DNA of 51,585 bases from a virus: IMG/VR virus record IMGVR_UViG_3300031951_000235, positions 1 to 51,585 of that record; one strand, 5' to 3'. The first letter of the stretch is position 1; the number at the start of each line of letters is the position of its first letter. The notes under the pieces are model-generated. The model saw nothing but the letters and a program-made list of their open reading frames with translations. It was not told where the DNA came from and searched no databases. Made by a program: the position numbers and the translations under genes. Positions 1-51,585 of this stretch are shown here, piece by piece.

Positions 1-925
1 ATCTAAAATTATTTAAATTATCACCAGAGTTATTATCATCCATTGTAATAATTGAGCCGCCTAAGCCATTTGTAGATTTCCAATTGACACTATAATAAAA
101 TTTAGGAAATACTGCAACTGGTTTGCCACCAGTTAATGACCATACTTCACTCACTACCCATTCTGCTACAAGTTTTATTTTAATTTCCATATCAGGTAAC
201 GTCATCGGAGCAATGTATTTTTCTTTTCCTACTACTTGAGCGTTGATAATAAAAGATCTTTCGTTATCTGTTATTTCCGGAAGTACTGTAATATTTGCTT
301 TGATACCTTTCGATTTAATATAATTAGCTGCAGCATCTCCTCGCTTTTGTGCTAATATTTTGTTTCCCCATTGTGGATCTGATTTTTGTTTTGCATCAAA
401 TTCAGCTTTTGAAGCTGGCGTTATGTTGCCTGCAGCATCAAATTTTAATATACCATTATAATCATGATCTATTCGTTTTTTGCCTGTGTTATCTTTAGTA
501 TTTGGCGTAGTAGATGCTATAGCTTTTGAAGCTCTAGAAACAATTTTAATATTAATGGCAGGATCATCTAAATTAACGCCTTGTTCTTTTAATGTCTCTA
601 ATGCTTTATCTATCTCTGCTTTTACCTCAGCAGCGTTTGACATACTATCGATAGTAACAAAATTATTCCAGAATGAAACTGGTATACGCAATGGTTCATT
701 TGTTACATCTTTATATGCATTAGTTTTTATTAATTTAGTGCGACCTTCGTTTGCAACTTCTGTTTCCCATTGTCTAAAAGCATCCATTGCAGCTTTTTCA
801 TTTTTCCAACGTTCGATATAGTCAATATCTTGTTCCGTTAAAAATTTCTTAAGTTGATTTACATCTAGATTTTTTGGAGAAAATCTCATGAAATTTTCTA
901 CTATAGTATTTTGTAAATTTTTCAT
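1..925 (-). CDS. OmpA-like domain virion protein, 3' end cut by window
   Basis: The frame is open from ATG at 925 to the left edge (308 residues seen, no stop), so the C-terminus is missing. Residues 1-31 form a leader with an RF-x-x-KNL segment ending in FLTEQ; LTE (29-31) fits the T4-type prohead protease consensus (L/I)xE. Further in, a stretch around ILAQKRGDAAANYIKSKGI resembles the OmpA-family peptidoglycan-binding signature in which an Arg follows a Leu-rich helix start. The neighbouring minus-strand proteins have the same leader style and one has a similar OmpA-like signature, so these look like members of one set. A role as an internal or virion protein that binds peptidoglycan is inference. 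The ATG follows a directional ATATTTATAT element by 27 bases, which supports this start. Confidence 0.6.
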   Translation of the reverse strand, partial: MKNLQNTIVENFMRFSPKNLDVNQLKKFLTEQDIDYIERWKNEKAAMDAFRQWETEVANEGRTKLIKTNAYKDVTNEPLRIPVSFWNNFVTIDSMSNAAEVKAEIDKALETLKEQGVNLDDPAINIKIVSRASKAIASTTPNTKDNTGKKRIDHDYNGILKFDAAGNITPASKAEFDAKQKSDPQWGNKILAQKRGDAAANYIKSKGIKANITVLPEITDNERSFIINAQVVGKEKYIAPMTLPDMEIKIKLVAEWVVSEVWSLTGGKPVAVFPKFYYSVNWKSTNGLGGSIITMDDNNSGDNLNNFR

Positions 926-952
926 ATGTATTTATATTTTTAGTTATTTACA

Positions 953-960
953 TATAAATA
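953..960 (-). promoter_or_regulatory. Candidate late promoter element (TATTTATA, minus strand)
   Basis: Read on the minus strand this is CATATTTATATG. It lies 27 bases upstream of the ATG at 925. It is one of the few copies serving a minus-strand gene, and its orientation follows that gene. The surrounding 131-base divergent spacer (926-1056) is otherwise AT-rich, with no other feature seen. Confidence 0.45.
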
Positions 961-1056
961 TGTATCAGTATAAAAACCGCCTTATATATAAAATACAAAC
1001 TATTATTTGGATTTTTGAAAAATATTACTTATTATAATAGTATAAAAATAAGAGAG

Positions 1057-1716
1057 ATGAAAAATATTTTAATCGTAGCATTTTTAGTTTTTAACAATAT
1101 TACATTTGCACAAAATGTATATGCTGTTAACAATGTATCTAAATTAGTTAATAACAATGTTTATTTTGGAAAAAAGGAAACAAGCATTGTAACTAAATAT
1201 GATAGTTTAACGCGCTGCGCAATCGAACGATTTATTGTTGATCGTTTTAATTATTACCGAAAACAAAAAGGTGCTCAACCTTTAGTTTGGGATGAAACTC
1301 TTCGACCGATGACTTACCATCATGTTGTCTACCAAAGATTAACTAAAACACAGGAACATAGTGAAGATATCAATGTTCCTAATTTCATTGAATTAAATTT
1401 TGCAGATCGCGCTAAAACATTGGTTGGATATGATAAGTATAACTTATTTAGTGAAGGATTAATTAGTATGTTTAATAACATCTCCGTTCGTCCTGGACAA
1501 AATACAACACCAGTTACAATTAAACAAATTGTAGATAAATTTTTTACAGCTGGATATGGTTATAATACATGTGCTGCGCACTGGAATCAAATTATGGAGC
1601 CGCAATGGGATCGTATTTTTATTTACTATGATTTCAATTGGTTAGATAGTAATGCAATAGAGAGTAATAGTTACAATAAAGCTAACGTTACAGTTCAATT
1701 CGCAGATGCTAAATAA
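1057..1716 (+). CDS. Secreted CAP (SCP/PR1)-like protein
   Basis: 219 residues. The ATG at 1057 is preferred to an in-frame TTG at 1015 because it opens directly into a signal peptide (MKNILIVAFLVFNNITFAQ), whose FAQ end is typical of Bacteroidota secreted proteins. The mature part begins a helix around IVDRFNYYRKQKGAQPLVWD, followed by the EHSED and FSEG segments and then AAHWNQIMEPQWDRI. This order (helix with R-x-x-x-G-x-x-x-LxWD, a His-Ser-Glu patch, then H-W-x-x-I-x-x-P) resembles the CAP superfamily found in secreted proteins of all kingdoms. The molecular function of bacterial CAP proteins is mostly unknown. The gene meets the minus-strand gene tail to tail with no spacer. It may be expressed in the host envelope during infection or be carried by the virion. 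Confidence 0.5.
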   Translation: MKNILIVAFLVFNNITFAQNVYAVNNVSKLVNNNVYFGKKETSIVTKYDSLTRCAIERFIVDRFNYYRKQKGAQPLVWDETLRPMTYHHVVYQRLTKTQEHSEDINVPNFIELNFADRAKTLVGYDKYNLFSEGLISMFNNISVRPGQNTTPVTIKQIVDKFFTAGYGYNTCAAHWNQIMEPQWDRIFIYYDFNWLDSNAIESNSYNKANVTVQFADAK

Positions 1717-3027
1717 TTAAAGAGTTCCTTGACCTACATATACACCACTTTGATAAACATCGATATTTGTTAATATTCCATCTTTATCAAAAATGTATAA
1801 TTCCCCATCAAACCATTTATTATTCTTGATCACACCGGCCCAAGCCAAATCTTGAGATCTATTTGGGTCGGTTGCTGCAACCATTTGCGTATAATCTTTA
1901 TTCCAATACAATCTTTGATAATCTGGTATTTTTGAGAATTGTAATGGAACAGGTATTACTTTAGTAGGCTTACCTCCTGATTGTGGTGCTGTCGATACTT
2001 GACAGTTAATAGATAGTAACCAAGCTGTTGGACCTAAAGGTGCATAAATTTCTACAAAATATTCTGTATTTGGAACATTTCCTAAATCAATATTAATTGC
2101 AGACGGGGCTTTAATAGTCCCATCATATCCATTTTTAGTTTTACTATTTAATTCAGATAGTATAGTACCAAAATCTACTTGTGCCGATACTGGCGTATCA
2201 GACACATATCCAGTGTCATGTATTATCTTAGTTGTTTTTTTAGTTTTATCATATTGCGTAACTACTAATCTATCTGGTATATATGCCGGTATAAAATTCA
2301 TAGTTACCTGGCCTGATTTTGTTTCTAATTTGGATCTAAATGCTATAGGATTACCTGATAATCCATTGGCTTCTAAATTACCATTACATTTTGCAATTGG
2401 TATTTTAACATCGGTATATGATGGAACTGTATATTTCGTTGCAGCTAAATCAAATACTTCTACTTTTTTAGTTTTTGGATTTGTGATATTAGTTTTAGGA
2501 GTTTGTGCATTATATGTAGTTATAGGAACCACAACAGTTACCATTTTAGCAGTACCAGCACCATTACCTGTTTTTGTGATAGTAACTTCAGCAGGTAGCT
2601 TTACGAATTTTTTAATGATATATTCAATACCTTGAGCTCTACGATCTGCTAATGTTTGATTTGAAACCGTAGCACCATTTGAATATGAAAAATCTACTTG
2701 AGCTTGATTCCAATTGGTTCCATCTCCTGGAATTTGTTTTGTAGCCGGAGTGCTGCCATCAGCTGATGCCGATATCGTAATAGCACCTTTAACTAATTTT
2801 TTAGCTATAATTGCAGATTTTAACGTATTGATAAAATTTTGCAAATTAGGAGTTAATTGACTAATTGCTGTTATTTTATCAAATGATGTTATATTTAATT
2901 GTTTTGGATTAATTGGCAATACGATATTATCTGGAAAACTATCCTTAAATTCATAAGTTGTCGTTTGTTCAGTAAGTAAACGTTTATTATATGTTGTTTC
3001 TAACAATAATTTTTTTAAAAATATCAT
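1717..3027 (-). CDS. OmpA-like domain protein with cleavable-type leader
   Basis: 436 residues. The start overlaps the stop of the upstream LysM gene by four bases, so the two are translationally coupled. Residues 1-20 form a leader ending in RLLTEQ, with LTE at 18-20 matching the prohead protease consensus. Residues about 80-170 resemble an OmpA-like fold: a beta segment (ITISASADG) and then NQTLADRRAQGIEYIIKKF, which carries the Asn and Arg spaced as in the OmpA peptidoglycan-binding motif. The rest is beta-rich and not recognised. It probably belongs with the partial gene at 1-925, which has a similar leader and motif. Virion-associated peptidoglycan binding is inference; a plain structural role is possible. 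Confidence 0.55.
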   Translation of the reverse strand: MIFLKKLLLETTYNKRLLTEQTTTYEFKDSFPDNIVLPINPKQLNITSFDKITAISQLTPNLQNFINTLKSAIIAKKLVKGAITISASADGSTPATKQIPGDGTNWNQAQVDFSYSNGATVSNQTLADRRAQGIEYIIKKFVKLPAEVTITKTGNGAGTAKMVTVVVPITTYNAQTPKTNITNPKTKKVEVFDLAATKYTVPSYTDVKIPIAKCNGNLEANGLSGNPIAFRSKLETKSGQVTMNFIPAYIPDRLVVTQYDKTKKTTKIIHDTGYVSDTPVSAQVDFGTILSELNSKTKNGYDGTIKAPSAINIDLGNVPNTEYFVEIYAPLGPTAWLLSINCQVSTAPQSGGKPTKVIPVPLQFSKIPDYQRLYWNKDYTQMVAATDPNRSQDLAWAGVIKNNKWFDGELYIFDKDGILTNIDVYQSGVYVGQGTL

Positions 3028-3401
3028 GGATATACTTTTAATATTTCATTTTTATCTATAGGTAAATAAAAAGTCATACCTGGTTTAATTAAGTTTGGAT
3101 TTTTAATTTCCGTATCCGCCCCCGGCATATCAACATTAAGACTTTTTAATGAATTTGTAGATTTAACAATTTGTTTTACAAAATTCATAATTTGTTTGTC
3201 TGTTGGGGTTGTAACTTGTGCATATTGTTGCATCCATTTAGTAGCAATTGACCATAATGTATCATCTTGTACTACTTTATATGACTTTACTTCAGTAGAT
3301 CCAGCTGGCGCTGCTAATGTAGTTCCGTTATTCGGATCTGGTTGTTCTTGTAAATTTTTTACTTTAAATCTACGTAAATTTTCTGCTAAAATATGTTTCA
3401 T
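3024..3401 (-). CDS. LysM domain protein with cleavable-type leader
   Basis: 125 residues. A LysM-like region runs from about residue 40 (SYKVVQDDTLWSIATKWM) to about 115 (LIKPGMTFYLPI), with a helical insertion that makes it longer than a standard 45-residue LysM. LysM domains bind the glycan chains of peptidoglycan. The N-terminus reads MKHILAENLRRFKVKNLQEQ; LQE at 17-19 followed by Q is a prohead protease-type site, and the RF-x-x-KNL segment also occurs in the leader of the gene at 1-925. It is the first gene of a minus-strand pair with the OmpA-like gene downstream. T4 internal proteins carry a short N-terminal capsid targeting peptide ending in a gp21 site; by analogy this may be packaged in the head, or it may be a tail protein. 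Confidence 0.65.
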   Translation of the reverse strand: MKHILAENLRRFKVKNLQEQPDPNNGTTLAAPAGSTEVKSYKVVQDDTLWSIATKWMQQYAQVTTPTDKQIMNFVKQIVKSTNSLKSLNVDMPGADTEIKNPNLIKPGMTFYLPIDKNEILKVYP

Positions 3402-3427
3402 TTATTCCTTAACGGTTACTTATTTTT

Positions 3428-3437
3428 AAATAAATAT
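3428..3437 (-). promoter_or_regulatory. Candidate late promoter element (ATATTTATTT, minus strand)
   Basis: On the minus strand this reads ATATTTATTT, 26 bases upstream of the LysM gene ATG. Spacing and orientation match the copy upstream of the gene at 925. Confidence 0.45.
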
Positions 3438-3503
3438 CTTGACAAGAAAAAACATCATTACTTTGAATTACGCAAAATTTTTCATATAATATAAAAAAAT
3501 CCT

Positions 3504-4529
3504 ATGATACGTTATGGTTATTGTTGTATCAATCAACAACTATCGTCCCAAGGCATTCGTACCGGACGTGCAATGATTGACCGCAAATTCAAGCTCGGCG
3601 GTTTACAGCTTGCATCTGACATTGCTTTGGCAAATGCCAAGGATTTGTTAACTATTCTGCAATGGAATGAGTCGCAAGGTATTCGTTTATTCCGAGTTGG
3701 TAGCGAGCTCTTTCCTCGTTGGAATCATTATCGTCTAGAAGATTTACCAGGTATTGATGAGATTTCACGACATTTACGTGCTGCAGGTGATTATGCTTTA
3801 GCACATGGTCATCGCATTACAACGCATCCTGGTCCATTTCATATCTTAGGTAGTCCTGATGATGTAGTTGTTAACAATTCTATTATTGGTCTCGAACGAC
3901 ACGCTGAGCTTTTTGACCTTATGGGCTTTGCACCTAGCTTCGAGAATCTTATCAATATTCATATTGGTGCTACATATGGTGATAAGCCTGGCACTATCGA
4001 CCGTTGGTTGCGTAACTATGATCGTTTATCTGATAACGTTAAGGCTCGTTTAGTTATTGAGAATGATGATAAGGCATCTATGTATTCAGTTCGCGAATTG
4101 TACAAGACATTGTATGCATCCGAAGGTATTCCAGTTACATTTGATTATTGGCATCACACTTTCAATACCGGTGACTTATCCGAAGAAGAAGCATTCTTTA
4201 TGGCTCGAGAAACGTGGGAGTTCCATGGCGTTACTCAATGCACTCATTACAGTGAATCTCGTCGACGCGAACAACAACTTCTTATTGAGCGTATGTTTGA
4301 TCATCATGGCATTTCTTTAGAAGATTTGCCGAAGTGGCCTACCTTCCATAAACAATACAAAGAGTTTACTAAGATCAAGGAGCAAGCTCATGCTGATTAT
4401 ATTACAACTACTCCCAACACATATGGCGTATTCGATTTAGATATTGAGGTTGAAGCTAAGGCTAAAGAATTGTCTTGGTGCAATTTAAATTTAGAGTATT
4501 GTCAAAATACAGCATTAATTTTAGAATAA
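3504..4529 (+). CDS. uvsE: UV damage endonuclease (UvdE/UvsE family)
   Basis: 341 residues, about the family length. The enzyme nicks DNA 5' to UV photoproducts and so starts excision repair. The N-terminus MIRYGYCCINQQLSSQGIRT matches the family start (G-Y-x-x-I plus conserved polar residues), followed by NAKDLLTILQWNESQGIRLF and FRVGSELFPRW, which form the first strands and helices of the TIM barrel. Metal-binding His, Glu and Asp residues are seen in HGHRITTHPGPFH, in LVIENDD and in TFDYWHHTFN. The gene uses more C- and G-ending codons (CGC, GAG, CTC) than its neighbours, suggesting recent acquisition or different selection. No ATATTTAT element precedes it, so it may be expressed at a different time from the structural genes. 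Confidence 0.9.
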   Translation: MIRYGYCCINQQLSSQGIRTGRAMIDRKFKLGGLQLASDIALANAKDLLTILQWNESQGIRLFRVGSELFPRWNHYRLEDLPGIDEISRHLRAAGDYALAHGHRITTHPGPFHILGSPDDVVVNNSIIGLERHAELFDLMGFAPSFENLINIHIGATYGDKPGTIDRWLRNYDRLSDNVKARLVIENDDKASMYSVRELYKTLYASEGIPVTFDYWHHTFNTGDLSEEEAFFMARETWEFHGVTQCTHYSESRRREQQLLIERMFDHHGISLEDLPKWPTFHKQYKEFTKIKEQAHADYITTTPNTYGVFDLDIEVEAKAKELSWCNLNLEYCQNTALILE

Positions 4530-4531
4530 TA

Positions 4532-4539
4532 TATTTATT
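4532..4539 (+). promoter_or_regulatory. Candidate late promoter element (TATTTATT)
   Basis: Directional element directly after the uvsE stop, 40 bases upstream of the ATG at 4580. Confidence 0.35.
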
Positions 4540-4579
4540 ATATATAATATTAATAATTAAAATTTTAATAAAGGTTACT

Positions 4580-4762
4580 ATGAAAGCGGAATATAAATTT
4601 CGAGAAAAGATTACGGATGATATTACAGACGCACATGAAATTATTCGGGTTGTTGGTAAAGCAATTACAGAAGGTAAAATTGATAAACAATCAACATTAG
4701 ATAATTTATCTAGAGCATTGAAAAAATTAGAATCAGCAAAATATTATATCGATAGAGGATAA
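4580..4762 (+). CDS. Small helical protein, unknown function
   Basis: 60 residues. The ATG at 4580 is preferred: the open frame extends upstream to 4475, but that part overlaps uvsE and encodes an implausible hydrophobic stretch. The protein is charged and predicted helical (KFREKITDDITDAHEIIRVV, then LDNLSRALKKLESAKYYIDR). Its stop overlaps the next start as TAATG, so it is coupled to the membrane protein gene. Family not recognised. Confidence 0.6.
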   Translation: MKAEYKFREKITDDITDAHEIIRVVGKAITEGKIDKQSTLDNLSRALKKLESAKYYIDRG

Positions 4763-5679
4763 TGAAACGTTATTTTCCGTATGTATTGTTAATTACATCT
4801 TTAAGTTTAGCATTTAGTGCAGCATATTATAGTGTATTTGGCTTAAGTAGATTATTTTCATCACAATTTTTAGCAGTATCGATACTTGCTGGGACTTTAG
4901 AAGCGTCTAAACTTATAACAGCATCATACTTACATCGTGCGTGGGATACTATATCTAAATCAATAAAATTTTATTTAACTAGTTCTGTAATTATTTTAAT
5001 GTGCATAACATCATTAGGTATTTATGGTTTTTTAGTATCAGCATATCAAGATACGGCATATAAGTTAAATAATTTAGAGACTACCATTAAAAATATCGAA
5101 TCTAAACGATCTAGATATCAAACACAATTAAATAATATCATTGTTGATAAAAATATAGTTAATACTAATATTCAAACATTAACATCAGCCTTATCATCCA
5201 ATCAACAGCAGCGCGTTGATAAAAATGGCAATTTAATTACTACATCATCGAGTGCTAATAGAAAATCGTATGAAACACAAATACAATTTTCTATAAATCG
5301 TTTAGATGATATAATAAAACAAGAATCCATGTTATCCGATTCGGTTACTGCTTTAGAAATGCAAATTACTAAATTGCAAACTACAAATACGGTATCAGCT
5401 GAAATAGGTCCATTAAAATATATTGCTAAAATATTAGGAACAGAAATGGATATAATTGTAAATTGGTTGATTATTGCATTAATTATTGTTTTTGATCCAT
5501 TAGCTATTTTATTATTAATTTCAGCAAATAAAGAATTTTCAATTCAAACAACAAAAAACAAAAAATATGTAGATGTACAAGAAGACATAGAAGAAACTAC
5601 TGAGGAAAATTCTAAACCAAAAATATTATCATATTGGAATAAGTTACGAGATGAAAGAGCGAAAAAATATAAAAAATAG
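4762..5679 (+). CDS. Membrane protein with periplasmic or cytoplasmic coiled coil
   Basis: 305 residues. Hydrophobic segments lie at about 7-28, 36-58, 73-94 and 232-256. Between the third and fourth there is about 130 residues of coiled-coil character rich in Lys, Glu, Gln, Asn and Leu. The C-terminal tail is highly charged and ends in KKYKK. Second-segment residues LEASKLITASYLHRAW are polar for a membrane helix and may be functional. The family is not recognised. Four membrane passes flanking a long coil could fit a host envelope modifier or a scaffold for phage assembly; this is only a shape-based guess. Its 3' end overlaps the small zinc-ribbon gene by 29 bases. Confidence 0.7.
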   Translation: MKRYFPYVLLITSLSLAFSAAYYSVFGLSRLFSSQFLAVSILAGTLEASKLITASYLHRAWDTISKSIKFYLTSSVIILMCITSLGIYGFLVSAYQDTAYKLNNLETTIKNIESKRSRYQTQLNNIIVDKNIVNTNIQTLTSALSSNQQQRVDKNGNLITTSSSANRKSYETQIQFSINRLDDIIKQESMLSDSVTALEMQITKLQTTNTVSAEIGPLKYIAKILGTEMDIIVNWLIIALIIVFDPLAILLLISANKEFSIQTTKNKKYVDVQEDIEETTEENSKPKILSYWNKLRDERAKKYKK

Positions 5680-5824
5680 TCGTGTACCGCGCGGTTACAA
5701 GAAAATGCAATGTAAATATTGCGATAATATTTGTCAACGAGTTGATAACAATGCAACTGCAATAACCTGTTTTGAATGTACTTCAAAGTTGGTTGCAGGC
5801 AAACATTTGGAAATTCGTAAATAA
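5651..5824 (+). CDS. Small zinc-ribbon protein
   Basis: 57 residues, in a different frame from the membrane protein whose end it overlaps. ATG at 5651, stop at 5822-5824. Two CxxC pairs, QCKYCDN and CFECTSK, are spaced about 22 residues apart, as in a zinc ribbon. The N-terminus is basic (KERKNIKNSRVPRGYKK), which suits nucleic acid or RNA polymerase binding. The reading frame exactly fills the spacer before the HD-domain gene. It is probably a small DNA- or protein-binding regulator; there is no specific family match. Confidence 0.65.
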   Translation: MKERKNIKNSRVPRGYKKMQCKYCDNICQRVDNNATAITCFECTSKLVAGKHLEIRK

Positions 5825-5841
5825 TTTCTTATAATAGATTT

Positions 5842-6618
5842 ATGTTAGAAGCAGAAAAAATTAAATCAAATTGGGAAGCGTATCGCCAAGCGGTAAATGA
5901 TTATTTTCCGACACGTAAAGATGCATTAAATAGAATGTATGATGACTTCGAAGATAGAATGGTATTGATGCCAGCATCTTCAATAGCACATTTTCATAAT
6001 GCATTTGCCGGAGGCTATGTTGACCACGTACTTCGAGTTATTGCTTGCACTGAGAAACTTTATGAATCTTGGTCTGAAATGGGTGCAGATATGTCTGGAT
6101 ATACTATTGAAGAACTTCGTTTTGCTGCCATGCATCATGATTTAGGTAAAGTAGGATTTCCGGGCGATGGTAATGAAGTTTATCAAGTTGAAACATCTGA
6201 TTGGCATCGTAAGAATCAAAATAAGATGTATAAACACAACGAAAATATTCCATTTACTATGGTACCAGATTTATCAATTTGGTTGCTTCAACAATATGAT
6301 GTCAAAATGTCTTGGACTGAATATCAAGCAATTAAGATTCATGATGGAATGTATGATGATGCAAATAAACCTTATTTCATAGCTCGATCAGCACAAGCTA
6401 AATTAAAAACAAATTTACCTATTGTTTTGCATCACGGTGATCATATGGCTGCACAAATTGAATTTGAGCGTTGGAGAAATAAAGATAATGCTACACTTAA
6501 ACCAATTGCAGAAAAAAGCAAAATGACAAAAAGTAATGGTTTAAAAAATCTTGCAGAAAATAATCCAGATGTCGAAAAAACATTAACAGATATTTTTAAT
6601 GCATTTAATCAGGAATAA
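5842..6618 (+). CDS. HD-domain phosphohydrolase
   Basis: 258 residues. The HD superfamily metal ligands can be placed: H62 in GGYVDHVLRV, H99-D100 in MHHDLGKVG, and later H197/H198 and D200 in LHHGDHMA. HD proteins are metal-dependent phosphohydrolases acting on nucleotides, cyclic nucleotides or nucleic acids. The substrate cannot be told from sequence. The Lys after HHDLG (HHDLGK) is common among nucleotidase and nuclease HD proteins. The C-terminus is a helical, Lys- and Asn-rich tail. The gene lies in a run of accessory genes just before the late sigma factor, four bases ahead of the next gene. Confidence 0.8.
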   Translation: MLEAEKIKSNWEAYRQAVNDYFPTRKDALNRMYDDFEDRMVLMPASSIAHFHNAFAGGYVDHVLRVIACTEKLYESWSEMGADMSGYTIEELRFAAMHHDLGKVGFPGDGNEVYQVETSDWHRKNQNKMYKHNENIPFTMVPDLSIWLLQQYDVKMSWTEYQAIKIHDGMYDDANKPYFIARSAQAKLKTNLPIVLHHGDHMAAQIEFERWRNKDNATLKPIAEKSKMTKSNGLKNLAENNPDVEKTLTDIFNAFNQE

Positions 6619-6621
6619 AAA

Positions 6622-6939
6622 ATGATTGCATTTAGTATTATTATTTTACTATTATCTGCAGGTATAACATATCTAGGATATAGAACATGGTTTTTAGCTG
6701 GAGTACTAGCAGATCAACAAGATGAAGTAGATGGGTTTATTGGGTATATTTCTAATTTAGAAAATACAAATCGTTATATGTATGAACAAATTGTTAAAAC
6801 ATATGAAGCAATGCAACAAATTGACCGTATAGGTGCCTTTGAGAAAGATGACGAAGCAGGAACAACATTTAGTTTATTAAAACAAGTAATTGAAGAATTA
6901 AAAGAAGAATTTAATGGCGCCGAAGAAGAAAAAATCTAA
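6622..6939 (+). CDS. Single-pass membrane protein, conserved phage type
   Basis: 105 residues. An N-terminal membrane segment (IAFSIIILLLSAGITYLGYR) is followed by a helical soluble part. The motif IDRIGAFEKDDEAGTTF near residue 75 resembles a stretch I remember from small hypothetical proteins of other large phages, followed by an acidic helix (EELKEEF). The 3' end overlaps the sigma factor gene by 26 bases. Function unknown. Confidence 0.65.
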   Translation: MIAFSIIILLLSAGITYLGYRTWFLAGVLADQQDEVDGFIGYISNLENTNRYMYEQIVKTYEAMQQIDRIGAFEKDDEAGTTFSLLKQVIEELKEEFNGAEEEKI

Positions 6940-7615
6940 TGTTTATTTTACAAAAGTAACAGACTTTGCAATTGCTGCATATAATCGAACTGCAGAACAG
7001 CCGGCGTTACGAGAAAAAATATATCGTCGGTTTATTTATCCAGCGTTCATGAAAATGGCTGAGAATCTAATTAATAAAATTAAACCAACATATATTGATT
7101 CATCATTTACTGATTTACAAACAGACCTTGTTACCTATCTAACAGAACGATTGAATAAATTTAATCCAGAAGCTGGTAAAGCGTATTCATATTATACTAG
7201 AACTTCATTTAATTATTTAATTGCTGAAAATCAAAAGGCATATTCTAAGTTAAAAGCTGATGCATTAGAAATAGATGTTGATGAACAACGTAATATCATT
7301 ATAGAAATACATAATGATGATATGCGAGAAACATTGCAATATTTTATGGATGCGTATATTAATTATTGTTATGATAATTTAAATTATATTTTTACAAATC
7401 CAACAGATATTCACGTAGCTGATTCAGTTTTACATATTTTTGAGACTAGAGAAAATATAGAAAACTTTAATAAAAAAGCTCTTTATATTTTTATTAGAGA
7501 ACGTACGGGTTTAGAAACTACTAATATTACACGGGTAATTAAAACACTCAAACAAATTTACGTTGATAACTTTAAAGAATATGAACAATCTAATTTCGTA
7601 AAATTGCCGTTTTAA
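6914..7615 (+). CDS. 55: Late transcription sigma factor, T4 gp55-like
   Basis: 233 residues. gp55 directs host RNA polymerase to phage late promoters. The segment FNPEAGKAYSYYTRTSFNYL has the sigma region 2 pattern (F-x-P-x-x-G-x-x-x-x-Y followed by aromatic residues), and the helix before it (FTDLQTDLVTYLTERLNKF) fits region 2.1-2.2. The C-terminal third (TTNITRVIKTLKQIYVDNFK) is helical and could hold the part that contacts the sliding clamp in T4. Length is a little above T4 gp55 (about 185 residues). The gene is read through from the membrane protein gene. If correct, it should recognise the ATATTTAT element repeated in this window. Confidence 0.7.
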   Translation: MAPKKKKSNVYFTKVTDFAIAAYNRTAEQPALREKIYRRFIYPAFMKMAENLINKIKPTYIDSSFTDLQTDLVTYLTERLNKFNPEAGKAYSYYTRTSFNYLIAENQKAYSKLKADALEIDVDEQRNIIIEIHNDDMRETLQYFMDAYINYCYDNLNYIFTNPTDIHVADSVLHIFETRENIENFNKKALYIFIRERTGLETTNITRVIKTLKQIYVDNFKEYEQSNFVKLPF

Positions 7616-7623
7616 TATTTATT
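7616..7623 (+). promoter_or_regulatory. Candidate late promoter element (TATTTATT)
   Basis: Directly after the sigma factor stop, 18 bases upstream of the ATG at 7642. An AAAGGA sequence follows. Confidence 0.45.
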
Positions 7624-7641
7624 ATTAAAGGATTTTACGTT

Positions 7642-8082
7642 ATGGATAGAAATGATGAATTATTTAAAGGAACAACCTTTGCAGATTTGATGTCTGATGT
7701 CTATCATAATTCTAAAAAGAAAGATAGACAAATTAATCAACTTATTGCTCAGTTACAGCCATTAATAAAAAATGCATCAGATGCAACAATCATTGTTCCA
7801 TTAATCAAGGAATATTTAGATGTTGCAGTTAAAAATGATGATCATCTTGTTAAATTAACGGCAATCGTTCAACGTTATATTTCAACTAAACAAACTATTA
7901 CTGGAGCGGATAGTTTATTAAGCGATGAAGAAAAACAACAATTACTTCGTGTTGCAGAACAAACACTTTCTGACGAGTTGTCTGATGAATTAGATGTTTT
8001 TGATAAAGAAGATGTAGCATTAAATGAACGCATTCGACAAACTAAAGAAAAATTAGATCAAACAAAGGATTTAAATGTCTAA
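7642..8082 (+). CDS. Conserved helical protein at start of baseplate module
   Basis: 146 residues, almost entirely helical and charged, without Cys or membrane segments. The middle (ATIIVPLIKEYLDVAVKNDD) resembles a conserved core in hypothetical proteins of other large phages. The C-terminus is coiled-coil-like (ALNERIRQTKEKLDQTK). It overlaps the spike-like gene by 8 bases. Its place at the head of the baseplate operon suggests an assembly or hub role, but I cannot name the family. Confidence 0.6.
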   Translation: MDRNDELFKGTTFADLMSDVYHNSKKKDRQINQLIAQLQPLIKNASDATIIVPLIKEYLDVAVKNDDHLVKLTAIVQRYISTKQTITGADSLLSDEEKQQLLRVAEQTLSDELSDELDVFDKEDVALNERIRQTKEKLDQTKDLNV

Positions 8083-9091
8083 GCGAATTGAATGGGATGT
8101 TGCTGAAGTATTAGAATATGATTATACATACCAATGGATTCCAGAAACGGAACCAGATTCTACTACTAATAAACTTTTTGCATTAAAAGTAAGATCATGT
8201 AGTTCATATTTTAATGATAGAACATATATTGCTAAGCCAGCAAATATAAACATGAAACAAATTCCATTAATTGGCGAATTTGTTTTAATTTATAAAACAT
8301 TTAATCAAGAATCTACAACTAATAGATGGAGAGAAGCTTGGTATTATGTTTCATCTATTGATATTCAATCTTCAATGAATGAAAACATGTTGCCTGGATT
8401 ATCTAATAGTGCAAATCAAGAAGAAATTGATAATGTAAAACCAGGTAAAACATTTACGAAACAGTCAATATCTCCATTACAGCCATATGAAGGTGATTTT
8501 TTAATTGAAGGTCGCTTTGGTAATAGTATTCGATTTGGTAATAGTGTTGATACCAATAATATTCCTGCTGGCTATTATCATAAAAATCCTACGTGGTTTA
8601 CTCAAAATTTAACATATGATCCTATAATTATATTATCAAATGGACATACTAATTTGTCTGGAAAAGAATTTGTTGTTGAAGATATTGAACGAGATTCATC
8701 ATCGTTATATTTAACTAGTAATCAACAATTAACTACATTAAAACTATCTAGATCATTAACTGTTAATAATAATTTTGCTGGGTCACAATTTGTTGCAATA
8801 GGTGACAGAATTATTTTACGTGCTAAAAAAGATATTGCAGTTATTGATGCTGAACGTGGTATTATTTTAAATACTAATGAAACAGTAAAAATTGGTGCAG
8901 ATGATGCAAATGAGCCTTTACCGCATGGTACTGTGTTATTACAAATATTAAATAAATTAATAGCTGCAATTCAACTTGGTACTACTGGTGCTGGCGGGCC
9001 TGGGGTGCCAATTGGTATCCCGGAATTAACAGAAGCAGCTACACTTATTGCTGAATTAAATAGTAACAAATATTTTATAAAGAAAAATTAA
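8075..9091 (+). CDS. 5: Baseplate central spike/hub protein, gp5-like without lysozyme
   Basis: 338 residues. The N-terminal 110 residues look like an OB fold: alternating strands, then KQIPLIGEFVLIYKTF. The middle has LQPYEGDFLIEGRFGNSIRF, a motif of phage baseplate spike proteins. The end carries short regular strands (GDRIILRAKKDIAVIDAERG) like the beta-helix of a membrane-piercing spike, followed by a Gly-rich segment (GTTGAGGPG). T4 gp5 has an OB fold, a lysozyme domain and a beta-helix; no lysozyme-like region is seen here, so any peptidoglycan cleavage must come from another protein. The assignment is by motif and position, two genes before gp25. Confidence 0.55.
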   Translation: MSKRIEWDVAEVLEYDYTYQWIPETEPDSTTNKLFALKVRSCSSYFNDRTYIAKPANINMKQIPLIGEFVLIYKTFNQESTTNRWREAWYYVSSIDIQSSMNENMLPGLSNSANQEEIDNVKPGKTFTKQSISPLQPYEGDFLIEGRFGNSIRFGNSVDTNNIPAGYYHKNPTWFTQNLTYDPIIILSNGHTNLSGKEFVVEDIERDSSSLYLTSNQQLTTLKLSRSLTVNNNFAGSQFVAIGDRIILRAKKDIAVIDAERGIILNTNETVKIGADDANEPLPHGTVLLQILNKLIAAIQLGTTGAGGPGVPIGIPELTEAATLIAELNSNKYFIKKN

Positions 9092-9092
9092 T

Positions 9093-9929
9093 ATGGCAGT
9101 AGCACCACCGTTTGATCTAATAATTGAAAAAATTCCAACCGCAATTTCTAAAATAGAACGTGTATTCCAAAAAATACAAACGAAAATAACAGACGTTGCA
9201 TTAGATATTTCAAAAGAATCAGTACAGCTTCCTAATCGTATTAGTTGTTCAGATCCTAGGGTAGTTAGATTAAAAAATTTATTAACTAAATTGTCATTTT
9301 ATATTCAAGAATTACTTAAATATTTAAGTTGGCTGAATATAGCAACTGCAATATTATCAGTTGTTGCATCTGCCGGTGCTGCATATGTTGCATTTCGTTT
9401 GGCAATTCCACAACCGTTGATTGCAGTAGATTCTGAAACTATTAATTTTCAAAAAGAATTATTTGCAACAATAAAATCAGTAATTAAAAAGTTTGCACCA
9501 ATATTAGCTTTAATTACTGCATCAGTTGCTACATCATCTGTTATCATCGCTCCTGCTATTAATATAATTTCGCAAATTTGTGTTAATGAAGAATTACCAA
9601 TAAATGCATATACGCAAGCAGCTATTGCACAAATACAACAAACGGCTGTTGAAGTAGAAGGCGTGGCGATTTCCGAATCACGTTTTTATCAAGATGTTAA
9701 TGTATCAGAAGATGATATACAATCTAGAGCAGATGCCTTACAAGCACTAATTGATCAACAACGTTCATTAACTGATTTATTAGAGGCTCCTAGCACTGTA
9801 ATATTAGTTGTAGGTCGACCTGATAATTCTATAGGTAAAGCTGGAGATTATGCAATAAATCGACGAGCAAAAATTATATATGGTCCAAAACCATCTGATT
9901 CTGAATGGAATGAGGGCATAAACTACTAG
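9093..9929 (+). CDS. Hub-region protein with two hydrophobic segments
   Basis: 278 residues. Two hydrophobic stretches at about residues 82-107 (WLNIATAILSVVASAGAAYV) and 126-158 (FAPILALITASVATSSVIIA) could be membrane helices, followed by an acidic helical region and a short C-terminal strand region. It starts two bases after the spike-like gene and is followed by a promoter-like spacer. Hydrophobic segments in a hub-adjacent protein could fit a tape-measure-linked or membrane-inserting ejection protein. Family not recognised. Confidence 0.55.
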   Translation: MAVAPPFDLIIEKIPTAISKIERVFQKIQTKITDVALDISKESVQLPNRISCSDPRVVRLKNLLTKLSFYIQELLKYLSWLNIATAILSVVASAGAAYVAFRLAIPQPLIAVDSETINFQKELFATIKSVIKKFAPILALITASVATSSVIIAPAINIISQICVNEELPINAYTQAAIAQIQQTAVEVEGVAISESRFYQDVNVSEDDIQSRADALQALIDQQRSLTDLLEAPSTVILVVGRPDNSIGKAGDYAINRRAKIIYGPKPSDSEWNEGINY

Positions 9930-9935
9930 TACTAA

Positions 9936-9943
9936 TATTTATT
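9936..9943 (+). promoter_or_regulatory. Candidate late promoter element (TATTTATT)
   Basis: 13 bases upstream of the ATG at 9957, the shortest spacing of the series. Confidence 0.4.
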
Positions 9944-9956
9944 AATAAAGTATCAT

Positions 9957-10451
9957 ATGGATTCAAAAACACTTGTAAAAGCACTAAAAGTAGCCGTACG
10001 TGAGGTTATAAAAGAAGAATTAACAGAAATTCTTCGCGAAGGATTACAATCTACTATTATGGAAATGAAACAGCCACAGACACAACGACAAGCGCCGGCT
10101 ACGCCTGCAGCACCGAAACGTAAGACGGTGCAATTCTCCGAAAATCGTTGGGCTTCGGTTTTAAATGAAACAGAACCTATTGTAGAGCAAGGTCCAAATG
10201 TAATGAATAGTTTTGCTGATATAATGAATGAGGGTATGGATGAAATTCGAATGACATCTAAAGATGCTGTTAATTTTGGTATGATGCGTCAATCTATGAA
10301 AGAATCTTTAGGAATGGCACCTGCAGCACCTAAAATAATGGAAGATCCAGAAACTGGTAAAACATTTGAAGTTCCTGTTGAAGTTCAACAAGCCATGACA
10401 CGTGATTATTCTTCATTAATGAACGCAATGAATAAGAAAAAAGGTATATAA
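9957..10451 (+). CDS. Baseplate-module protein with protease-type sites
   Basis: 164 residues. The N-terminal 30 residues are helical with LTE and LRE tripeptides (EELTEILREG), followed by an Ala/Pro/Gln-rich linker around residue 50 and then IVEQ near residue 77. These match the (L/I)xE cleavage consensus. The C-terminal half is Met-rich and helical (MNSFADIMNEGMDEIRM, MMRQSMKESLGM). It lies just before gp25. Function unknown; a processed structural or assembly protein is possible. Confidence 0.55.
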   Translation: MDSKTLVKALKVAVREVIKEELTEILREGLQSTIMEMKQPQTQRQAPATPAAPKRKTVQFSENRWASVLNETEPIVEQGPNVMNSFADIMNEGMDEIRMTSKDAVNFGMMRQSMKESLGMAPAAPKIMEDPETGKTFEVPVEVQQAMTRDYSSLMNAMNKKKGI

Positions 10452-10458
10452 GGATAAT

Positions 10459-10899
10459 ATGGCATATAAACTCATATCAGTTGAAAATCAAACAACAAAA
10501 AATGTAGCTTTAGGTATTTCATATCAAGCTAATAATGGAGTTTTTACGCCAGTATATACAACTAATGCACAAGCTATTTTAAATTTAAAAACATTATTAT
10601 TAACGCGCGTTGGTGAACGATATGGATTTCCAGAGTATGGAACATTTTTATTAAATGTAATTTTTCAGCCAATAACTAATGATATCAAAAAGCAAATTGA
10701 GGATTTTATTATACCTCAGGTAAATAAATTTTTATCATATATAACAATTGAACGTATTGATGTTGTTACATTAGAAGATGATCCTACATTAGATCATCTA
10801 GTTACTGTAACAATAAATTTTACAATCGATAATATTAATACTAGTAGTCTACAAATTTCTGCAAATGAAGATGGCACATTATTAGTTAATGAACTTTAA
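10459..10899 (+). CDS. 25: Baseplate wedge protein gp25
   Basis: 146 residues, close to T4 gp25 (132). The diagnostic segment LKTLLLTRVGERYGFPEYGT corresponds to the helix-turn that in gp25-family proteins packs against gp6 in the wedge. It is followed by conserved helices (KKQIEDFIIPQVNKFLSYI) and paired strands near the C-terminus (HLVTVTINFTIDNI). gp25 belongs to the contractile-injection wedge family shared with type VI secretion (TssE), so it implies a contractile tail. An AAGGAT sequence precedes the ATG, and gp6 follows after 8 bases, as in T4. Confidence 0.9.
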   Translation: MAYKLISVENQTTKNVALGISYQANNGVFTPVYTTNAQAILNLKTLLLTRVGERYGFPEYGTFLLNVIFQPITNDIKKQIEDFIIPQVNKFLSYITIERIDVVTLEDDPTLDHLVTVTINFTIDNINTSSLQISANEDGTLLVNEL

Positions 10900-10907
10900 G
10901 GATTATA

Positions 10908-12788
10908 ATGGAAACTAAAAAAGATGTTTCATATTTAGGTAAAGATTTTAGTCAATTTAAAAAAAATTTAATTGACTTTAGCAAACAATACTTTCCGTCA
11001 ACATATACTGATTTTAATGAATCTTCTCCTGGAAGTTTGTTTATAGAAATGGCAGCATATGTTGGAGATGTATTATCATTTTATGCTGATACTAATTTAA
11101 AAGAATCATTATTAGAACAAGCATCAGAACGTAGTAATATATATGATATTGCTCGAGCATTAGGATATAGACCATTAAATGTAGTTCCAGCACATGTTAC
11201 ATTAGATATATTTCAAATTGTTCCAGCAATCGGCTCGGGCGCATCAATAAGACCGGATTTTAATTATGCACTATCTATTAAGCCTGGTATGCGAATAAAA
11301 CAAGCAGCTGGCACTTCAATTTTTAGAACATTAGATAGTATAGATTTTGGATTCTCTTCATCTTTTAACCCCACTGAAATAACAGTATATGAAAGTGATC
11401 CTAGCACATTACAACCTACATATTATTTATTAAAGAAACAAGCGCCGGCAGTATCTGGAGATGTAAAAACAGCAACATTTACATTTAATGCGCCAGTAGC
11501 ATATGATAAAATAGTTTTACCAGAAACAAATATAATAGAAATTATTTCAGTAACAGAATCAGATGGTGACAACTGGTATGAAGTTCCGTATTTAGCACAA
11601 GATACAATTTTCGAATCTATACCTAATTTAGCAGAGAATGATCCGGATTTATCGATATATCGATCATCGTCTCCTAGTTTATTAAAATTAAAAAAGACAG
11701 CTAAACGTTTTATAACTCGTTTAAGAAGTGATAATCGTTTAGAATTGCAATTCGGAGCAGGTATATCAGATAATAATGATGAAGAATTAGTTCCAAATCC
11801 AACCAATGTAGGAAATGGATTGTCAGCTTTACGTAGATCGGTTGATGTTAATATCGATCCATCGAATTTTTTATATACTAGAACTTATGGTCAAGCTCCA
11901 TCGAATACTACATTAACTATTACATATACTGTCGGTAATGGTATTGCTGATAATGTTCCTGCAAATGTACTAAATTCTATAGATTTTATTGAATATGATG
12001 AAGATGTTAATTCTATAGCTGCAATAGGCATTGTAAATTTTGTTAAAAATACAGTAGCTGTAACAAATTCAGCTCCAGCAACGGGTGCTAAAACAGCTGA
12101 TAGTTTACAAGATATTAAAAATAATGCTATGGCAAGTTTTGCTACTCAAAATAGATTAGTTACTAGAGATGATTATATTATACGAGCATATTCAATGCCA
12201 GCTAAGTATGGTAGTATTGCTAAAGCATATATCGTCCCTGATGATCAAATTGCACAATCAGATTATCAAGGAACTCGTATACCAAATCCATTGGCTATGA
12301 ATTTATATGTTTTAGGTTTCAATCAATCTAAACAATTGGTTGAATTAAATGATGCAGTTAAAAATAATTTGCAAACGTATTTAGATTATTATAGAATTTT
12401 AACTGATGCTGTAAATATTAAGGATGCATTTGTTATTAACATAGGTTTAGATTTTGAAATATCAGTATTATCAAACTATAACAGTAATGAAGTTTTATTA
12501 AATTGTATCGACGCACTTAAACAATTTTTTGATATAGATCGTTGGCAAATAAATCAACCAATTGTGTTATCTGATATATTTAATGTATTGGTTAATACTA
12601 AAGGTGTTCAATCTGTAGTTAATGTTAATTTTAAAAATTTGTATGATTCAGATCAAGGATATTCTGGAAATGTATATGATTTAAATGCAGCTACTAAAAA
12701 TAATGTAATTTATCCTTCATTAGATCCTAGTATCTTCGAAGTTAAATTTTTAAATAAAGACATTCGGGGACGTGTTGTAAATTATTAA
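10908..12788 (+). CDS. 6: Baseplate wedge protein gp6 (baseplate J family)
   Basis: 626 residues, similar to T4 gp6 (660). The N-terminal region is typical of gp6: FNESSPGSLFIEMAAYVGDV, then FYADTNLKESLLEQASERSN and DIARALGYRP. The middle carries the beta-rich baseplate J-like domain (AQNRL-type segment ATQNRLVTRDDYIIRAYSMP). gp6 dimers join wedges into the baseplate ring. It is preceded by AAGGAT and follows gp25. An LLEQ tetrapeptide near residue 70 resembles the protease motif but lies in the conserved core and is probably coincidental. Confidence 0.92.
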   Translation: METKKDVSYLGKDFSQFKKNLIDFSKQYFPSTYTDFNESSPGSLFIEMAAYVGDVLSFYADTNLKESLLEQASERSNIYDIARALGYRPLNVVPAHVTLDIFQIVPAIGSGASIRPDFNYALSIKPGMRIKQAAGTSIFRTLDSIDFGFSSSFNPTEITVYESDPSTLQPTYYLLKKQAPAVSGDVKTATFTFNAPVAYDKIVLPETNIIEIISVTESDGDNWYEVPYLAQDTIFESIPNLAENDPDLSIYRSSSPSLLKLKKTAKRFITRLRSDNRLELQFGAGISDNNDEELVPNPTNVGNGLSALRRSVDVNIDPSNFLYTRTYGQAPSNTTLTITYTVGNGIADNVPANVLNSIDFIEYDEDVNSIAAIGIVNFVKNTVAVTNSAPATGAKTADSLQDIKNNAMASFATQNRLVTRDDYIIRAYSMPAKYGSIAKAYIVPDDQIAQSDYQGTRIPNPLAMNLYVLGFNQSKQLVELNDAVKNNLQTYLDYYRILTDAVNIKDAFVINIGLDFEISVLSNYNSNEVLLNCIDALKQFFDIDRWQINQPIVLSDIFNVLVNTKGVQSVVNVNFKNLYDSDQGYSGNVYDLNAATKNNVIYPSLDPSIFEVKFLNKDIRGRVVNY

Positions 12789-12796
12789 GGAAATAG

Positions 12797-13912
12797 ATGT
12801 TTAGAATATTTTATGCAGAAAAAGATGCAACTTTATATGAATCATATCCAACGCAAAATACTGGATTAGATGAAATATTAGAAATTGGAAAACGATTAAA
12901 TGATGATGGGGACGTATTATTAAAATCTAGAAGCGTTCTTAAATTTGATATGTCTGAAATTTCATCATCATTATCAAAATATGGAAAAACAGTTAATGAT
13001 TGCAAGTTTATTATGCAGTTATTTACATCGGATGCAAAATCATTGCCAGCGTCATATACCGTTACTGCAAAAATGATTGGTGAAGAATGGAACAATGGCA
13101 CTGGCTATTTATCTACTCTAACTAGTAATGGTGTTACATGGGATGGCCCTACATCTGGGTCAAGTTGGATATCAGGAAGTCAAAAAATAGAAATTGGTAC
13201 AAGTGATTTATATATTTCAGGATCAGGAAAAGGCGGAAATTATCTTTATTATTCAGGTTCAAATATTGCACCGGTGCTACAAGTTTCTGAATCATTCTCT
13301 TATAGAACTAGCGATGTTAATTTAAATGTAACATCTCCTTTAAAGATTTGGTTAAGTGGTAGTAATAATCAATCAATTCCAAATTATGGTTTTTTAATAC
13401 AAATGTCCGATTCAAACGAGATAGATAATAATATACAAGGATATGTAAGATTTTTTAGTAGAGATACTCATACTATATACGTTCCTAAATTAATCATGTA
13501 TTGGGATGATACTACATATAGTACAGGCTCACTATCAGAAATTGATTTAGAATCATATAGTATATACACATCAATTAAACCAATATATAAAGACACGGAG
13601 ATTGCAAAAATTAGAATATATAGTAGAGACAAATATCCTAGAAAATCACCAACAAATGTATTTCCATATGAAACCGTGAAAGTATTACCAGACACTACTT
13701 ATTATTCAGTTGTTGATGCAGCTACAGATGAAGTCATTATTCCATTTGACAATATTTATACTAAAGTAAGTTGCGATAGTACTAGTAATTTCATTTATTT
13801 AGATTTTAATGGTTTAATGCCAGAACGATCATATCGTTTACAATTGAAAATCGTAGATGGATTTATAGAACAATATATCGATGACCAAATATATTTCAAA
13901 GTAGTTAGATAA
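12797..13912 (+). CDS. Baseplate/tail structural protein, DNRLRE-like N-terminus
   Basis: 371 residues, beta-rich. The start (EKDATLYESYPTQNTGLDEI, then SRSVLKFDMSEI) resembles the opening of DNRLRE-type jelly-roll domains, which begin D-A-x-x-x-x-x-x-P-x-x-N-x-G and contain a FDLS-like strand. The rest is Ser/Gly/Tyr-rich, as in tail proteins, with a C-terminal strand-rich domain. The stop overlaps the next start as TAATG. It follows gp6 and is probably part of the wedge or its appendages. Not matched to a T4 gene product. Confidence 0.55.
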   Translation: MFRIFYAEKDATLYESYPTQNTGLDEILEIGKRLNDDGDVLLKSRSVLKFDMSEISSSLSKYGKTVNDCKFIMQLFTSDAKSLPASYTVTAKMIGEEWNNGTGYLSTLTSNGVTWDGPTSGSSWISGSQKIEIGTSDLYISGSGKGGNYLYYSGSNIAPVLQVSESFSYRTSDVNLNVTSPLKIWLSGSNNQSIPNYGFLIQMSDSNEIDNNIQGYVRFFSRDTHTIYVPKLIMYWDDTTYSTGSLSEIDLESYSIYTSIKPIYKDTEIAKIRIYSRDKYPRKSPTNVFPYETVKVLPDTTYYSVVDAATDEVIIPFDNIYTKVSCDSTSNFIYLDFNGLMPERSYRLQLKIVDGFIEQYIDDQIYFKVVR

Positions 13913-14760
13913 TGGCAAAACAACAAAATATACCAGTTGATTCTTTAACAAATGAAGTAAATGCTAAGTATCAAAAAAATGGCTTAACATATATTTCAAA
14001 TATTCCAACTGTTAATGTACGAGATGAAGCTGGCAACATTAGATTTGTTGAAGATCAAAAAAATCCGTTAGTTATAATAGAACCAGTATCTACAAATATA
14101 ACAACAAAATCTATAATAAAAGTATTAAATACGCAGTTTAATTATTTTAAATTCCCAGCTCGAACTACAGTTGTAGAAGAAGATGCATTAGATATCGATT
14201 TAGATGTTGCAATTTTAGATTTAGAACAAGATCCTATTTTTGCAAGATATAAACCATCTGAAAATCGTAAGATAATTGCAATTGCAGCTCCTACATATTC
14301 TGGTATATTATTAGATGTTGTAGAAGATGGTCAATTTCAACGACAACCTAATGGTTATTATATAACTAGAGAAGTAAAACAATCTGGAAAAGATTTAAGA
14401 TTTCGTGTGCAGATACTTCATTCATTTACATCATTAGATAATTCATTAACTGCGTCTGTAGCAGCATTTAGTATAATAAAGAATTCCGGCGCTCAAGTTA
14501 TACGAAACTATATAGCGCCATTTTATGCGAATGATTCTAGTAGTTCTGGAACTGGCGCTGTTACAGAAGGTGAACATGTTACTGAAATAGATGTTGTAAT
14601 TCTAAATTCAGAATTTGAACAAGGTGATATATTTTCGGTAGGTGCTAGAGCTGATCATAATAATGCAAATAATTATCATACAATTGTTGCAGATAGAACG
14701 GTCTTGTCAGTAACAGATGCATCACTTAATGTTGATACATTTAATAATGAAATAGAATAA
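13912..14760 (+). CDS. Baseplate-module protein, unknown
   Basis: 282 residues, translationally coupled on both sides (TAATG junctions at 13912 and 14760). Beta-rich with conserved-looking segments NPLVIIEPVSTNITTKSIIK and RKIIAIAAPTYSGILLDVV. No membrane segments or catalytic motifs were seen. Its fixed place between two structural genes suggests a wedge component. Family not recognised. Confidence 0.55.
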   Translation: MAKQQNIPVDSLTNEVNAKYQKNGLTYISNIPTVNVRDEAGNIRFVEDQKNPLVIIEPVSTNITTKSIIKVLNTQFNYFKFPARTTVVEEDALDIDLDVAILDLEQDPIFARYKPSENRKIIAIAAPTYSGILLDVVEDGQFQRQPNGYYITREVKQSGKDLRFRVQILHSFTSLDNSLTASVAAFSIIKNSGAQVIRNYIAPFYANDSSSSGTGAVTEGEHVTEIDVVILNSEFEQGDIFSVGARADHNNANNYHTIVADRTVLSVTDASLNVDTFNNEIE

Positions 14761-17700
14761 TGTTAAATCAATATAAAAATATCGAAGAAATTAAAACGGC
14801 TAAAGGAGCTGTTTCTGCAGATCGTATTAATCGTACGAAAAAAGAATTTTTATCATATGATTTACAACAAACATATTTTTCTAACAAAGACATTTTAAAT
14901 GTAACAAATGATTCTAGACTAGAACTACATGTTTATTCGGGTGACAATTGGATTACTGGTAATCATAAAATTTCATTTCGAACTAAAATACCGAAGTTTA
15001 GAGATCAAAAAAATAATTTAATTAATATTGATTCTGGGATTGGTATTGATTTATACAGTCAATTACAATCATTAAAATTAACTAGTGGTAAATTTAAATT
15101 TGCTGTTAACTTTTTTAAAAATTTAATTGGAAGTTATGAACATCAACACTTAAGAATTGACGAAATTTCACCGGATCGTACGGAGATTAGATTACGTGCA
15201 ATCGATGATCAAGACCCAGAATTTTTACAACAAATAACAAAATATATTCAAACTGTAGATCAAACTGGATCTATAACGTATAAAACGTATTTATTAAATT
15301 TTAGCCGCAATCAAACTATATTATTTGTTAATAGTGTAGTTATAGGTGAGTATTTATATGTAAAACTTCATGAGCCATTACCGGAACAATATCAAGTAGA
15401 TTTTAAATGTTGGGTAGTTGAAGAACAAAAACAACCATATATTGATAATGTTTCGATTCTATCAAAAGTTGTAACAAAACAATTTAATACATTATCTGGT
15501 CCAAATTGGCAAGCAAATTATTCGTTTGATACTTCAGCTGAAACGGAATTAAAAACATGGACAGATTTATTAGGTTCGTCTATACAAACTTCACAACAAA
15601 TTGTTGATTCATATTTTTCTGGAAGTTTAGGAACAGTAAAATTAAATATAGATTATTCAGATTTTAATAATTTTATTTTTTATAGTTCAGCGACAGAACG
15701 ATTGTCTAATTTTAGATATAAATTAGAATTAATTGAATATTATACTTCACAAAGTAATTACATATCTACATTATCTGGGTCTGTTCCTACAACTAATGCA
15801 GAAGATTTTACCTCATTAAAAACTACTTTAATTGGAGGATTTGATTCATTTGAACAATATTTGTATTATCAATCGTCTTCTATTTTAACAACAAATAATA
15901 TACCTTCGATATCGGCGACAGTGCTAGATTTAACTGGTAGTTATATTACGCCAGTGCCGAAAATTAATACTAGTAAACCATATATAACATATTCAGTTAA
16001 TAGTGTAGAATTTAAAGATTGGTACGATTCATTATATGTTACTGCATCGCAATATGATTCGTTGAATTATAATTCATTATTAAATACAATTCCAGAATAT
16101 ATTAGATTTGATTCATCGAATGAAAATCTATTGATATTCACTAACATGTTAGGTCAACATTATGATATAATATATTCATATATTCATAATATGACAAAAA
16201 TTAACAGTCGAGAAGAAAATCCTAAACTCGGTATGCCAAATGAATTATTATATTCTGTAGCAAAACAGTTTGGCTGGAATTTAACTAATGGACAACAATC
16301 TAGCGATCTTTGGGAATATGTATTAGGAACTAACGAAGCTGGCATACCTTATACAGGTTCATTATCAGTAGGCGATCCTGCGATATCGAAACAAGATATG
16401 ACATATACAGTATGGCGTCGTATTGTCAATAATATTCCAATGCTTTTGAAAAGTAAAGGAACTAAGAGAAGTATATACGCTTTGTTAGCCTGTTATGGAA
16501 TTCCGAAATCATTCCTTACTATAAAAGAATATGGCGGTCCTAGAATTGATAGAGCGCCTGTATATGAAAAATTAAATTTTGATTATGCATTAGATTTGAG
16601 TGGTAGTTCGTCTGGCACAGTTTCTGTTAATTATTCGCAATCTCTACAAACGATAGAGATGCGTTTTAGAACCGTAGATGTATTAAAATATCCAACGTTA
16701 CCTAGTACAATGAATTTATATACAATTGGCTCTAACGCAGTTACAATTGATTTTAGTAGCGGTACTATGGGTAGTATACAAATTAATGGTACTAGTTCTG
16801 CAGATTTTGAGATATTTAATGGAGATTGGATTACAACTACTTTACGTGCCCGAGGTACGAATCTAGATATAATTGCCAAAAAATCTAAATATGGTAAAAT
16901 TGTTACAACTGTATCTGCGTCAGCAACGGGATCAATACCTTATTCCAATACATTAACAATTGGAAGTACGTCGACGGGAGCTAGTAGATTAATTGGACAA
17001 ATTCAAGAACTTCGTTTTTGGTCGTCTAGTTTGCAAGATTCAGTTATAAATAATCACACAAAAGCACCAGGTGCATATGATGGTAATTCTGATACATATT
17101 CCGAATTAATTTTTAGATTGCCATTAAATCAAAATATAAATCATTCATTAACATCTAGTATGCAAGGTGTACAACCAGCACCTTCTGAAATTTCAGCATC
17201 ATTTATAGGCTGGTCTTTAGCAACGCCATATGATTCAATTGAAGAAACATATTATTATGATGCGCCTTCGATCGGTGGAGGAACATATGATGATAATAAA
17301 ATACGATTAGAATCAAATGAATTGGTTGGAACATTAGATGTTAAATCTAGAGCAGAACGTAGTCAATTTGATAAAGCTCCTTTAGATAGTAATCGTTTAG
17401 GTGTATATTTTTCTCCACAGACCATGATTGATGAAGATATAATTGCACATTTAGGTTTTGAAGATTATGACGATTATATAGGCGATCCTGGATCGGTAAA
17501 TACTAAATCATATCCAGATTTAATTAGAGTTGCACAATCATATTGGAAAAAATATCAAAATAAAAATGATATTAATTCATATATTAATATGTTTACGTTG
17601 TTTGATTTATCATTTTTTAAACAATTGGAACAATTATTACCGGCAAGAGCTGATAAAATTACTGGTATTTTAATACAACCGAATTTATTAGAACGAAGTA

Positions 17701-18347
17701 AAGATATAATTTTACCGGTAATTAATAGATTTATTTCTAATTACGATGCTGTGATTTATCAGATATCTCCTACAGCTAGTTCTGAATATATATTTTTAAA
17801 CGCTAATGTAGATGGAAATATTTTATCTGTATCAGGTGAAGATGATAATCAGTGGCAAGCATATTTAACGGCATCTACAGCTGAAAAATATGATAGTATG
17901 CCATACTCATATGAATACATAATACGTTCTGGTAGTACCTGGATTACGGCATCATCGCCATATTGGTTAAGTGATGTACTTCAACCGATATATATAAATT
18001 CAATTCCGTCTACAACTAAATTAATAGATGGAACGCAAACTTATACCACAGCATCGGGCGGATCTGGTATCACTGCTACATATGGAACAGGAACATATGG
18101 AACAAGTACATATTATTCTGATCCAGTAGGTGCCGGTTGGTCTGGAACATTAGCAGATGTACAAGATTATTTGCCAACTGGTATACGTAATCAAAGATAT
18201 GCTGGATGTAAATTAACTTCGCCAGCATTTAATATTAGTTCACCACAAACAATAGACGGCGGCCCGGTTGTTGAATGGAGAACATCAAATCCAAATCAGT
18301 TAATATATCAACAATATAATAACCAAGGAAGTTTTGTTTTACAATAA
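14760..18347 (+). CDS. Large baseplate wedge protein with LamG-like domain
   Basis: 1195 residues, the largest product here. By size and place after gp6 it occupies the role of T4 gp7 (1032 residues), but I see no certain sequence match. The N-terminal half contains long strand and helix blocks. Residues about 625-765 resemble a concanavalin/LamG fold: LQTIEMRFRTVDVL, then NGDWITTTLRARG, then LIGQIQELRFWSSSLQD, a typical LamG ending. The C-terminal region includes FFKQLEQLLPARADKITGIL, resembling a motif I remember from large baseplate proteins of T4-related phages. The tail is Gly/Thr/Tyr-rich. A LamG insertion could bind surface sugars or merely add bulk. It is coupled to the previous gene. 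Confidence 0.6.
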   Translation: MLNQYKNIEEIKTAKGAVSADRINRTKKEFLSYDLQQTYFSNKDILNVTNDSRLELHVYSGDNWITGNHKISFRTKIPKFRDQKNNLINIDSGIGIDLYSQLQSLKLTSGKFKFAVNFFKNLIGSYEHQHLRIDEISPDRTEIRLRAIDDQDPEFLQQITKYIQTVDQTGSITYKTYLLNFSRNQTILFVNSVVIGEYLYVKLHEPLPEQYQVDFKCWVVEEQKQPYIDNVSILSKVVTKQFNTLSGPNWQANYSFDTSAETELKTWTDLLGSSIQTSQQIVDSYFSGSLGTVKLNIDYSDFNNFIFYSSATERLSNFRYKLELIEYYTSQSNYISTLSGSVPTTNAEDFTSLKTTLIGGFDSFEQYLYYQSSSILTTNNIPSISATVLDLTGSYITPVPKINTSKPYITYSVNSVEFKDWYDSLYVTASQYDSLNYNSLLNTIPEYIRFDSSNENLLIFTNMLGQHYDIIYSYIHNMTKINSREENPKLGMPNELLYSVAKQFGWNLTNGQQSSDLWEYVLGTNEAGIPYTGSLSVGDPAISKQDMTYTVWRRIVNNIPMLLKSKGTKRSIYALLACYGIPKSFLTIKEYGGPRIDRAPVYEKLNFDYALDLSGSSSGTVSVNYSQSLQTIEMRFRTVDVLKYPTLPSTMNLYTIGSNAVTIDFSSGTMGSIQINGTSSADFEIFNGDWITTTLRARGTNLDIIAKKSKYGKIVTTVSASATGSIPYSNTLTIGSTSTGASRLIGQIQELRFWSSSLQDSVINNHTKAPGAYDGNSDTYSELIFRLPLNQNINHSLTSSMQGVQPAPSEISASFIGWSLATPYDSIEETYYYDAPSIGGGTYDDNKIRLESNELVGTLDVKSRAERSQFDKAPLDSNRLGVYFSPQTMIDEDIIAHLGFEDYDDYIGDPGSVNTKSYPDLIRVAQSYWKKYQNKNDINSYINMFTLFDLSFFKQLEQLLPARADKITGILIQPNLLERSKDIILPVINRFISNYDAVIYQISPTASSEYIFLNANVDGNILSVSGEDDNQWQAYLTASTAEKYDSMPYSYEYIIRSGSTWITASSPYWLSDVLQPIYINSIPSTTKLIDGTQTYTTASGGSGITATYGTGTYGTSTYYSDPVGAGWSGTLADVQDYLPTGIRNQRYAGCKLTSPAFNISSPQTIDGGPVVEWRTSNPNQLIYQQYNNQGSFVLQ

Positions 18348-18369
18348 CACCAAAAATACATAATATGTA

Positions 18370-18377
18370 TATTTATA
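18370..18377 (+). promoter_or_regulatory. Candidate late promoter element (TATTTATA)
   Basis: In the spacer after the 1195-residue gene, 20 bases upstream of the ATG at 18398, followed by TTAAATAAGG. Confidence 0.5.
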
Positions 18378-18397
18378 TTAAATAAGGCAAAAAAATT

Positions 18398-19063
18398 ATG
18401 GGATATTTAGATAATTCTAGTGTTACAGTTGACGCAATTTTAACATTAAAGGGACGTGAACTTTTAGCTAAAGGTGGTAATGCATTTAACATTACACAAT
18501 TTGCAGTAGGTGATGATGAAATTGATTATTCGTTATGGAATCCAGATCATCCACTAGGAACTGCATATTATGGTGTTATTATAGAAAACATGCCAGTAAC
18601 TGAAGCAATTCCGGATGAAACTCAAGCATTAAAATATAAATTAGTAACATTACCAAAACAAACAACTAATATTCCTGTTGTTAATGTTGGCAATACTTCT
18701 ATTATATTAGCCGCTCCGGGAGATAGTTCGATTATTTCGCCAAATACAAGTAATTTCCAAGGCGGTAACTCTACATTAGGATATACAGCAATTCTTTCTG
18801 ATTCAACAGTTGCAGACATACAAGTTACTAGAGCATTACAAAATTCAGTTCTTCCGACTACACCTCGTTTCGTTGGCGATAATGAAGATGCACAAAGTGT
18901 AGCAGTAGCAGGATTTGAATTCCGTATTATTGGAAAAACTCAAATGCTTGAAGATAAAACTGCAACAATTACAATAATCGGAAATGAAACAGGTGGAAGC
19001 GTTACAATTAACTTAACCGTTAAGCGTGTAACAACTGCAACAGTTAATAGTGCAACTGCATAA
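18398..19063 (+). CDS. Tail structural protein, conserved phage type
   Basis: 221 residues. The start (VDAILTLKGRELLAKGG, then FNITQFAVGDDEIDY) resembles a widely shared phage structural family with an N-terminal segment of this pattern. The C-terminal third is an Ig-like or beta-sandwich repeat rich in Thr and Val (TATITIIGNETGGSVTINLT). The function within the tail is unknown. It begins a transcription unit with the next gene, 11 bases on. Confidence 0.6.
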   Translation: MGYLDNSSVTVDAILTLKGRELLAKGGNAFNITQFAVGDDEIDYSLWNPDHPLGTAYYGVIIENMPVTEAIPDETQALKYKLVTLPKQTTNIPVVNVGNTSIILAAPGDSSIISPNTSNFQGGNSTLGYTAILSDSTVADIQVTRALQNSVLPTTPRFVGDNEDAQSVAVAGFEFRIIGKTQMLEDKTATITIIGNETGGSVTINLTVKRVTTATVNSATA

Positions 19064-19074
19064 AAAAGGTAAAC

Positions 19075-20391
19075 ATGCAAATGAAAAATTTCATTAAAAC
19101 ATTAAAACAACAACCTAGACATGGGGGTGTACCATCAAATTTATTAGCTGCGGTTGGCCAAGCTAATCAAGCTACTAGAACACCAATTACACCAACGCCA
19201 GCACCTGCTGCAGCTGGCACGTCTGCAGCTTCTACTGCGGTAATTAACGAACAAGTAAGAAATTTAGCTCAACAATTGGCTAATCAAATTATTGCAGAAC
19301 GAGATCAATCACAGATATTAGCAAGAAATGGTCGTGTATTTACAAAGTTTGATCCAGTAAATGATATTATATCAAATCAAACAGAAGTTGTTACTGCAGG
19401 TTTATGGAGTGACAATTTAGCAAGTTTAACGACATATTTTACAGCATCAACTCAAACAACGACACAACGAAGATATTATGTTGATGTTTATCAAGAAACG
19501 CCTAGTGCAGAAGGTTCAGCTGTACAATTTTCATTAGCATTCGGGCACGCACTAGGAAGTGGTTCAGATTCACAAGGACAATTAAATGACTCTGCTGCAA
19601 AAGCAATTTATTCTCAATACAAACAATTATTATTGAATCCGTCAGATACTAGATTTACAACAGCCGGATCTGGAAGTACTGATTATATTTATGTAGTTAA
19701 TTTTAAACGAGATAGAGTTAAAGAACGATTAGATGCGGGTAATTGGGAATTGCCATTAGTTTCAATTGCATCTCACGCTGTAAATGCAACGGGATCGGTT
19801 GTTACAGGTAGTGGCATTATACAATTGATTGATGATTCTTCAATTTCAACTGCAACAGTAGGAGATTCAGGAAAAATTTATAATATAGTGTCTGGTTCTA
19901 TAGGCGCCGGCGTTTATAATCCAAGTGCTCCAGTTTATTATGGATTAGCATATCCAGACTTCGGAACGTTGATTTTAGATGGTAAAATGTTAGATCAACA
20001 ATTGAATTTTGATACAAATGTAAGTTCTAGTTCGGAAGGTAATAATCATTTTATTTTATTTCATTCAATATCAGGATCGGCAGTTTTTACAGATCCTGCA
20101 ACATCTGATCCGTTTGGATTTCAAGCACGTAATTCTGAAAAAGTAACAAGTACGCATTATTTTGTAAGAATTAAAAATGCTGAATATAATTTTTCAAATA
20201 ATCCTTCTTACGTAACTGGTTCAGTGGGACAAATTTCACAAACAACATTTGTTGGTGATCCTAAAACATATATTACTACAGTTGGTTTATATAATGACAG
20301 TCAAGAATTATTAGCTGTTGCTAAATTATCACAACCATTATTGAAATCATTTCAACGTGAATCATTAATACGTGTTAAATTAGATTTTTAG
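19075..20391 (+). CDS. Tail/baseplate protein sharing a C-terminal domain with next gene
   Basis: 438 residues. The N-terminus is basic and then Ala/Pro/Thr-rich (linker at about 40-60), followed by a helix (EQVRNLAQQLANQIIAERDQ) and a beta-rich body. The last 40 residues (YITTVGLYNDSQELLAVAKL followed by SQPL) are nearly the same as the end of the protein at 20458, showing a shared terminal module. That module probably docks to the same partner. A second in-frame ATG lies two codons in. A Ser/Gly/Thr-rich composition fits an exposed tail protein. Confidence 0.6.
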   Translation: MQMKNFIKTLKQQPRHGGVPSNLLAAVGQANQATRTPITPTPAPAAAGTSAASTAVINEQVRNLAQQLANQIIAERDQSQILARNGRVFTKFDPVNDIISNQTEVVTAGLWSDNLASLTTYFTASTQTTTQRRYYVDVYQETPSAEGSAVQFSLAFGHALGSGSDSQGQLNDSAAKAIYSQYKQLLLNPSDTRFTTAGSGSTDYIYVVNFKRDRVKERLDAGNWELPLVSIASHAVNATGSVVTGSGIIQLIDDSSISTATVGDSGKIYNIVSGSIGAGVYNPSAPVYYGLAYPDFGTLILDGKMLDQQLNFDTNVSSSSEGNNHFILFHSISGSAVFTDPATSDPFGFQARNSEKVTSTHYFVRIKNAEYNFSNNPSYVTGSVGQISQTTFVGDPKTYITTVGLYNDSQELLAVAKLSQPLLKSFQRESLIRVKLDF

Positions 20392-20411
20392 ATTTTAAAA
20401 TAACGTATATT

Positions 20412-20450
20412 TAAACCCTGTTATATTTATATTAAATGTAGCAGGGTTTA
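20412..20450 (+). repeat. 9-bp inverted repeat flanking the promoter element
   Basis: TAAACCCTG at 20412-20420 and CAGGGTTTA at 20442-20450 are perfect inverted copies separated by 21 bases. The TATTTATA element sits inside the loop. There is no T-tract after it, so it is not a standard terminator; it could be a binding site or an RNA hairpin near the 5' end of the transcript. Confidence 0.6.
20424..20431 (+). promoter_or_regulatory. Candidate late promoter element (TATTTATA)
   Basis: 26 bases upstream of the ATG at 20458, enclosed by the inverted repeat at 20412-20450. Confidence 0.45.
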
Positions 20451-20457
20451 TACTATC

Positions 20458-22038
20458 ATGTCTCTAATTAATATAGAAAATTCAAATCAATCGCCATATG
20501 ATGGAGCATACCCATCTGTATTTAAAAAAATAGATATTTCAGATGTACGAGTAAATTCATTTCAATCTTATAAGAAATGGACATTATTATCTGGCAGTCT
20601 TACTAGTAGTGCATTACCGTTGCAAGGTATATATTCATCTATATTGCCAGCATTAGGATCTGAATTAACATATAATGATGCTAGTAATATTAATGGTAGT
20701 TTACAATCAGTAACATATTATTCTATTAATCATTTTTATTATAAAAATAAAAAAGAACCATTAAAAACTTTTGGACCGACCGATTTAACTAAAACTTCAA
20801 AATTTTTATATCAATCAGCTTCTATATTATCTATTCCACAAAATAAAATTGGAGAAGGTATTAAAGCTGCATCATTTTCATTTACGTCATCAGTATCTGG
20901 GTCATATGCATCGGATAGATATGGTAATATATACGATATTAATATTTTACCATCATCAATTATATCCGGTGTTAAATTTTATGAAGGATTTAATGAATAT
21001 TTTGACATTAATAGAATTGAATTTAATAAATGGGCAAATATAACATTTGAACCTGGTATTACTACAACAAACGGTAGACAACTTCCTATAGGATTATCAA
21101 GTAAATTTTCGGGCACGGGATATATTGAAACGTCATTAGATGGTTATTATAATAGAAATAATGATTATGCAATTTCATTTTTTATAACGGCATCTAATTC
21201 AACTGCAGATAATCAATTAATAATTGCAAAAGCAAGTTCATCAGTTGATCCAGTTTTTCCGTTTAAAGTTGAATTAAATTCTAACGATCAGATATTATTT
21301 ACAGTAGGCGGCTCAACATCATTTACTACATTTATAAGTTCGTCAACAAATGTAACAAGTTCATGGAATCATATTTTATGTCAAAAATCTGGTAGTTATA
21401 TTCAATTATATGTTAATGGTACTTTAGAATCACAAGCAACAAGTACATTGCTGTATGACCCGATGTCACCATTTAGTGCTTCAGCACGTATTGATAATGT
21501 ACACCCACTTAAAATAGGGGGCTATGATGCTAGTAGTTACAATCTAACAGGCTATTTAGATGAAATTAGAGTCTTTAATAAGTCACTTACAACATCGCAG
21601 ATAAGTGCGTTAAACGACCGAACTGAGGGTGGTACTGTTTTACAAACTAGAAATGTAGGTAATGTTTTTAGTAAACAAGGCATTATTGTATTTTCTAGTC
21701 CAGATTATAGAATACATGATATTTTAAAAACCCCGTATACTGCATCATATCGTAGTACTGTTAGTATTCATGAATTAAGCATATTATCAAAAATTGATGC
21801 CGGCGATTTTAATATGTCAACAAATATTACATTAACACAAGATAATGATCAAACATATTATTCATTTGTATCCGGTAGTGATTTTTCTCCATATATTACT
21901 ACGATTGGTTTATATAACGATTTCGGACAATTGTTAGCAGTTGCAAAATTAGCACAACCGATTAAAAAACGTAGCGATGTTGATATGAACTTTTTAATAC
22001 GTTTAGATTTGGACAATAATATTGTATTTAAAGGATAA
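20458..22038 (+). CDS. Tail appendage protein with LamG-like domain
   Basis: 526 residues. Residues about 215-380 form a LamG/concanavalin-like lectin fold: SGTGYIETSLDGYYNRNNDY, AISFFITASNS, SWNHILCQKSGSYIQLYVNG, then LTGYLDEIRVFNKSLTTSQI. Such domains often bind carbohydrates and, in tail proteins, host surface glycans. The C-terminal module YITTIGLYNDFGQLLAVAKL is shared with the gene at 19075. The N-terminal part is beta-rich and unassigned. It may form the receptor-facing part of an appendage whose base is the preceding protein. The stop overlaps the start of the kinase-like gene. Confidence 0.65.
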   Translation: MSLINIENSNQSPYDGAYPSVFKKIDISDVRVNSFQSYKKWTLLSGSLTSSALPLQGIYSSILPALGSELTYNDASNINGSLQSVTYYSINHFYYKNKKEPLKTFGPTDLTKTSKFLYQSASILSIPQNKIGEGIKAASFSFTSSVSGSYASDRYGNIYDINILPSSIISGVKFYEGFNEYFDINRIEFNKWANITFEPGITTTNGRQLPIGLSSKFSGTGYIETSLDGYYNRNNDYAISFFITASNSTADNQLIIAKASSSVDPVFPFKVELNSNDQILFTVGGSTSFTTFISSSTNVTSSWNHILCQKSGSYIQLYVNGTLESQATSTLLYDPMSPFSASARIDNVHPLKIGGYDASSYNLTGYLDEIRVFNKSLTTSQISALNDRTEGGTVLQTRNVGNVFSKQGIIVFSSPDYRIHDILKTPYTASYRSTVSIHELSILSKIDAGDFNMSTNITLTQDNDQTYYSFVSGSDFSPYITTIGLYNDFGQLLAVAKLAQPIKKRSDVDMNFLIRLDLDNNIVFKG

Positions 22039-22577
22039 TGATGATACGATTAAAACAACTTCTTCGCGAAATGTCTGAAAAAGATTTAGATCGTTGTTTA
22101 GATAAAATACGAAACAAACAATTTCGTTTTATAGCAGCAGGCGACAATGGCAGAGTTTACGAAATTGATGGAGAAGATAAAACATTTAAAATCACTAAAG
22201 AACAAGATGAATATGAAGTTGCAGATATTATTGTAAATCGCTATAATGAATTTACAACATTTATTCCAGTATATTATGTTGACGGTAAAAACATGTATAT
22301 AATGGCGAATGCTTCAGAATTACCAATACGCATTAAAAAATCAATTGATATGTTTATGCAAGATTTTGTTTTGTTTGCTCGCGACGAAGGCGGCGAAGTT
22401 TCTATATTTGATTTTATTTCCGAAACTGATAGTTTAGATCCGATACTAGATAATTTTTTAAATGCATTATATGAAGATGTTAAAAAGTTAAATATTCCGG
22501 AATTTGATTTAGATATTGATTTTCGTTCAGAAAACATCATGATGTGGAATGGTAAAATGGTAATGGTTGATTGGTGA
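22038..22577 (+). CDS. Miniature protein-kinase-like protein
   Basis: 179 residues. Kinase-fold landmarks can be placed: a glycine-loop-like segment at 35-42 (GDNGRVYE), a Lys at 51 in KTFKITKEQDE like the VAIK lysine, a hinge-like stretch YYVDGKNMYIMANASEL, and then DIDFRSENIMMW, where D161 and N166 have the D-x4-N spacing of HxDxxxxN (the His position is D159). MVMVDW gives D178 in the DFG-like position. The chain ends one residue later, so the usual C-lobe is absent. It may be a minimal phosphotransferase, a pseudokinase or a binding protein. The N-terminal LLRE could be a protease-type site. It is coupled to the tail appendage gene. Confidence 0.55.
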   Translation: MMIRLKQLLREMSEKDLDRCLDKIRNKQFRFIAAGDNGRVYEIDGEDKTFKITKEQDEYEVADIIVNRYNEFTTFIPVYYVDGKNMYIMANASELPIRIKKSIDMFMQDFVLFARDEGGEVSIFDFISETDSLDPILDNFLNALYEDVKKLNIPEFDLDIDFRSENIMMWNGKMVMVDW

Positions 22578-22581
22578 TACA

Positions 22582-22589
22582 TATTTATA
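22582..22589 (+). promoter_or_regulatory. Candidate late promoter element (TATTTATA)
   Basis: Directly after the kinase-like gene, 19 bases upstream of the ATG at 22609. Confidence 0.45.
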
Positions 22590-22608
22590 TAATATATTAG
22601 GTTAAAAC

Positions 22609-23493
22609 ATGAAAAAAGATATTTTAGAACATATAATTGAAAATGTTTTATTAGAACGTGTACGTAAAGCAATTGCTGTAAATGCATCTAAAAAAGAAGT
22701 AGAACAAGCAAAAGCAGGTGGAGCTGTGGCAGTTGCTACTGTAAAAATCAAGGGTAAAGGATCATTTAATGAAATTACAAGTAATATATTTAGTGCAATT
22801 TCAGCGACACCGCAAGTAGGTATTAGATCGAAATATGCTTATGGTTTAGGCCCAGATTATTATGTATATGTATATGCAAAGCCGTTAATAAATGTTCGTA
22901 AACAAAGAATTCCAGTCTGGATTTATAAATTTACTAAACCATTTAAAATACAAGGTAATGTATCCTCAGTTGAATATGAAATATATACAGGCCTATTTGA
23001 TTTAGGTGAGTCGCCAATGATGTCGAAAACAACATTTGAAGAAGTATTAAAAAAGCAAGATATGTGGGAACAAGAGGCAATAAAATTGCAGCAGCTTCAA
23101 GCACAAGAAGAAACAGAAGAAGATGAAAAGATTAATACAGCTAATGCAGCACTAGCTAAACGACAAGAATGGTTAGATCAAAATGACACCGAAAATGTAA
23201 CTTTTCCATATGCTTGGCATACGTATGATTTAGCTAAAAATCAACAATTATATAATGTATATAAAGAAACTATCTTAGATAATGTACCGTATTTATATTT
23301 TTATGAAAAACAAAATGATATATTTTTCGTTATGAAACGTATTGATCAATTTTTGCCAACAATTATAAAAGAACAATTGAAACCTAATTTTTCCGGTGTT
23401 GAATGGCAAAAATTATGGGATCAAATTGATATATCAACAGTTACACCAGAAGAAAATACTAAATTACAAGCAATTTATCAAAAAGAAAAATAA
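22609..23493 (+). CDS. Unknown protein with protease-type leader
   Basis: 294 residues. The N-terminus (MKKDILEHIIENVLLERV) is helical and contains IIE and LLE tripeptides of the prohead protease type. The middle is mixed alpha/beta (IPVWIYKFTKPFKIQG); a charged coil (about 145-180, Gln/Glu-rich) follows. The C-terminus is helical. No family recognised. It sits just before endonuclease I in one transcription unit. Confidence 0.55.
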   Translation: MKKDILEHIIENVLLERVRKAIAVNASKKEVEQAKAGGAVAVATVKIKGKGSFNEITSNIFSAISATPQVGIRSKYAYGLGPDYYVYVYAKPLINVRKQRIPVWIYKFTKPFKIQGNVSSVEYEIYTGLFDLGESPMMSKTTFEEVLKKQDMWEQEAIKLQQLQAQEETEEDEKINTANAALAKRQEWLDQNDTENVTFPYAWHTYDLAKNQQLYNVYKETILDNVPYLYFYEKQNDIFFVMKRIDQFLPTIIKEQLKPNFSGVEWQKLWDQIDISTVTPEENTKLQAIYQKEK

Positions 23494-23499
23494 TTAGTT

Positions 23500-23979
23500 A
23501 TGCGAAAAAATCATTTTCATAGTTCTGGAAATTCTAAACGAGCTAACGCATTAAAACATGGTTACAAATCTGGCTTAGAATTATCTGTGTCAATGCAAAT
23601 AAATCAAACAGATTATCCTTTAAATTATGAGACGGAAACACTAAAATATGTAGTACCAGAACGCAAAGCAAAATATACTCCAGATTTTGTATTTATAAAA
23701 CAGAATAGTGAAATTATGTACATTGAAACGAAAGGCCGTTGGACTACGATTGATCGAACTAAGATGAAACATGTTTTAGCATCAAATCCTGGAATTGATA
23801 TTAGAATGGTATTTCAGAATCCGGGGCAAAAAATTACAAAGGGTTCGCCAACTACATATGAAGCATATGCTAAAAAATTAGGTATTCAACATGTTGCAAA
23901 GAAAGATATTCCAAGTGAATGGCTTGAAGAATGTTTGAAAAAAGGCGAAGAACCAAAAAAAGTTATAAAATTCTTTTGA
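23500..23979 (+). CDS. Endonuclease I, Holliday junction resolvase (T7 gp3 type)
   Basis: 159 residues; T7 endonuclease I is 149. The PD-(D/E)XK catalytic set is intact: E27 in SGLE, D62 in YTPDF, E76 and K78 in IETKG. Other family features are YETETLKYVVPERKAKYTP, DIRMVFQNPGQKITKGSPT and the C-terminal IPSEW. The enzyme resolves branched DNA, which clears junctions before packaging and helps recombination. T4 uses an unrelated resolvase (gp49), so this phage carries a T7-type enzyme instead. It precedes primase and the Mre11-Rad50 fusion, forming a recombination cluster. Confidence 0.92.
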   Translation: MRKNHFHSSGNSKRANALKHGYKSGLELSVSMQINQTDYPLNYETETLKYVVPERKAKYTPDFVFIKQNSEIMYIETKGRWTTIDRTKMKHVLASNPGIDIRMVFQNPGQKITKGSPTTYEAYAKKLGIQHVAKKDIPSEWLEECLKKGEEPKKVIKFF

Positions 23980-24151
23980 TTTACGAAAAATTTTTAATAT
24001 ATTGTTCATGTATTAATGAAATTTATTTTATTAATAGATTGATGAATTTATTGAATCGATCGTTAAGCCAGGAATGTAATGTATGTGCTTAACTAATATT
24101 AATTTATTATATTAATTGGAATCCTTACAGAATTTTATTATTATTTAAATA
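23980..24151. other. 172-base intergenic region with hairpin, upstream of primase
   Basis: No gene is seen. GTTAAGC (24062-24068) and GCTTAAC (24087-24093) are perfect inverted copies around an 18-base loop; there is no following T-tract. The rest is AT-rich with short palindromic runs (TAATATTAA, ATATTAATT). It has no ATATTTAT element, unlike spacers before structural genes, so it may hold a different promoter class, a regulatory hairpin or, less likely, a replication-related site. Confidence 0.5.
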
Positions 24152-25096
24152 ATGAAGAATCTTAAGTTATTGCAATTACTCGAATCAGTATTAGGTAAAG
24201 GAAAATCTACTTCTGGTAATAATATTGCATTCTTCTCCCCATTTACTTCACATTACAAGCCGAAATTAGAAATTGATATCAATACAACACATTCCGGCGA
24301 AAATGCTTGGCACTGTTGGATATCTGATAAAAAAGGTCGATCTATTTCTAGTTTGTTTAAGCAAATGAACTTGCCTAAACAATATCATGAACAATTAGAA
24401 CGCATTGTGCAATCATCTCGTTATCGAACTCAAGAAGAAACAAAACGAGAAAATGCTAGTATACAATTGCCGCAAGATTATATTCCATTATGGAAACCAA
24501 AGAAAACTCCTGATTATAGAAATGCAATTTCATATTTAAAAAATCGAGGAGTAACAATGTTTGATATTTTAAAGTATCGAATTGGTTATTGTGAAAACGG
24601 AGAATATTCTGGTAAAATAATCATACCAAGTTATGACGATGCGGGACAATTAAATTATTTTGTTAGCCGAGCTTTTTATAAGGCGGATAAACAAAAACAT
24701 AAGAATCCTAAAATTTCAAAAGATATTATTGGTTTTGATTTAACTATCAATTGGAATGAACCGATTATTCTTTGTGAAGGTGCTTTTGATGCAATTGCAA
24801 TAAAACGCAATGCTATTCCATTATTTGGAAAAATCATTCAACCAGCTTTACAAAAAAAGATTATAGAAAAACGAGTACGAGACATTTACATTTGTTTAGA
24901 TGCCGATGCATTAAAGAATGCAATTCAAATTGCAGAACGATTCATGGCAGAAGGATTAAATGTACATTTCGTAGAATTACAGGATGCAGATGCATCTGAA
25001 TTAGGATTCGAACGTATTCGCGAAATATTAAATGATACAGATATTTTAACTTTTGAGGGCATAATGCAACTCAAAATGGGCATGTTATGGACATAA
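24152..25096 (+). CDS. 61: DNA primase, gp61/DnaG-like, zinc site degenerate
   Basis: 314 residues. The TOPRIM domain is clear: E209 in IILCEGAFDAIA and the D250/D252 pair in CLDADA, followed by DADASELGF. These residues bind the metals for RNA primer synthesis. The N-terminal zinc-binding domain keeps its shape (FFSPFTSHYKPKLEIDI, then AWHCWISDKKGRS) but three of the four usual ligands are replaced: S29, T32 and S58, with only C55 left. Priming specificity may therefore differ from T4. The gene overlaps the Mre11-Rad50 fusion by 10 bases. The start is the only in-frame ATG upstream of the conserved region. Confidence 0.85.
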   Translation: MKNLKLLQLLESVLGKGKSTSGNNIAFFSPFTSHYKPKLEIDINTTHSGENAWHCWISDKKGRSISSLFKQMNLPKQYHEQLERIVQSSRYRTQEETKRENASIQLPQDYIPLWKPKKTPDYRNAISYLKNRGVTMFDILKYRIGYCENGEYSGKIIIPSYDDAGQLNYFVSRAFYKADKQKHKNPKISKDIIGFDLTINWNEPIILCEGAFDAIAIKRNAIPLFGKIIQPALQKKIIEKRVRDIYICLDADALKNAIQIAERFMAEGLNVHFVELQDADASELGFERIREILNDTDILTFEGIMQLKMGMLWT

Positions 25097-28000
25097 GACA
25101 CATAGACACTAGTATTGAAAAAATTGACAAAATATTCCACATTTCAGATGTGCATATTCGTACATTGAAACGACATAAAGAATATCGTCAAGTATTTGAA
25201 AATTTATTCAATTACATTGAAACTCACGCAACTGAAAATAGTGTTGCAGTAGTTACCGGAGATATCGTTCATAGCAAATTAGATATGTCACCGGAGCTAG
25301 TTCAAATGCTTGTAGATTTTTTCAATGGATTTACAATTCCTACTGTTGTTATTTTAGGTAATCATGATATGAACCTAAATAATATGCACCGTGTAGATGC
25401 AGTCTCGCCTGTCTTAGATGTTATCAAGAATCCTAATATACATTTTATTAAAGAAAATGGTTTATTTGAATTAGGCGGTGCTACATGGAATCATATGGCG
25501 GTTGATAAGACACCTGCAGATTATATTCGTGCAAAAGATTTTGATGCTACATATAAAATTGCAATGCACCATGGTGCAGTAAATACTGCTAAAACAGATA
25601 TTGGTTATCAAATATCAAATGAACATGTTGGCGTCGATTTGTTCGAAGGACACGACATTACATTATTAGGAGATATTCATAAACCAGCACAATTTTTAGA
25701 TGCCGAAAAACGAATTGCATATCCTGGTTCATTGATTCAACAAAATCATGGCGAAGCATTGATACATGGGATATTAGTTTGGGATCTAGAACGATGCACT
25801 GCAGATTTTGCTGAAATTGAAAATGAATATGGGTATGTGACAATTGAAACGCAAGGTGCTTCAATTGTCAATGCTCCAGCACGTATGCCACAACGTCCTA
25901 GGATTCGTATTAAATTTAATGATACTTCTGCGGCAGATATGAAAAAACTTATTGCATCGTTACGCAAAAAGTATTCTGTAGAAGACATTACAATTCAAAG
26001 AACAATTGGTAGTGCAGCAACTGCAGCTTCTTCATCATTAGCAATAGGCAATGTACGAGATGTTGAATATCAAAATACATTGTTAACAGAATTCATTGAT
26101 AATCATTTTCCACAAGCAACGCCAGCTGAAATCGATGCAATTCGTCATATTAATAGAACTATCAATTCAAAACTACCTGCAGTAGAATCAGTTCGACACA
26201 CAACATGGCATCCTATATCTTTTGAATTTGATAACATGTTTTCATATGGCGAAGGTAATATTTTAAATTTTGAAAATCTGCAAGATGTATGTGGTTTATT
26301 TGCCGCAAATACATCTGGTAAGTCTTCATTGCTTGATGCAATTACTTATACTATTTTCGATAAATGTAGTAAAACAGGTAAAGCAAATGAAGTATTAAAC
26401 AATAAAAAAACATGGTTCCGAGGCACATTTAAATTTGAAATGAATGGCACGGTATATACTATTGAAAGACGTGGCACTCAAAATAAGAAAAAAGAAACAC
26501 ACGTTAAAGTAGATGTTGATTTTTATACTGAATCAGAAAATTTAAATGGAGAAGAGCGTAGTGAGACAAATAAAAATATTCGTCGTTACTTAGGTACATA
26601 TGATGATTTTATTTTAACTGCATTTTCGTTGCAAGCTGACAACAATAATTTTATTGAAAAGTCTCAACGAGAAAGAAAAGACTTGCTATCGCAATTTTTA
26701 GATATTACAGTATTTGAACAACTTTACCAACTTGCTGCAGATGAAATTAAAGAAACTGCAGGTAAATTGAAAGAATACAAGAAAACGGACTTTGCACAAA
26801 TTATAATAGAAGCTGATGCTATTATAAATGAAAACCATGATACTATTCAATCATTAGAAACTGAAGAAGATAAATTGCAAGAATATAGAAATGACTTACA
26901 AAATCGAATCGTTGAACTTATTGAATCTAAACTTCCAACTACATATGATGGTCCAGATATTAAAATATTAGAACAACAAGAAACTGTATTAGTTGATAAA
27001 ATTGAAACGTTACAATCTGATATTGAAACGGCAGAACAAACAATTTTTGAATTGAAGCAACAAAATGCTTCACAAAAGTCTCTTATTCAATCTCAATACA
27101 ATTTAACAGAAATACAAACAAATATTGAAACGCATAAAAAACTAATTGAACAGCATAATGATATTAATGCGCGCATAAAAGAACAACAAGGAATAATTGA
27201 TGCAAAAGAACGAAAAATTAAGCATCTTGAATCTCATGAATATGATCCGAACTGCAAATACTGTACATCTAACGTTTTTGTGCAAGATGCAATCGAAGCC
27301 CAGGATACGATTGATCAAGATAGAGCAATATTAACAGAATTAGAACGACAGTTTGATGAATTAGAAACAGAAATAGAATTAGTTTCAATATATCAAGTTC
27401 AATATGATGAATTAACACAATATTCTCAGACTATTAAATCAACAGCAACTAATATTGAACGAAAAGAACTTCAACTACAACTTGCAGAATCTGAATTACA
27501 AACTCGAGAATCTGAATTAGAAACGGTATTAGAACGACAAGATTTATTTAGAAAAAATGAAACAGCAATCAGCCATAACAAATTAATTGATACTAAAATT
27601 ACTTTATGTAAAGATGATATTGAAATGTATACGGAAGACATAAAAGAAATTCAATCACAAATTAAATCACTCTTCGGCGCAATTGAAGTTGCAAAAACTA
27701 AACGCAGCACAGCAATGACGCAATTAGATTCATATCGTCAACTTGAAACTGAATATAAAGCATATGAATATTATTTAGATGCAGTGAAGCGCGATGGCGT
27801 ACCTTATGAAATAGTTGCAAAAGCTCTTCCTAAAATTGAATCTGAAATAAATAATGTACTCAATCAAATAGTTGATTTCAATATGGTATTGAATACGGAT
27901 GGTAAAAATATTAATGGATATATTATTTACGATGAAGATAACTATTGGCCATTAGAATTAACAAGTGGCATGGAACGATTTATTTCATCTTTAGCAATTC

Positions 28001-28236
28001 GCATAGCACTTATCAATGTATCTGCATTACCTCGTCCAAATTTTATTGCAATTGATGAAGGTTGGGGAAGTTTAGATTCAGAACACATCTCATCAGTAGT
28101 AAATTTATTTGATTATTTCAGAACTAAATTTGATTTCTCAATTATTATTTCACACGTTGATTCTATGCGTGATATGGTTGATAATTTAATCGAAGTAAAC
28201 AAGACAAACGGTTTTAGCCAGATTCATCACTCGTAA
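25087..28236 (+). CDS. 46/47: Fused Mre11-Rad50 (SbcD-SbcC, gp47-gp46) nuclease
   Basis: 1049 residues in one uninterrupted frame. In T4 these are two genes, 47 and 46. Mre11 part (1 to about 380): D21-x-H23, G58-D59, G91-N-H-D94, H161-H162-G and G195-D-I-H198, the metallophosphoesterase motifs. Rad50 part (about 385 to 1049): Walker A GLFAANTSGKSS with K412, Q-loop region LQADNNNFIEK, a long coiled coil with zinc hook C723-x-x-C726, signature LTSGMERFISSLAIR (about 958), Walker B IAIDEGW with D990-E991, and switch H1023 in IISHVD. All key residues are present. The complex resects DNA ends for recombination-dependent replication. Confidence 0.95.
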   Translation: MDIRHIDTSIEKIDKIFHISDVHIRTLKRHKEYRQVFENLFNYIETHATENSVAVVTGDIVHSKLDMSPELVQMLVDFFNGFTIPTVVILGNHDMNLNNMHRVDAVSPVLDVIKNPNIHFIKENGLFELGGATWNHMAVDKTPADYIRAKDFDATYKIAMHHGAVNTAKTDIGYQISNEHVGVDLFEGHDITLLGDIHKPAQFLDAEKRIAYPGSLIQQNHGEALIHGILVWDLERCTADFAEIENEYGYVTIETQGASIVNAPARMPQRPRIRIKFNDTSAADMKKLIASLRKKYSVEDITIQRTIGSAATAASSSLAIGNVRDVEYQNTLLTEFIDNHFPQATPAEIDAIRHINRTINSKLPAVESVRHTTWHPISFEFDNMFSYGEGNILNFENLQDVCGLFAANTSGKSSLLDAITYTIFDKCSKTGKANEVLNNKKTWFRGTFKFEMNGTVYTIERRGTQNKKKETHVKVDVDFYTESENLNGEERSETNKNIRRYLGTYDDFILTAFSLQADNNNFIEKSQRERKDLLSQFLDITVFEQLYQLAADEIKETAGKLKEYKKTDFAQIIIEADAIINENHDTIQSLETEEDKLQEYRNDLQNRIVELIESKLPTTYDGPDIKILEQQETVLVDKIETLQSDIETAEQTIFELKQQNASQKSLIQSQYNLTEIQTNIETHKKLIEQHNDINARIKEQQGIIDAKERKIKHLESHEYDPNCKYCTSNVFVQDAIEAQDTIDQDRAILTELERQFDELETEIELVSIYQVQYDELTQYSQTIKSTATNIERKELQLQLAESELQTRESELETVLERQDLFRKNETAISHNKLIDTKITLCKDDIEMYTEDIKEIQSQIKSLFGAIEVAKTKRSTAMTQLDSYRQLETEYKAYEYYLDAVKRDGVPYEIVAKALPKIESEINNVLNQIVDFNMVLNTDGKNINGYIIYDEDNYWPLELTSGMERFISSLAIRIALINVSALPRPNFIAIDEGWGSLDSEHISSVVNLFDYFRTKFDFSIIISHVDSMRDMVDNLIEVNKTNGFSQIHHS

Positions 28237-28244
28237 TATTTATA
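28237..28244 (+). promoter_or_regulatory. Candidate late promoter element (TATTTATA)
   Basis: 18 bases upstream of the ATG at 28263, directly after the nuclease gene stop; marks the switch back to structural genes. Confidence 0.5.
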
Positions 28245-28262
28245 TAAAAGAATATATCGTGC

Positions 28263-30710
28263 ATGAAACGCAAAGAAGCTGTTTATAGAGGTTTAGAGTT
28301 TATTGATGTTTATTTTAATGATACATCAGCAACGTCGACGGAATATTTTCAAATATCTGAATTTCCATTACGATTAACTTCAGGAAAAAATCTATTTAAA
28401 CTTCGAGGACATCCCACGAATTTAAAAGTAGGCGGCGTTTTAAATTTTGAAGTTTTAGATTATAATGGTGTTCCTATATATTCGCAAGTTATTGATTATA
28501 TTGATGAAGATAAAAGTCGCGTAATTGCAATTTATGTGTATGAAGATACATCTCCTGGTGATTGTACTATTACATTATTAGCAGAAGCATCTACTATTAA
28601 TGGTTTACCAGTGCCACAAGAATGGCAAGGCCGGGCGAATGTTAAATGGACTAAAACAATACCAGTTAATCCAAATGTTTCAAATACGTCGGAAATTATT
28701 TTTGAACAAGAACCTATAGTTACTGTACAAGAATTAATTGGAGTACAATTAGATAGAACATTTCCTGGAGGAGTTCAGTTTCCTACATACTCAACAGGTA
28801 CTGTAAGATTCTTTTCATATAACAATCAGCCGGCAGTAGAAATACAAGGAGGAACATTTACAAGTGATATGTCTACAGGGACTATTACCGTTACAACTCC
28901 GATTAATCCTACGCCTACGCCTAATTACAACATATCTACAACGCCATATGTATCTACGATTAAAAAGATATTAAACCCAACAACGGCTTTATTAGATCGA
29001 GAATATACGGTTTTAAGTAGCCAAAGTATATTTCCTCATACATATAATGAATTTGCTAATTCGTCGTTTTCATTAACATATGAAGTAACCCCAACATATG
29101 TTGAAACAGAAAATTCTCAATCATTTGCATTTATCGAAGTACAAGGTTTAGAGCCAGCAACTGGCGATGTTTCTAGAGTTAAAGTATTTACTAATAATAA
29201 CGGTACAGTTGGAACATGGGAATTAGTTAATGATATTGAATTAGAAGAAACAGAAATATTTGTTCCTAGTACATCATCATTATATCCAGATAAATCAATA
29301 GGAGTATTTACATCTCAAAGTATTATCGATACATATTGGCAAGGTAAATCATATAATGGAACCCAAATATTAGCTCCTGCAACATTAACATGGACGACTG
29401 CTTCTATAGAAAATGGAATGTTAATTACATCTAGTTCACTAAATTTAGATGCAACAAATCAAGTTTTAATAGCACAAATTAAATCTAATTATGCTGGAGT
29501 ATTTTTAGCAAGTTCTTCTTATAAAGTATCATTAGATGCAATTGGAACATCGATTAGTAATGAACCTGCAAAATTATCTATATATTTATCTGGTAGTAGT
29601 TTTGTACAAAATACCACTGATATATTTAATCAAGAATTTTCTACTAAGTTAGGAAAACGGGTAGGAGAAATAACAATTGCAGGAACTCAACAACGTTTTG
29701 ATGATAAAACATTTAGTTTTGAAGCAGACAATTCCGGCAATGCTACGTTATTATTAGTAGTAGAAGCTGGCCAATGGATAGTATCAGATATACATGTTAC
29801 ATCAGATAATGATGCTGGATATACTCCTAATTACACAAGAATTAAATCTTATATAAATACAACACATAAAATTAACAATCAGATTAATTTTAAAGTTGAA
29901 TATTACAATGTTAATGGCGAAAAGAGCAAACAAATATCATATGTAAATAACAAAGATTGGCAAGGCGGTAATCGTTATATCGATGGCGATTATTCAATGC
30001 TTACTGGTTCATTGTATGTTGCAGATTCATTGAATAGCGGAGTAGCAATTAGTGGATATCCTAATTCTGGATTTGTAAGATCATTAGGATATGAAGGCTT
30101 CGATGCAGGATTTCCAGGATTCTTATTATGGTCCGGATCAGCTATGCCAGGCCAAACATCTAAAGGACAACCTTATTCAGGTGTTGGTTTAGAACTTTAT
30201 GCTAATACTGCAAGTTATTTTAGATATGCAACTTCAGGTTCAGAAATTGATGTTCGAACAGACAAATTCTTTTTTGGAAATCCATTAACAACATTTATAA
30301 GTGGTAGTAATGGTTTATTACAAATATCTTCAAGTAACTTTCATTTAAAAGCAAATGGCGATGTAACAGCTAGTAATGCAGATATAGCCGGCGTTGCTCA
30401 AGCAAATGTCATTCGACAAAAATCAGTAACAATTACTTCAGCAAATTCAGCATCATATTTACAACCGTTAGGTACCGGTCTTGTTGGAGATCCTTTTCTT
30501 TATAATTTACGTTTAGATGGAGCATTAGGCGGACAACAAATACAGCGAGTGATATTTGATGTAGATATACCATTTAGTAGACCTTTAGCAGGATTTTATT
30601 TGCCGAATATTACTACAGGGCAATCTGGATTTGTATACATTGAAATAGCAGTAAGTCGATCAGTTCATATTGATGATACAATCGGTGATATGGGAGCTGC
30701 AGCAAAATAA
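28263..30710 (+). CDS. Tail fibre/appendage protein
   Basis: 815 residues, beta-rich, with high Ser, Thr, Asn, Gly and Tyr content. The N-terminal 110 residues form a compact domain (FKLRGHPTNLKVGGVLNFEV, IYSQVIDYIDEDKSRVIAIY), probably the attachment part. A Pro/Thr linker (TPINPTPTPN) lies at about residue 220. The C-terminal part resembles fibre shafts (FHLKANGDVTASNADIAG) and ends in a beta domain. Probably a side fibre or baseplate appendage. Two genes follow in the same direction, the first with a fibre-tip-like sequence. Confidence 0.6.
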   Translation: MKRKEAVYRGLEFIDVYFNDTSATSTEYFQISEFPLRLTSGKNLFKLRGHPTNLKVGGVLNFEVLDYNGVPIYSQVIDYIDEDKSRVIAIYVYEDTSPGDCTITLLAEASTINGLPVPQEWQGRANVKWTKTIPVNPNVSNTSEIIFEQEPIVTVQELIGVQLDRTFPGGVQFPTYSTGTVRFFSYNNQPAVEIQGGTFTSDMSTGTITVTTPINPTPTPNYNISTTPYVSTIKKILNPTTALLDREYTVLSSQSIFPHTYNEFANSSFSLTYEVTPTYVETENSQSFAFIEVQGLEPATGDVSRVKVFTNNNGTVGTWELVNDIELEETEIFVPSTSSLYPDKSIGVFTSQSIIDTYWQGKSYNGTQILAPATLTWTTASIENGMLITSSSLNLDATNQVLIAQIKSNYAGVFLASSSYKVSLDAIGTSISNEPAKLSIYLSGSSFVQNTTDIFNQEFSTKLGKRVGEITIAGTQQRFDDKTFSFEADNSGNATLLLVVEAGQWIVSDIHVTSDNDAGYTPNYTRIKSYINTTHKINNQINFKVEYYNVNGEKSKQISYVNNKDWQGGNRYIDGDYSMLTGSLYVADSLNSGVAISGYPNSGFVRSLGYEGFDAGFPGFLLWSGSAMPGQTSKGQPYSGVGLELYANTASYFRYATSGSEIDVRTDKFFFGNPLTTFISGSNGLLQISSSNFHLKANGDVTASNADIAGVAQANVIRQKSVTITSANSASYLQPLGTGLVGDPFLYNLRLDGALGGQQIQRVIFDVDIPFSRPLAGFYLPNITTGQSGFVYIEIAVSRSVHIDDTIGDMGAAAK

Positions 30711-30718
30711 AGTATTAT

Positions 30719-31180
30719 ATGGGAAGAGTAAAATTACAACAAGGCGGCGTTTATACGATAACTACTCAAGGCAATACTAGCACTACGCCTAGGTCTATGA
30801 CTGGAACAGAAGAAATTTTTGAAAAAACGTTTTTAGAAGGCATAAATAATACTGGCTCAATGAAAATTGGCAAATATATAGAAACATCAAACCCGACATA
30901 TACACCAACTACAACTGATACATTTATTGCCGTGAATACAACATCAAATGCAGTAACTGTAGTATTACCGGCTGCAAACATTGCTGGAGTTGGTAGAATT
31001 TTTTATATAAAAAAAATCGGCGGCGCAAACACATTAACACTTAATCCATCTGGTACAACACCGATTGATGGAGCTTTAACAAGAGCTACAACAGATGCAT
31101 CGTCATCGATACAATTATATTCAACTGGCGATACTACAAAAGGATATTATATAATATCTGCATATGGTTCTTGGACATAA
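30719..31180 (+). CDS. Small fibre-tip-like protein
   Basis: 153 residues. The C-terminal 100 residues (DTFIAVNTTSNAVTVVLPAA, then GRIFYIKKIGG and LNPSGTTPIDG) form a regular beta pattern that I remember from the tips of phage tail fibres. It starts eight bases after the 815-residue fibre gene, so it may be a chaperone-like partner, a capping tip or a receptor-binding piece. Confidence 0.55.
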   Translation: MGRVKLQQGGVYTITTQGNTSTTPRSMTGTEEIFEKTFLEGINNTGSMKIGKYIETSNPTYTPTTTDTFIAVNTTSNAVTVVLPAANIAGVGRIFYIKKIGGANTLTLNPSGTTPIDGALTRATTDASSSIQLYSTGDTTKGYYIISAYGSWT

Positions 31181-31182
31181 TA

Positions 31183-31190
31183 TATTTATA
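31183..31190 (+). promoter_or_regulatory. Candidate late promoter element (TATTTATA)
   Basis: 15 bases upstream of the ATG at 31206. Confidence 0.45.
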
Positions 31191-31205
31191 TAAAACGGAA
31201 ACACG

Positions 31206-33212
31206 ATGAATAAAATAACAGTTTTATTTCCTGGCGGATTTAAACCTTTAACGGGAGCACATTTAGCATTAGCACAACGCTATGCTCAACATCCCGAAGT
31301 GGAACGAGTAATTCTTTTAATTGGTCCAAAAGAACGAGAAGGTATTACTAGAGATAAAACTATTGAATTATTCAATATTTTAAATTCAAATCCTAATGTA
31401 GAAATACAACCTACTGAATTTAATTCTCCTATCATGGCTGCATATGAATATTTATTTGCACTGCCGGAAGATGCAATAGGTCGATATGCCATGGCTGCAT
31501 CAACTAAAGGAGATGATTATGTACGTGCAAAAGATTTTGTTCCTAATGTTGATAAATATATTACAATTGGCGACAAAAAAGGTCGACAAATGCCAGCTGG
31601 GATTGATGCAACGGAATTAAGTGTAGACGTCGATCCATTAGCATATAAAAATGGAGAACCTATTTCCGCAACCGTAGTAAGAAATGCATTAGCATCAGAC
31701 AATTACGAAGCATTTCGAGCATCATATCCAAATAATAATGATGCTGAAGTTAAAAATGCTTGGCAAATACTTAAAGGTGTTCAAGAAGCTGCTACATTTT
31801 CTAAAGATTGGTGGACGAATGAATTGCAAGAAGAAATTGAAGAAGTATTTGCAGCTACAATGAATAAAGCTGAAACTCAACGACATAAAAAGAAAATTAA
31901 TAAACTAAATAAATTTTTAGATCGTCAAGGTGATGAATCATTTGTTTATGATTTTGATGAATTCCCGAAAACAGTGATGGGCGCTGTTTTAACTGAAGGA
32001 GGCGCTGCAGGACATATGGCACATCCATATGACGACCATGGATTAACTTTCAATGATATTAAAGAAATTATTTCTCGCGGATTAGAAGGACGTTTAGATA
32101 TCGAAGCAGCGGTTACTGAAAAGACTGATGGTCAAAACATTCAAGTTACGTGGAAAGACGGACAAATCGGATTTGCTAGAAATAAAGGTACTGTAATTAA
32201 TCCAATGTCAGTGCAAGAAATTCAAGCAAAATTTGATAATAGAGGCCCTATATCAGATGCATTCGGAGGGGCAGCGGAAGATTTATCTGAAGCATTTAAT
32301 AAAGTTAATCCAGCTACTCTAAATCAAATATTTAAAAATGGCCGCGTATTTGCTAACATGGAAATTATTTATCCTGCAACTAAAAATGTTATTTCATATG
32401 AAGTTGCAGTATTACAATTTCATAATTTAGTTGAATATGATGAACAAGCAAATATTGTTCAAACTGATTTAACTGGGGGTGCTACAGTACAACGCATTAT
32501 ACAAGATGCAAATGCACATCTTCAAAAAACATTTTCATTTATTCCGCCACAACAAATTAAAATGGGTAGAATATCTAATTTTGAAGATCAACAAGCTGCA
32601 TTTTTTAATGAAGTAGATCAATTACGTAATCGATATAATTTAAAAGATACTGATCGAGTTACTGAATATCATAAAGCATGGTGGAGAGATGTTATTCAAT
32701 CAAAAGCTAAACAAGTAGGATATGAAATTCCGGAAGATATTTTAACGGCATTAATTTATCGCTGGGGCTTCTTTGATAAATCTGCAAATTTAACTGGACT
32801 TAAAAAACAAATAACGAATCCAGAATTTTTAAATTGGGTGTTAGATTTTGATAAAAAAGAATTCAAACAATATTATAAACAAAACATGGAACCGTTTGAA
32901 ACTATCTTTTTAAGATTAGGCGCGGTGGTTTTAAAAAATGCTACAAATTTCTTAGCAGCAAATCCATCAAAGTCAGTACAAGAAATCAAACAAGAAATGG
33001 CACAACTGATTCGAGATTTACAAAACAATCCAAACCCTGATACAATTTCTAAATTAGAACAAGAATTAAAACGCATAGAGCGATTAGGTGGGTTTGATGC
33101 AATTGTACCATCAGAAGGTGTAGTATTTACATATGGCGGCAATACATATAAATTAACAGGTGCATTTGCTCCAGTTAATCAGATACTAGGAGTATTGAAA
33201 TACGCACGTTGA
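31206..33212 (+). CDS. Fused adenylyltransferase-like and ligase-like protein
   Basis: 668 residues, two nucleotidyl-transfer domains. N-terminal (1 to about 190): FPGGFKPLTGAH (8-19), a form of the GxFxPxHxGH motif with Thr at the first His position, and ISATVVR (153-159) like the ISxTxxR motif of NMN or pantetheine-phosphate adenylyltransferases. C-terminal (about 265-668): EKTDGQ with K306, the KxDG motif of covalent nucleotidyltransferases (DNA/RNA ligases); a motif III-like E386 (ANMEIIYP); EGVVF at 637-641 (motif IV); and K649 in YKLTG (motif V). The domains are joined by a charged helical linker with LTE-G at 262-264. It could act in NAD or nucleic acid repair; the substrate is unknown. 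Confidence 0.7.
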   Translation: MNKITVLFPGGFKPLTGAHLALAQRYAQHPEVERVILLIGPKEREGITRDKTIELFNILNSNPNVEIQPTEFNSPIMAAYEYLFALPEDAIGRYAMAASTKGDDYVRAKDFVPNVDKYITIGDKKGRQMPAGIDATELSVDVDPLAYKNGEPISATVVRNALASDNYEAFRASYPNNNDAEVKNAWQILKGVQEAATFSKDWWTNELQEEIEEVFAATMNKAETQRHKKKINKLNKFLDRQGDESFVYDFDEFPKTVMGAVLTEGGAAGHMAHPYDDHGLTFNDIKEIISRGLEGRLDIEAAVTEKTDGQNIQVTWKDGQIGFARNKGTVINPMSVQEIQAKFDNRGPISDAFGGAAEDLSEAFNKVNPATLNQIFKNGRVFANMEIIYPATKNVISYEVAVLQFHNLVEYDEQANIVQTDLTGGATVQRIIQDANAHLQKTFSFIPPQQIKMGRISNFEDQQAAFFNEVDQLRNRYNLKDTDRVTEYHKAWWRDVIQSKAKQVGYEIPEDILTALIYRWGFFDKSANLTGLKKQITNPEFLNWVLDFDKKEFKQYYKQNMEPFETIFLRLGAVVLKNATNFLAANPSKSVQEIKQEMAQLIRDLQNNPNPDTISKLEQELKRIERLGGFDAIVPSEGVVFTYGGNTYKLTGAFAPVNQILGVLKYAR

Positions 33213-33214
33213 TA

Positions 33215-33222
33215 TATTTATA
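33215..33222 (+). promoter_or_regulatory. Candidate late promoter element (TATTTATA)
   Basis: 18 bases upstream of the ATG at 33241, followed by TTAAAATTGG. Confidence 0.5.
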
Positions 33223-33240
33223 TTAAAATTGGATAATAAA

Positions 33241-34116
33241 ATGGCTGAAAAACATAAAAGCAAATATAAAGCACCAAAAGATTTAGAAAAATCACAAAAA
33301 CCAAAATCTAGAAAAGATCTTAAAGATTACACACTGGATGATAAGGATGGTAAATTAAACCCAAAATCTACTGGTGAAAAGGCATTAGGATTACGTAAAA
33401 CAGATAAGCCGATGCAAGATGATGGCAAGATGTATCCAAAATATAATGCAGATGATCGTCTTTATAAAGATATTGAAGAAGGCGAATATGATCCTAAGGA
33501 TGCTGCAAAAAAAATGAAAAAACGTGTTGAAACTGAAAAGAAAGATGTAGAAGCTGTGTTAAAAGATAAAATTGAAAATTTAACATCTGAACAAAAAGAA
33601 CGTTTAGTTCGAGAATATATACGTAGAAAAATTGCAAAAGTTTTACAAGAAAGTACATTAAACGAACAACCTGCAGACGATGCAGCAGCACCAGAAGACG
33701 AAACTGCTGAAACACCGGACGCAGCAGCAACACCAGACGCAGCAGCAACACCTGATACAACTACGCCTACTCCGGACGCCGCTCCAGCTACTGACACTGC
33801 AGCAACACCTGACGCTGCTCCAGCTACTGACACTGCAGCAACACCTGACGCAGCAGCACCTGCAACACCAGACGCAGCAGCACCTGCAGCACCTGCTACA
33901 ACAGCAGCTGCACCTGCAGAAACGCCAACTATTAATATTACTGCTAAAGATTTAGAGCAATTAACACAAGGCGGTACTGTTACAAAAGTAAAAAAATTAA
34001 ATGGAATTTTAGATAAATTAATGCAAGATAGTGATACTGCAGATGTAAGATCATTTTATCAATTATTAGCTAGGTTATCTATTAAAAAAATGCGATCTGT
34101 ACAAGCAGAAAAATAA
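33241..34116 (+). CDS. Charged, Ala/Pro/Thr/Asp-rich protein with protease-type site
   Basis: 291 residues. The ATG at 33241 is preferred over an in-frame TTG at 33229 because GGATAAT lies just upstream. Residues 1-125 are Lys/Asp-rich; a helix (VREYIRRKIAKVLQESTLNE) leads to LNEQ (140-143), a prohead protease-type site. Then follow about 90 residues of Ala, Pro, Thr and Asp repeats and a C-terminal folded helix (residues about 230-291). Cleavage would release the repeat and C-terminal part. DNA repeats underlie the low-complexity part. This could be an internal head protein or a structural linker protein. Confidence 0.6.
   Translation: MAEKHKSKYKAPKDLEKSQKPKSRKDLKDYTLDDKDGKLNPKSTGEKALGLRKTDKPMQDDGKMYPKYNADDRLYKDIEEGEYDPKDAAKKMKKRVETEKKDVEAVLKDKIENLTSEQKERLVREYIRRKIAKVLQESTLNEQPADDAAAPEDETAETPDAAATPDAAATPDTTTPTPDAAPATDTAATPDAAPATDTAATPDAAAPATPDAAAPAAPATTAAAPAETPTINITAKDLEQLTQGGTVTKVKKLNGILDKLMQDSDTADVRSFYQLLARLSIKKMRSVQAEK
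33718..33846 (+). repeat. In-frame tandem repeats encoding Ala/Pro/Thr/Asp linker
   Basis: An 18-base unit (33718-33735, 33736-33753) and a 36-base unit (33775-33810, 33811-33846) are tandemly repeated; the two 36-base copies differ at one base. All units are multiples of 3, so copy-number change keeps the frame. Related units continue to about 33900. Confidence 0.8.
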
Positions 34117-34129
34117 AAAGTTATAATAT

Positions 34130-34780
34130 ATGTCTAAAAAGTTACAAAACGTTAAAGCTATTCAACAAATGTTGGACGGCACCCATAAGTTTCAAACTAA
34201 AAAAACAATTGGATTTTCTGATGCTAAAGAAACGGCAAAAAAATCTGAACATCGTGAAATAGGAGATGTTTGGGAAGAAACTGATTCTTCTGGTACTGTA
34301 TATATAGTAGAACAACGCAATGGGTTTCGAATTCGAAAAACAAAAAATTCAGATGTATTTCAATCGATTCGCGAAGAACTACGCGCATTTCCTAATTGTA
34401 AAAAAGATGTATGTACATGTAATGGCACACATCCGCTAGATCAAAAAATGCGAGGAATTCATGGAATGTGTTTTGACTGCGTAATTGAGATGGAACATGA
34501 AATGAAAAAAGATGGTACATTTGATGAATATGCTCGAAATAAAGTAAAAGAAAATGCATTAGCATGGTTACGTGATGCTGAACGAGATGTTGCACTTTTA
34601 AAACAAACATATACTCAAGCATCACAATTTATTACGAATACAGACGGCGAAACGGAATCGTGGGCAGCAAAAATGACCACTGAAGAATTTGAAGAAACTA
34701 TACAAAAAGAATTCGATAAATTCAAAGAAAATTTTTTAAATAAATTAAATGGAGTTGAAGAAATAAATGAAAACAATTAA
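34130..34780 (+). CDS. Conserved phage protein with Cys cluster
   Basis: 216 residues. A likely zinc site is formed by four Cys: FPNCKKDVCTC near residue 90 and MCFDC near residue 118, linked by LDQKMRGIHG. The C-terminal half is helical and acidic (ALAWLRDAERDVALLKQTY). The pattern recalls hypothetical proteins in other large phages, but function is unknown. Its position upstream of the terminase raises the possibility of a packaging accessory role. The next gene starts inside its last codons. Confidence 0.65.
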   Translation: MSKKLQNVKAIQQMLDGTHKFQTKKTIGFSDAKETAKKSEHREIGDVWEETDSSGTVYIVEQRNGFRIRKTKNSDVFQSIREELRAFPNCKKDVCTCNGTHPLDQKMRGIHGMCFDCVIEMEHEMKKDGTFDEYARNKVKENALAWLRDAERDVALLKQTYTQASQFITNTDGETESWAAKMTTEEFEETIQKEFDKFKENFLNKLNGVEEINENN

Positions 34781-35102
34781 AAACATTGTATTAGCAATTG
34801 CCGGAATCATTGGAGCTGTAGTTGCATTTTTCTTATTTACAGGAAAAAGAAAATCAAAACAAATTGAAAAGATTGACGTCGCTGTTGCAGAAAAAAAGCA
34901 ACATGTAGAACGCATTGAAACTGAAGTAAAGCAAGTTGCAAAGAAACGAAAAGCAGTTAAAAAAGAAATTGCTGAGATAAAAGAACAAATTGTTGACTTA
35001 GAATTGCAGAAAGAAAATCTAGTAGTAGAAGAAAAACCTGCAGAAGAAGTAAAAGACAATATCTTAAAACAAACACGCAGAGGTCGTCCTAAAAAGGCAT
35101 AA
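34767..35102 (+). CDS. N-terminal membrane-anchored coiled-coil protein
   Basis: 111 residues. One membrane segment at about 7-25 (IVLAIAGIIGAVVAFFLF) is followed by a Lys-rich coiled coil to about residue 85 and a basic end (RRGRPKKA). Shape and size recall an inner-membrane spanin subunit, and the next gene encodes an exported coiled-coil protein. The proof of a spanin pair (an outer-membrane lipoprotein partner) is missing. RGRPKK resembles an AT-hook, so a DNA-related role is also possible. Confidence 0.55.
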   Translation: MKTIKNIVLAIAGIIGAVVAFFLFTGKRKSKQIEKIDVAVAEKKQHVERIETEVKQVAKKRKAVKKEIAEIKEQIVDLELQKENLVVEEKPAEEVKDNILKQTRRGRPKKA

Positions 35103-35103
35103 T

Positions 35104-35502
35104 ATGAAAAACGTATTATTTATTTTCTTGTTTGTTTCTGTTTTAGGTTTTGCTCAAAAAACTAAAAAACAAGCACCTGATACAGTTTGTTTTACTAAAG
35201 AGCAAGCAGCAGATATTTCTTTTGTTTTAGATTCATTATGGGCAGCAGATGATATTAATAATGAATTAATTGCATCTTACAAACGATTAGCAAAAAAGCA
35301 AGATTCTTTAATTGCATTAGATTCAATTCAACTTGACAAGCAAGATAGCATTATTGTGTATCAAAAAAACATTGTAACAGATTTAGAAAAGAAAATCGAA
35401 TTACTACAACCAAAATGGAATGATAAAAAATCAGTTTGGTTCGGATTCGGTTTTATCACTGCATTAGGTTCTGGTATATTAGTTAATCAACTTATAAAAT
35501 AA
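35104..35502 (+). CDS. Exported coiled-coil protein with C-terminal membrane segment
   Basis: 132 residues. The signal peptide MKNVLFIFLFVSVLGFAQ has the Bacteroidota-type FAQ end. A coiled coil follows (about 45-105), and then a C-terminal membrane segment (SVWFGFGFITALGSGILVNQ). There is no lipobox Cys. An N-terminal export signal plus C-terminal anchor gives a unimolecular-spanin-like layout without the lipid anchor, so envelope disruption at lysis is a possible role. The gene ends one base before the terminase start. Bacteroidota signal-peptide style is one of the main host clues in this window. Confidence 0.55.
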   Translation: MKNVLFIFLFVSVLGFAQKTKKQAPDTVCFTKEQAADISFVLDSLWAADDINNELIASYKRLAKKQDSLIALDSIQLDKQDSIIVYQKNIVTDLEKKIELLQPKWNDKKSVWFGFGFITALGSGILVNQLIK

Positions 35503-35503
35503 T

Positions 35504-37084
35504 ATGAGTCAAAATATAAAACAGATCATACAACAGCAGTACACAATGTGTGCTAAAGATCCTGTTTTTTTCATGAGACAATATTGTTATATTCAACACC
35601 CGAAAAAAGGTAAAATTAAATTTAACCTATATCCGTTTCAGGAAGATTCATTAACGGAATTACGTGATAATCGATACAATGTAATTCTTAAGTCTCGTCA
35701 GTTAGGTATATCAACTCTTTCAGCAGGGTTTGCTCTTTGGAGTATGTTATTCAAAGAAGATTTTAACGTACTAGTTATTGCAACAACTCAAGAAGTAGCA
35801 AAAAACCTAGTAACAAAAGTACGTGTCATGCATGACAATTTACCTAGTTGGTTAAAGGGTAATATTGAAGCAGATAACAAACTTTCTCTTAAATTTAAAA
35901 ACGGCTCACAAATTAAAGCAGTATCATCAGCAACTACCGGTGCACGTTCAGAAGCACTTTCATTGCTAATTATAGATGAGGCTGCCTTCATTCGTAACAT
36001 TGAAGAAATTTGGGTAGCATCGCAAGCAACATTATCTACAGGTGGTGGTGCTATTGTATTATCAACACCTAACGGGGTTGGTAACTGGTTTCACTCAGTA
36101 TGGTCTGAAGCAGAACAAGAAATTAATGGATTTCATACAATCAAGCTGCATTGGACGGTACACCCGGATCGAGATCAATATTGGCGCGATGAACAAACCA
36201 AACTTCTTGGTGAACGAGGCGCTGCACAAGAATGTGACTGTGACTTTATTAGTTCTGGACATACTGTAATAGATGGTGCTATATTGATGGATTATGAAAT
36301 AAAATGTACTGATCCTATCGAAAAGCGAGGCTTTGACAATGCATATTGGGTTTGGGAATATCCGAACTATGAAAAAGATTATATAGTAGTAGCTGACGTT
36401 GCACGAGGCGATGGAGGCGACTGGTCTACATTTCACGTTATTGACGTACAAGATGTTGTACAAGTTGCAGAATATAAAGGTAAACTTCCTCCTAAAGATT
36501 TTGGTAACATGTTAGTATCAGTTGCAACAGAATGGAATAATGCATTATTAGCAATTGAAAATGCCAATATTGGATGGGCTGCAATTCAACCTGTATTAGA
36601 CCGTAACTATGAAAATTTATTCTATACATATAAAGATGATGGTTATGTAGATGTCGATGTTCAACTTAAAAAAGGTTATGATATGAAAGATAAGAGCCAA
36701 ATGGTTCCGGGAGTATCAACAACATCTCGAACTCGTCCATTAATGATATCAGCTCTAGAAATGTATATGCGAGAAAAAACACCTGTTATACGAAGCAAAA
36801 GATTAATTCAAGAATTATTTGTATTTGTTTGGTTAAACGGAAAAGCTCAGTCGCAAACTGGATATAATGATGACTTAGTAATGGCATTTGCTATCGGTTT
36901 ATGGCTTCGAGATACATCTTTAAAATTACGTCAACAAGGAATTGAACTTCATAAGAAAACATTATCGCAATTCCAAAAATCACAAAATACAACAATTTAT
37001 ACTGGTAAGCCTTCTAGTAATATAGACGGTTGGAGTTGGAATAATGGTTATGATAACGAAGACCTAACATGGTTGATACGTTAA
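35504..37084 (+). CDS. 17: Terminase large subunit, gp17-like
   Basis: 526 residues. The packaging motor ATPase and nuclease. The Walker A-like loop SRQLGIST is at 64-71, Walker B LLIIDEAAF has D158-E159, and a coupling motif follows near VLSTPNG. The C-terminal nuclease carries acidic residues in VVADVARGDGGDWS, LAIENANIGW and NDDLVMAF. The order gp17 then gp20 is kept, but gp18 and gp19 (sheath and tube), which lie between them in T4, are absent here. No separate small terminase (gp16) was recognised nearby. Confidence 0.95.
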   Translation: MSQNIKQIIQQQYTMCAKDPVFFMRQYCYIQHPKKGKIKFNLYPFQEDSLTELRDNRYNVILKSRQLGISTLSAGFALWSMLFKEDFNVLVIATTQEVAKNLVTKVRVMHDNLPSWLKGNIEADNKLSLKFKNGSQIKAVSSATTGARSEALSLLIIDEAAFIRNIEEIWVASQATLSTGGGAIVLSTPNGVGNWFHSVWSEAEQEINGFHTIKLHWTVHPDRDQYWRDEQTKLLGERGAAQECDCDFISSGHTVIDGAILMDYEIKCTDPIEKRGFDNAYWVWEYPNYEKDYIVVADVARGDGGDWSTFHVIDVQDVVQVAEYKGKLPPKDFGNMLVSVATEWNNALLAIENANIGWAAIQPVLDRNYENLFYTYKDDGYVDVDVQLKKGYDMKDKSQMVPGVSTTSRTRPLMISALEMYMREKTPVIRSKRLIQELFVFVWLNGKAQSQTGYNDDLVMAFAIGLWLRDTSLKLRQQGIELHKKTLSQFQKSQNTTIYTGKPSSNIDGWSWNNGYDNEDLTWLIR

Positions 37085-37108
37085 TAGCCATGGTTCTGTA
37101 ACAAGTTA

Positions 37109-37116
37109 TATTTATT
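37109..37116 (+). promoter_or_regulatory. Candidate late promoter element (TATTTATT)
   Basis: 16 bases upstream of the portal gene ATG at 37133. Confidence 0.45.
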
Positions 37117-37132
37117 ATAAAATATTATTATT

Positions 37133-38971
37133 ATGGCGTCATTAAGAAAACGTTTACAAAATCTATTTTCTACGAATGTTATTGTTCGTGCATATGGAAA
37201 AGATAAATTAAAAGTAGTTGATACTAATCGATTACAAAGTGTCGGTAACTTAGCTCAAACTAAAGTTGCAGACAGATACACTAGAATGCACGGTGCTAAT
37301 AAGCACATGGTTGGCGGAATGGGTGGATATGATTCCAACTATTACCAACAACAACATCGTATGCAGCTTTATGCTGATTATGAGATGATGGATAAAGACC
37401 CTATTATTAGTTCCGCTTTAGATATTTATTCGGATGAGTCTACATTATCTGATCAATTTGGAGATTTATTAACAATTAAATGTAATAATACACAAATTCA
37501 AAAAATACTTTATAATTTATTTTATGATGTTTTAAATATTGAATTTAATCTTTGGACATGGATTCGAAACATGACAAAGTATGGAGATTTCTTTTTAAAA
37601 TTAGATATTGCTGAAGAAATTGGTATATTAAATGCACGGCCGTTATCTAGCTATGAGTTAGAACGATGGGAACAATATGACGAAGTTACTGGCGAATATA
37701 CTATTAAATTTAAACATGTTTCTGATATTAGAAATGAATTTGATACATTTGAAATAGCACATTTTCGTATGTTATCTGATTCTAATTTTTTACCATATGG
37801 TAGATCAATGTTAGAAGGTGCTCGTAAGGAATTTCAAAAATTAATGATGATGGAAGATGCAATGTTAATACATCGTATCATGCGAGCTCCAGAAAAACGT
37901 ATTTTTAAAATTGATATTGGTAATATTCCACCGAATGAAGTAGATTCATTTATGGAACAAATTATCAATAAAATGAAAAAAGTTCCACATATAGATCCAC
38001 AAACCGGTAATTACAATCTTCGATTCAATCTAAATAATATGTTAGAAGATTATTACTTGCCAGTACGAGGAGGTAACTCAACTACTTCGATTGACACATT
38101 ACCAGGAATGACATTTACTGGTTTAGATGATATTGAATATGTAAAAAATAAAATGATGGCTGCCTTAAAAATTCCTAAGCCATTTTTAGGATATTCTGAA
38201 GCAGTAGAAGGTAAAACTACATTAGCATCGATGGATATTCGTTTTGCTAGAACCATCGAACGCGTTCAAAAAATCGTTGTTTCAGAATTAACTAAGATTG
38301 CAATAGTACATTTATATGCACAAGGTTTTGAAGGAGAAGATTTAATTGGATTTGATTTAGAATTAACAGCACCTTCGATTGTTTATGATCAACAAAAAGT
38401 TGCTTTGATGACTGAAAAAATGACATTAGCAACAGCAATGAAAGATAGTAAATTAGTTTCTGATAAATACATATATGAATTTATATTTAATATGTCTGAA
38501 GATCAATGGTTGCAAGAAAGAACTAATGTTATTGAAGATTTAAAACTTCGATTCCGTCAAAATCAAATTGAGCAAGAAGGAAATGATCCTACAATAACGG
38601 GAGTTTCATTTGGTACACCACACGATATGGCCTCACTCCATATGTCATCTAATAATGTAGAAGAAAAAGATAAAGGAGGCCGTCCACCAGAAGGAATCAA
38701 ATTTGGACAACATAAAAATGCATTAGGATGGGATCCAACGGGCGGCAAAGAAATTAAACAAGCATTTAATCCAGAAAATCAAAAATCTACATTTTTACCT
38801 AATACTAGAACTGATCGAAAAGTAAAAGTTTTTTCTTCTGAAAATTTAGATTTTTTAAAAAATATGAAGAATAAAAACAAAACAATTATTACCGAATCAT
38901 TAAAAACATCATATGAACGAAGAGAAGACACAGATTCGGGTACGTTGTTAGATGAAAACAATATTTTATAA
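37133..38971 (+). CDS. 20: Portal protein, gp20-like
   Basis: 612 residues, near T4 gp20 (524) with a longer tail. Typical segments are MDKDPIISSALDIYSDESTL, FNLWTWIRNMTKYGDFFLKL, FLPYGRSMLEGARKEFQKL and LIHRIMRAPEKRIFKIDIGN. The portal forms the vertex dodecamer through which DNA is packaged. The C-terminal 110 residues are polar and Asn/Lys-rich. It is followed by a promoter-like element. Confidence 0.95.
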   Translation: MASLRKRLQNLFSTNVIVRAYGKDKLKVVDTNRLQSVGNLAQTKVADRYTRMHGANKHMVGGMGGYDSNYYQQQHRMQLYADYEMMDKDPIISSALDIYSDESTLSDQFGDLLTIKCNNTQIQKILYNLFYDVLNIEFNLWTWIRNMTKYGDFFLKLDIAEEIGILNARPLSSYELERWEQYDEVTGEYTIKFKHVSDIRNEFDTFEIAHFRMLSDSNFLPYGRSMLEGARKEFQKLMMMEDAMLIHRIMRAPEKRIFKIDIGNIPPNEVDSFMEQIINKMKKVPHIDPQTGNYNLRFNLNNMLEDYYLPVRGGNSTTSIDTLPGMTFTGLDDIEYVKNKMMAALKIPKPFLGYSEAVEGKTTLASMDIRFARTIERVQKIVVSELTKIAIVHLYAQGFEGEDLIGFDLELTAPSIVYDQQKVALMTEKMTLATAMKDSKLVSDKYIYEFIFNMSEDQWLQERTNVIEDLKLRFRQNQIEQEGNDPTITGVSFGTPHDMASLHMSSNNVEEKDKGGRPPEGIKFGQHKNALGWDPTGGKEIKQAFNPENQKSTFLPNTRTDRKVKVFSSENLDFLKNMKNKNKTIITESLKTSYERREDTDSGTLLDENNIL

Positions 38972-38980
38972 AAGTAAACA

Positions 38981-38988
38981 TATTTATT
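38981..38988 (+). promoter_or_regulatory. Candidate late promoter element (TATTTATT)
   Basis: Between portal and the next gene, 26 bases upstream of the ATG at 39015. Confidence 0.4.
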
Positions 38989-39014
38989 TAATATAAAAAG
39001 AACTGTGTAACAAA

Positions 39015-39863
39015 ATGACTAAATTGAAACATTCGAAATATAAGAACACTGGCATTCTTTTTGAACTGTTAGTTAGAAAATTAACATCAGAAACATTATC
39101 TTCAGATAAATCAGTTACTATTGATATAATTAAAAAATACTTCGGTAAAAATACAGAACTAGCTAAAGAATTACAATTATATAATTCTTTATTAAAAGAA
39201 CAATTCCGCAGCGAAGCTCAAGCATTAGATTATATTCGTACTATTAAATCAACTCATAACAAATTGAATCATTCTTTACTAAGACGTCAGCGATATAATT
39301 TAGTTAAAGAAATTTCAGAAAAATTTATTTTTGCAAATATGGCTAAAGCTCATATTAACAATTATAAAAGTTTAGCTTCAATTTATATGATTTTTGAATA
39401 TGACGAATCTTCTAATCCTAAACAATTATTAGAATGTAAAAATGTAATCATTAAAAATAATATGATGGTTGAAAAACGAGTTGAAATAAAAGATCCACTC
39501 ATTGAAGCATTTGAATCACAGCCAAAAGATATTAGATTATTAACATATAAATTAATGATTGATAAATTCAATGATAAGTATTCCGTTTTAGACGAATCAC
39601 AAAAACGTTTATTGAATAAATATATTATTAATGTTAATGATACTGAAGCATTAAAAGAATATATTGAAAAGATTATTCCTCAAATTAAAAATGAATTATC
39701 GATTCAAGCAAAAGTAATCTCTGATAAAGCAACACAAATTAAAGTTCAAAAACTTTCAGAAATGCTTTGTACTGTTGAAAATATGAAAACAATTAAAGAA
39801 TCTCACGTACTTTCATTATTACGTTATTTTGATTTAATTAAAGAATTGAAAGGTTTGCATTAA
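39015..39863 (+). CDS. Conserved head-module protein, unknown function
   Basis: 282 residues, mostly helical and Lys-rich. The N-terminus (HSKYKNTGILFELLVRKLTS) recalls a segment I remember from proteins beside the portal gene in several large phages. No catalytic motif. Position between portal and protease suggests a head-assembly role. The stop overlaps the next start (TAATG). Confidence 0.65.
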   Translation: MTKLKHSKYKNTGILFELLVRKLTSETLSSDKSVTIDIIKKYFGKNTELAKELQLYNSLLKEQFRSEAQALDYIRTIKSTHNKLNHSLLRRQRYNLVKEISEKFIFANMAKAHINNYKSLASIYMIFEYDESSNPKQLLECKNVIIKNNMMVEKRVEIKDPLIEAFESQPKDIRLLTYKLMIDKFNDKYSVLDESQKRLLNKYIINVNDTEALKEYIEKIIPQIKNELSIQAKVISDKATQIKVQKLSEMLCTVENMKTIKESHVLSLLRYFDLIKELKGLH

Positions 39864-40330
39864 TGAGATCGCTTTTGAAAGAAATGGAAGAAAAATTCAT
39901 AGAAATTGAAGAAGAATTAGCATCTGAAGAACAAGATTCTGATTTAGAAGAACAAAATGTAACTAGTGCAATAGCTGGTTATAATACTCCAAAAGCCTTT
40001 GCAAAGAAACCTAATAAAAAAACTGCAGAACAATTGGGTTATAAAATAGTTCAAGAAGCAATGGATGAAAAATATGAAAAGCTAATAGAAAGCTATAGCG
40101 ATTTTAAAAAAATTGGAGATAAAAAACCTTCGATGCATATTAAAGATTCTATCAGAGAGATTGCTAAAAAATTACAAGAAATTGAAACAATTGTAAATCA
40201 TACATCAAAATATAAGAATGAATCTGGTATTGCATCTTCACAATACGGTCCAGCTGCAGGAAAAGCAATGACAAAAATTGCCGAACGATTAACTAGAATA
40301 TCAGAACGTGTAAGAGCATTAGGGGAGTAA
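39863..40330 (+). CDS. Small prohead-type protein with protease site
   Basis: 155 residues. Acidic helical N-terminus (residues 1-30) ending in LEEQ (28-31), a protease-type site. The motif SAIAGYNTPKAF follows at about 35, resembling a G-Y-x-T-P-x-A-F motif I remember just after processing sites in phage head proteins. The C-terminal half is helical. Probably a core protein, comparable in place to T4 gp67/gp68. Ends one base before the protease gene. Confidence 0.6.
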   Translation: MRSLLKEMEEKFIEIEEELASEEQDSDLEEQNVTSAIAGYNTPKAFAKKPNKKTAEQLGYKIVQEAMDEKYEKLIESYSDFKKIGDKKPSMHIKDSIREIAKKLQEIETIVNHTSKYKNESGIASSQYGPAAGKAMTKIAERLTRISERVRALGE

Positions 40331-40331
40331 T

Positions 40332-40964
40332 ATGTCAAAGAATTTAATTGTAGAATACATACCATTTAAGCCAGTTGGTTCATTAACTGAGCAAAGTGGT
40401 GCTGCATATGGAATTCCAGGCGGCTTTGTTGTTCAAGGAGTTTTACAGAGAGCTGGCGCAAAAAATCAAAACGGACGAGTATATCCTAAACATATTCTAG
40501 AAAGAGAGTGCCAACGTTATCAAAAAGAATATATTGATCAACATCGTGCATTAGGCGAATTAGATCACCCAGAATCATCAATTGTTAACTTAAATAATGT
40601 TTCGCATAATGTTTTAAAAATTTGGTGGAATGGTGATGATTTATTAGGAGCTGTTCAAATTTTAGAAACACCATCTGGCAAGATTTTAAAAGAATTATTT
40701 AAAGCGGGTATTACATTAGGTATTTCGTCTCGAGGTTTAGGATCAGTCAAAGAATTACGTAGTGAAGGCGTAGTCGAAGTTCAAGAAGATTTTGAATTAA
40801 TATGTTGGGACTTCGTTTCTAATCCTTCTACACATGGGGCTTTTATGCGGCCTACGAGCATGAATGAATCTGCGAATAAAAGTATTCAATTAAATAAATA
40901 TAATAAAGTAAACGACATCATTACATCAATTTTATGCGAAGATGGTAAATGTAGGATAATATAA
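40332..40964 (+). CDS. 21: Prohead core protease, gp21-like
   Basis: 210 residues; T4 gp21 is 212. It cleaves scaffold and capsid proteins at (L/I)xE. Candidate catalytic residues are H79 in GELDHPESS, S132/S133 in LGISSRGLG and D160 in CWDFVSNPST; their order and spacing resemble T4 gp21. RVYPKHILERE and FMRPTSMNE also match the family. The N-terminus has LTEQ (18-21), a likely self-cleavage site that would remove 20 residues. It is flanked by small proteins carrying similar sites. Confidence 0.93.
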   Translation: MSKNLIVEYIPFKPVGSLTEQSGAAYGIPGGFVVQGVLQRAGAKNQNGRVYPKHILERECQRYQKEYIDQHRALGELDHPESSIVNLNNVSHNVLKIWWNGDDLLGAVQILETPSGKILKELFKAGITLGISSRGLGSVKELRSEGVVEVQEDFELICWDFVSNPSTHGAFMRPTSMNESANKSIQLNKYNKVNDIITSILCEDGKCRII

Positions 40965-41341
40965 TGAGAACACCAAATTTAAAATTTATTCTAGAAACAA
41001 TATTAGAAGACCAGCCTCAGCCGATGTCTAAAGAAGAAAAACAAGATTTTGTTGAAACGGTAAAAAACTTTTCAGCATTAGGTAATTCTGTATATGGCAA
41101 GGGTGATATAGAAGAAATCGTTGAACGTGTTAAAACAATTGTTGAACGAGCAGAACGCATCATGACAGAAAGTGATGATTGGATGACAAATGTTGCACAT
41201 AAAAAAGGCAATAAAAGAATGCATGAAGATTATCGCGATTTTGAACAGGCAGCTCGTGAATTGAAAGAAGCTCAAGAACGAATGGCACTTGCATATGAAA
41301 ATATTGGACAACATTTAAATCGTTATTTTGAAGTTGGATAA
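40964..41341 (+). CDS. Small head-module protein, possible core protein
   Basis: 125 residues, helical and charged. Near the start, ILE at about residues 9-11 and 13-15 (FILETILEDQPQP) fit the protease consensus. The remainder (AERIMTESDDWMTNVAHKK, then RELKEAQERMALAYENIG) is helical, resembling a conserved hypothetical seen with phage head genes. Coupled to the protease gene by an overlapping start. Function unknown. Confidence 0.6.
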   Translation: MRTPNLKFILETILEDQPQPMSKEEKQDFVETVKNFSALGNSVYGKGDIEEIVERVKTIVERAERIMTESDDWMTNVAHKKGNKRMHEDYRDFEQAARELKEAQERMALAYENIGQHLNRYFEVG

Positions 41342-41380
41342 TTTGGATAATTAATATATTATTATTATAATATAGGTAGA

Positions 41381-41857
41381 ATGATGAATACCATAAAAAA
41401 ATTATATAAAGAATTTTTTGGTTTAAATGAAGAAACAATGCCGATTCCTAAAATTGGCGACGCAGACATTGAGCAGCTAGAAAAATACAATGATGTTTTA
41501 AAACAAATAAAACAAACAATGGCTGAAGAAGAAAATATCGACGAAGCTCAGTTAATTAATCATATTTACGATTATCGAGGCGGCGTTGAGTATGTGTTAC
41601 GAGATCCATCTCAAGCTAAAGATGTTGCTGCACAAATTCAAGAATGGACAACTAAAAAAGGATTTACAGTAGTTAAACATACTTTATCAAAATCAGGTAA
41701 AATAGGTTATTTCTACTTTAGATTAGGAGAAGACCCAGAACGAGAAGCACAACGCATTCAAGGTTATTTTTCTTCGAAGATAGAAATTAAATTTTTCCGT
41801 TTTAAAGTTAAAGAAGAACAAACGCCACAAAGAACAATCGCACAATCAAAAATTTAA
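41381..41857 (+). CDS. Unknown head-module protein with LNE site
   Basis: 158 residues. ATG at 41381 (a second ATG follows directly). The leader FFGLNEETMPIP has LNE at 15-17, a protease-type site. The body has two alpha/beta halves; YRGGVEYVLRDPSQAKDVAA and KIGYFYFRLGEDPEREAQRI look folded. Not matched to a T4 protein. Ends ten bases before bS21. Confidence 0.55.
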   Translation: MMNTIKKLYKEFFGLNEETMPIPKIGDADIEQLEKYNDVLKQIKQTMAEEENIDEAQLINHIYDYRGGVEYVLRDPSQAKDVAAQIQEWTTKKGFTVVKHTLSKSGKIGYFYFRLGEDPEREAQRIQGYFSSKIEIKFFRFKVKEEQTPQRTIAQSKI

Positions 41858-41866
41858 ATTAGTTAT

Positions 41867-42112
41867 ATGAATAAAAAACAAAAACAACACCAAACTACGG
41901 TAGCAGGAAATCCATTAGCAGTTAATGTAATTGGTTCTGCAAGAGAAGATTTAGCATTTGCATTGAAAGCTTGGAAACGTAAAGTAAAAGCATCAGGTAT
42001 TTTAGAACGAGTTAAAGATCTCAAAGAATTTGAAAAACCTAGTGTAACAAAACGAAAACAACTTCAAGCAGCACAATTTATTCAAAAAATTAGAAGTGCA
42101 AATCAAGATTAA
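41867..42112 (+). CDS. rpsU: Ribosomal protein bS21 homologue
   Basis: 81 residues. The core DLAFALKAWKRKVKASGILE followed by RVKDLKEFEKPSVTKRKQLQ matches bS21 along its length (basic helix, then KPS, then a Lys/Arg-rich helix). The C-terminal pattern KPSVxKRxQLxxAxFIQ is that of Bacteroidota bS21. In Flavobacterium bS21 a Tyr at the place of phage F71 is reported to help hide the anti-Shine-Dalgarno sequence; here it is Phe, and the protein has no Tyr at all. This is a small 30S subunit protein; a phage copy may replace the host protein during infection. The gene ends with a terminator and lies just before gp22 and gp23, which have strong ribosome binding sites. Confidence 0.85.
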   Translation: MNKKQKQHQTTVAGNPLAVNVIGSAREDLAFALKAWKRKVKASGILERVKDLKEFEKPSVTKRKQLQAAQFIQKIRSANQD

Positions 42113-42134
42113 TTAAAATTTTTATATAAAGTAT

Positions 42135-42165
42135 AAGCCTTAACAAAAAAAGTTAGGGCTTTTTT
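42135..42165 (+). terminator. Rho-independent terminator after bS21
   Basis: A 10-bp stem (AAGCCTTAAC with GTTAGGGCTT, one G-U pair) with an A7 loop is followed by six T. It separates the gp20-gp21-bS21 unit from gp22-gp23. Because the stem is followed by A-rich sequence upstream, weak activity in the opposite direction is possible. Confidence 0.9.
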
Positions 42166-42187
42166 ACTGTTTTTTAAAACATGCTCA

Positions 42188-42235
42188 TATTTATTTGTAA
42201 ATACGCTATCTCTTATATAGTGTCTAGTATTTATA
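42188..42235 (+). promoter_or_regulatory. Two candidate late promoter elements before gp22
   Basis: TATTTATT at 42188-42195 and TATTTATA at 42228-42235, 61 bases or more upstream of the gp22 ATG, give a leader longer than at other genes. Two tandem copies would fit high capsid expression. The 184-base spacer (42113-42296) holds the terminator, these elements and the ribosome binding site. Confidence 0.45.
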
Positions 42236-42283
42236 AACTTTCTATTAAGATTCATAATAATCTTATTTCCAAAACAAAAATTT

Positions 42284-42290
42284 AAGGAGA
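42284..42290 (+). promoter_or_regulatory. Strong ribosome binding site of gp22
   Basis: AAGGAGA, 6 bases before the ATG at 42297, is the best Shine-Dalgarno match noticed in the window. Most other starts have only TAATG couplings or weaker AAGGA. Confidence 0.8.
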
Positions 42291-42296
42291 AAAACG

Positions 42297-43328
42297 ATGG
42301 CAAAATCAGACTTGCTAAAAGAAGCAATCGCTGACGCAAAAGCTGTTAAAGAAACTGCTTTAGCTAACGCTAAAATTGCTTTACAAGAAGCTTTTTATCC
42401 TAGAATTCAAAGCCAAATCGCTGCAAAGCTAGCTGAAGAATTAGAGGATGAAGAAGAAGTTGATGTTACTGCCGATGCAGGTATGGAACCAGAAATGGGA
42501 GATATGCCAGCTGAAGAACCAGTAGCTGACGACAACACAGCAGGCCTTGATGTTGGTGATTTATCAATCGATGTTGATCAAGACGGAGAATTTGATGAAT
42601 TTGATATCATGGCACGCGACGGAGAAATGGGTGCAGCTGCACCAGGTGAAGAAGAGGTGATGAGTGATGAAGAAATGAATGATGAATTCAATGAAGAACT
42701 TAACCTTGAAGCAATTATTCGCGAATTAGAAGAAGACTTAAATGCTGAAACCGACGCAGAGGAAAAAGTAATTGAAGGTATGTATTCAGAAACAGACGAA
42801 GATCCATCAGATGAGCATTCGAAAGATATGATGGCAACTGAATCGATTGATGAAATTATCGAAGCTATTCTTCGCGAAGAAGAAGAAGGTATGATGGGTC
42901 ATAAACATGATGATGCGGGAGATGCACCAGTTGAAGAAGGAGAATATCCAGAAAAAGAAAAAATGGAAATGGAACTTCAAGAAGCATATGCAACGGTTAA
43001 GCAACTTCAAGGAATTCTGTCAGAAGTAAATCTTCTTAACGCAAAACTTCTTTACACAAACAAATTGTTCCGCAATTTTGAATTATCTGAAAATCAAAAA
43101 ATGAAAGTAATTGAAAACTTTGATCGTGCAGGTAATACAAGAGAAGTAAAATTAGTATTTACAACATTAGCTGAGTCTTTCAGTCGTCCGACTAAAAAAC
43201 GTGTAGTTAAAGAATCATATGCTAGCAAACCAGCTGCATCAACAGCTCCTAGCAAAGAAACAACACAAGTATTGTCAGAAGGATTTGAATTGGCAAATCG
43301 CTGGAAAAAATTAGCAGGATTGCTATAA
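42297..43328 (+). CDS. 22: Prohead scaffold protein, gp22-like
   Basis: 343 residues, longer than T4 gp22 (269). Helical N-terminus (SDLLKEAIADAKAVKETALA), then a very acidic middle (residues about 50-200, Asp/Glu/Met-rich, with low complexity), a coiled coil (residues about 210-270) and a conserved tail ending in LANRWKKLAGLL. Several LxE sites (LQE, LRE, LSE, LAE) fit the complete fragmentation of gp22 by gp21 in T4. It lies directly before the capsid gene. Confidence 0.85.
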   Translation: MAKSDLLKEAIADAKAVKETALANAKIALQEAFYPRIQSQIAAKLAEELEDEEEVDVTADAGMEPEMGDMPAEEPVADDNTAGLDVGDLSIDVDQDGEFDEFDIMARDGEMGAAAPGEEEVMSDEEMNDEFNEELNLEAIIRELEEDLNAETDAEEKVIEGMYSETDEDPSDEHSKDMMATESIDEIIEAILREEEEGMMGHKHDDAGDAPVEEGEYPEKEKMEMELQEAYATVKQLQGILSEVNLLNAKLLYTNKLFRNFELSENQKMKVIENFDRAGNTREVKLVFTTLAESFSRPTKKRVVKESYASKPAASTAPSKETTQVLSEGFELANRWKKLAGLL

Positions 43329-43340
43329 CATTAAAAAAAA

Positions 43341-43346
43341 AGGAAA
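43341..43346 (+). promoter_or_regulatory. Ribosome binding site of gp23 (GTG start)
   Basis: AGGAAA precedes the GTG start at 43350 by three bases, after an A-rich run. The GTG is chosen because it fits the family N-terminus and the spacing. Confidence 0.6.
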
Positions 43347-43349
43347 ATC

Positions 43350-44996
43350 GTGAGTATTTCAAATTTATTACAAACAAACGATTTCGTACAACGCAACCAA
43401 GCTAAAGCGTTGGCATCGAAATGGGAAAAGACCGGTCTATTAGAAGGTCTTCGTGGCGAAACCGAAAAAGCAGGTATGGCCCAATTGCTTGAGAACCAAG
43501 CACGTCAATTAGTAAAAGAAGCTTCTTCAACTGGTACATCAGCTGGTTCAGAAGAGTGGGCAGGTGTAGCTCTTCCATTGGTACGTCGTATCTTTGCTGA
43601 GTTTGCTGCTAAAGAATTCGTTTCAGTTCAACCAATGAACTTGCCATCAGGTCTTATTTTTTACTTAGACTTTAAATATGGTACAGCTCAACCAGGATTT
43701 GACGCTGACAATCTTAACCGTACAGGTGATCCATTTGGTTCTCCAAATGCTGATGATTCAATGTTTGGTGTAACAACAACTTCAGGTGATCCATCGGGTG
43801 GTCTTTATGGTGCAGGTCGTTTTGGTTATTCAATCAACGAAACAGCTAGCATTGTTTCTGCAGCAACTGGTTCTCAACCAACAGCCGCACAAGTAAATGG
43901 TGATTCTACATATTCTGGTTCATCTGATTATAAAATGATAACAGTAAATGTACCTACGGAAGCAGATTTATATGCAGTTCGTTCATTTATTCTTCGTTCT
44001 GGTTCAGCTCAAACTAATATCGTACCAGTTCAAGCATTTTCATCAATTGACAGCAATTACACTGCATCATTTGTTGTAACAACTACTCAAGCAGCTGCAA
44101 TTTCATCTTCAATTGGTGCTGGTAATTTGCGTTTAGTATATAGCAAACAACCAACTGATATTACACGTGGTGATTTTGAAGACAACAAAGGTGCATTCTC
44201 TAACGGATACAATACTGATATTGATATTCCAGAAATTAACCTTGAAATGCAATCTGAGCCAATCGTTGCTAAGACTCGTAAGTTGAAAGCAGTTTGGACT
44301 CCTGAATTTGCTCAAGACTTAAATGCATACCATTCAATTGATGCTGAAGCTGAATTGACTTCAATGTTGTCTGAGTATGTATCTATGGAGATCGACTTAG
44401 AGATCTTAGATATGTTGATTGCAGCAGCTCCTACAACTGAGTATTGGTCAGCTCGTAACAATACAATTTGGAATGGTACTTCATTTACAACTTTAGCAGC
44501 TGGTACAGCTACTCCAGGATTAGGTGATGGATTCTACAACACTCAAGGTGGTTGGTTCCAAACTTTAGGTACTAAACTTCAAAAAGTATCTAATAAAATT
44601 CACCAAAAAACATTGCGTGGCGGTGCTAACTTCTTAGTAACATCTCCTGCAGTTGCAACTATCCTTGAGTCTATCCCAGGATTTGCTGCTGACACAGATG
44701 GTACTAAAATGGAATTTGCGGCAGGTGTACAAAAAATTGGTTCAATCAATAACCGTTACACTGTATACAAAAACCCATACATGTTAGAAAACGTAATCTT
44801 AATGGGATTCCGTGGTGCACAGTTCCTTGAAACAGGTGCTGTATTTAGCCCTTATATTCCTTTGATTATGACACCGCTTGTATATGATCCGATTAACTTC
44901 ACTCCACGTAAAGGTGTTATGACACGTTACGCGAAGAAAGTAGTTCGTCCAGAATTCTACGGAAAAGTATACGTACACGGTCTTAACACTCTTTAA
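43350..44996 (+). CDS. 23: Major capsid protein, gp23-like
   Basis: 548 residues; T4 gp23 is 521. Family segments: EWAGVALPLVRRIFAEFAAK, then VSVQPMNLPSGLIFYLDFKYG near residue 95, MTPLVYDPINFTPRKGVMTR and KKVVRPEFYGKVYVHGL at the end. A leader of about 57 residues ends in VKE-A (55-57), probably the gp21 cleavage point, though the P3 residue is Val rather than Leu or Ile; LLE sites lie at 30-32 and 46-48. Codons are enriched for C-ending forms compared with neighbours, as expected for a highly expressed gene. Start codon is GTG. Confidence 0.95.
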   Translation: MSISNLLQTNDFVQRNQAKALASKWEKTGLLEGLRGETEKAGMAQLLENQARQLVKEASSTGTSAGSEEWAGVALPLVRRIFAEFAAKEFVSVQPMNLPSGLIFYLDFKYGTAQPGFDADNLNRTGDPFGSPNADDSMFGVTTTSGDPSGGLYGAGRFGYSINETASIVSAATGSQPTAAQVNGDSTYSGSSDYKMITVNVPTEADLYAVRSFILRSGSAQTNIVPVQAFSSIDSNYTASFVVTTTQAAAISSSIGAGNLRLVYSKQPTDITRGDFEDNKGAFSNGYNTDIDIPEINLEMQSEPIVAKTRKLKAVWTPEFAQDLNAYHSIDAEAELTSMLSEYVSMEIDLEILDMLIAAAPTTEYWSARNNTIWNGTSFTTLAAGTATPGLGDGFYNTQGGWFQTLGTKLQKVSNKIHQKTLRGGANFLVTSPAVATILESIPGFAADTDGTKMEFAAGVQKIGSINNRYTVYKNPYMLENVILMGFRGAQFLETGAVFSPYIPLIMTPLVYDPINFTPRKGVMTRYAKKVVRPEFYGKVYVHGLNTL

Positions 44997-45045
44997 TCGT
45001 TAATTTGATTTAATCATTTAACCAATTAATTAGTTAAGGTAAAAT

Positions 45046-45075
45046 AAGAGAGGGTGGCTTCGGTCACCCTTTCTT
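45046..45075 (+). terminator. Strong hairpin terminator after gp23
   Basis: A 13-bp stem with a TTCG tetraloop (45059-45062) and two G-U pairs follows the capsid gene. The 3' arm ends in CCCTTTCTT, so the T-tract is part of the stem; it may stabilise the mRNA end as well as terminate. UUCG loops are unusually stable. Confidence 0.85.
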
Positions 45076-45085
45076 ACTATTCGAA

Positions 45086-45093
45086 TATTTATA
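45086..45093 (+). promoter_or_regulatory. Candidate late promoter element (TATTTATA)
   Basis: Just after the hairpin, 14 bases upstream of the ATG at 45108, followed by TTAAAATAAAG. Confidence 0.5.
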
Positions 45094-45107
45094 TTAAAAT
45101 AAAGATC

Positions 45108-45383
45108 ATGGCAGTAGAAAGACACAAATATTCAATGCAAGCGATAATCAGATATGATGGTCGTTTAGTAGATGTTCTAGATCGTATACGAGCTATACGT
45201 TTAGTATTAATGGTACATATCGAACAAGACTTAGGCCCAGATAAAGAATTAGTTACTATTAAAGTGATGACTGCATATCCTCCTAGAGAAACATATCATG
45301 CAATTAGAAAAATAGGTTTAGGAAAAATAGAAACCCTTAAAGATATGACGCTTCAAGAATCTACACTTACAAAATTGTTTTAA
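45108..45383 (+). CDS. Small conserved protein beside the capsid gene
   Basis: 91 residues. The ATG at 45108 is used; an upstream in-frame ATG at 45054 would cross the hairpin and promoter element. A compact ferredoxin-like pattern is possible: strand KYSMQAIIRYDG, helix LVDVLDRIRAIRLV, strand ELVTIKVMTAY, helix PPRETYHAIRKIG. It recalls hypothetical proteins next to capsid genes in other phages. Function unknown. Confidence 0.65.
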   Translation: MAVERHKYSMQAIIRYDGRLVDVLDRIRAIRLVLMVHIEQDLGPDKELVTIKVMTAYPPRETYHAIRKIGLGKIETLKDMTLQESTLTKLF

Positions 45384-45399
45384 ATTAATTAAGGTTGTT

Positions 45400-46065
45400 A
45401 TGGCTACACAAAATCGGGAAAAAACTCCACCGAAAACTGATATTAAGTTTTCAATTACACTATCAGAAGAACAAAAACAAGCAAAAGCAAAAATTATAGA
45501 AACCCCATTTAATTTTATTCTAGGAAAAGCGGGTTCGGGTAAAACATTATTAGCAGTTCAAATTGCGTTAGATATGTTTTTTAAAAGACAAATCAATAAG
45601 ATTATTATAACAAGACCCACTGTATCAAATGAAGATAACGGATTTCTTCCTGGTTCATTGGCAGAAAAAATGGATCCGTGGTTAGTTCCTTTACGTAGTA
45701 ATATGCGTAAAGTATATAATAAACCAGAGATTCTAGATAAAATGGAAAAAGAAGAAAATATTGAATTAGTTTCATTAGCACATTTTCGTGGAAGAACATT
45801 TGATCATGCAATTTGTATTGTTGACGAATTTCAAAACTTAACAAAACAACAACTTCAAATGGTATTATCGCGATTAGGTAAAGATAGTATCATGATTTTA
45901 ACAGGCGATCGTTATCAAGTAGATTTAAAATTTAATAATGATTCAGCAGTTCATGAAGTTCCTAAGTTAACTAAGTCAAACTTCGTAAATGAAATCATAT
46001 TAACAGATAATCATCGTCATGCAGCATTAGATGAAATCTTAAGATTGCTAAATGAAAGATATTGA
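45400..46065 (+). CDS. phoH: PhoH-like ATPase
   Basis: 221 residues. P-loop GKAGSGKT (42-49), Walker B CIVDEFQN with D142-E143, and a DExx-like arrangement; RPTVSNEDNGFLPGSLAEKM and ILTGDRYQ are PhoH family signatures. PhoH proteins are ATPases linked to phosphate starvation or RNA metabolism and are frequent in phages, where their role is uncertain. Preceded by AAGG. Confidence 0.92.
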   Translation: MATQNREKTPPKTDIKFSITLSEEQKQAKAKIIETPFNFILGKAGSGKTLLAVQIALDMFFKRQINKIIITRPTVSNEDNGFLPGSLAEKMDPWLVPLRSNMRKVYNKPEILDKMEKEENIELVSLAHFRGRTFDHAICIVDEFQNLTKQQLQMVLSRLGKDSIMILTGDRYQVDLKFNNDSAVHEVPKLTKSNFVNEIILTDNHRHAALDEILRLLNERY

Positions 46066-46073
46066 TATTTATA
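46066..46073 (+). promoter_or_regulatory. Candidate late promoter element (TATTTATA)
   Basis: 17 bases upstream of the ATG at 46091. Confidence 0.5.
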
Positions 46074-46090
46074 TTTAAAAGGGAAACAAC

Positions 46091-47323
46091 ATGGATTATT
46101 CAGAAAACAAACCAATTTGGCCAGGCTCATCTTCATTTACCGTTGGATCTACACCATTTGGTTTTTTTGATAACGATTCCGTTTTCCGATCTCATGCAGA
46201 TAAATTTGCAAAAGCAGCAGCACAACATTTAGGATATCCCATAATGGATGTAGAAATGCAAGCTATAAATTTTTATACTGCGTTTGAAGCGGCTGCAATT
46301 GAATATTCAAATCAAGTTAATCAAGTTAACATTGTTAATAATCTAATGAATACATTAGGTATTCAAACCGGTGCTGCATTTTTATCTAATAACGATGACA
46401 GTTTAACGGGAGCATTAGTTGGAAATTCTTTTGGATATATTACTAAATTATCAAAAGCATATGGCACAGAAGCAGATTCTGGCGGTGATGTAGAATGGAG
46501 ACAAGTTGCTATACAAATGGTACCTGGCCAACAAACATATAATATAAAAGATGCAATTTCATCTTCATTAGGTATAACAGTAACTACTTCATCAGTTGAA
46601 ATTAAACGAATACTTCATAATGCACCACCAGCAATTGTACGATATTTTGATCCATTTGTTGGCACCGGGTTAGGTTCACAACAATTGTTAGATTCATTTG
46701 ATTTTGGTGGTTTTTCACCATCTGTATCATTCATGATGATGCCAATTCATGCAGACTTAATGCGTTTACAATCTATTGAATTTAACGATCAAATACGTAA
46801 ATCTAGTTATTCATTTGAAGTGCATGGCGATAATATAAAAATATGGCCAGTGCCAACTTCTGGTACAGGTTCATCATCTGCAACGCCATTCTTTAAACAA
46901 GTATATGTAGAATTTATTTTTGATGATGATAAAAATAATCAATCCGTTTTATTTGGTAATAACGCACTTTTAAACAATGTTATAACTGACGCATCAAATA
47001 TACCATATACATATCAAACCTACGGGAAAATTAATGATATGGGTCGTGCGTGGATAATTAAATATGGTATTGCACTTGCAAAAGAAATGTTAGGTTATAT
47101 TCGTAATAAATATTCATCAGTACCTATTCCAAATGGCGAAGTAACATTAAATGGTTCTGATTTGGTATCACAAGGCCAATCTGAAAAAGAAACATTGATA
47201 ACTCAACTTAGGGAATTTTTAGATAAAATGACAAAAGAACAAATGATGACACGTCAAAACTCTGAGGCAACTCAAATGCATGAAATGTTATCAAAAGTTC
47301 CATTAAAAATTTACGTTGGTTAA
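46091..47323 (+). CDS. 13: Neck protein, gp13-like
   Basis: 410 residues; T4 gp13 is 309. The segment AAQHLGYPIMDVEMQAINFY, then FEAAAIEYSNQVNQ, matches the N-terminal pattern of the gp13 neck family, and YGKINDMGRAWIIKYGIALA lies in the C-terminal helix. Neck proteins close the filled head and receive the tail. Followed by the gp14-like gene in T4 order. Confidence 0.7.
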   Translation: MDYSENKPIWPGSSSFTVGSTPFGFFDNDSVFRSHADKFAKAAAQHLGYPIMDVEMQAINFYTAFEAAAIEYSNQVNQVNIVNNLMNTLGIQTGAAFLSNNDDSLTGALVGNSFGYITKLSKAYGTEADSGGDVEWRQVAIQMVPGQQTYNIKDAISSSLGITVTTSSVEIKRILHNAPPAIVRYFDPFVGTGLGSQQLLDSFDFGGFSPSVSFMMMPIHADLMRLQSIEFNDQIRKSSYSFEVHGDNIKIWPVPTSGTGSSSATPFFKQVYVEFIFDDDKNNQSVLFGNNALLNNVITDASNIPYTYQTYGKINDMGRAWIIKYGIALAKEMLGYIRNKYSSVPIPNGEVTLNGSDLVSQGQSEKETLITQLREFLDKMTKEQMMTRQNSEATQMHEMLSKVPLKIYVG

Positions 47324-47335
47324 GAAAGGATAAGT

Positions 47336-47854
47336 ATGGCTATTTTTGGCGGAATGCGAGATGCAAAATTTTTAGCATCAATCAATTCTGAATTAATTAA
47401 CGCAATTATAGATACTGAAATTGAGTTTTATAAATTAATAGTAGAACGTTCAGCTAGTAATTTATATGGCGAATCTGAATCTAAATCTTATTATGATTCT
47501 ATTTTAATTCCATGTGTTATTACTAAAGAGGGTAAAACTGCAACAATGGATGATTATGGTCATTCTTATACAAGAACGGCACAATTTGCAATATCTCGAG
47601 ATATTTTAGAACGAGCGAGTTTTTATCCAGAGGTTGGAGATATTGTATTTTGGGATAATGAATATTATGAATTAGATAATGTAGATGCAAACCAGTATTT
47701 TGCCGGAAAAAATCCAGATACTTGGCCAAACGGAAGTCAGTTTGGTTATAGCGTATCTATTATTTGTGATGCACATGCAACTAGACAAACCCCAACAGGT
47801 ATTACAAATTTAAGAAAAGGCGGTAATAATTTAAACCCGGCGTATAAAGGATAA
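47336..47854 (+). CDS. 14: Neck protein, gp14-like
   Basis: 172 residues; T4 gp14 is 256. ISRDILERASFYPEVGDIVFW and then NEYYELDNVDANQYFAGKNP match a conserved neck-family core, with the N-terminal helix AIIDTEIEFYKLIVERSASN. It has the place of gp14 after gp13, but the assignment is by position and pattern. An AAAGGA sequence precedes the start. Confidence 0.6.
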   Translation: MAIFGGMRDAKFLASINSELINAIIDTEIEFYKLIVERSASNLYGESESKSYYDSILIPCVITKEGKTATMDDYGHSYTRTAQFAISRDILERASFYPEVGDIVFWDNEYYELDNVDANQYFAGKNPDTWPNGSQFGYSVSIICDAHATRQTPTGITNLRKGGNNLNPAYKG

Positions 47855-47857
47855 TGA

Positions 47858-49057
47858 ATGTCTAGATTAAATAGAAGAGATATTGATCGAAAAACAAATA
47901 AACCCAATCCTATACGTACAGAAGGTTTAACGCCTGATCGAATATTAGATCGCTCGCAACAAATTCGAAGAGATAATGATATTATTCGAACTCCTAAACG
48001 AACTGTATATGATGTAGATTTTGCGGTAAAGTCATATATTGAAAATGTAATACAGCCGCAGATAACACAACAAGAACAATTGATATCAGTACCAGTTATT
48101 TTTGCAAATGGTGAAAAATGGGATAATGTTCGTAGATTGGGATTTTTGCGTGATGAAAAAGGAATGCTTCAATCTCCATTAATGATGATAAAAAGAAATT
48201 CAGTTTCAGAACGAGATAACGTAAAAGGATTAGATGTTAATCGAAATCCTGCAGGAAATGTTCGTGCATACAAACAACGTTATAATGAACGTAATCGATA
48301 CGAAGATGAATTATTTCCAATACCGCAAAATAATCCAACATTATCAGATAAAATATATATTGTTGATATACCTAGATATGTTAATATCGAATATGATTTA
48401 ATGCTTTGGTGCGATTTTACTACGCAACTAAATGATTTAATTGATCAAATTATGCCTTATAGTAGATTTGCGTGGGGCAATGGATCAAATGTATTTCCTG
48501 TACAATTAGGTTCATTTTCATTTGAAATTATAAATACTATAGGAGAAGATCGTTTAGTTAGAGCTACAGTACCATTAACAGTGCAAGCAGCATTACTTTC
48601 TTCACAAGAAGCACGAGTAAATACATTACGTAAACAATTTTCTGTTAAAAAAGTTACATTTGAAAATGTAGTTTCATATGATGATATATTTAATTCCACA
48701 TCTGTACCAAATTCTATAGTTCAAAGTGGCGGGTCAATACAATTTGATGATAATATTTATTTAAAAATAACGCCAGAAATTATGAATTATTTAACAAATA
48801 TTACAGAACAACAAGCTACATATGCATCAGCTACTACAGTAACTATTGCAGCCGCGGCAGCAACTAATCCAATAACATCTGGCACTGCAACTAAAAATGA
48901 ATTCGATGTATATATAAACGGCCAATATGCTGACAAAATTACATATACATGGACGCCTACTACATCTGCTACGCAAACAATTGTATTTAATACTGCAGAA
49001 TTAGGTTTTAATATTTTATCAACAGATGTAATAATTGTGAAAGGTAGGTGGGCATAA
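47858..49057 (+). CDS. Conserved virion protein after neck genes
   Basis: 399 residues. Arg/Asp-rich N-terminus (about 1-50). A well-ordered core includes ISVPVIFANGEKWDNVRRLG and RFAWGNGSNVFPVQLGSFSF. The C-terminal third is Thr/Ala-rich (ATTVTIAAAAATNPITSG) and may be a separate beta domain. Position after gp14 fits a gp15-like tail terminator, but there is no clear sequence match. The ITEQ at about residue 318 resembles the protease motif and may be chance. Confidence 0.6.
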   Translation: MSRLNRRDIDRKTNKPNPIRTEGLTPDRILDRSQQIRRDNDIIRTPKRTVYDVDFAVKSYIENVIQPQITQQEQLISVPVIFANGEKWDNVRRLGFLRDEKGMLQSPLMMIKRNSVSERDNVKGLDVNRNPAGNVRAYKQRYNERNRYEDELFPIPQNNPTLSDKIYIVDIPRYVNIEYDLMLWCDFTTQLNDLIDQIMPYSRFAWGNGSNVFPVQLGSFSFEIINTIGEDRLVRATVPLTVQAALLSSQEARVNTLRKQFSVKKVTFENVVSYDDIFNSTSVPNSIVQSGGSIQFDDNIYLKITPEIMNYLTNITEQQATYASATTVTIAAAAATNPITSGTATKNEFDVYINGQYADKITYTWTPTTSATQTIVFNTAELGFNILSTDVIIVKGRWA

Positions 49058-49386
49058 TGTCTAGACAATTTAGACCAGGACAATTACAAACCGGTTCATT
49101 ATTTAATATATCTTCTAGCTATGCTGTAACTGCATCATATGCACTTAATAGCGTTGGCGGTACCGGATTCCCATTCTCAGGAAGTGCTGTAATTACCGGT
49201 TCATTAGAAATCAAAAGTGATATTAATAGTATCTTTATAATTAAAAATTTTAATAATCAGCCTATATTAACAGTATCACAAAGTGGTGTTGTTGTTTTAG
49301 CAACACAAAGTATAGAATTAACAAATCCAGCGCCAGTAGGTGCAATCTATTTTACTTCATCTTCATTTTTTGTTGGATTAGAATAA
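49057..49386 (+). CDS. Small fibre-like protein
   Basis: 109 residues. ATG at 49057 overlaps the upstream stop; an in-frame GTG at 49048 is rejected. The protein contains SSYAVTASYAL, the Ala/Ser/Tyr pattern common in phage fibre shafts, and a beta-rich end. Probably a tail fibre or fibre-assembly component. Confidence 0.6.
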   Translation: MSRQFRPGQLQTGSLFNISSSYAVTASYALNSVGGTGFPFSGSAVITGSLEIKSDINSIFIIKNFNNQPILTVSQSGVVVLATQSIELTNPAPVGAIYFTSSSFFVGLE

Positions 49387-49402
49387 AAAAAAAATTAACA
49401 TA

Positions 49403-49410
49403 TATTTATA
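49403..49410 (+). promoter_or_regulatory. Candidate late promoter element (TATTTATA)
   Basis: 22 bases upstream of the ATG at 49433, followed by TTAAAAAATAAGG. Confidence 0.5.
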
Positions 49411-49432
49411 TTAAAAAATAAGGAATTTTATA

Positions 49433-50881
49433 ATGGCAACTTGGAAAAAAGTAGTAGTATCCGGTAGTAACGTATCGCAATTAGTCAATGACGCTGGTTA
49501 TTTAACATCAGTAACCGCACAGGCAGCATTTGCAACTGCATCATATGATGGTACGTTATTATTAGCAAATGGCGCTAATGGTAATTTAACATTTGCATCA
49601 TCATCGGGTCAAGGTTTAAATATATCAGCAAACTCAGGTACAGACACATTAACATTTGGTTTAAGTGCTATTCCAAATACAAGTTTAGCTAACTCTGCAG
49701 TAACAGTAACTGCAGGCAACGGTTTAACTGATGGCGGATCTGTATCATTAGGTGGTTCGACAACATTAAATGTTGGAGCTGGCACGCATATTACCGTTAA
49801 TGCTAATGACATTGCAGTTAACACTACAACATTAATACCAGCAATATCAGGTTCAATTTTAACTACAGTATCAGGTGATATCGCAATCACTGCACAAGGT
49901 GTTGCAACAATACAAGCTAACTCAGTAGCATTAGGTACTGACACGACAGGTAACTATGCAGCTGCAGTGAGTGCAGGAAGCGGCATCTTTGTTGGCGGTA
50001 CGGCTGGCGAAGGTACGACCTTTACGGTATCTGCAGATTCTGCATCATTGGCGACATATTTTCGTCAAGATGCATATGCAAACGTAAGTGGTGATATTAC
50101 AATTAACTCATCAGGCGTTGCAGCAATTGGAACGGGAGTAATTGTTAATGCTGATGTTAATGCATCTGCCGCAATTGCAGCCTCTAAAATAAATTTCACA
50201 GGAACATCATTTGTATCTGCATCGGTTTTATCTAGTCCAGGTCAGGGTCAAGCATTATTAACAACAAATGGCGTTGCTGGTTCAACTATTGATTTAGGTT
50301 TAGAGACAGGAGACTCACCTCAATTTGTTGCATTAACATTAACAGGCGATGCAGCAGTTAATGGTGGCGATATTACAACATCAGCTACTACATTTAACTT
50401 AGTTAATTCAAATGCAACTACAGTTAACTTTGCGGGCGCTGCAACAACATTAAATATTGGTAATGCATCTGGCACAGCAACAATTGCAGGTAATGCAATA
50501 GTTCAAGGTGACTTTACCGTTAATGGTACTACAACATATCTTAACGTACAAGATCTTTTTGTAGAAGATAAATTTATTATATTGGCATCTGGTTCAGCAA
50601 CAGCTGGCGATGGTGGTATTATTATTGACCGCGGTTCTGATGCTGCTGGTAATATTGCATACGGATATGATTCAGTAACAGATCGTTGGGGATTTCAATC
50701 AGGTGTTACAGATACAACTAACACAATAGATCCAACATCTGCATCTGGCGTTAGCGGATCGTTTGTAGCATATGTATTTACAGAAAATGATCATGGTGCA
50801 ACAAAACCAATTACCGGTGAGTTTGCAGTTCAAGGCGCACTATATACATCAAATGCTGGCGATATTTGGATTTATGCATAA
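49433..50881 (+). CDS. Repetitive tail fibre-like protein
   Basis: 482 residues, low complexity in Ala, Gly, Ser, Thr and Asn. The N-terminus MATWKKVVVSGSN is nearly the same as in the gene at 51382, marking a shared attachment domain. Repeated strand patterns (TTTLNVGAGTHITVNAND) fit a trimeric beta shaft. A conserved block TTYLNVQDLFVEDKFIILAS at about residue 380, followed by GGIIIDRG, resembles a widespread fibre domain. Confidence 0.65.
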   Translation: MATWKKVVVSGSNVSQLVNDAGYLTSVTAQAAFATASYDGTLLLANGANGNLTFASSSGQGLNISANSGTDTLTFGLSAIPNTSLANSAVTVTAGNGLTDGGSVSLGGSTTLNVGAGTHITVNANDIAVNTTTLIPAISGSILTTVSGDIAITAQGVATIQANSVALGTDTTGNYAAAVSAGSGIFVGGTAGEGTTFTVSADSASLATYFRQDAYANVSGDITINSSGVAAIGTGVIVNADVNASAAIAASKINFTGTSFVSASVLSSPGQGQALLTTNGVAGSTIDLGLETGDSPQFVALTLTGDAAVNGGDITTSATTFNLVNSNATTVNFAGAATTLNIGNASGTATIAGNAIVQGDFTVNGTTTYLNVQDLFVEDKFIILASGSATAGDGGIIIDRGSDAAGNIAYGYDSVTDRWGFQSGVTDTTNTIDPTSASGVSGSFVAYVFTENDHGATKPITGEFAVQGALYTSNAGDIWIYA

Positions 50882-50899
50882 AATTATATATAATAAGTT

Positions 50900-51091
50900 A
50901 TGGGCCTCATTAAAAATATTATTTCAAAAAATAACGAAACTCAAGTTTCTAGTGTTAATCAATTAGATACACAGGAACTTGAGTTTCTACTAAATACACT
51001 CAAACAAACAATGATTATGGGAGAACATGTAGAAATGTTTTATAATCTAGTAATCAAGTTACAAAATCAATATGTTGATCAAACAAAATAA
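50900..51091 (+). CDS. Small helical protein, possible paralogue of next gene
   Basis: 63 residues, overlapping nothing, with ATG at 50900. A helical core LDTQELEFLLNTLKQTMIMG and then a helix NLVIKLQNQ. The pattern L-x-x-Q-E, about 10 residues, G, then L-x-x-K-L recurs in the next protein. Function unknown; located among fibre genes. Confidence 0.6.
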   Translation: MGLIKNIISKNNETQVSSVNQLDTQELEFLLNTLKQTMIMGEHVEMFYNLVIKLQNQYVDQTK

Positions 51092-51097
51092 CAAGTT

Positions 51098-51283
51098 ATG
51101 GATTTATTTTCTATAGATTTAACGCCGCAAGAAATTAGTATTTGTAGGCAAGCATTAGACATTATTACTATTACAGGTAAAGATGCAAAAACTATTGCAG
51201 GTCTACAAATGAAATTGGAATCAGAAATTGCAAACATTGCTGCGCAAATAGATTCAAATCAATCTACTAAAAAATCTAGATAA
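51098..51283 (+). CDS. Small helical protein, possible paralogue of previous gene
   Basis: 61 residues. LTPQEISICRQALDIITITG and then LQMKLESEI show the same helical pattern as the protein at 50900. Located between two fibre genes. Function unknown. Confidence 0.6.
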   Translation: MDLFSIDLTPQEISICRQALDIITITGKDAKTIAGLQMKLESEIANIAAQIDSNQSTKKSR

Positions 51284-51285
51284 CA

Positions 51286-51293
51286 TATTTATA
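51286..51293 (+). promoter_or_regulatory. Candidate late promoter element (TATTTATA)
   Basis: Upstream of the fibre gene at 51382, but 88 bases away, so the transcript would have a long leader (see next feature). Confidence 0.45.
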
Positions 51294-51302
51294 ATAAATT
51301 GA

Positions 51303-51364
51303 GATTACTGGCCGCAAGGAAGTAGGCGCACACACGGCATAAGTGTATGTATCTAACCGTAATC
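51303..51364 (+). ncRNA. Possible structured 5' leader of fibre gene
   Basis: GATTAC (51303-51308) pairs with GTAATC (51359-51364), extended by GG with CC across a single bulge. Inside, GCCG (51311-51314) can pair with CGGC (51335-51338), and ACAC (51331-51334 region) with GTGT (51343-51346). The segment is clearly richer in G and C than the surrounding DNA. It lies between the promoter-like element and the ribosome binding site AAGGAAA. It could be a regulatory RNA structure; no known riboswitch class was recognised. Confidence 0.4.
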
Positions 51365-51381
51365 CACAAGGAAATATAATA

Positions 51382-51585
51382 TGCCAAACTGGAAAAAAGT
51401 CATAGTATCAGGCTCGAGTGCTGCCTTAACCTCAGTAACTGCAACCGCAGGATTTACAGGATCTTTATTAGGTAACGCATCAACAGCTACCTCAGCATCA
51501 TTTGCTACTTCTTCATCATTTGCTCAATTTGCAGCAACCCCAACCGTTCAGGGTGTTCAAGGTATAACCGGTACGCAAGGCACTG
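51382..51585 (+). CDS. Fibre protein with collagen-like start, cut by window
   Basis: 68 residues seen from the ATG at 51382 to the right edge, no stop. MPNWKKVIVSGSS matches the N-terminus of the fibre protein at 49433. After an Ala/Ser/Thr-rich shaft (STATSASFATSSSF), Gly-X-Y triplets begin (GVQGITGTQGT), suggesting a collagen-like stretch, common in phage fibres. Preceded by AAGGAAATATAAT. Confidence 0.65.

Follow-up and report, generated by a model that had tools for sequence, protein, structure and literature searches.

Modular N-terminal leaders ending at putative prohead-protease sites on diverse proteins of a T4-like phage and its uncultured relatives

In bacteriophage T4 the head protease gp21 cleaves after L/I-x-E; residues 4 and 7 of the IPIII signal serve targeting and residues 8 and 10 processing, and a basic character is reported for the internal proteins (PMC9026906). 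The internal proteins of T-even phages are reported to be diverse defence proteins, and the targeting sequence is their sole common part (PMC3012670). In phage P1 the first 30 residues of DarB suffice to deliver a reporter to the capsid (PMC9024508), and the ejection proteins of phages SPN3US and phiKZ are head proteins whose N-terminal propeptides are removed by the prohead protease (PMC5694885).

The stretch of DNA analysed here, hereafter the window, is a 51.6 kb piece of a T4-like phage, whose portal protein is most similar to the portals of Microcystis phage Mel-JY01 (51%) and of Flavobacterium phage immuto (48%); a terminase is also encoded. At the left end of the window, three genes oriented against the tail genes encode products that begin with short leaders (arrows mark potential cuts):

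3024-3401, minus strand: ORF of the LysM protein, 125 aa, leader MKHILAENLRRFKVKNLQE↓Q
3345..3401, minus strand: leader MKHILAENLRRFKVKNLQE of the LysM protein, 19 residues, the canonical long leader, with a predicted cut before Gln20
3024..3344, minus strand: predicted mature LysM protein, a cargo of 106 aa
3027-1717, minus strand: ORF of the 436 aa protein, leader MIFLKKLLLETTYNKRLLTE↓Q
2968..3027, minus strand: leader MIFLKKLLLETTYNKRLLTE of the 436 aa protein, 20 residues, with a predicted cut before Gln21
1717..2967, minus strand: 436 aa protein, predicted mature portion
925-2, minus strand: ORF of the 511 aa protein, running past the window end, leader MKNLQNTIVENFMRFSPKNLDVNQLKKFLTE↓Q
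833..925, minus strand: leader MKNLQNTIVENFMRFSPKNLDVNQLKKFLTE of the 511 aa protein, 31 residues
2..832, minus strand: 511 aa protein, predicted mature portion, truncated at the window end

The preliminary description had noted leaders of 19-31 residues with LTEQ or LQEQ at their ends, and an RF-x-x-KNL segment in two of them, and both observations hold. In the order listed, the leaders have 19, 20 and 31 residues and finish with LQE↓Q in the first and LTE↓Q in the other two; the shared segment reads RFKVKNL and RFSPKNL. The leader of the 436 aa protein is a variant with two LxE sites and without RFxxKN, while in that of the 511 aa protein the KNLxE site is gone and FLTE↓Q is found 9 residues further on instead. 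The complete 511 aa protein is encoded at 9896-11431 of L001, a contig of the same phage species, which carries a fourth leader gene, from position 11509, beginning MKPKYNKTTISLAIPAILSE↓Q. An [LI]xEQ motif lies within the first ~38 residues in 5 of the 50 window genes, namely the three adjacent leader genes, the prohead protease gene and its upstream neighbour; with about 3.4% per gene expected from the interior of the proteins, the window leaders are more than chance would give.

Beyond the window, the leader is found as a module on unrelated cargos. When the 125 aa LysM protein was used as query, contigs were retrieved that aligned over residues 1-20 only; the leader alone matches these other phages at 85% identity, and in them three consecutive different genes each carry a leader (MKHILAENLSRFKAKNLNEQ, MKNILKENMRRFHTKNLPAD...SLQEN and MKHVSGILAENMRRFATKNLPEQ). 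Leader-only searches of IMG/VR returned 119 and 294 loci, with several copies per genome, and the LysM-type consensus in uncultured phages is M..(N/H)ILAENMRRFxTKNLxE. Such a search in related phages had been proposed at the outset, and its outcome favours the leader: counted as [ED][NS][LMIVF].RF..[KR][NK][LMI] across the 1.18 million ORF residues of all fetched DNA, the RF-type motif occurs 236 times, each time at an N-terminus and never internally. The searches set no positional condition, and therefore this N-terminal exclusivity was not built in. Removal of duplicates left 112 distinct leader proteins, whose cargos form 52 clusters without detectable similarity past the leader; the leader is also the sole conserved part in an unguided alignment of the 52 cargo representatives. 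Orthology of the 511 aa protein to leader proteins of 504-532 aa encoded at the same locus elsewhere was considered and rejected, as in the two that were compared only the leader aligns clearly.

The leader was absent from 50,697 records of phage isolates, where an exact leader of 23 residues scores E=2e-7, so that a close copy among them would have shown up, and a literature search gave no match to the leader strings. It was likewise absent from the 84,980 prokaryote genomes searched, which speaks against a secretion signal for export into the periplasm of the cell that makes these proteins. That compartment would be a fitting one for LysM and OmpA-like domains, and the adjacent CAP-domain gene has a Sec-type signal (MKNILIVAFLVFNNITFAQ); unlike the latter, however, the leaders are on inspection short, charged and without a hydrophobic core, and a role in secretion is highly improbable.

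The conservation has a sharp C-terminal edge. Across the 112 leaders, the key columns through the Glu of KNLxE have an entropy of 0-0.5 bit; the value rises to 2.7 bits one residue past this Glu and exceeds 3.5 bits beyond. This Glu is retained in 105 of the 112. The remaining seven, including the leader of the window's 511 aa protein, all have another [LI]xE within 15 residues, compared with 22 of the 105 that retain the Glu (background 9%; p=4e-5, p-values being inflated by kinship among the contigs). The invariant Arg is encoded by all six of its codons, and synonymous codons vary freely at the invariant residues, indicating that selection acts on the peptide. The long leader also holds an earlier LxE (ILAE↓N), and thus the conserved NMRRFxTKNLxE is bracketed by two potential sites. 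N-terminal [LI]xE motifs are in only mild excess per genome, occurring in about 25-37% of genes in these phages and T4, and also in immuto; the site alone therefore proves little and is not used as evidence by itself. Considering the conservation edge, we infer that the leader boundary is a cleavage site.

The window encodes several T4-like head proteins, among them a candidate for the enzyme that would make this cut:

37133..38971, plus strand: gp20-like portal protein (Portal_T4, E=4e-67)
39863..40330, plus strand: putative prohead core protein (probable scaffold), directly upstream of the protease, with many [LI]xE
40332..40964, plus strand: gp21-like prohead protease (Peptidase_S77, PF03420, E=2.2e-34)
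43350..44996, plus strand: gp23-like major capsid protein (manual sequence comparison)

The N-terminus of the protease, MSKNLIVE↓YIPFKPVGSLTE↓Q (also written MSKNLIVEYIPFKPVGSLTE↓Q), has a site of the type present in the leaders, and LEEQ occupies residues 28-31 of the putative core protein. In the gp23-like protein, QLVKE57↓A is, by manual comparison, the positional counterpart of the T4 gp23 cut FLTE↓A. In addition to the window, gp21 is encoded in each of the seven leader contigs above 90 kb and in 3 of the 9 shorter ones, as would be given by fragments.

The leader genes also share an upstream motif with virion genes. In the window it precedes, at -36, both leader genes that head transcription units:

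3430..3437, minus strand: putative late promoter motif ATATTTAT, 36 nt upstream of the LysM gene
954..961, minus strand: putative late promoter motif ATATTTAT, 36 nt upstream of the 511 aa gene

On the gene strand, ATATTTAT lies within 60 nt of 14 gene starts in the window, 35 in G001 and 30 in G003, against 1.4, 3.5 and 2.6 in shuffled controls and 0, 0 and 1 on the opposite strand. Because portal and tail genes are among those marked, the motif is interpreted as a probable late promoter. It is the reverse complement of the T4 late promoter TATAAATA, and the latter is not above chance in the whole window. A motif of the ATATTTAT type lies before 82 of 111 leader genes (74%) versus 132 of 940 other genes at the same loci (14%), a large difference even though its p-value (5e-39) is inflated by related contigs. 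These data bear on the possibility that the leader is an uncleaved docking or regulatory peptide unrelated to the head, for example one that engages a protein of the host or of the phage once infection has begun. Some leader genes do adjoin the replication genes gp32 and UvsX (contigs L005 and L006), as such a peptide might lead one to expect; however, the conservation edge at Glu, the replacement sites and the promoter-like motif shared with virion genes would all be left unexplained, and we regard this proposal as quite unlikely.

A shorter form of the leader, M(I/K)(K/R)LKx(I/L)LxE, of about 10 residues, is present on some 34 further distinct proteins, and the window has a gene with this form:

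22038..22577, plus strand: gene with the short leader MIRLKQLLRE↓, corresponding to the first half of the long leader

The pattern was found at 48 N-termini (long leaders included) and 8 times elsewhere, although it was derived from the long leader and its conservation is therefore partly built in. In related phages the short-leader proteins include a GH24 lysozyme with LysM, an M23 enzyme and Phage_lysozyme2 (tail-lysozyme). Such enzymes would be expected if the leaders directed virion proteins to the tail or baseplate, or were assembly-chaperone tags, with the cell-wall enzymes acting as tail lysozymes, and the promoter-like motif indeed precedes tail genes as well. Nevertheless, a boundary at [LI]xE that is compensated when lost implicates the head protease, the window protease and the neighbouring core gene have the same type of N-terminal site, and 50 of the 52 cargos do not resemble known tail proteins. 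A tail or chaperone function is accordingly judged unlikely.

A second leader of comparable design was found in a T4-like isolate. Two different proteins of Flavobacterium phage immuto, encoded at 25061-25456 and 111675-112139 of NC_055915, start with MKKQILSEQF(R/K)RMQxLAGIITE↓S, and this leader (MKKQILSEQFRRMQKLAGIITE↓) has the same N-terminal layout, in which an LxE is followed by a basic R-R-M/F core and then by [LI]xE. Both leaders have in common, in this order, LxE, a hydrophobic residue, R-R/K-R, M/F and an [LI]xE, while the core reads RRMQKLAG in immuto and RRFxTKN in the window type. In the phage collection the immuto-type leader is confined to immuto isolates, and in IMG/VR it was found on 39 cargo groups, in 81 cases N-terminally and in 2 internally.

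Taken together, the leaders are probably capsid-targeting propeptides of the T4 type serving a large and mostly orphan repertoire of cargos. In the proposed mechanism, the leader proteins would be made late, and the N-terminal leader would dock each of them on the scaffold core during prohead assembly, so that the shell could close around them. The T4 head protease is active inside the prohead; here a gp21-type protease would cut after the Glu of [LI]xE, the leader peptide would be lost, and the mature protein, then free in the head, would be ejected with the DNA at infection. The original suggestion of gp21-type targeting leaders is thus supported in those parts that can be read from genomes, namely modularity, N-terminal exclusivity, the Glu edge, the compensating sites, the presence of gp21 and the upstream motif, while packaging, cleavage and ejection are what these features would imply.

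The functions of the cargos are less uniform than had been supposed. The three window proteins were first taken for two OmpA-like proteins and one LysM protein. A Pfam score of 25.9 bits against a cut-off of 20.9 confirms the LysM domain of the 125 aa protein, and this protein is clearly predicted to bind peptidoglycan. For the 511 aa protein the Pfam OmpA-like match is below the cut-off (E=0.084); in a low-confidence model, the top 13 PDB matches in Foldseek are all OmpA-like peptidoglycan-binding folds with E>=0.016, weakly supporting an OmpA-like domain at about residues 88-231. The OmpA-like assignment of the 436 aa protein is unsupported, with no Pfam or credible PDB match and an unusable AlphaFold model (pLDDT 35). 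A homolog search of viral contigs with the 511 aa and the 436 aa protein gave close copies only, which accounts for the poor structure prediction. Thus, at least one and perhaps two of the window proteins probably bind peptidoglycan.

The view that the set as a whole acts on the cell wall does not extend to the leader proteins in general, since a recognised peptidoglycan-binding domain occurs in 1 of the 52 cargo families, that of the window's LysM protein; peptidoglycan binding as the general property of the cargos is therefore rejected. At an E of 0.005, the domain matches across the 52 groups are limited to LysM and one DUF, and PHROGs gave 2 matches. A cell-wall role is plausible for the proteins of this window and for some of the short-leader enzymes. 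It is possible, though we advance it only tentatively, that the leader marks an undescribed repertoire of virion-injected effectors, comprising at least 52 near-orphan families of uncultured T4-like phages, and that the window trio would be injected to work in the host envelope, bound to peptidoglycan. In T4, IPI and Alt work in the cytoplasm.

Proteins injected by phages are usually identified by virion proteomics, an approach closed to phages that have not been cultured. A leader that is conserved, modular and bounded by a defined, predicted cleavage site could make such proteins readable from sequence. The present one singles out dozens of orphan families whose action probably falls within the first minutes of infection, for example in anti-restriction, takeover or at the envelope. 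The leader is also a new candidate packaging tag, and cultured relatives would allow it to be tested, for instance immuto with its own form of the leader.

Compared with the systems described above, the leaders resemble that of P1 DarB in their probable N-terminal head targeting, a likeness by description. In SPN3US four propeptides exceed 100 residues, and no modular 19-residue tag like the one described here has been reported. The relation to T4 is closer, with several differences. By eye, the T4 signal MKTYQEFIAE has no sequence similarity to the leaders past the residue pattern; the long form found here, with two LxE sites around NMRRFxTKNL, is unlike the T4 signals, which comprise two closely matching copies and one variant; P1' is mostly Gln, Asp or Ser here and Ala in T4; and the cargos, in at least 52 families, are far more diverse. 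With a median net charge of -4, the mature cargos are mildly acidic, whereas the T4 internal proteins are reported to be basic, which counts against a T4-type reading. On the other hand, the T4 signals are likewise N-terminal, have 10-19 residues and an [LI]xE end, and are common to otherwise different proteins, and a gp21 protease of the T4 family is present here too. Of the leaders, 34 have their first Glu at residue 10 (the others being shorter or longer); in these, positions 4, 7 and 8 are mostly L, I, V or F, and this pattern of hydrophobic residues at 4, 7 and 8 with Glu at 10 is as in T4 MKTYQEFIAE. Being diverse and alike in nothing but their targeting sequence, the T-even internal proteins are the closest functional model for the leader cargos.

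Leader genes, whose products begin with a putative capsid-targeting propeptide, form a tandem run in the related viral sequence G003 (G003 119023-126541; L189:3858-6541 and L188:19023-19757). The cargos behind the leaders diverge along this run and a second site (SAKLILTE|Q) is often present, which suggests repeated duplication with cargo exchange. In two other ORFs (L216:3264-4256 and L235:3012-4021), a second, internal copy of the immuto-type leader lies at about residue 300, possibly reflecting the fusion of two leader genes.

A fourth gene of the window's leader-gene cluster is located at L001:11509-12453, in a contig of the same phage species as the window, and has homologs in two other phages (L195:13188-14450 and L176:18054-19388). 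No known domain was found in these proteins. The cluster protein contains a hydrophobic segment, IMLGAQIATAIIPVVGPYISAGIG, and its N-terminus is possibly a leader.

In five phages, a hotspot adjoining the UvdE gene contains leader genes interleaved with genes on the other strand whose small products appear to be Sec-secreted:

window 1015-1716, plus strand
L193:9454-10059
L195:12636-13172
L181:7021-7434, 8374-8793 and 9696-10259
L189:488-997 and 2719-3745

At least three of the small proteins match the CAP domain, two of them above the Pfam cut-off. It is conceivable that the putatively injected (leader) and secreted proteins are paired partners.

A gene with the short leader MIRLKQLLRE is conserved in the structural region:

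window 22038-22577, plus strand
L188:1480-2025
L180:7621-8163

By eye, the start of its product looks kinase-like (RFIAAGDNGRVYEIDGEDKTFKIT).

Virion genes of the window (for example those at 18398, 20458, 28263, 31206, 37133, 46091 and 49433) are preceded, at 15-36 nt, by the strand-specific motif ATATTTAT(A/T), which is probably the late promoter of this phage group.
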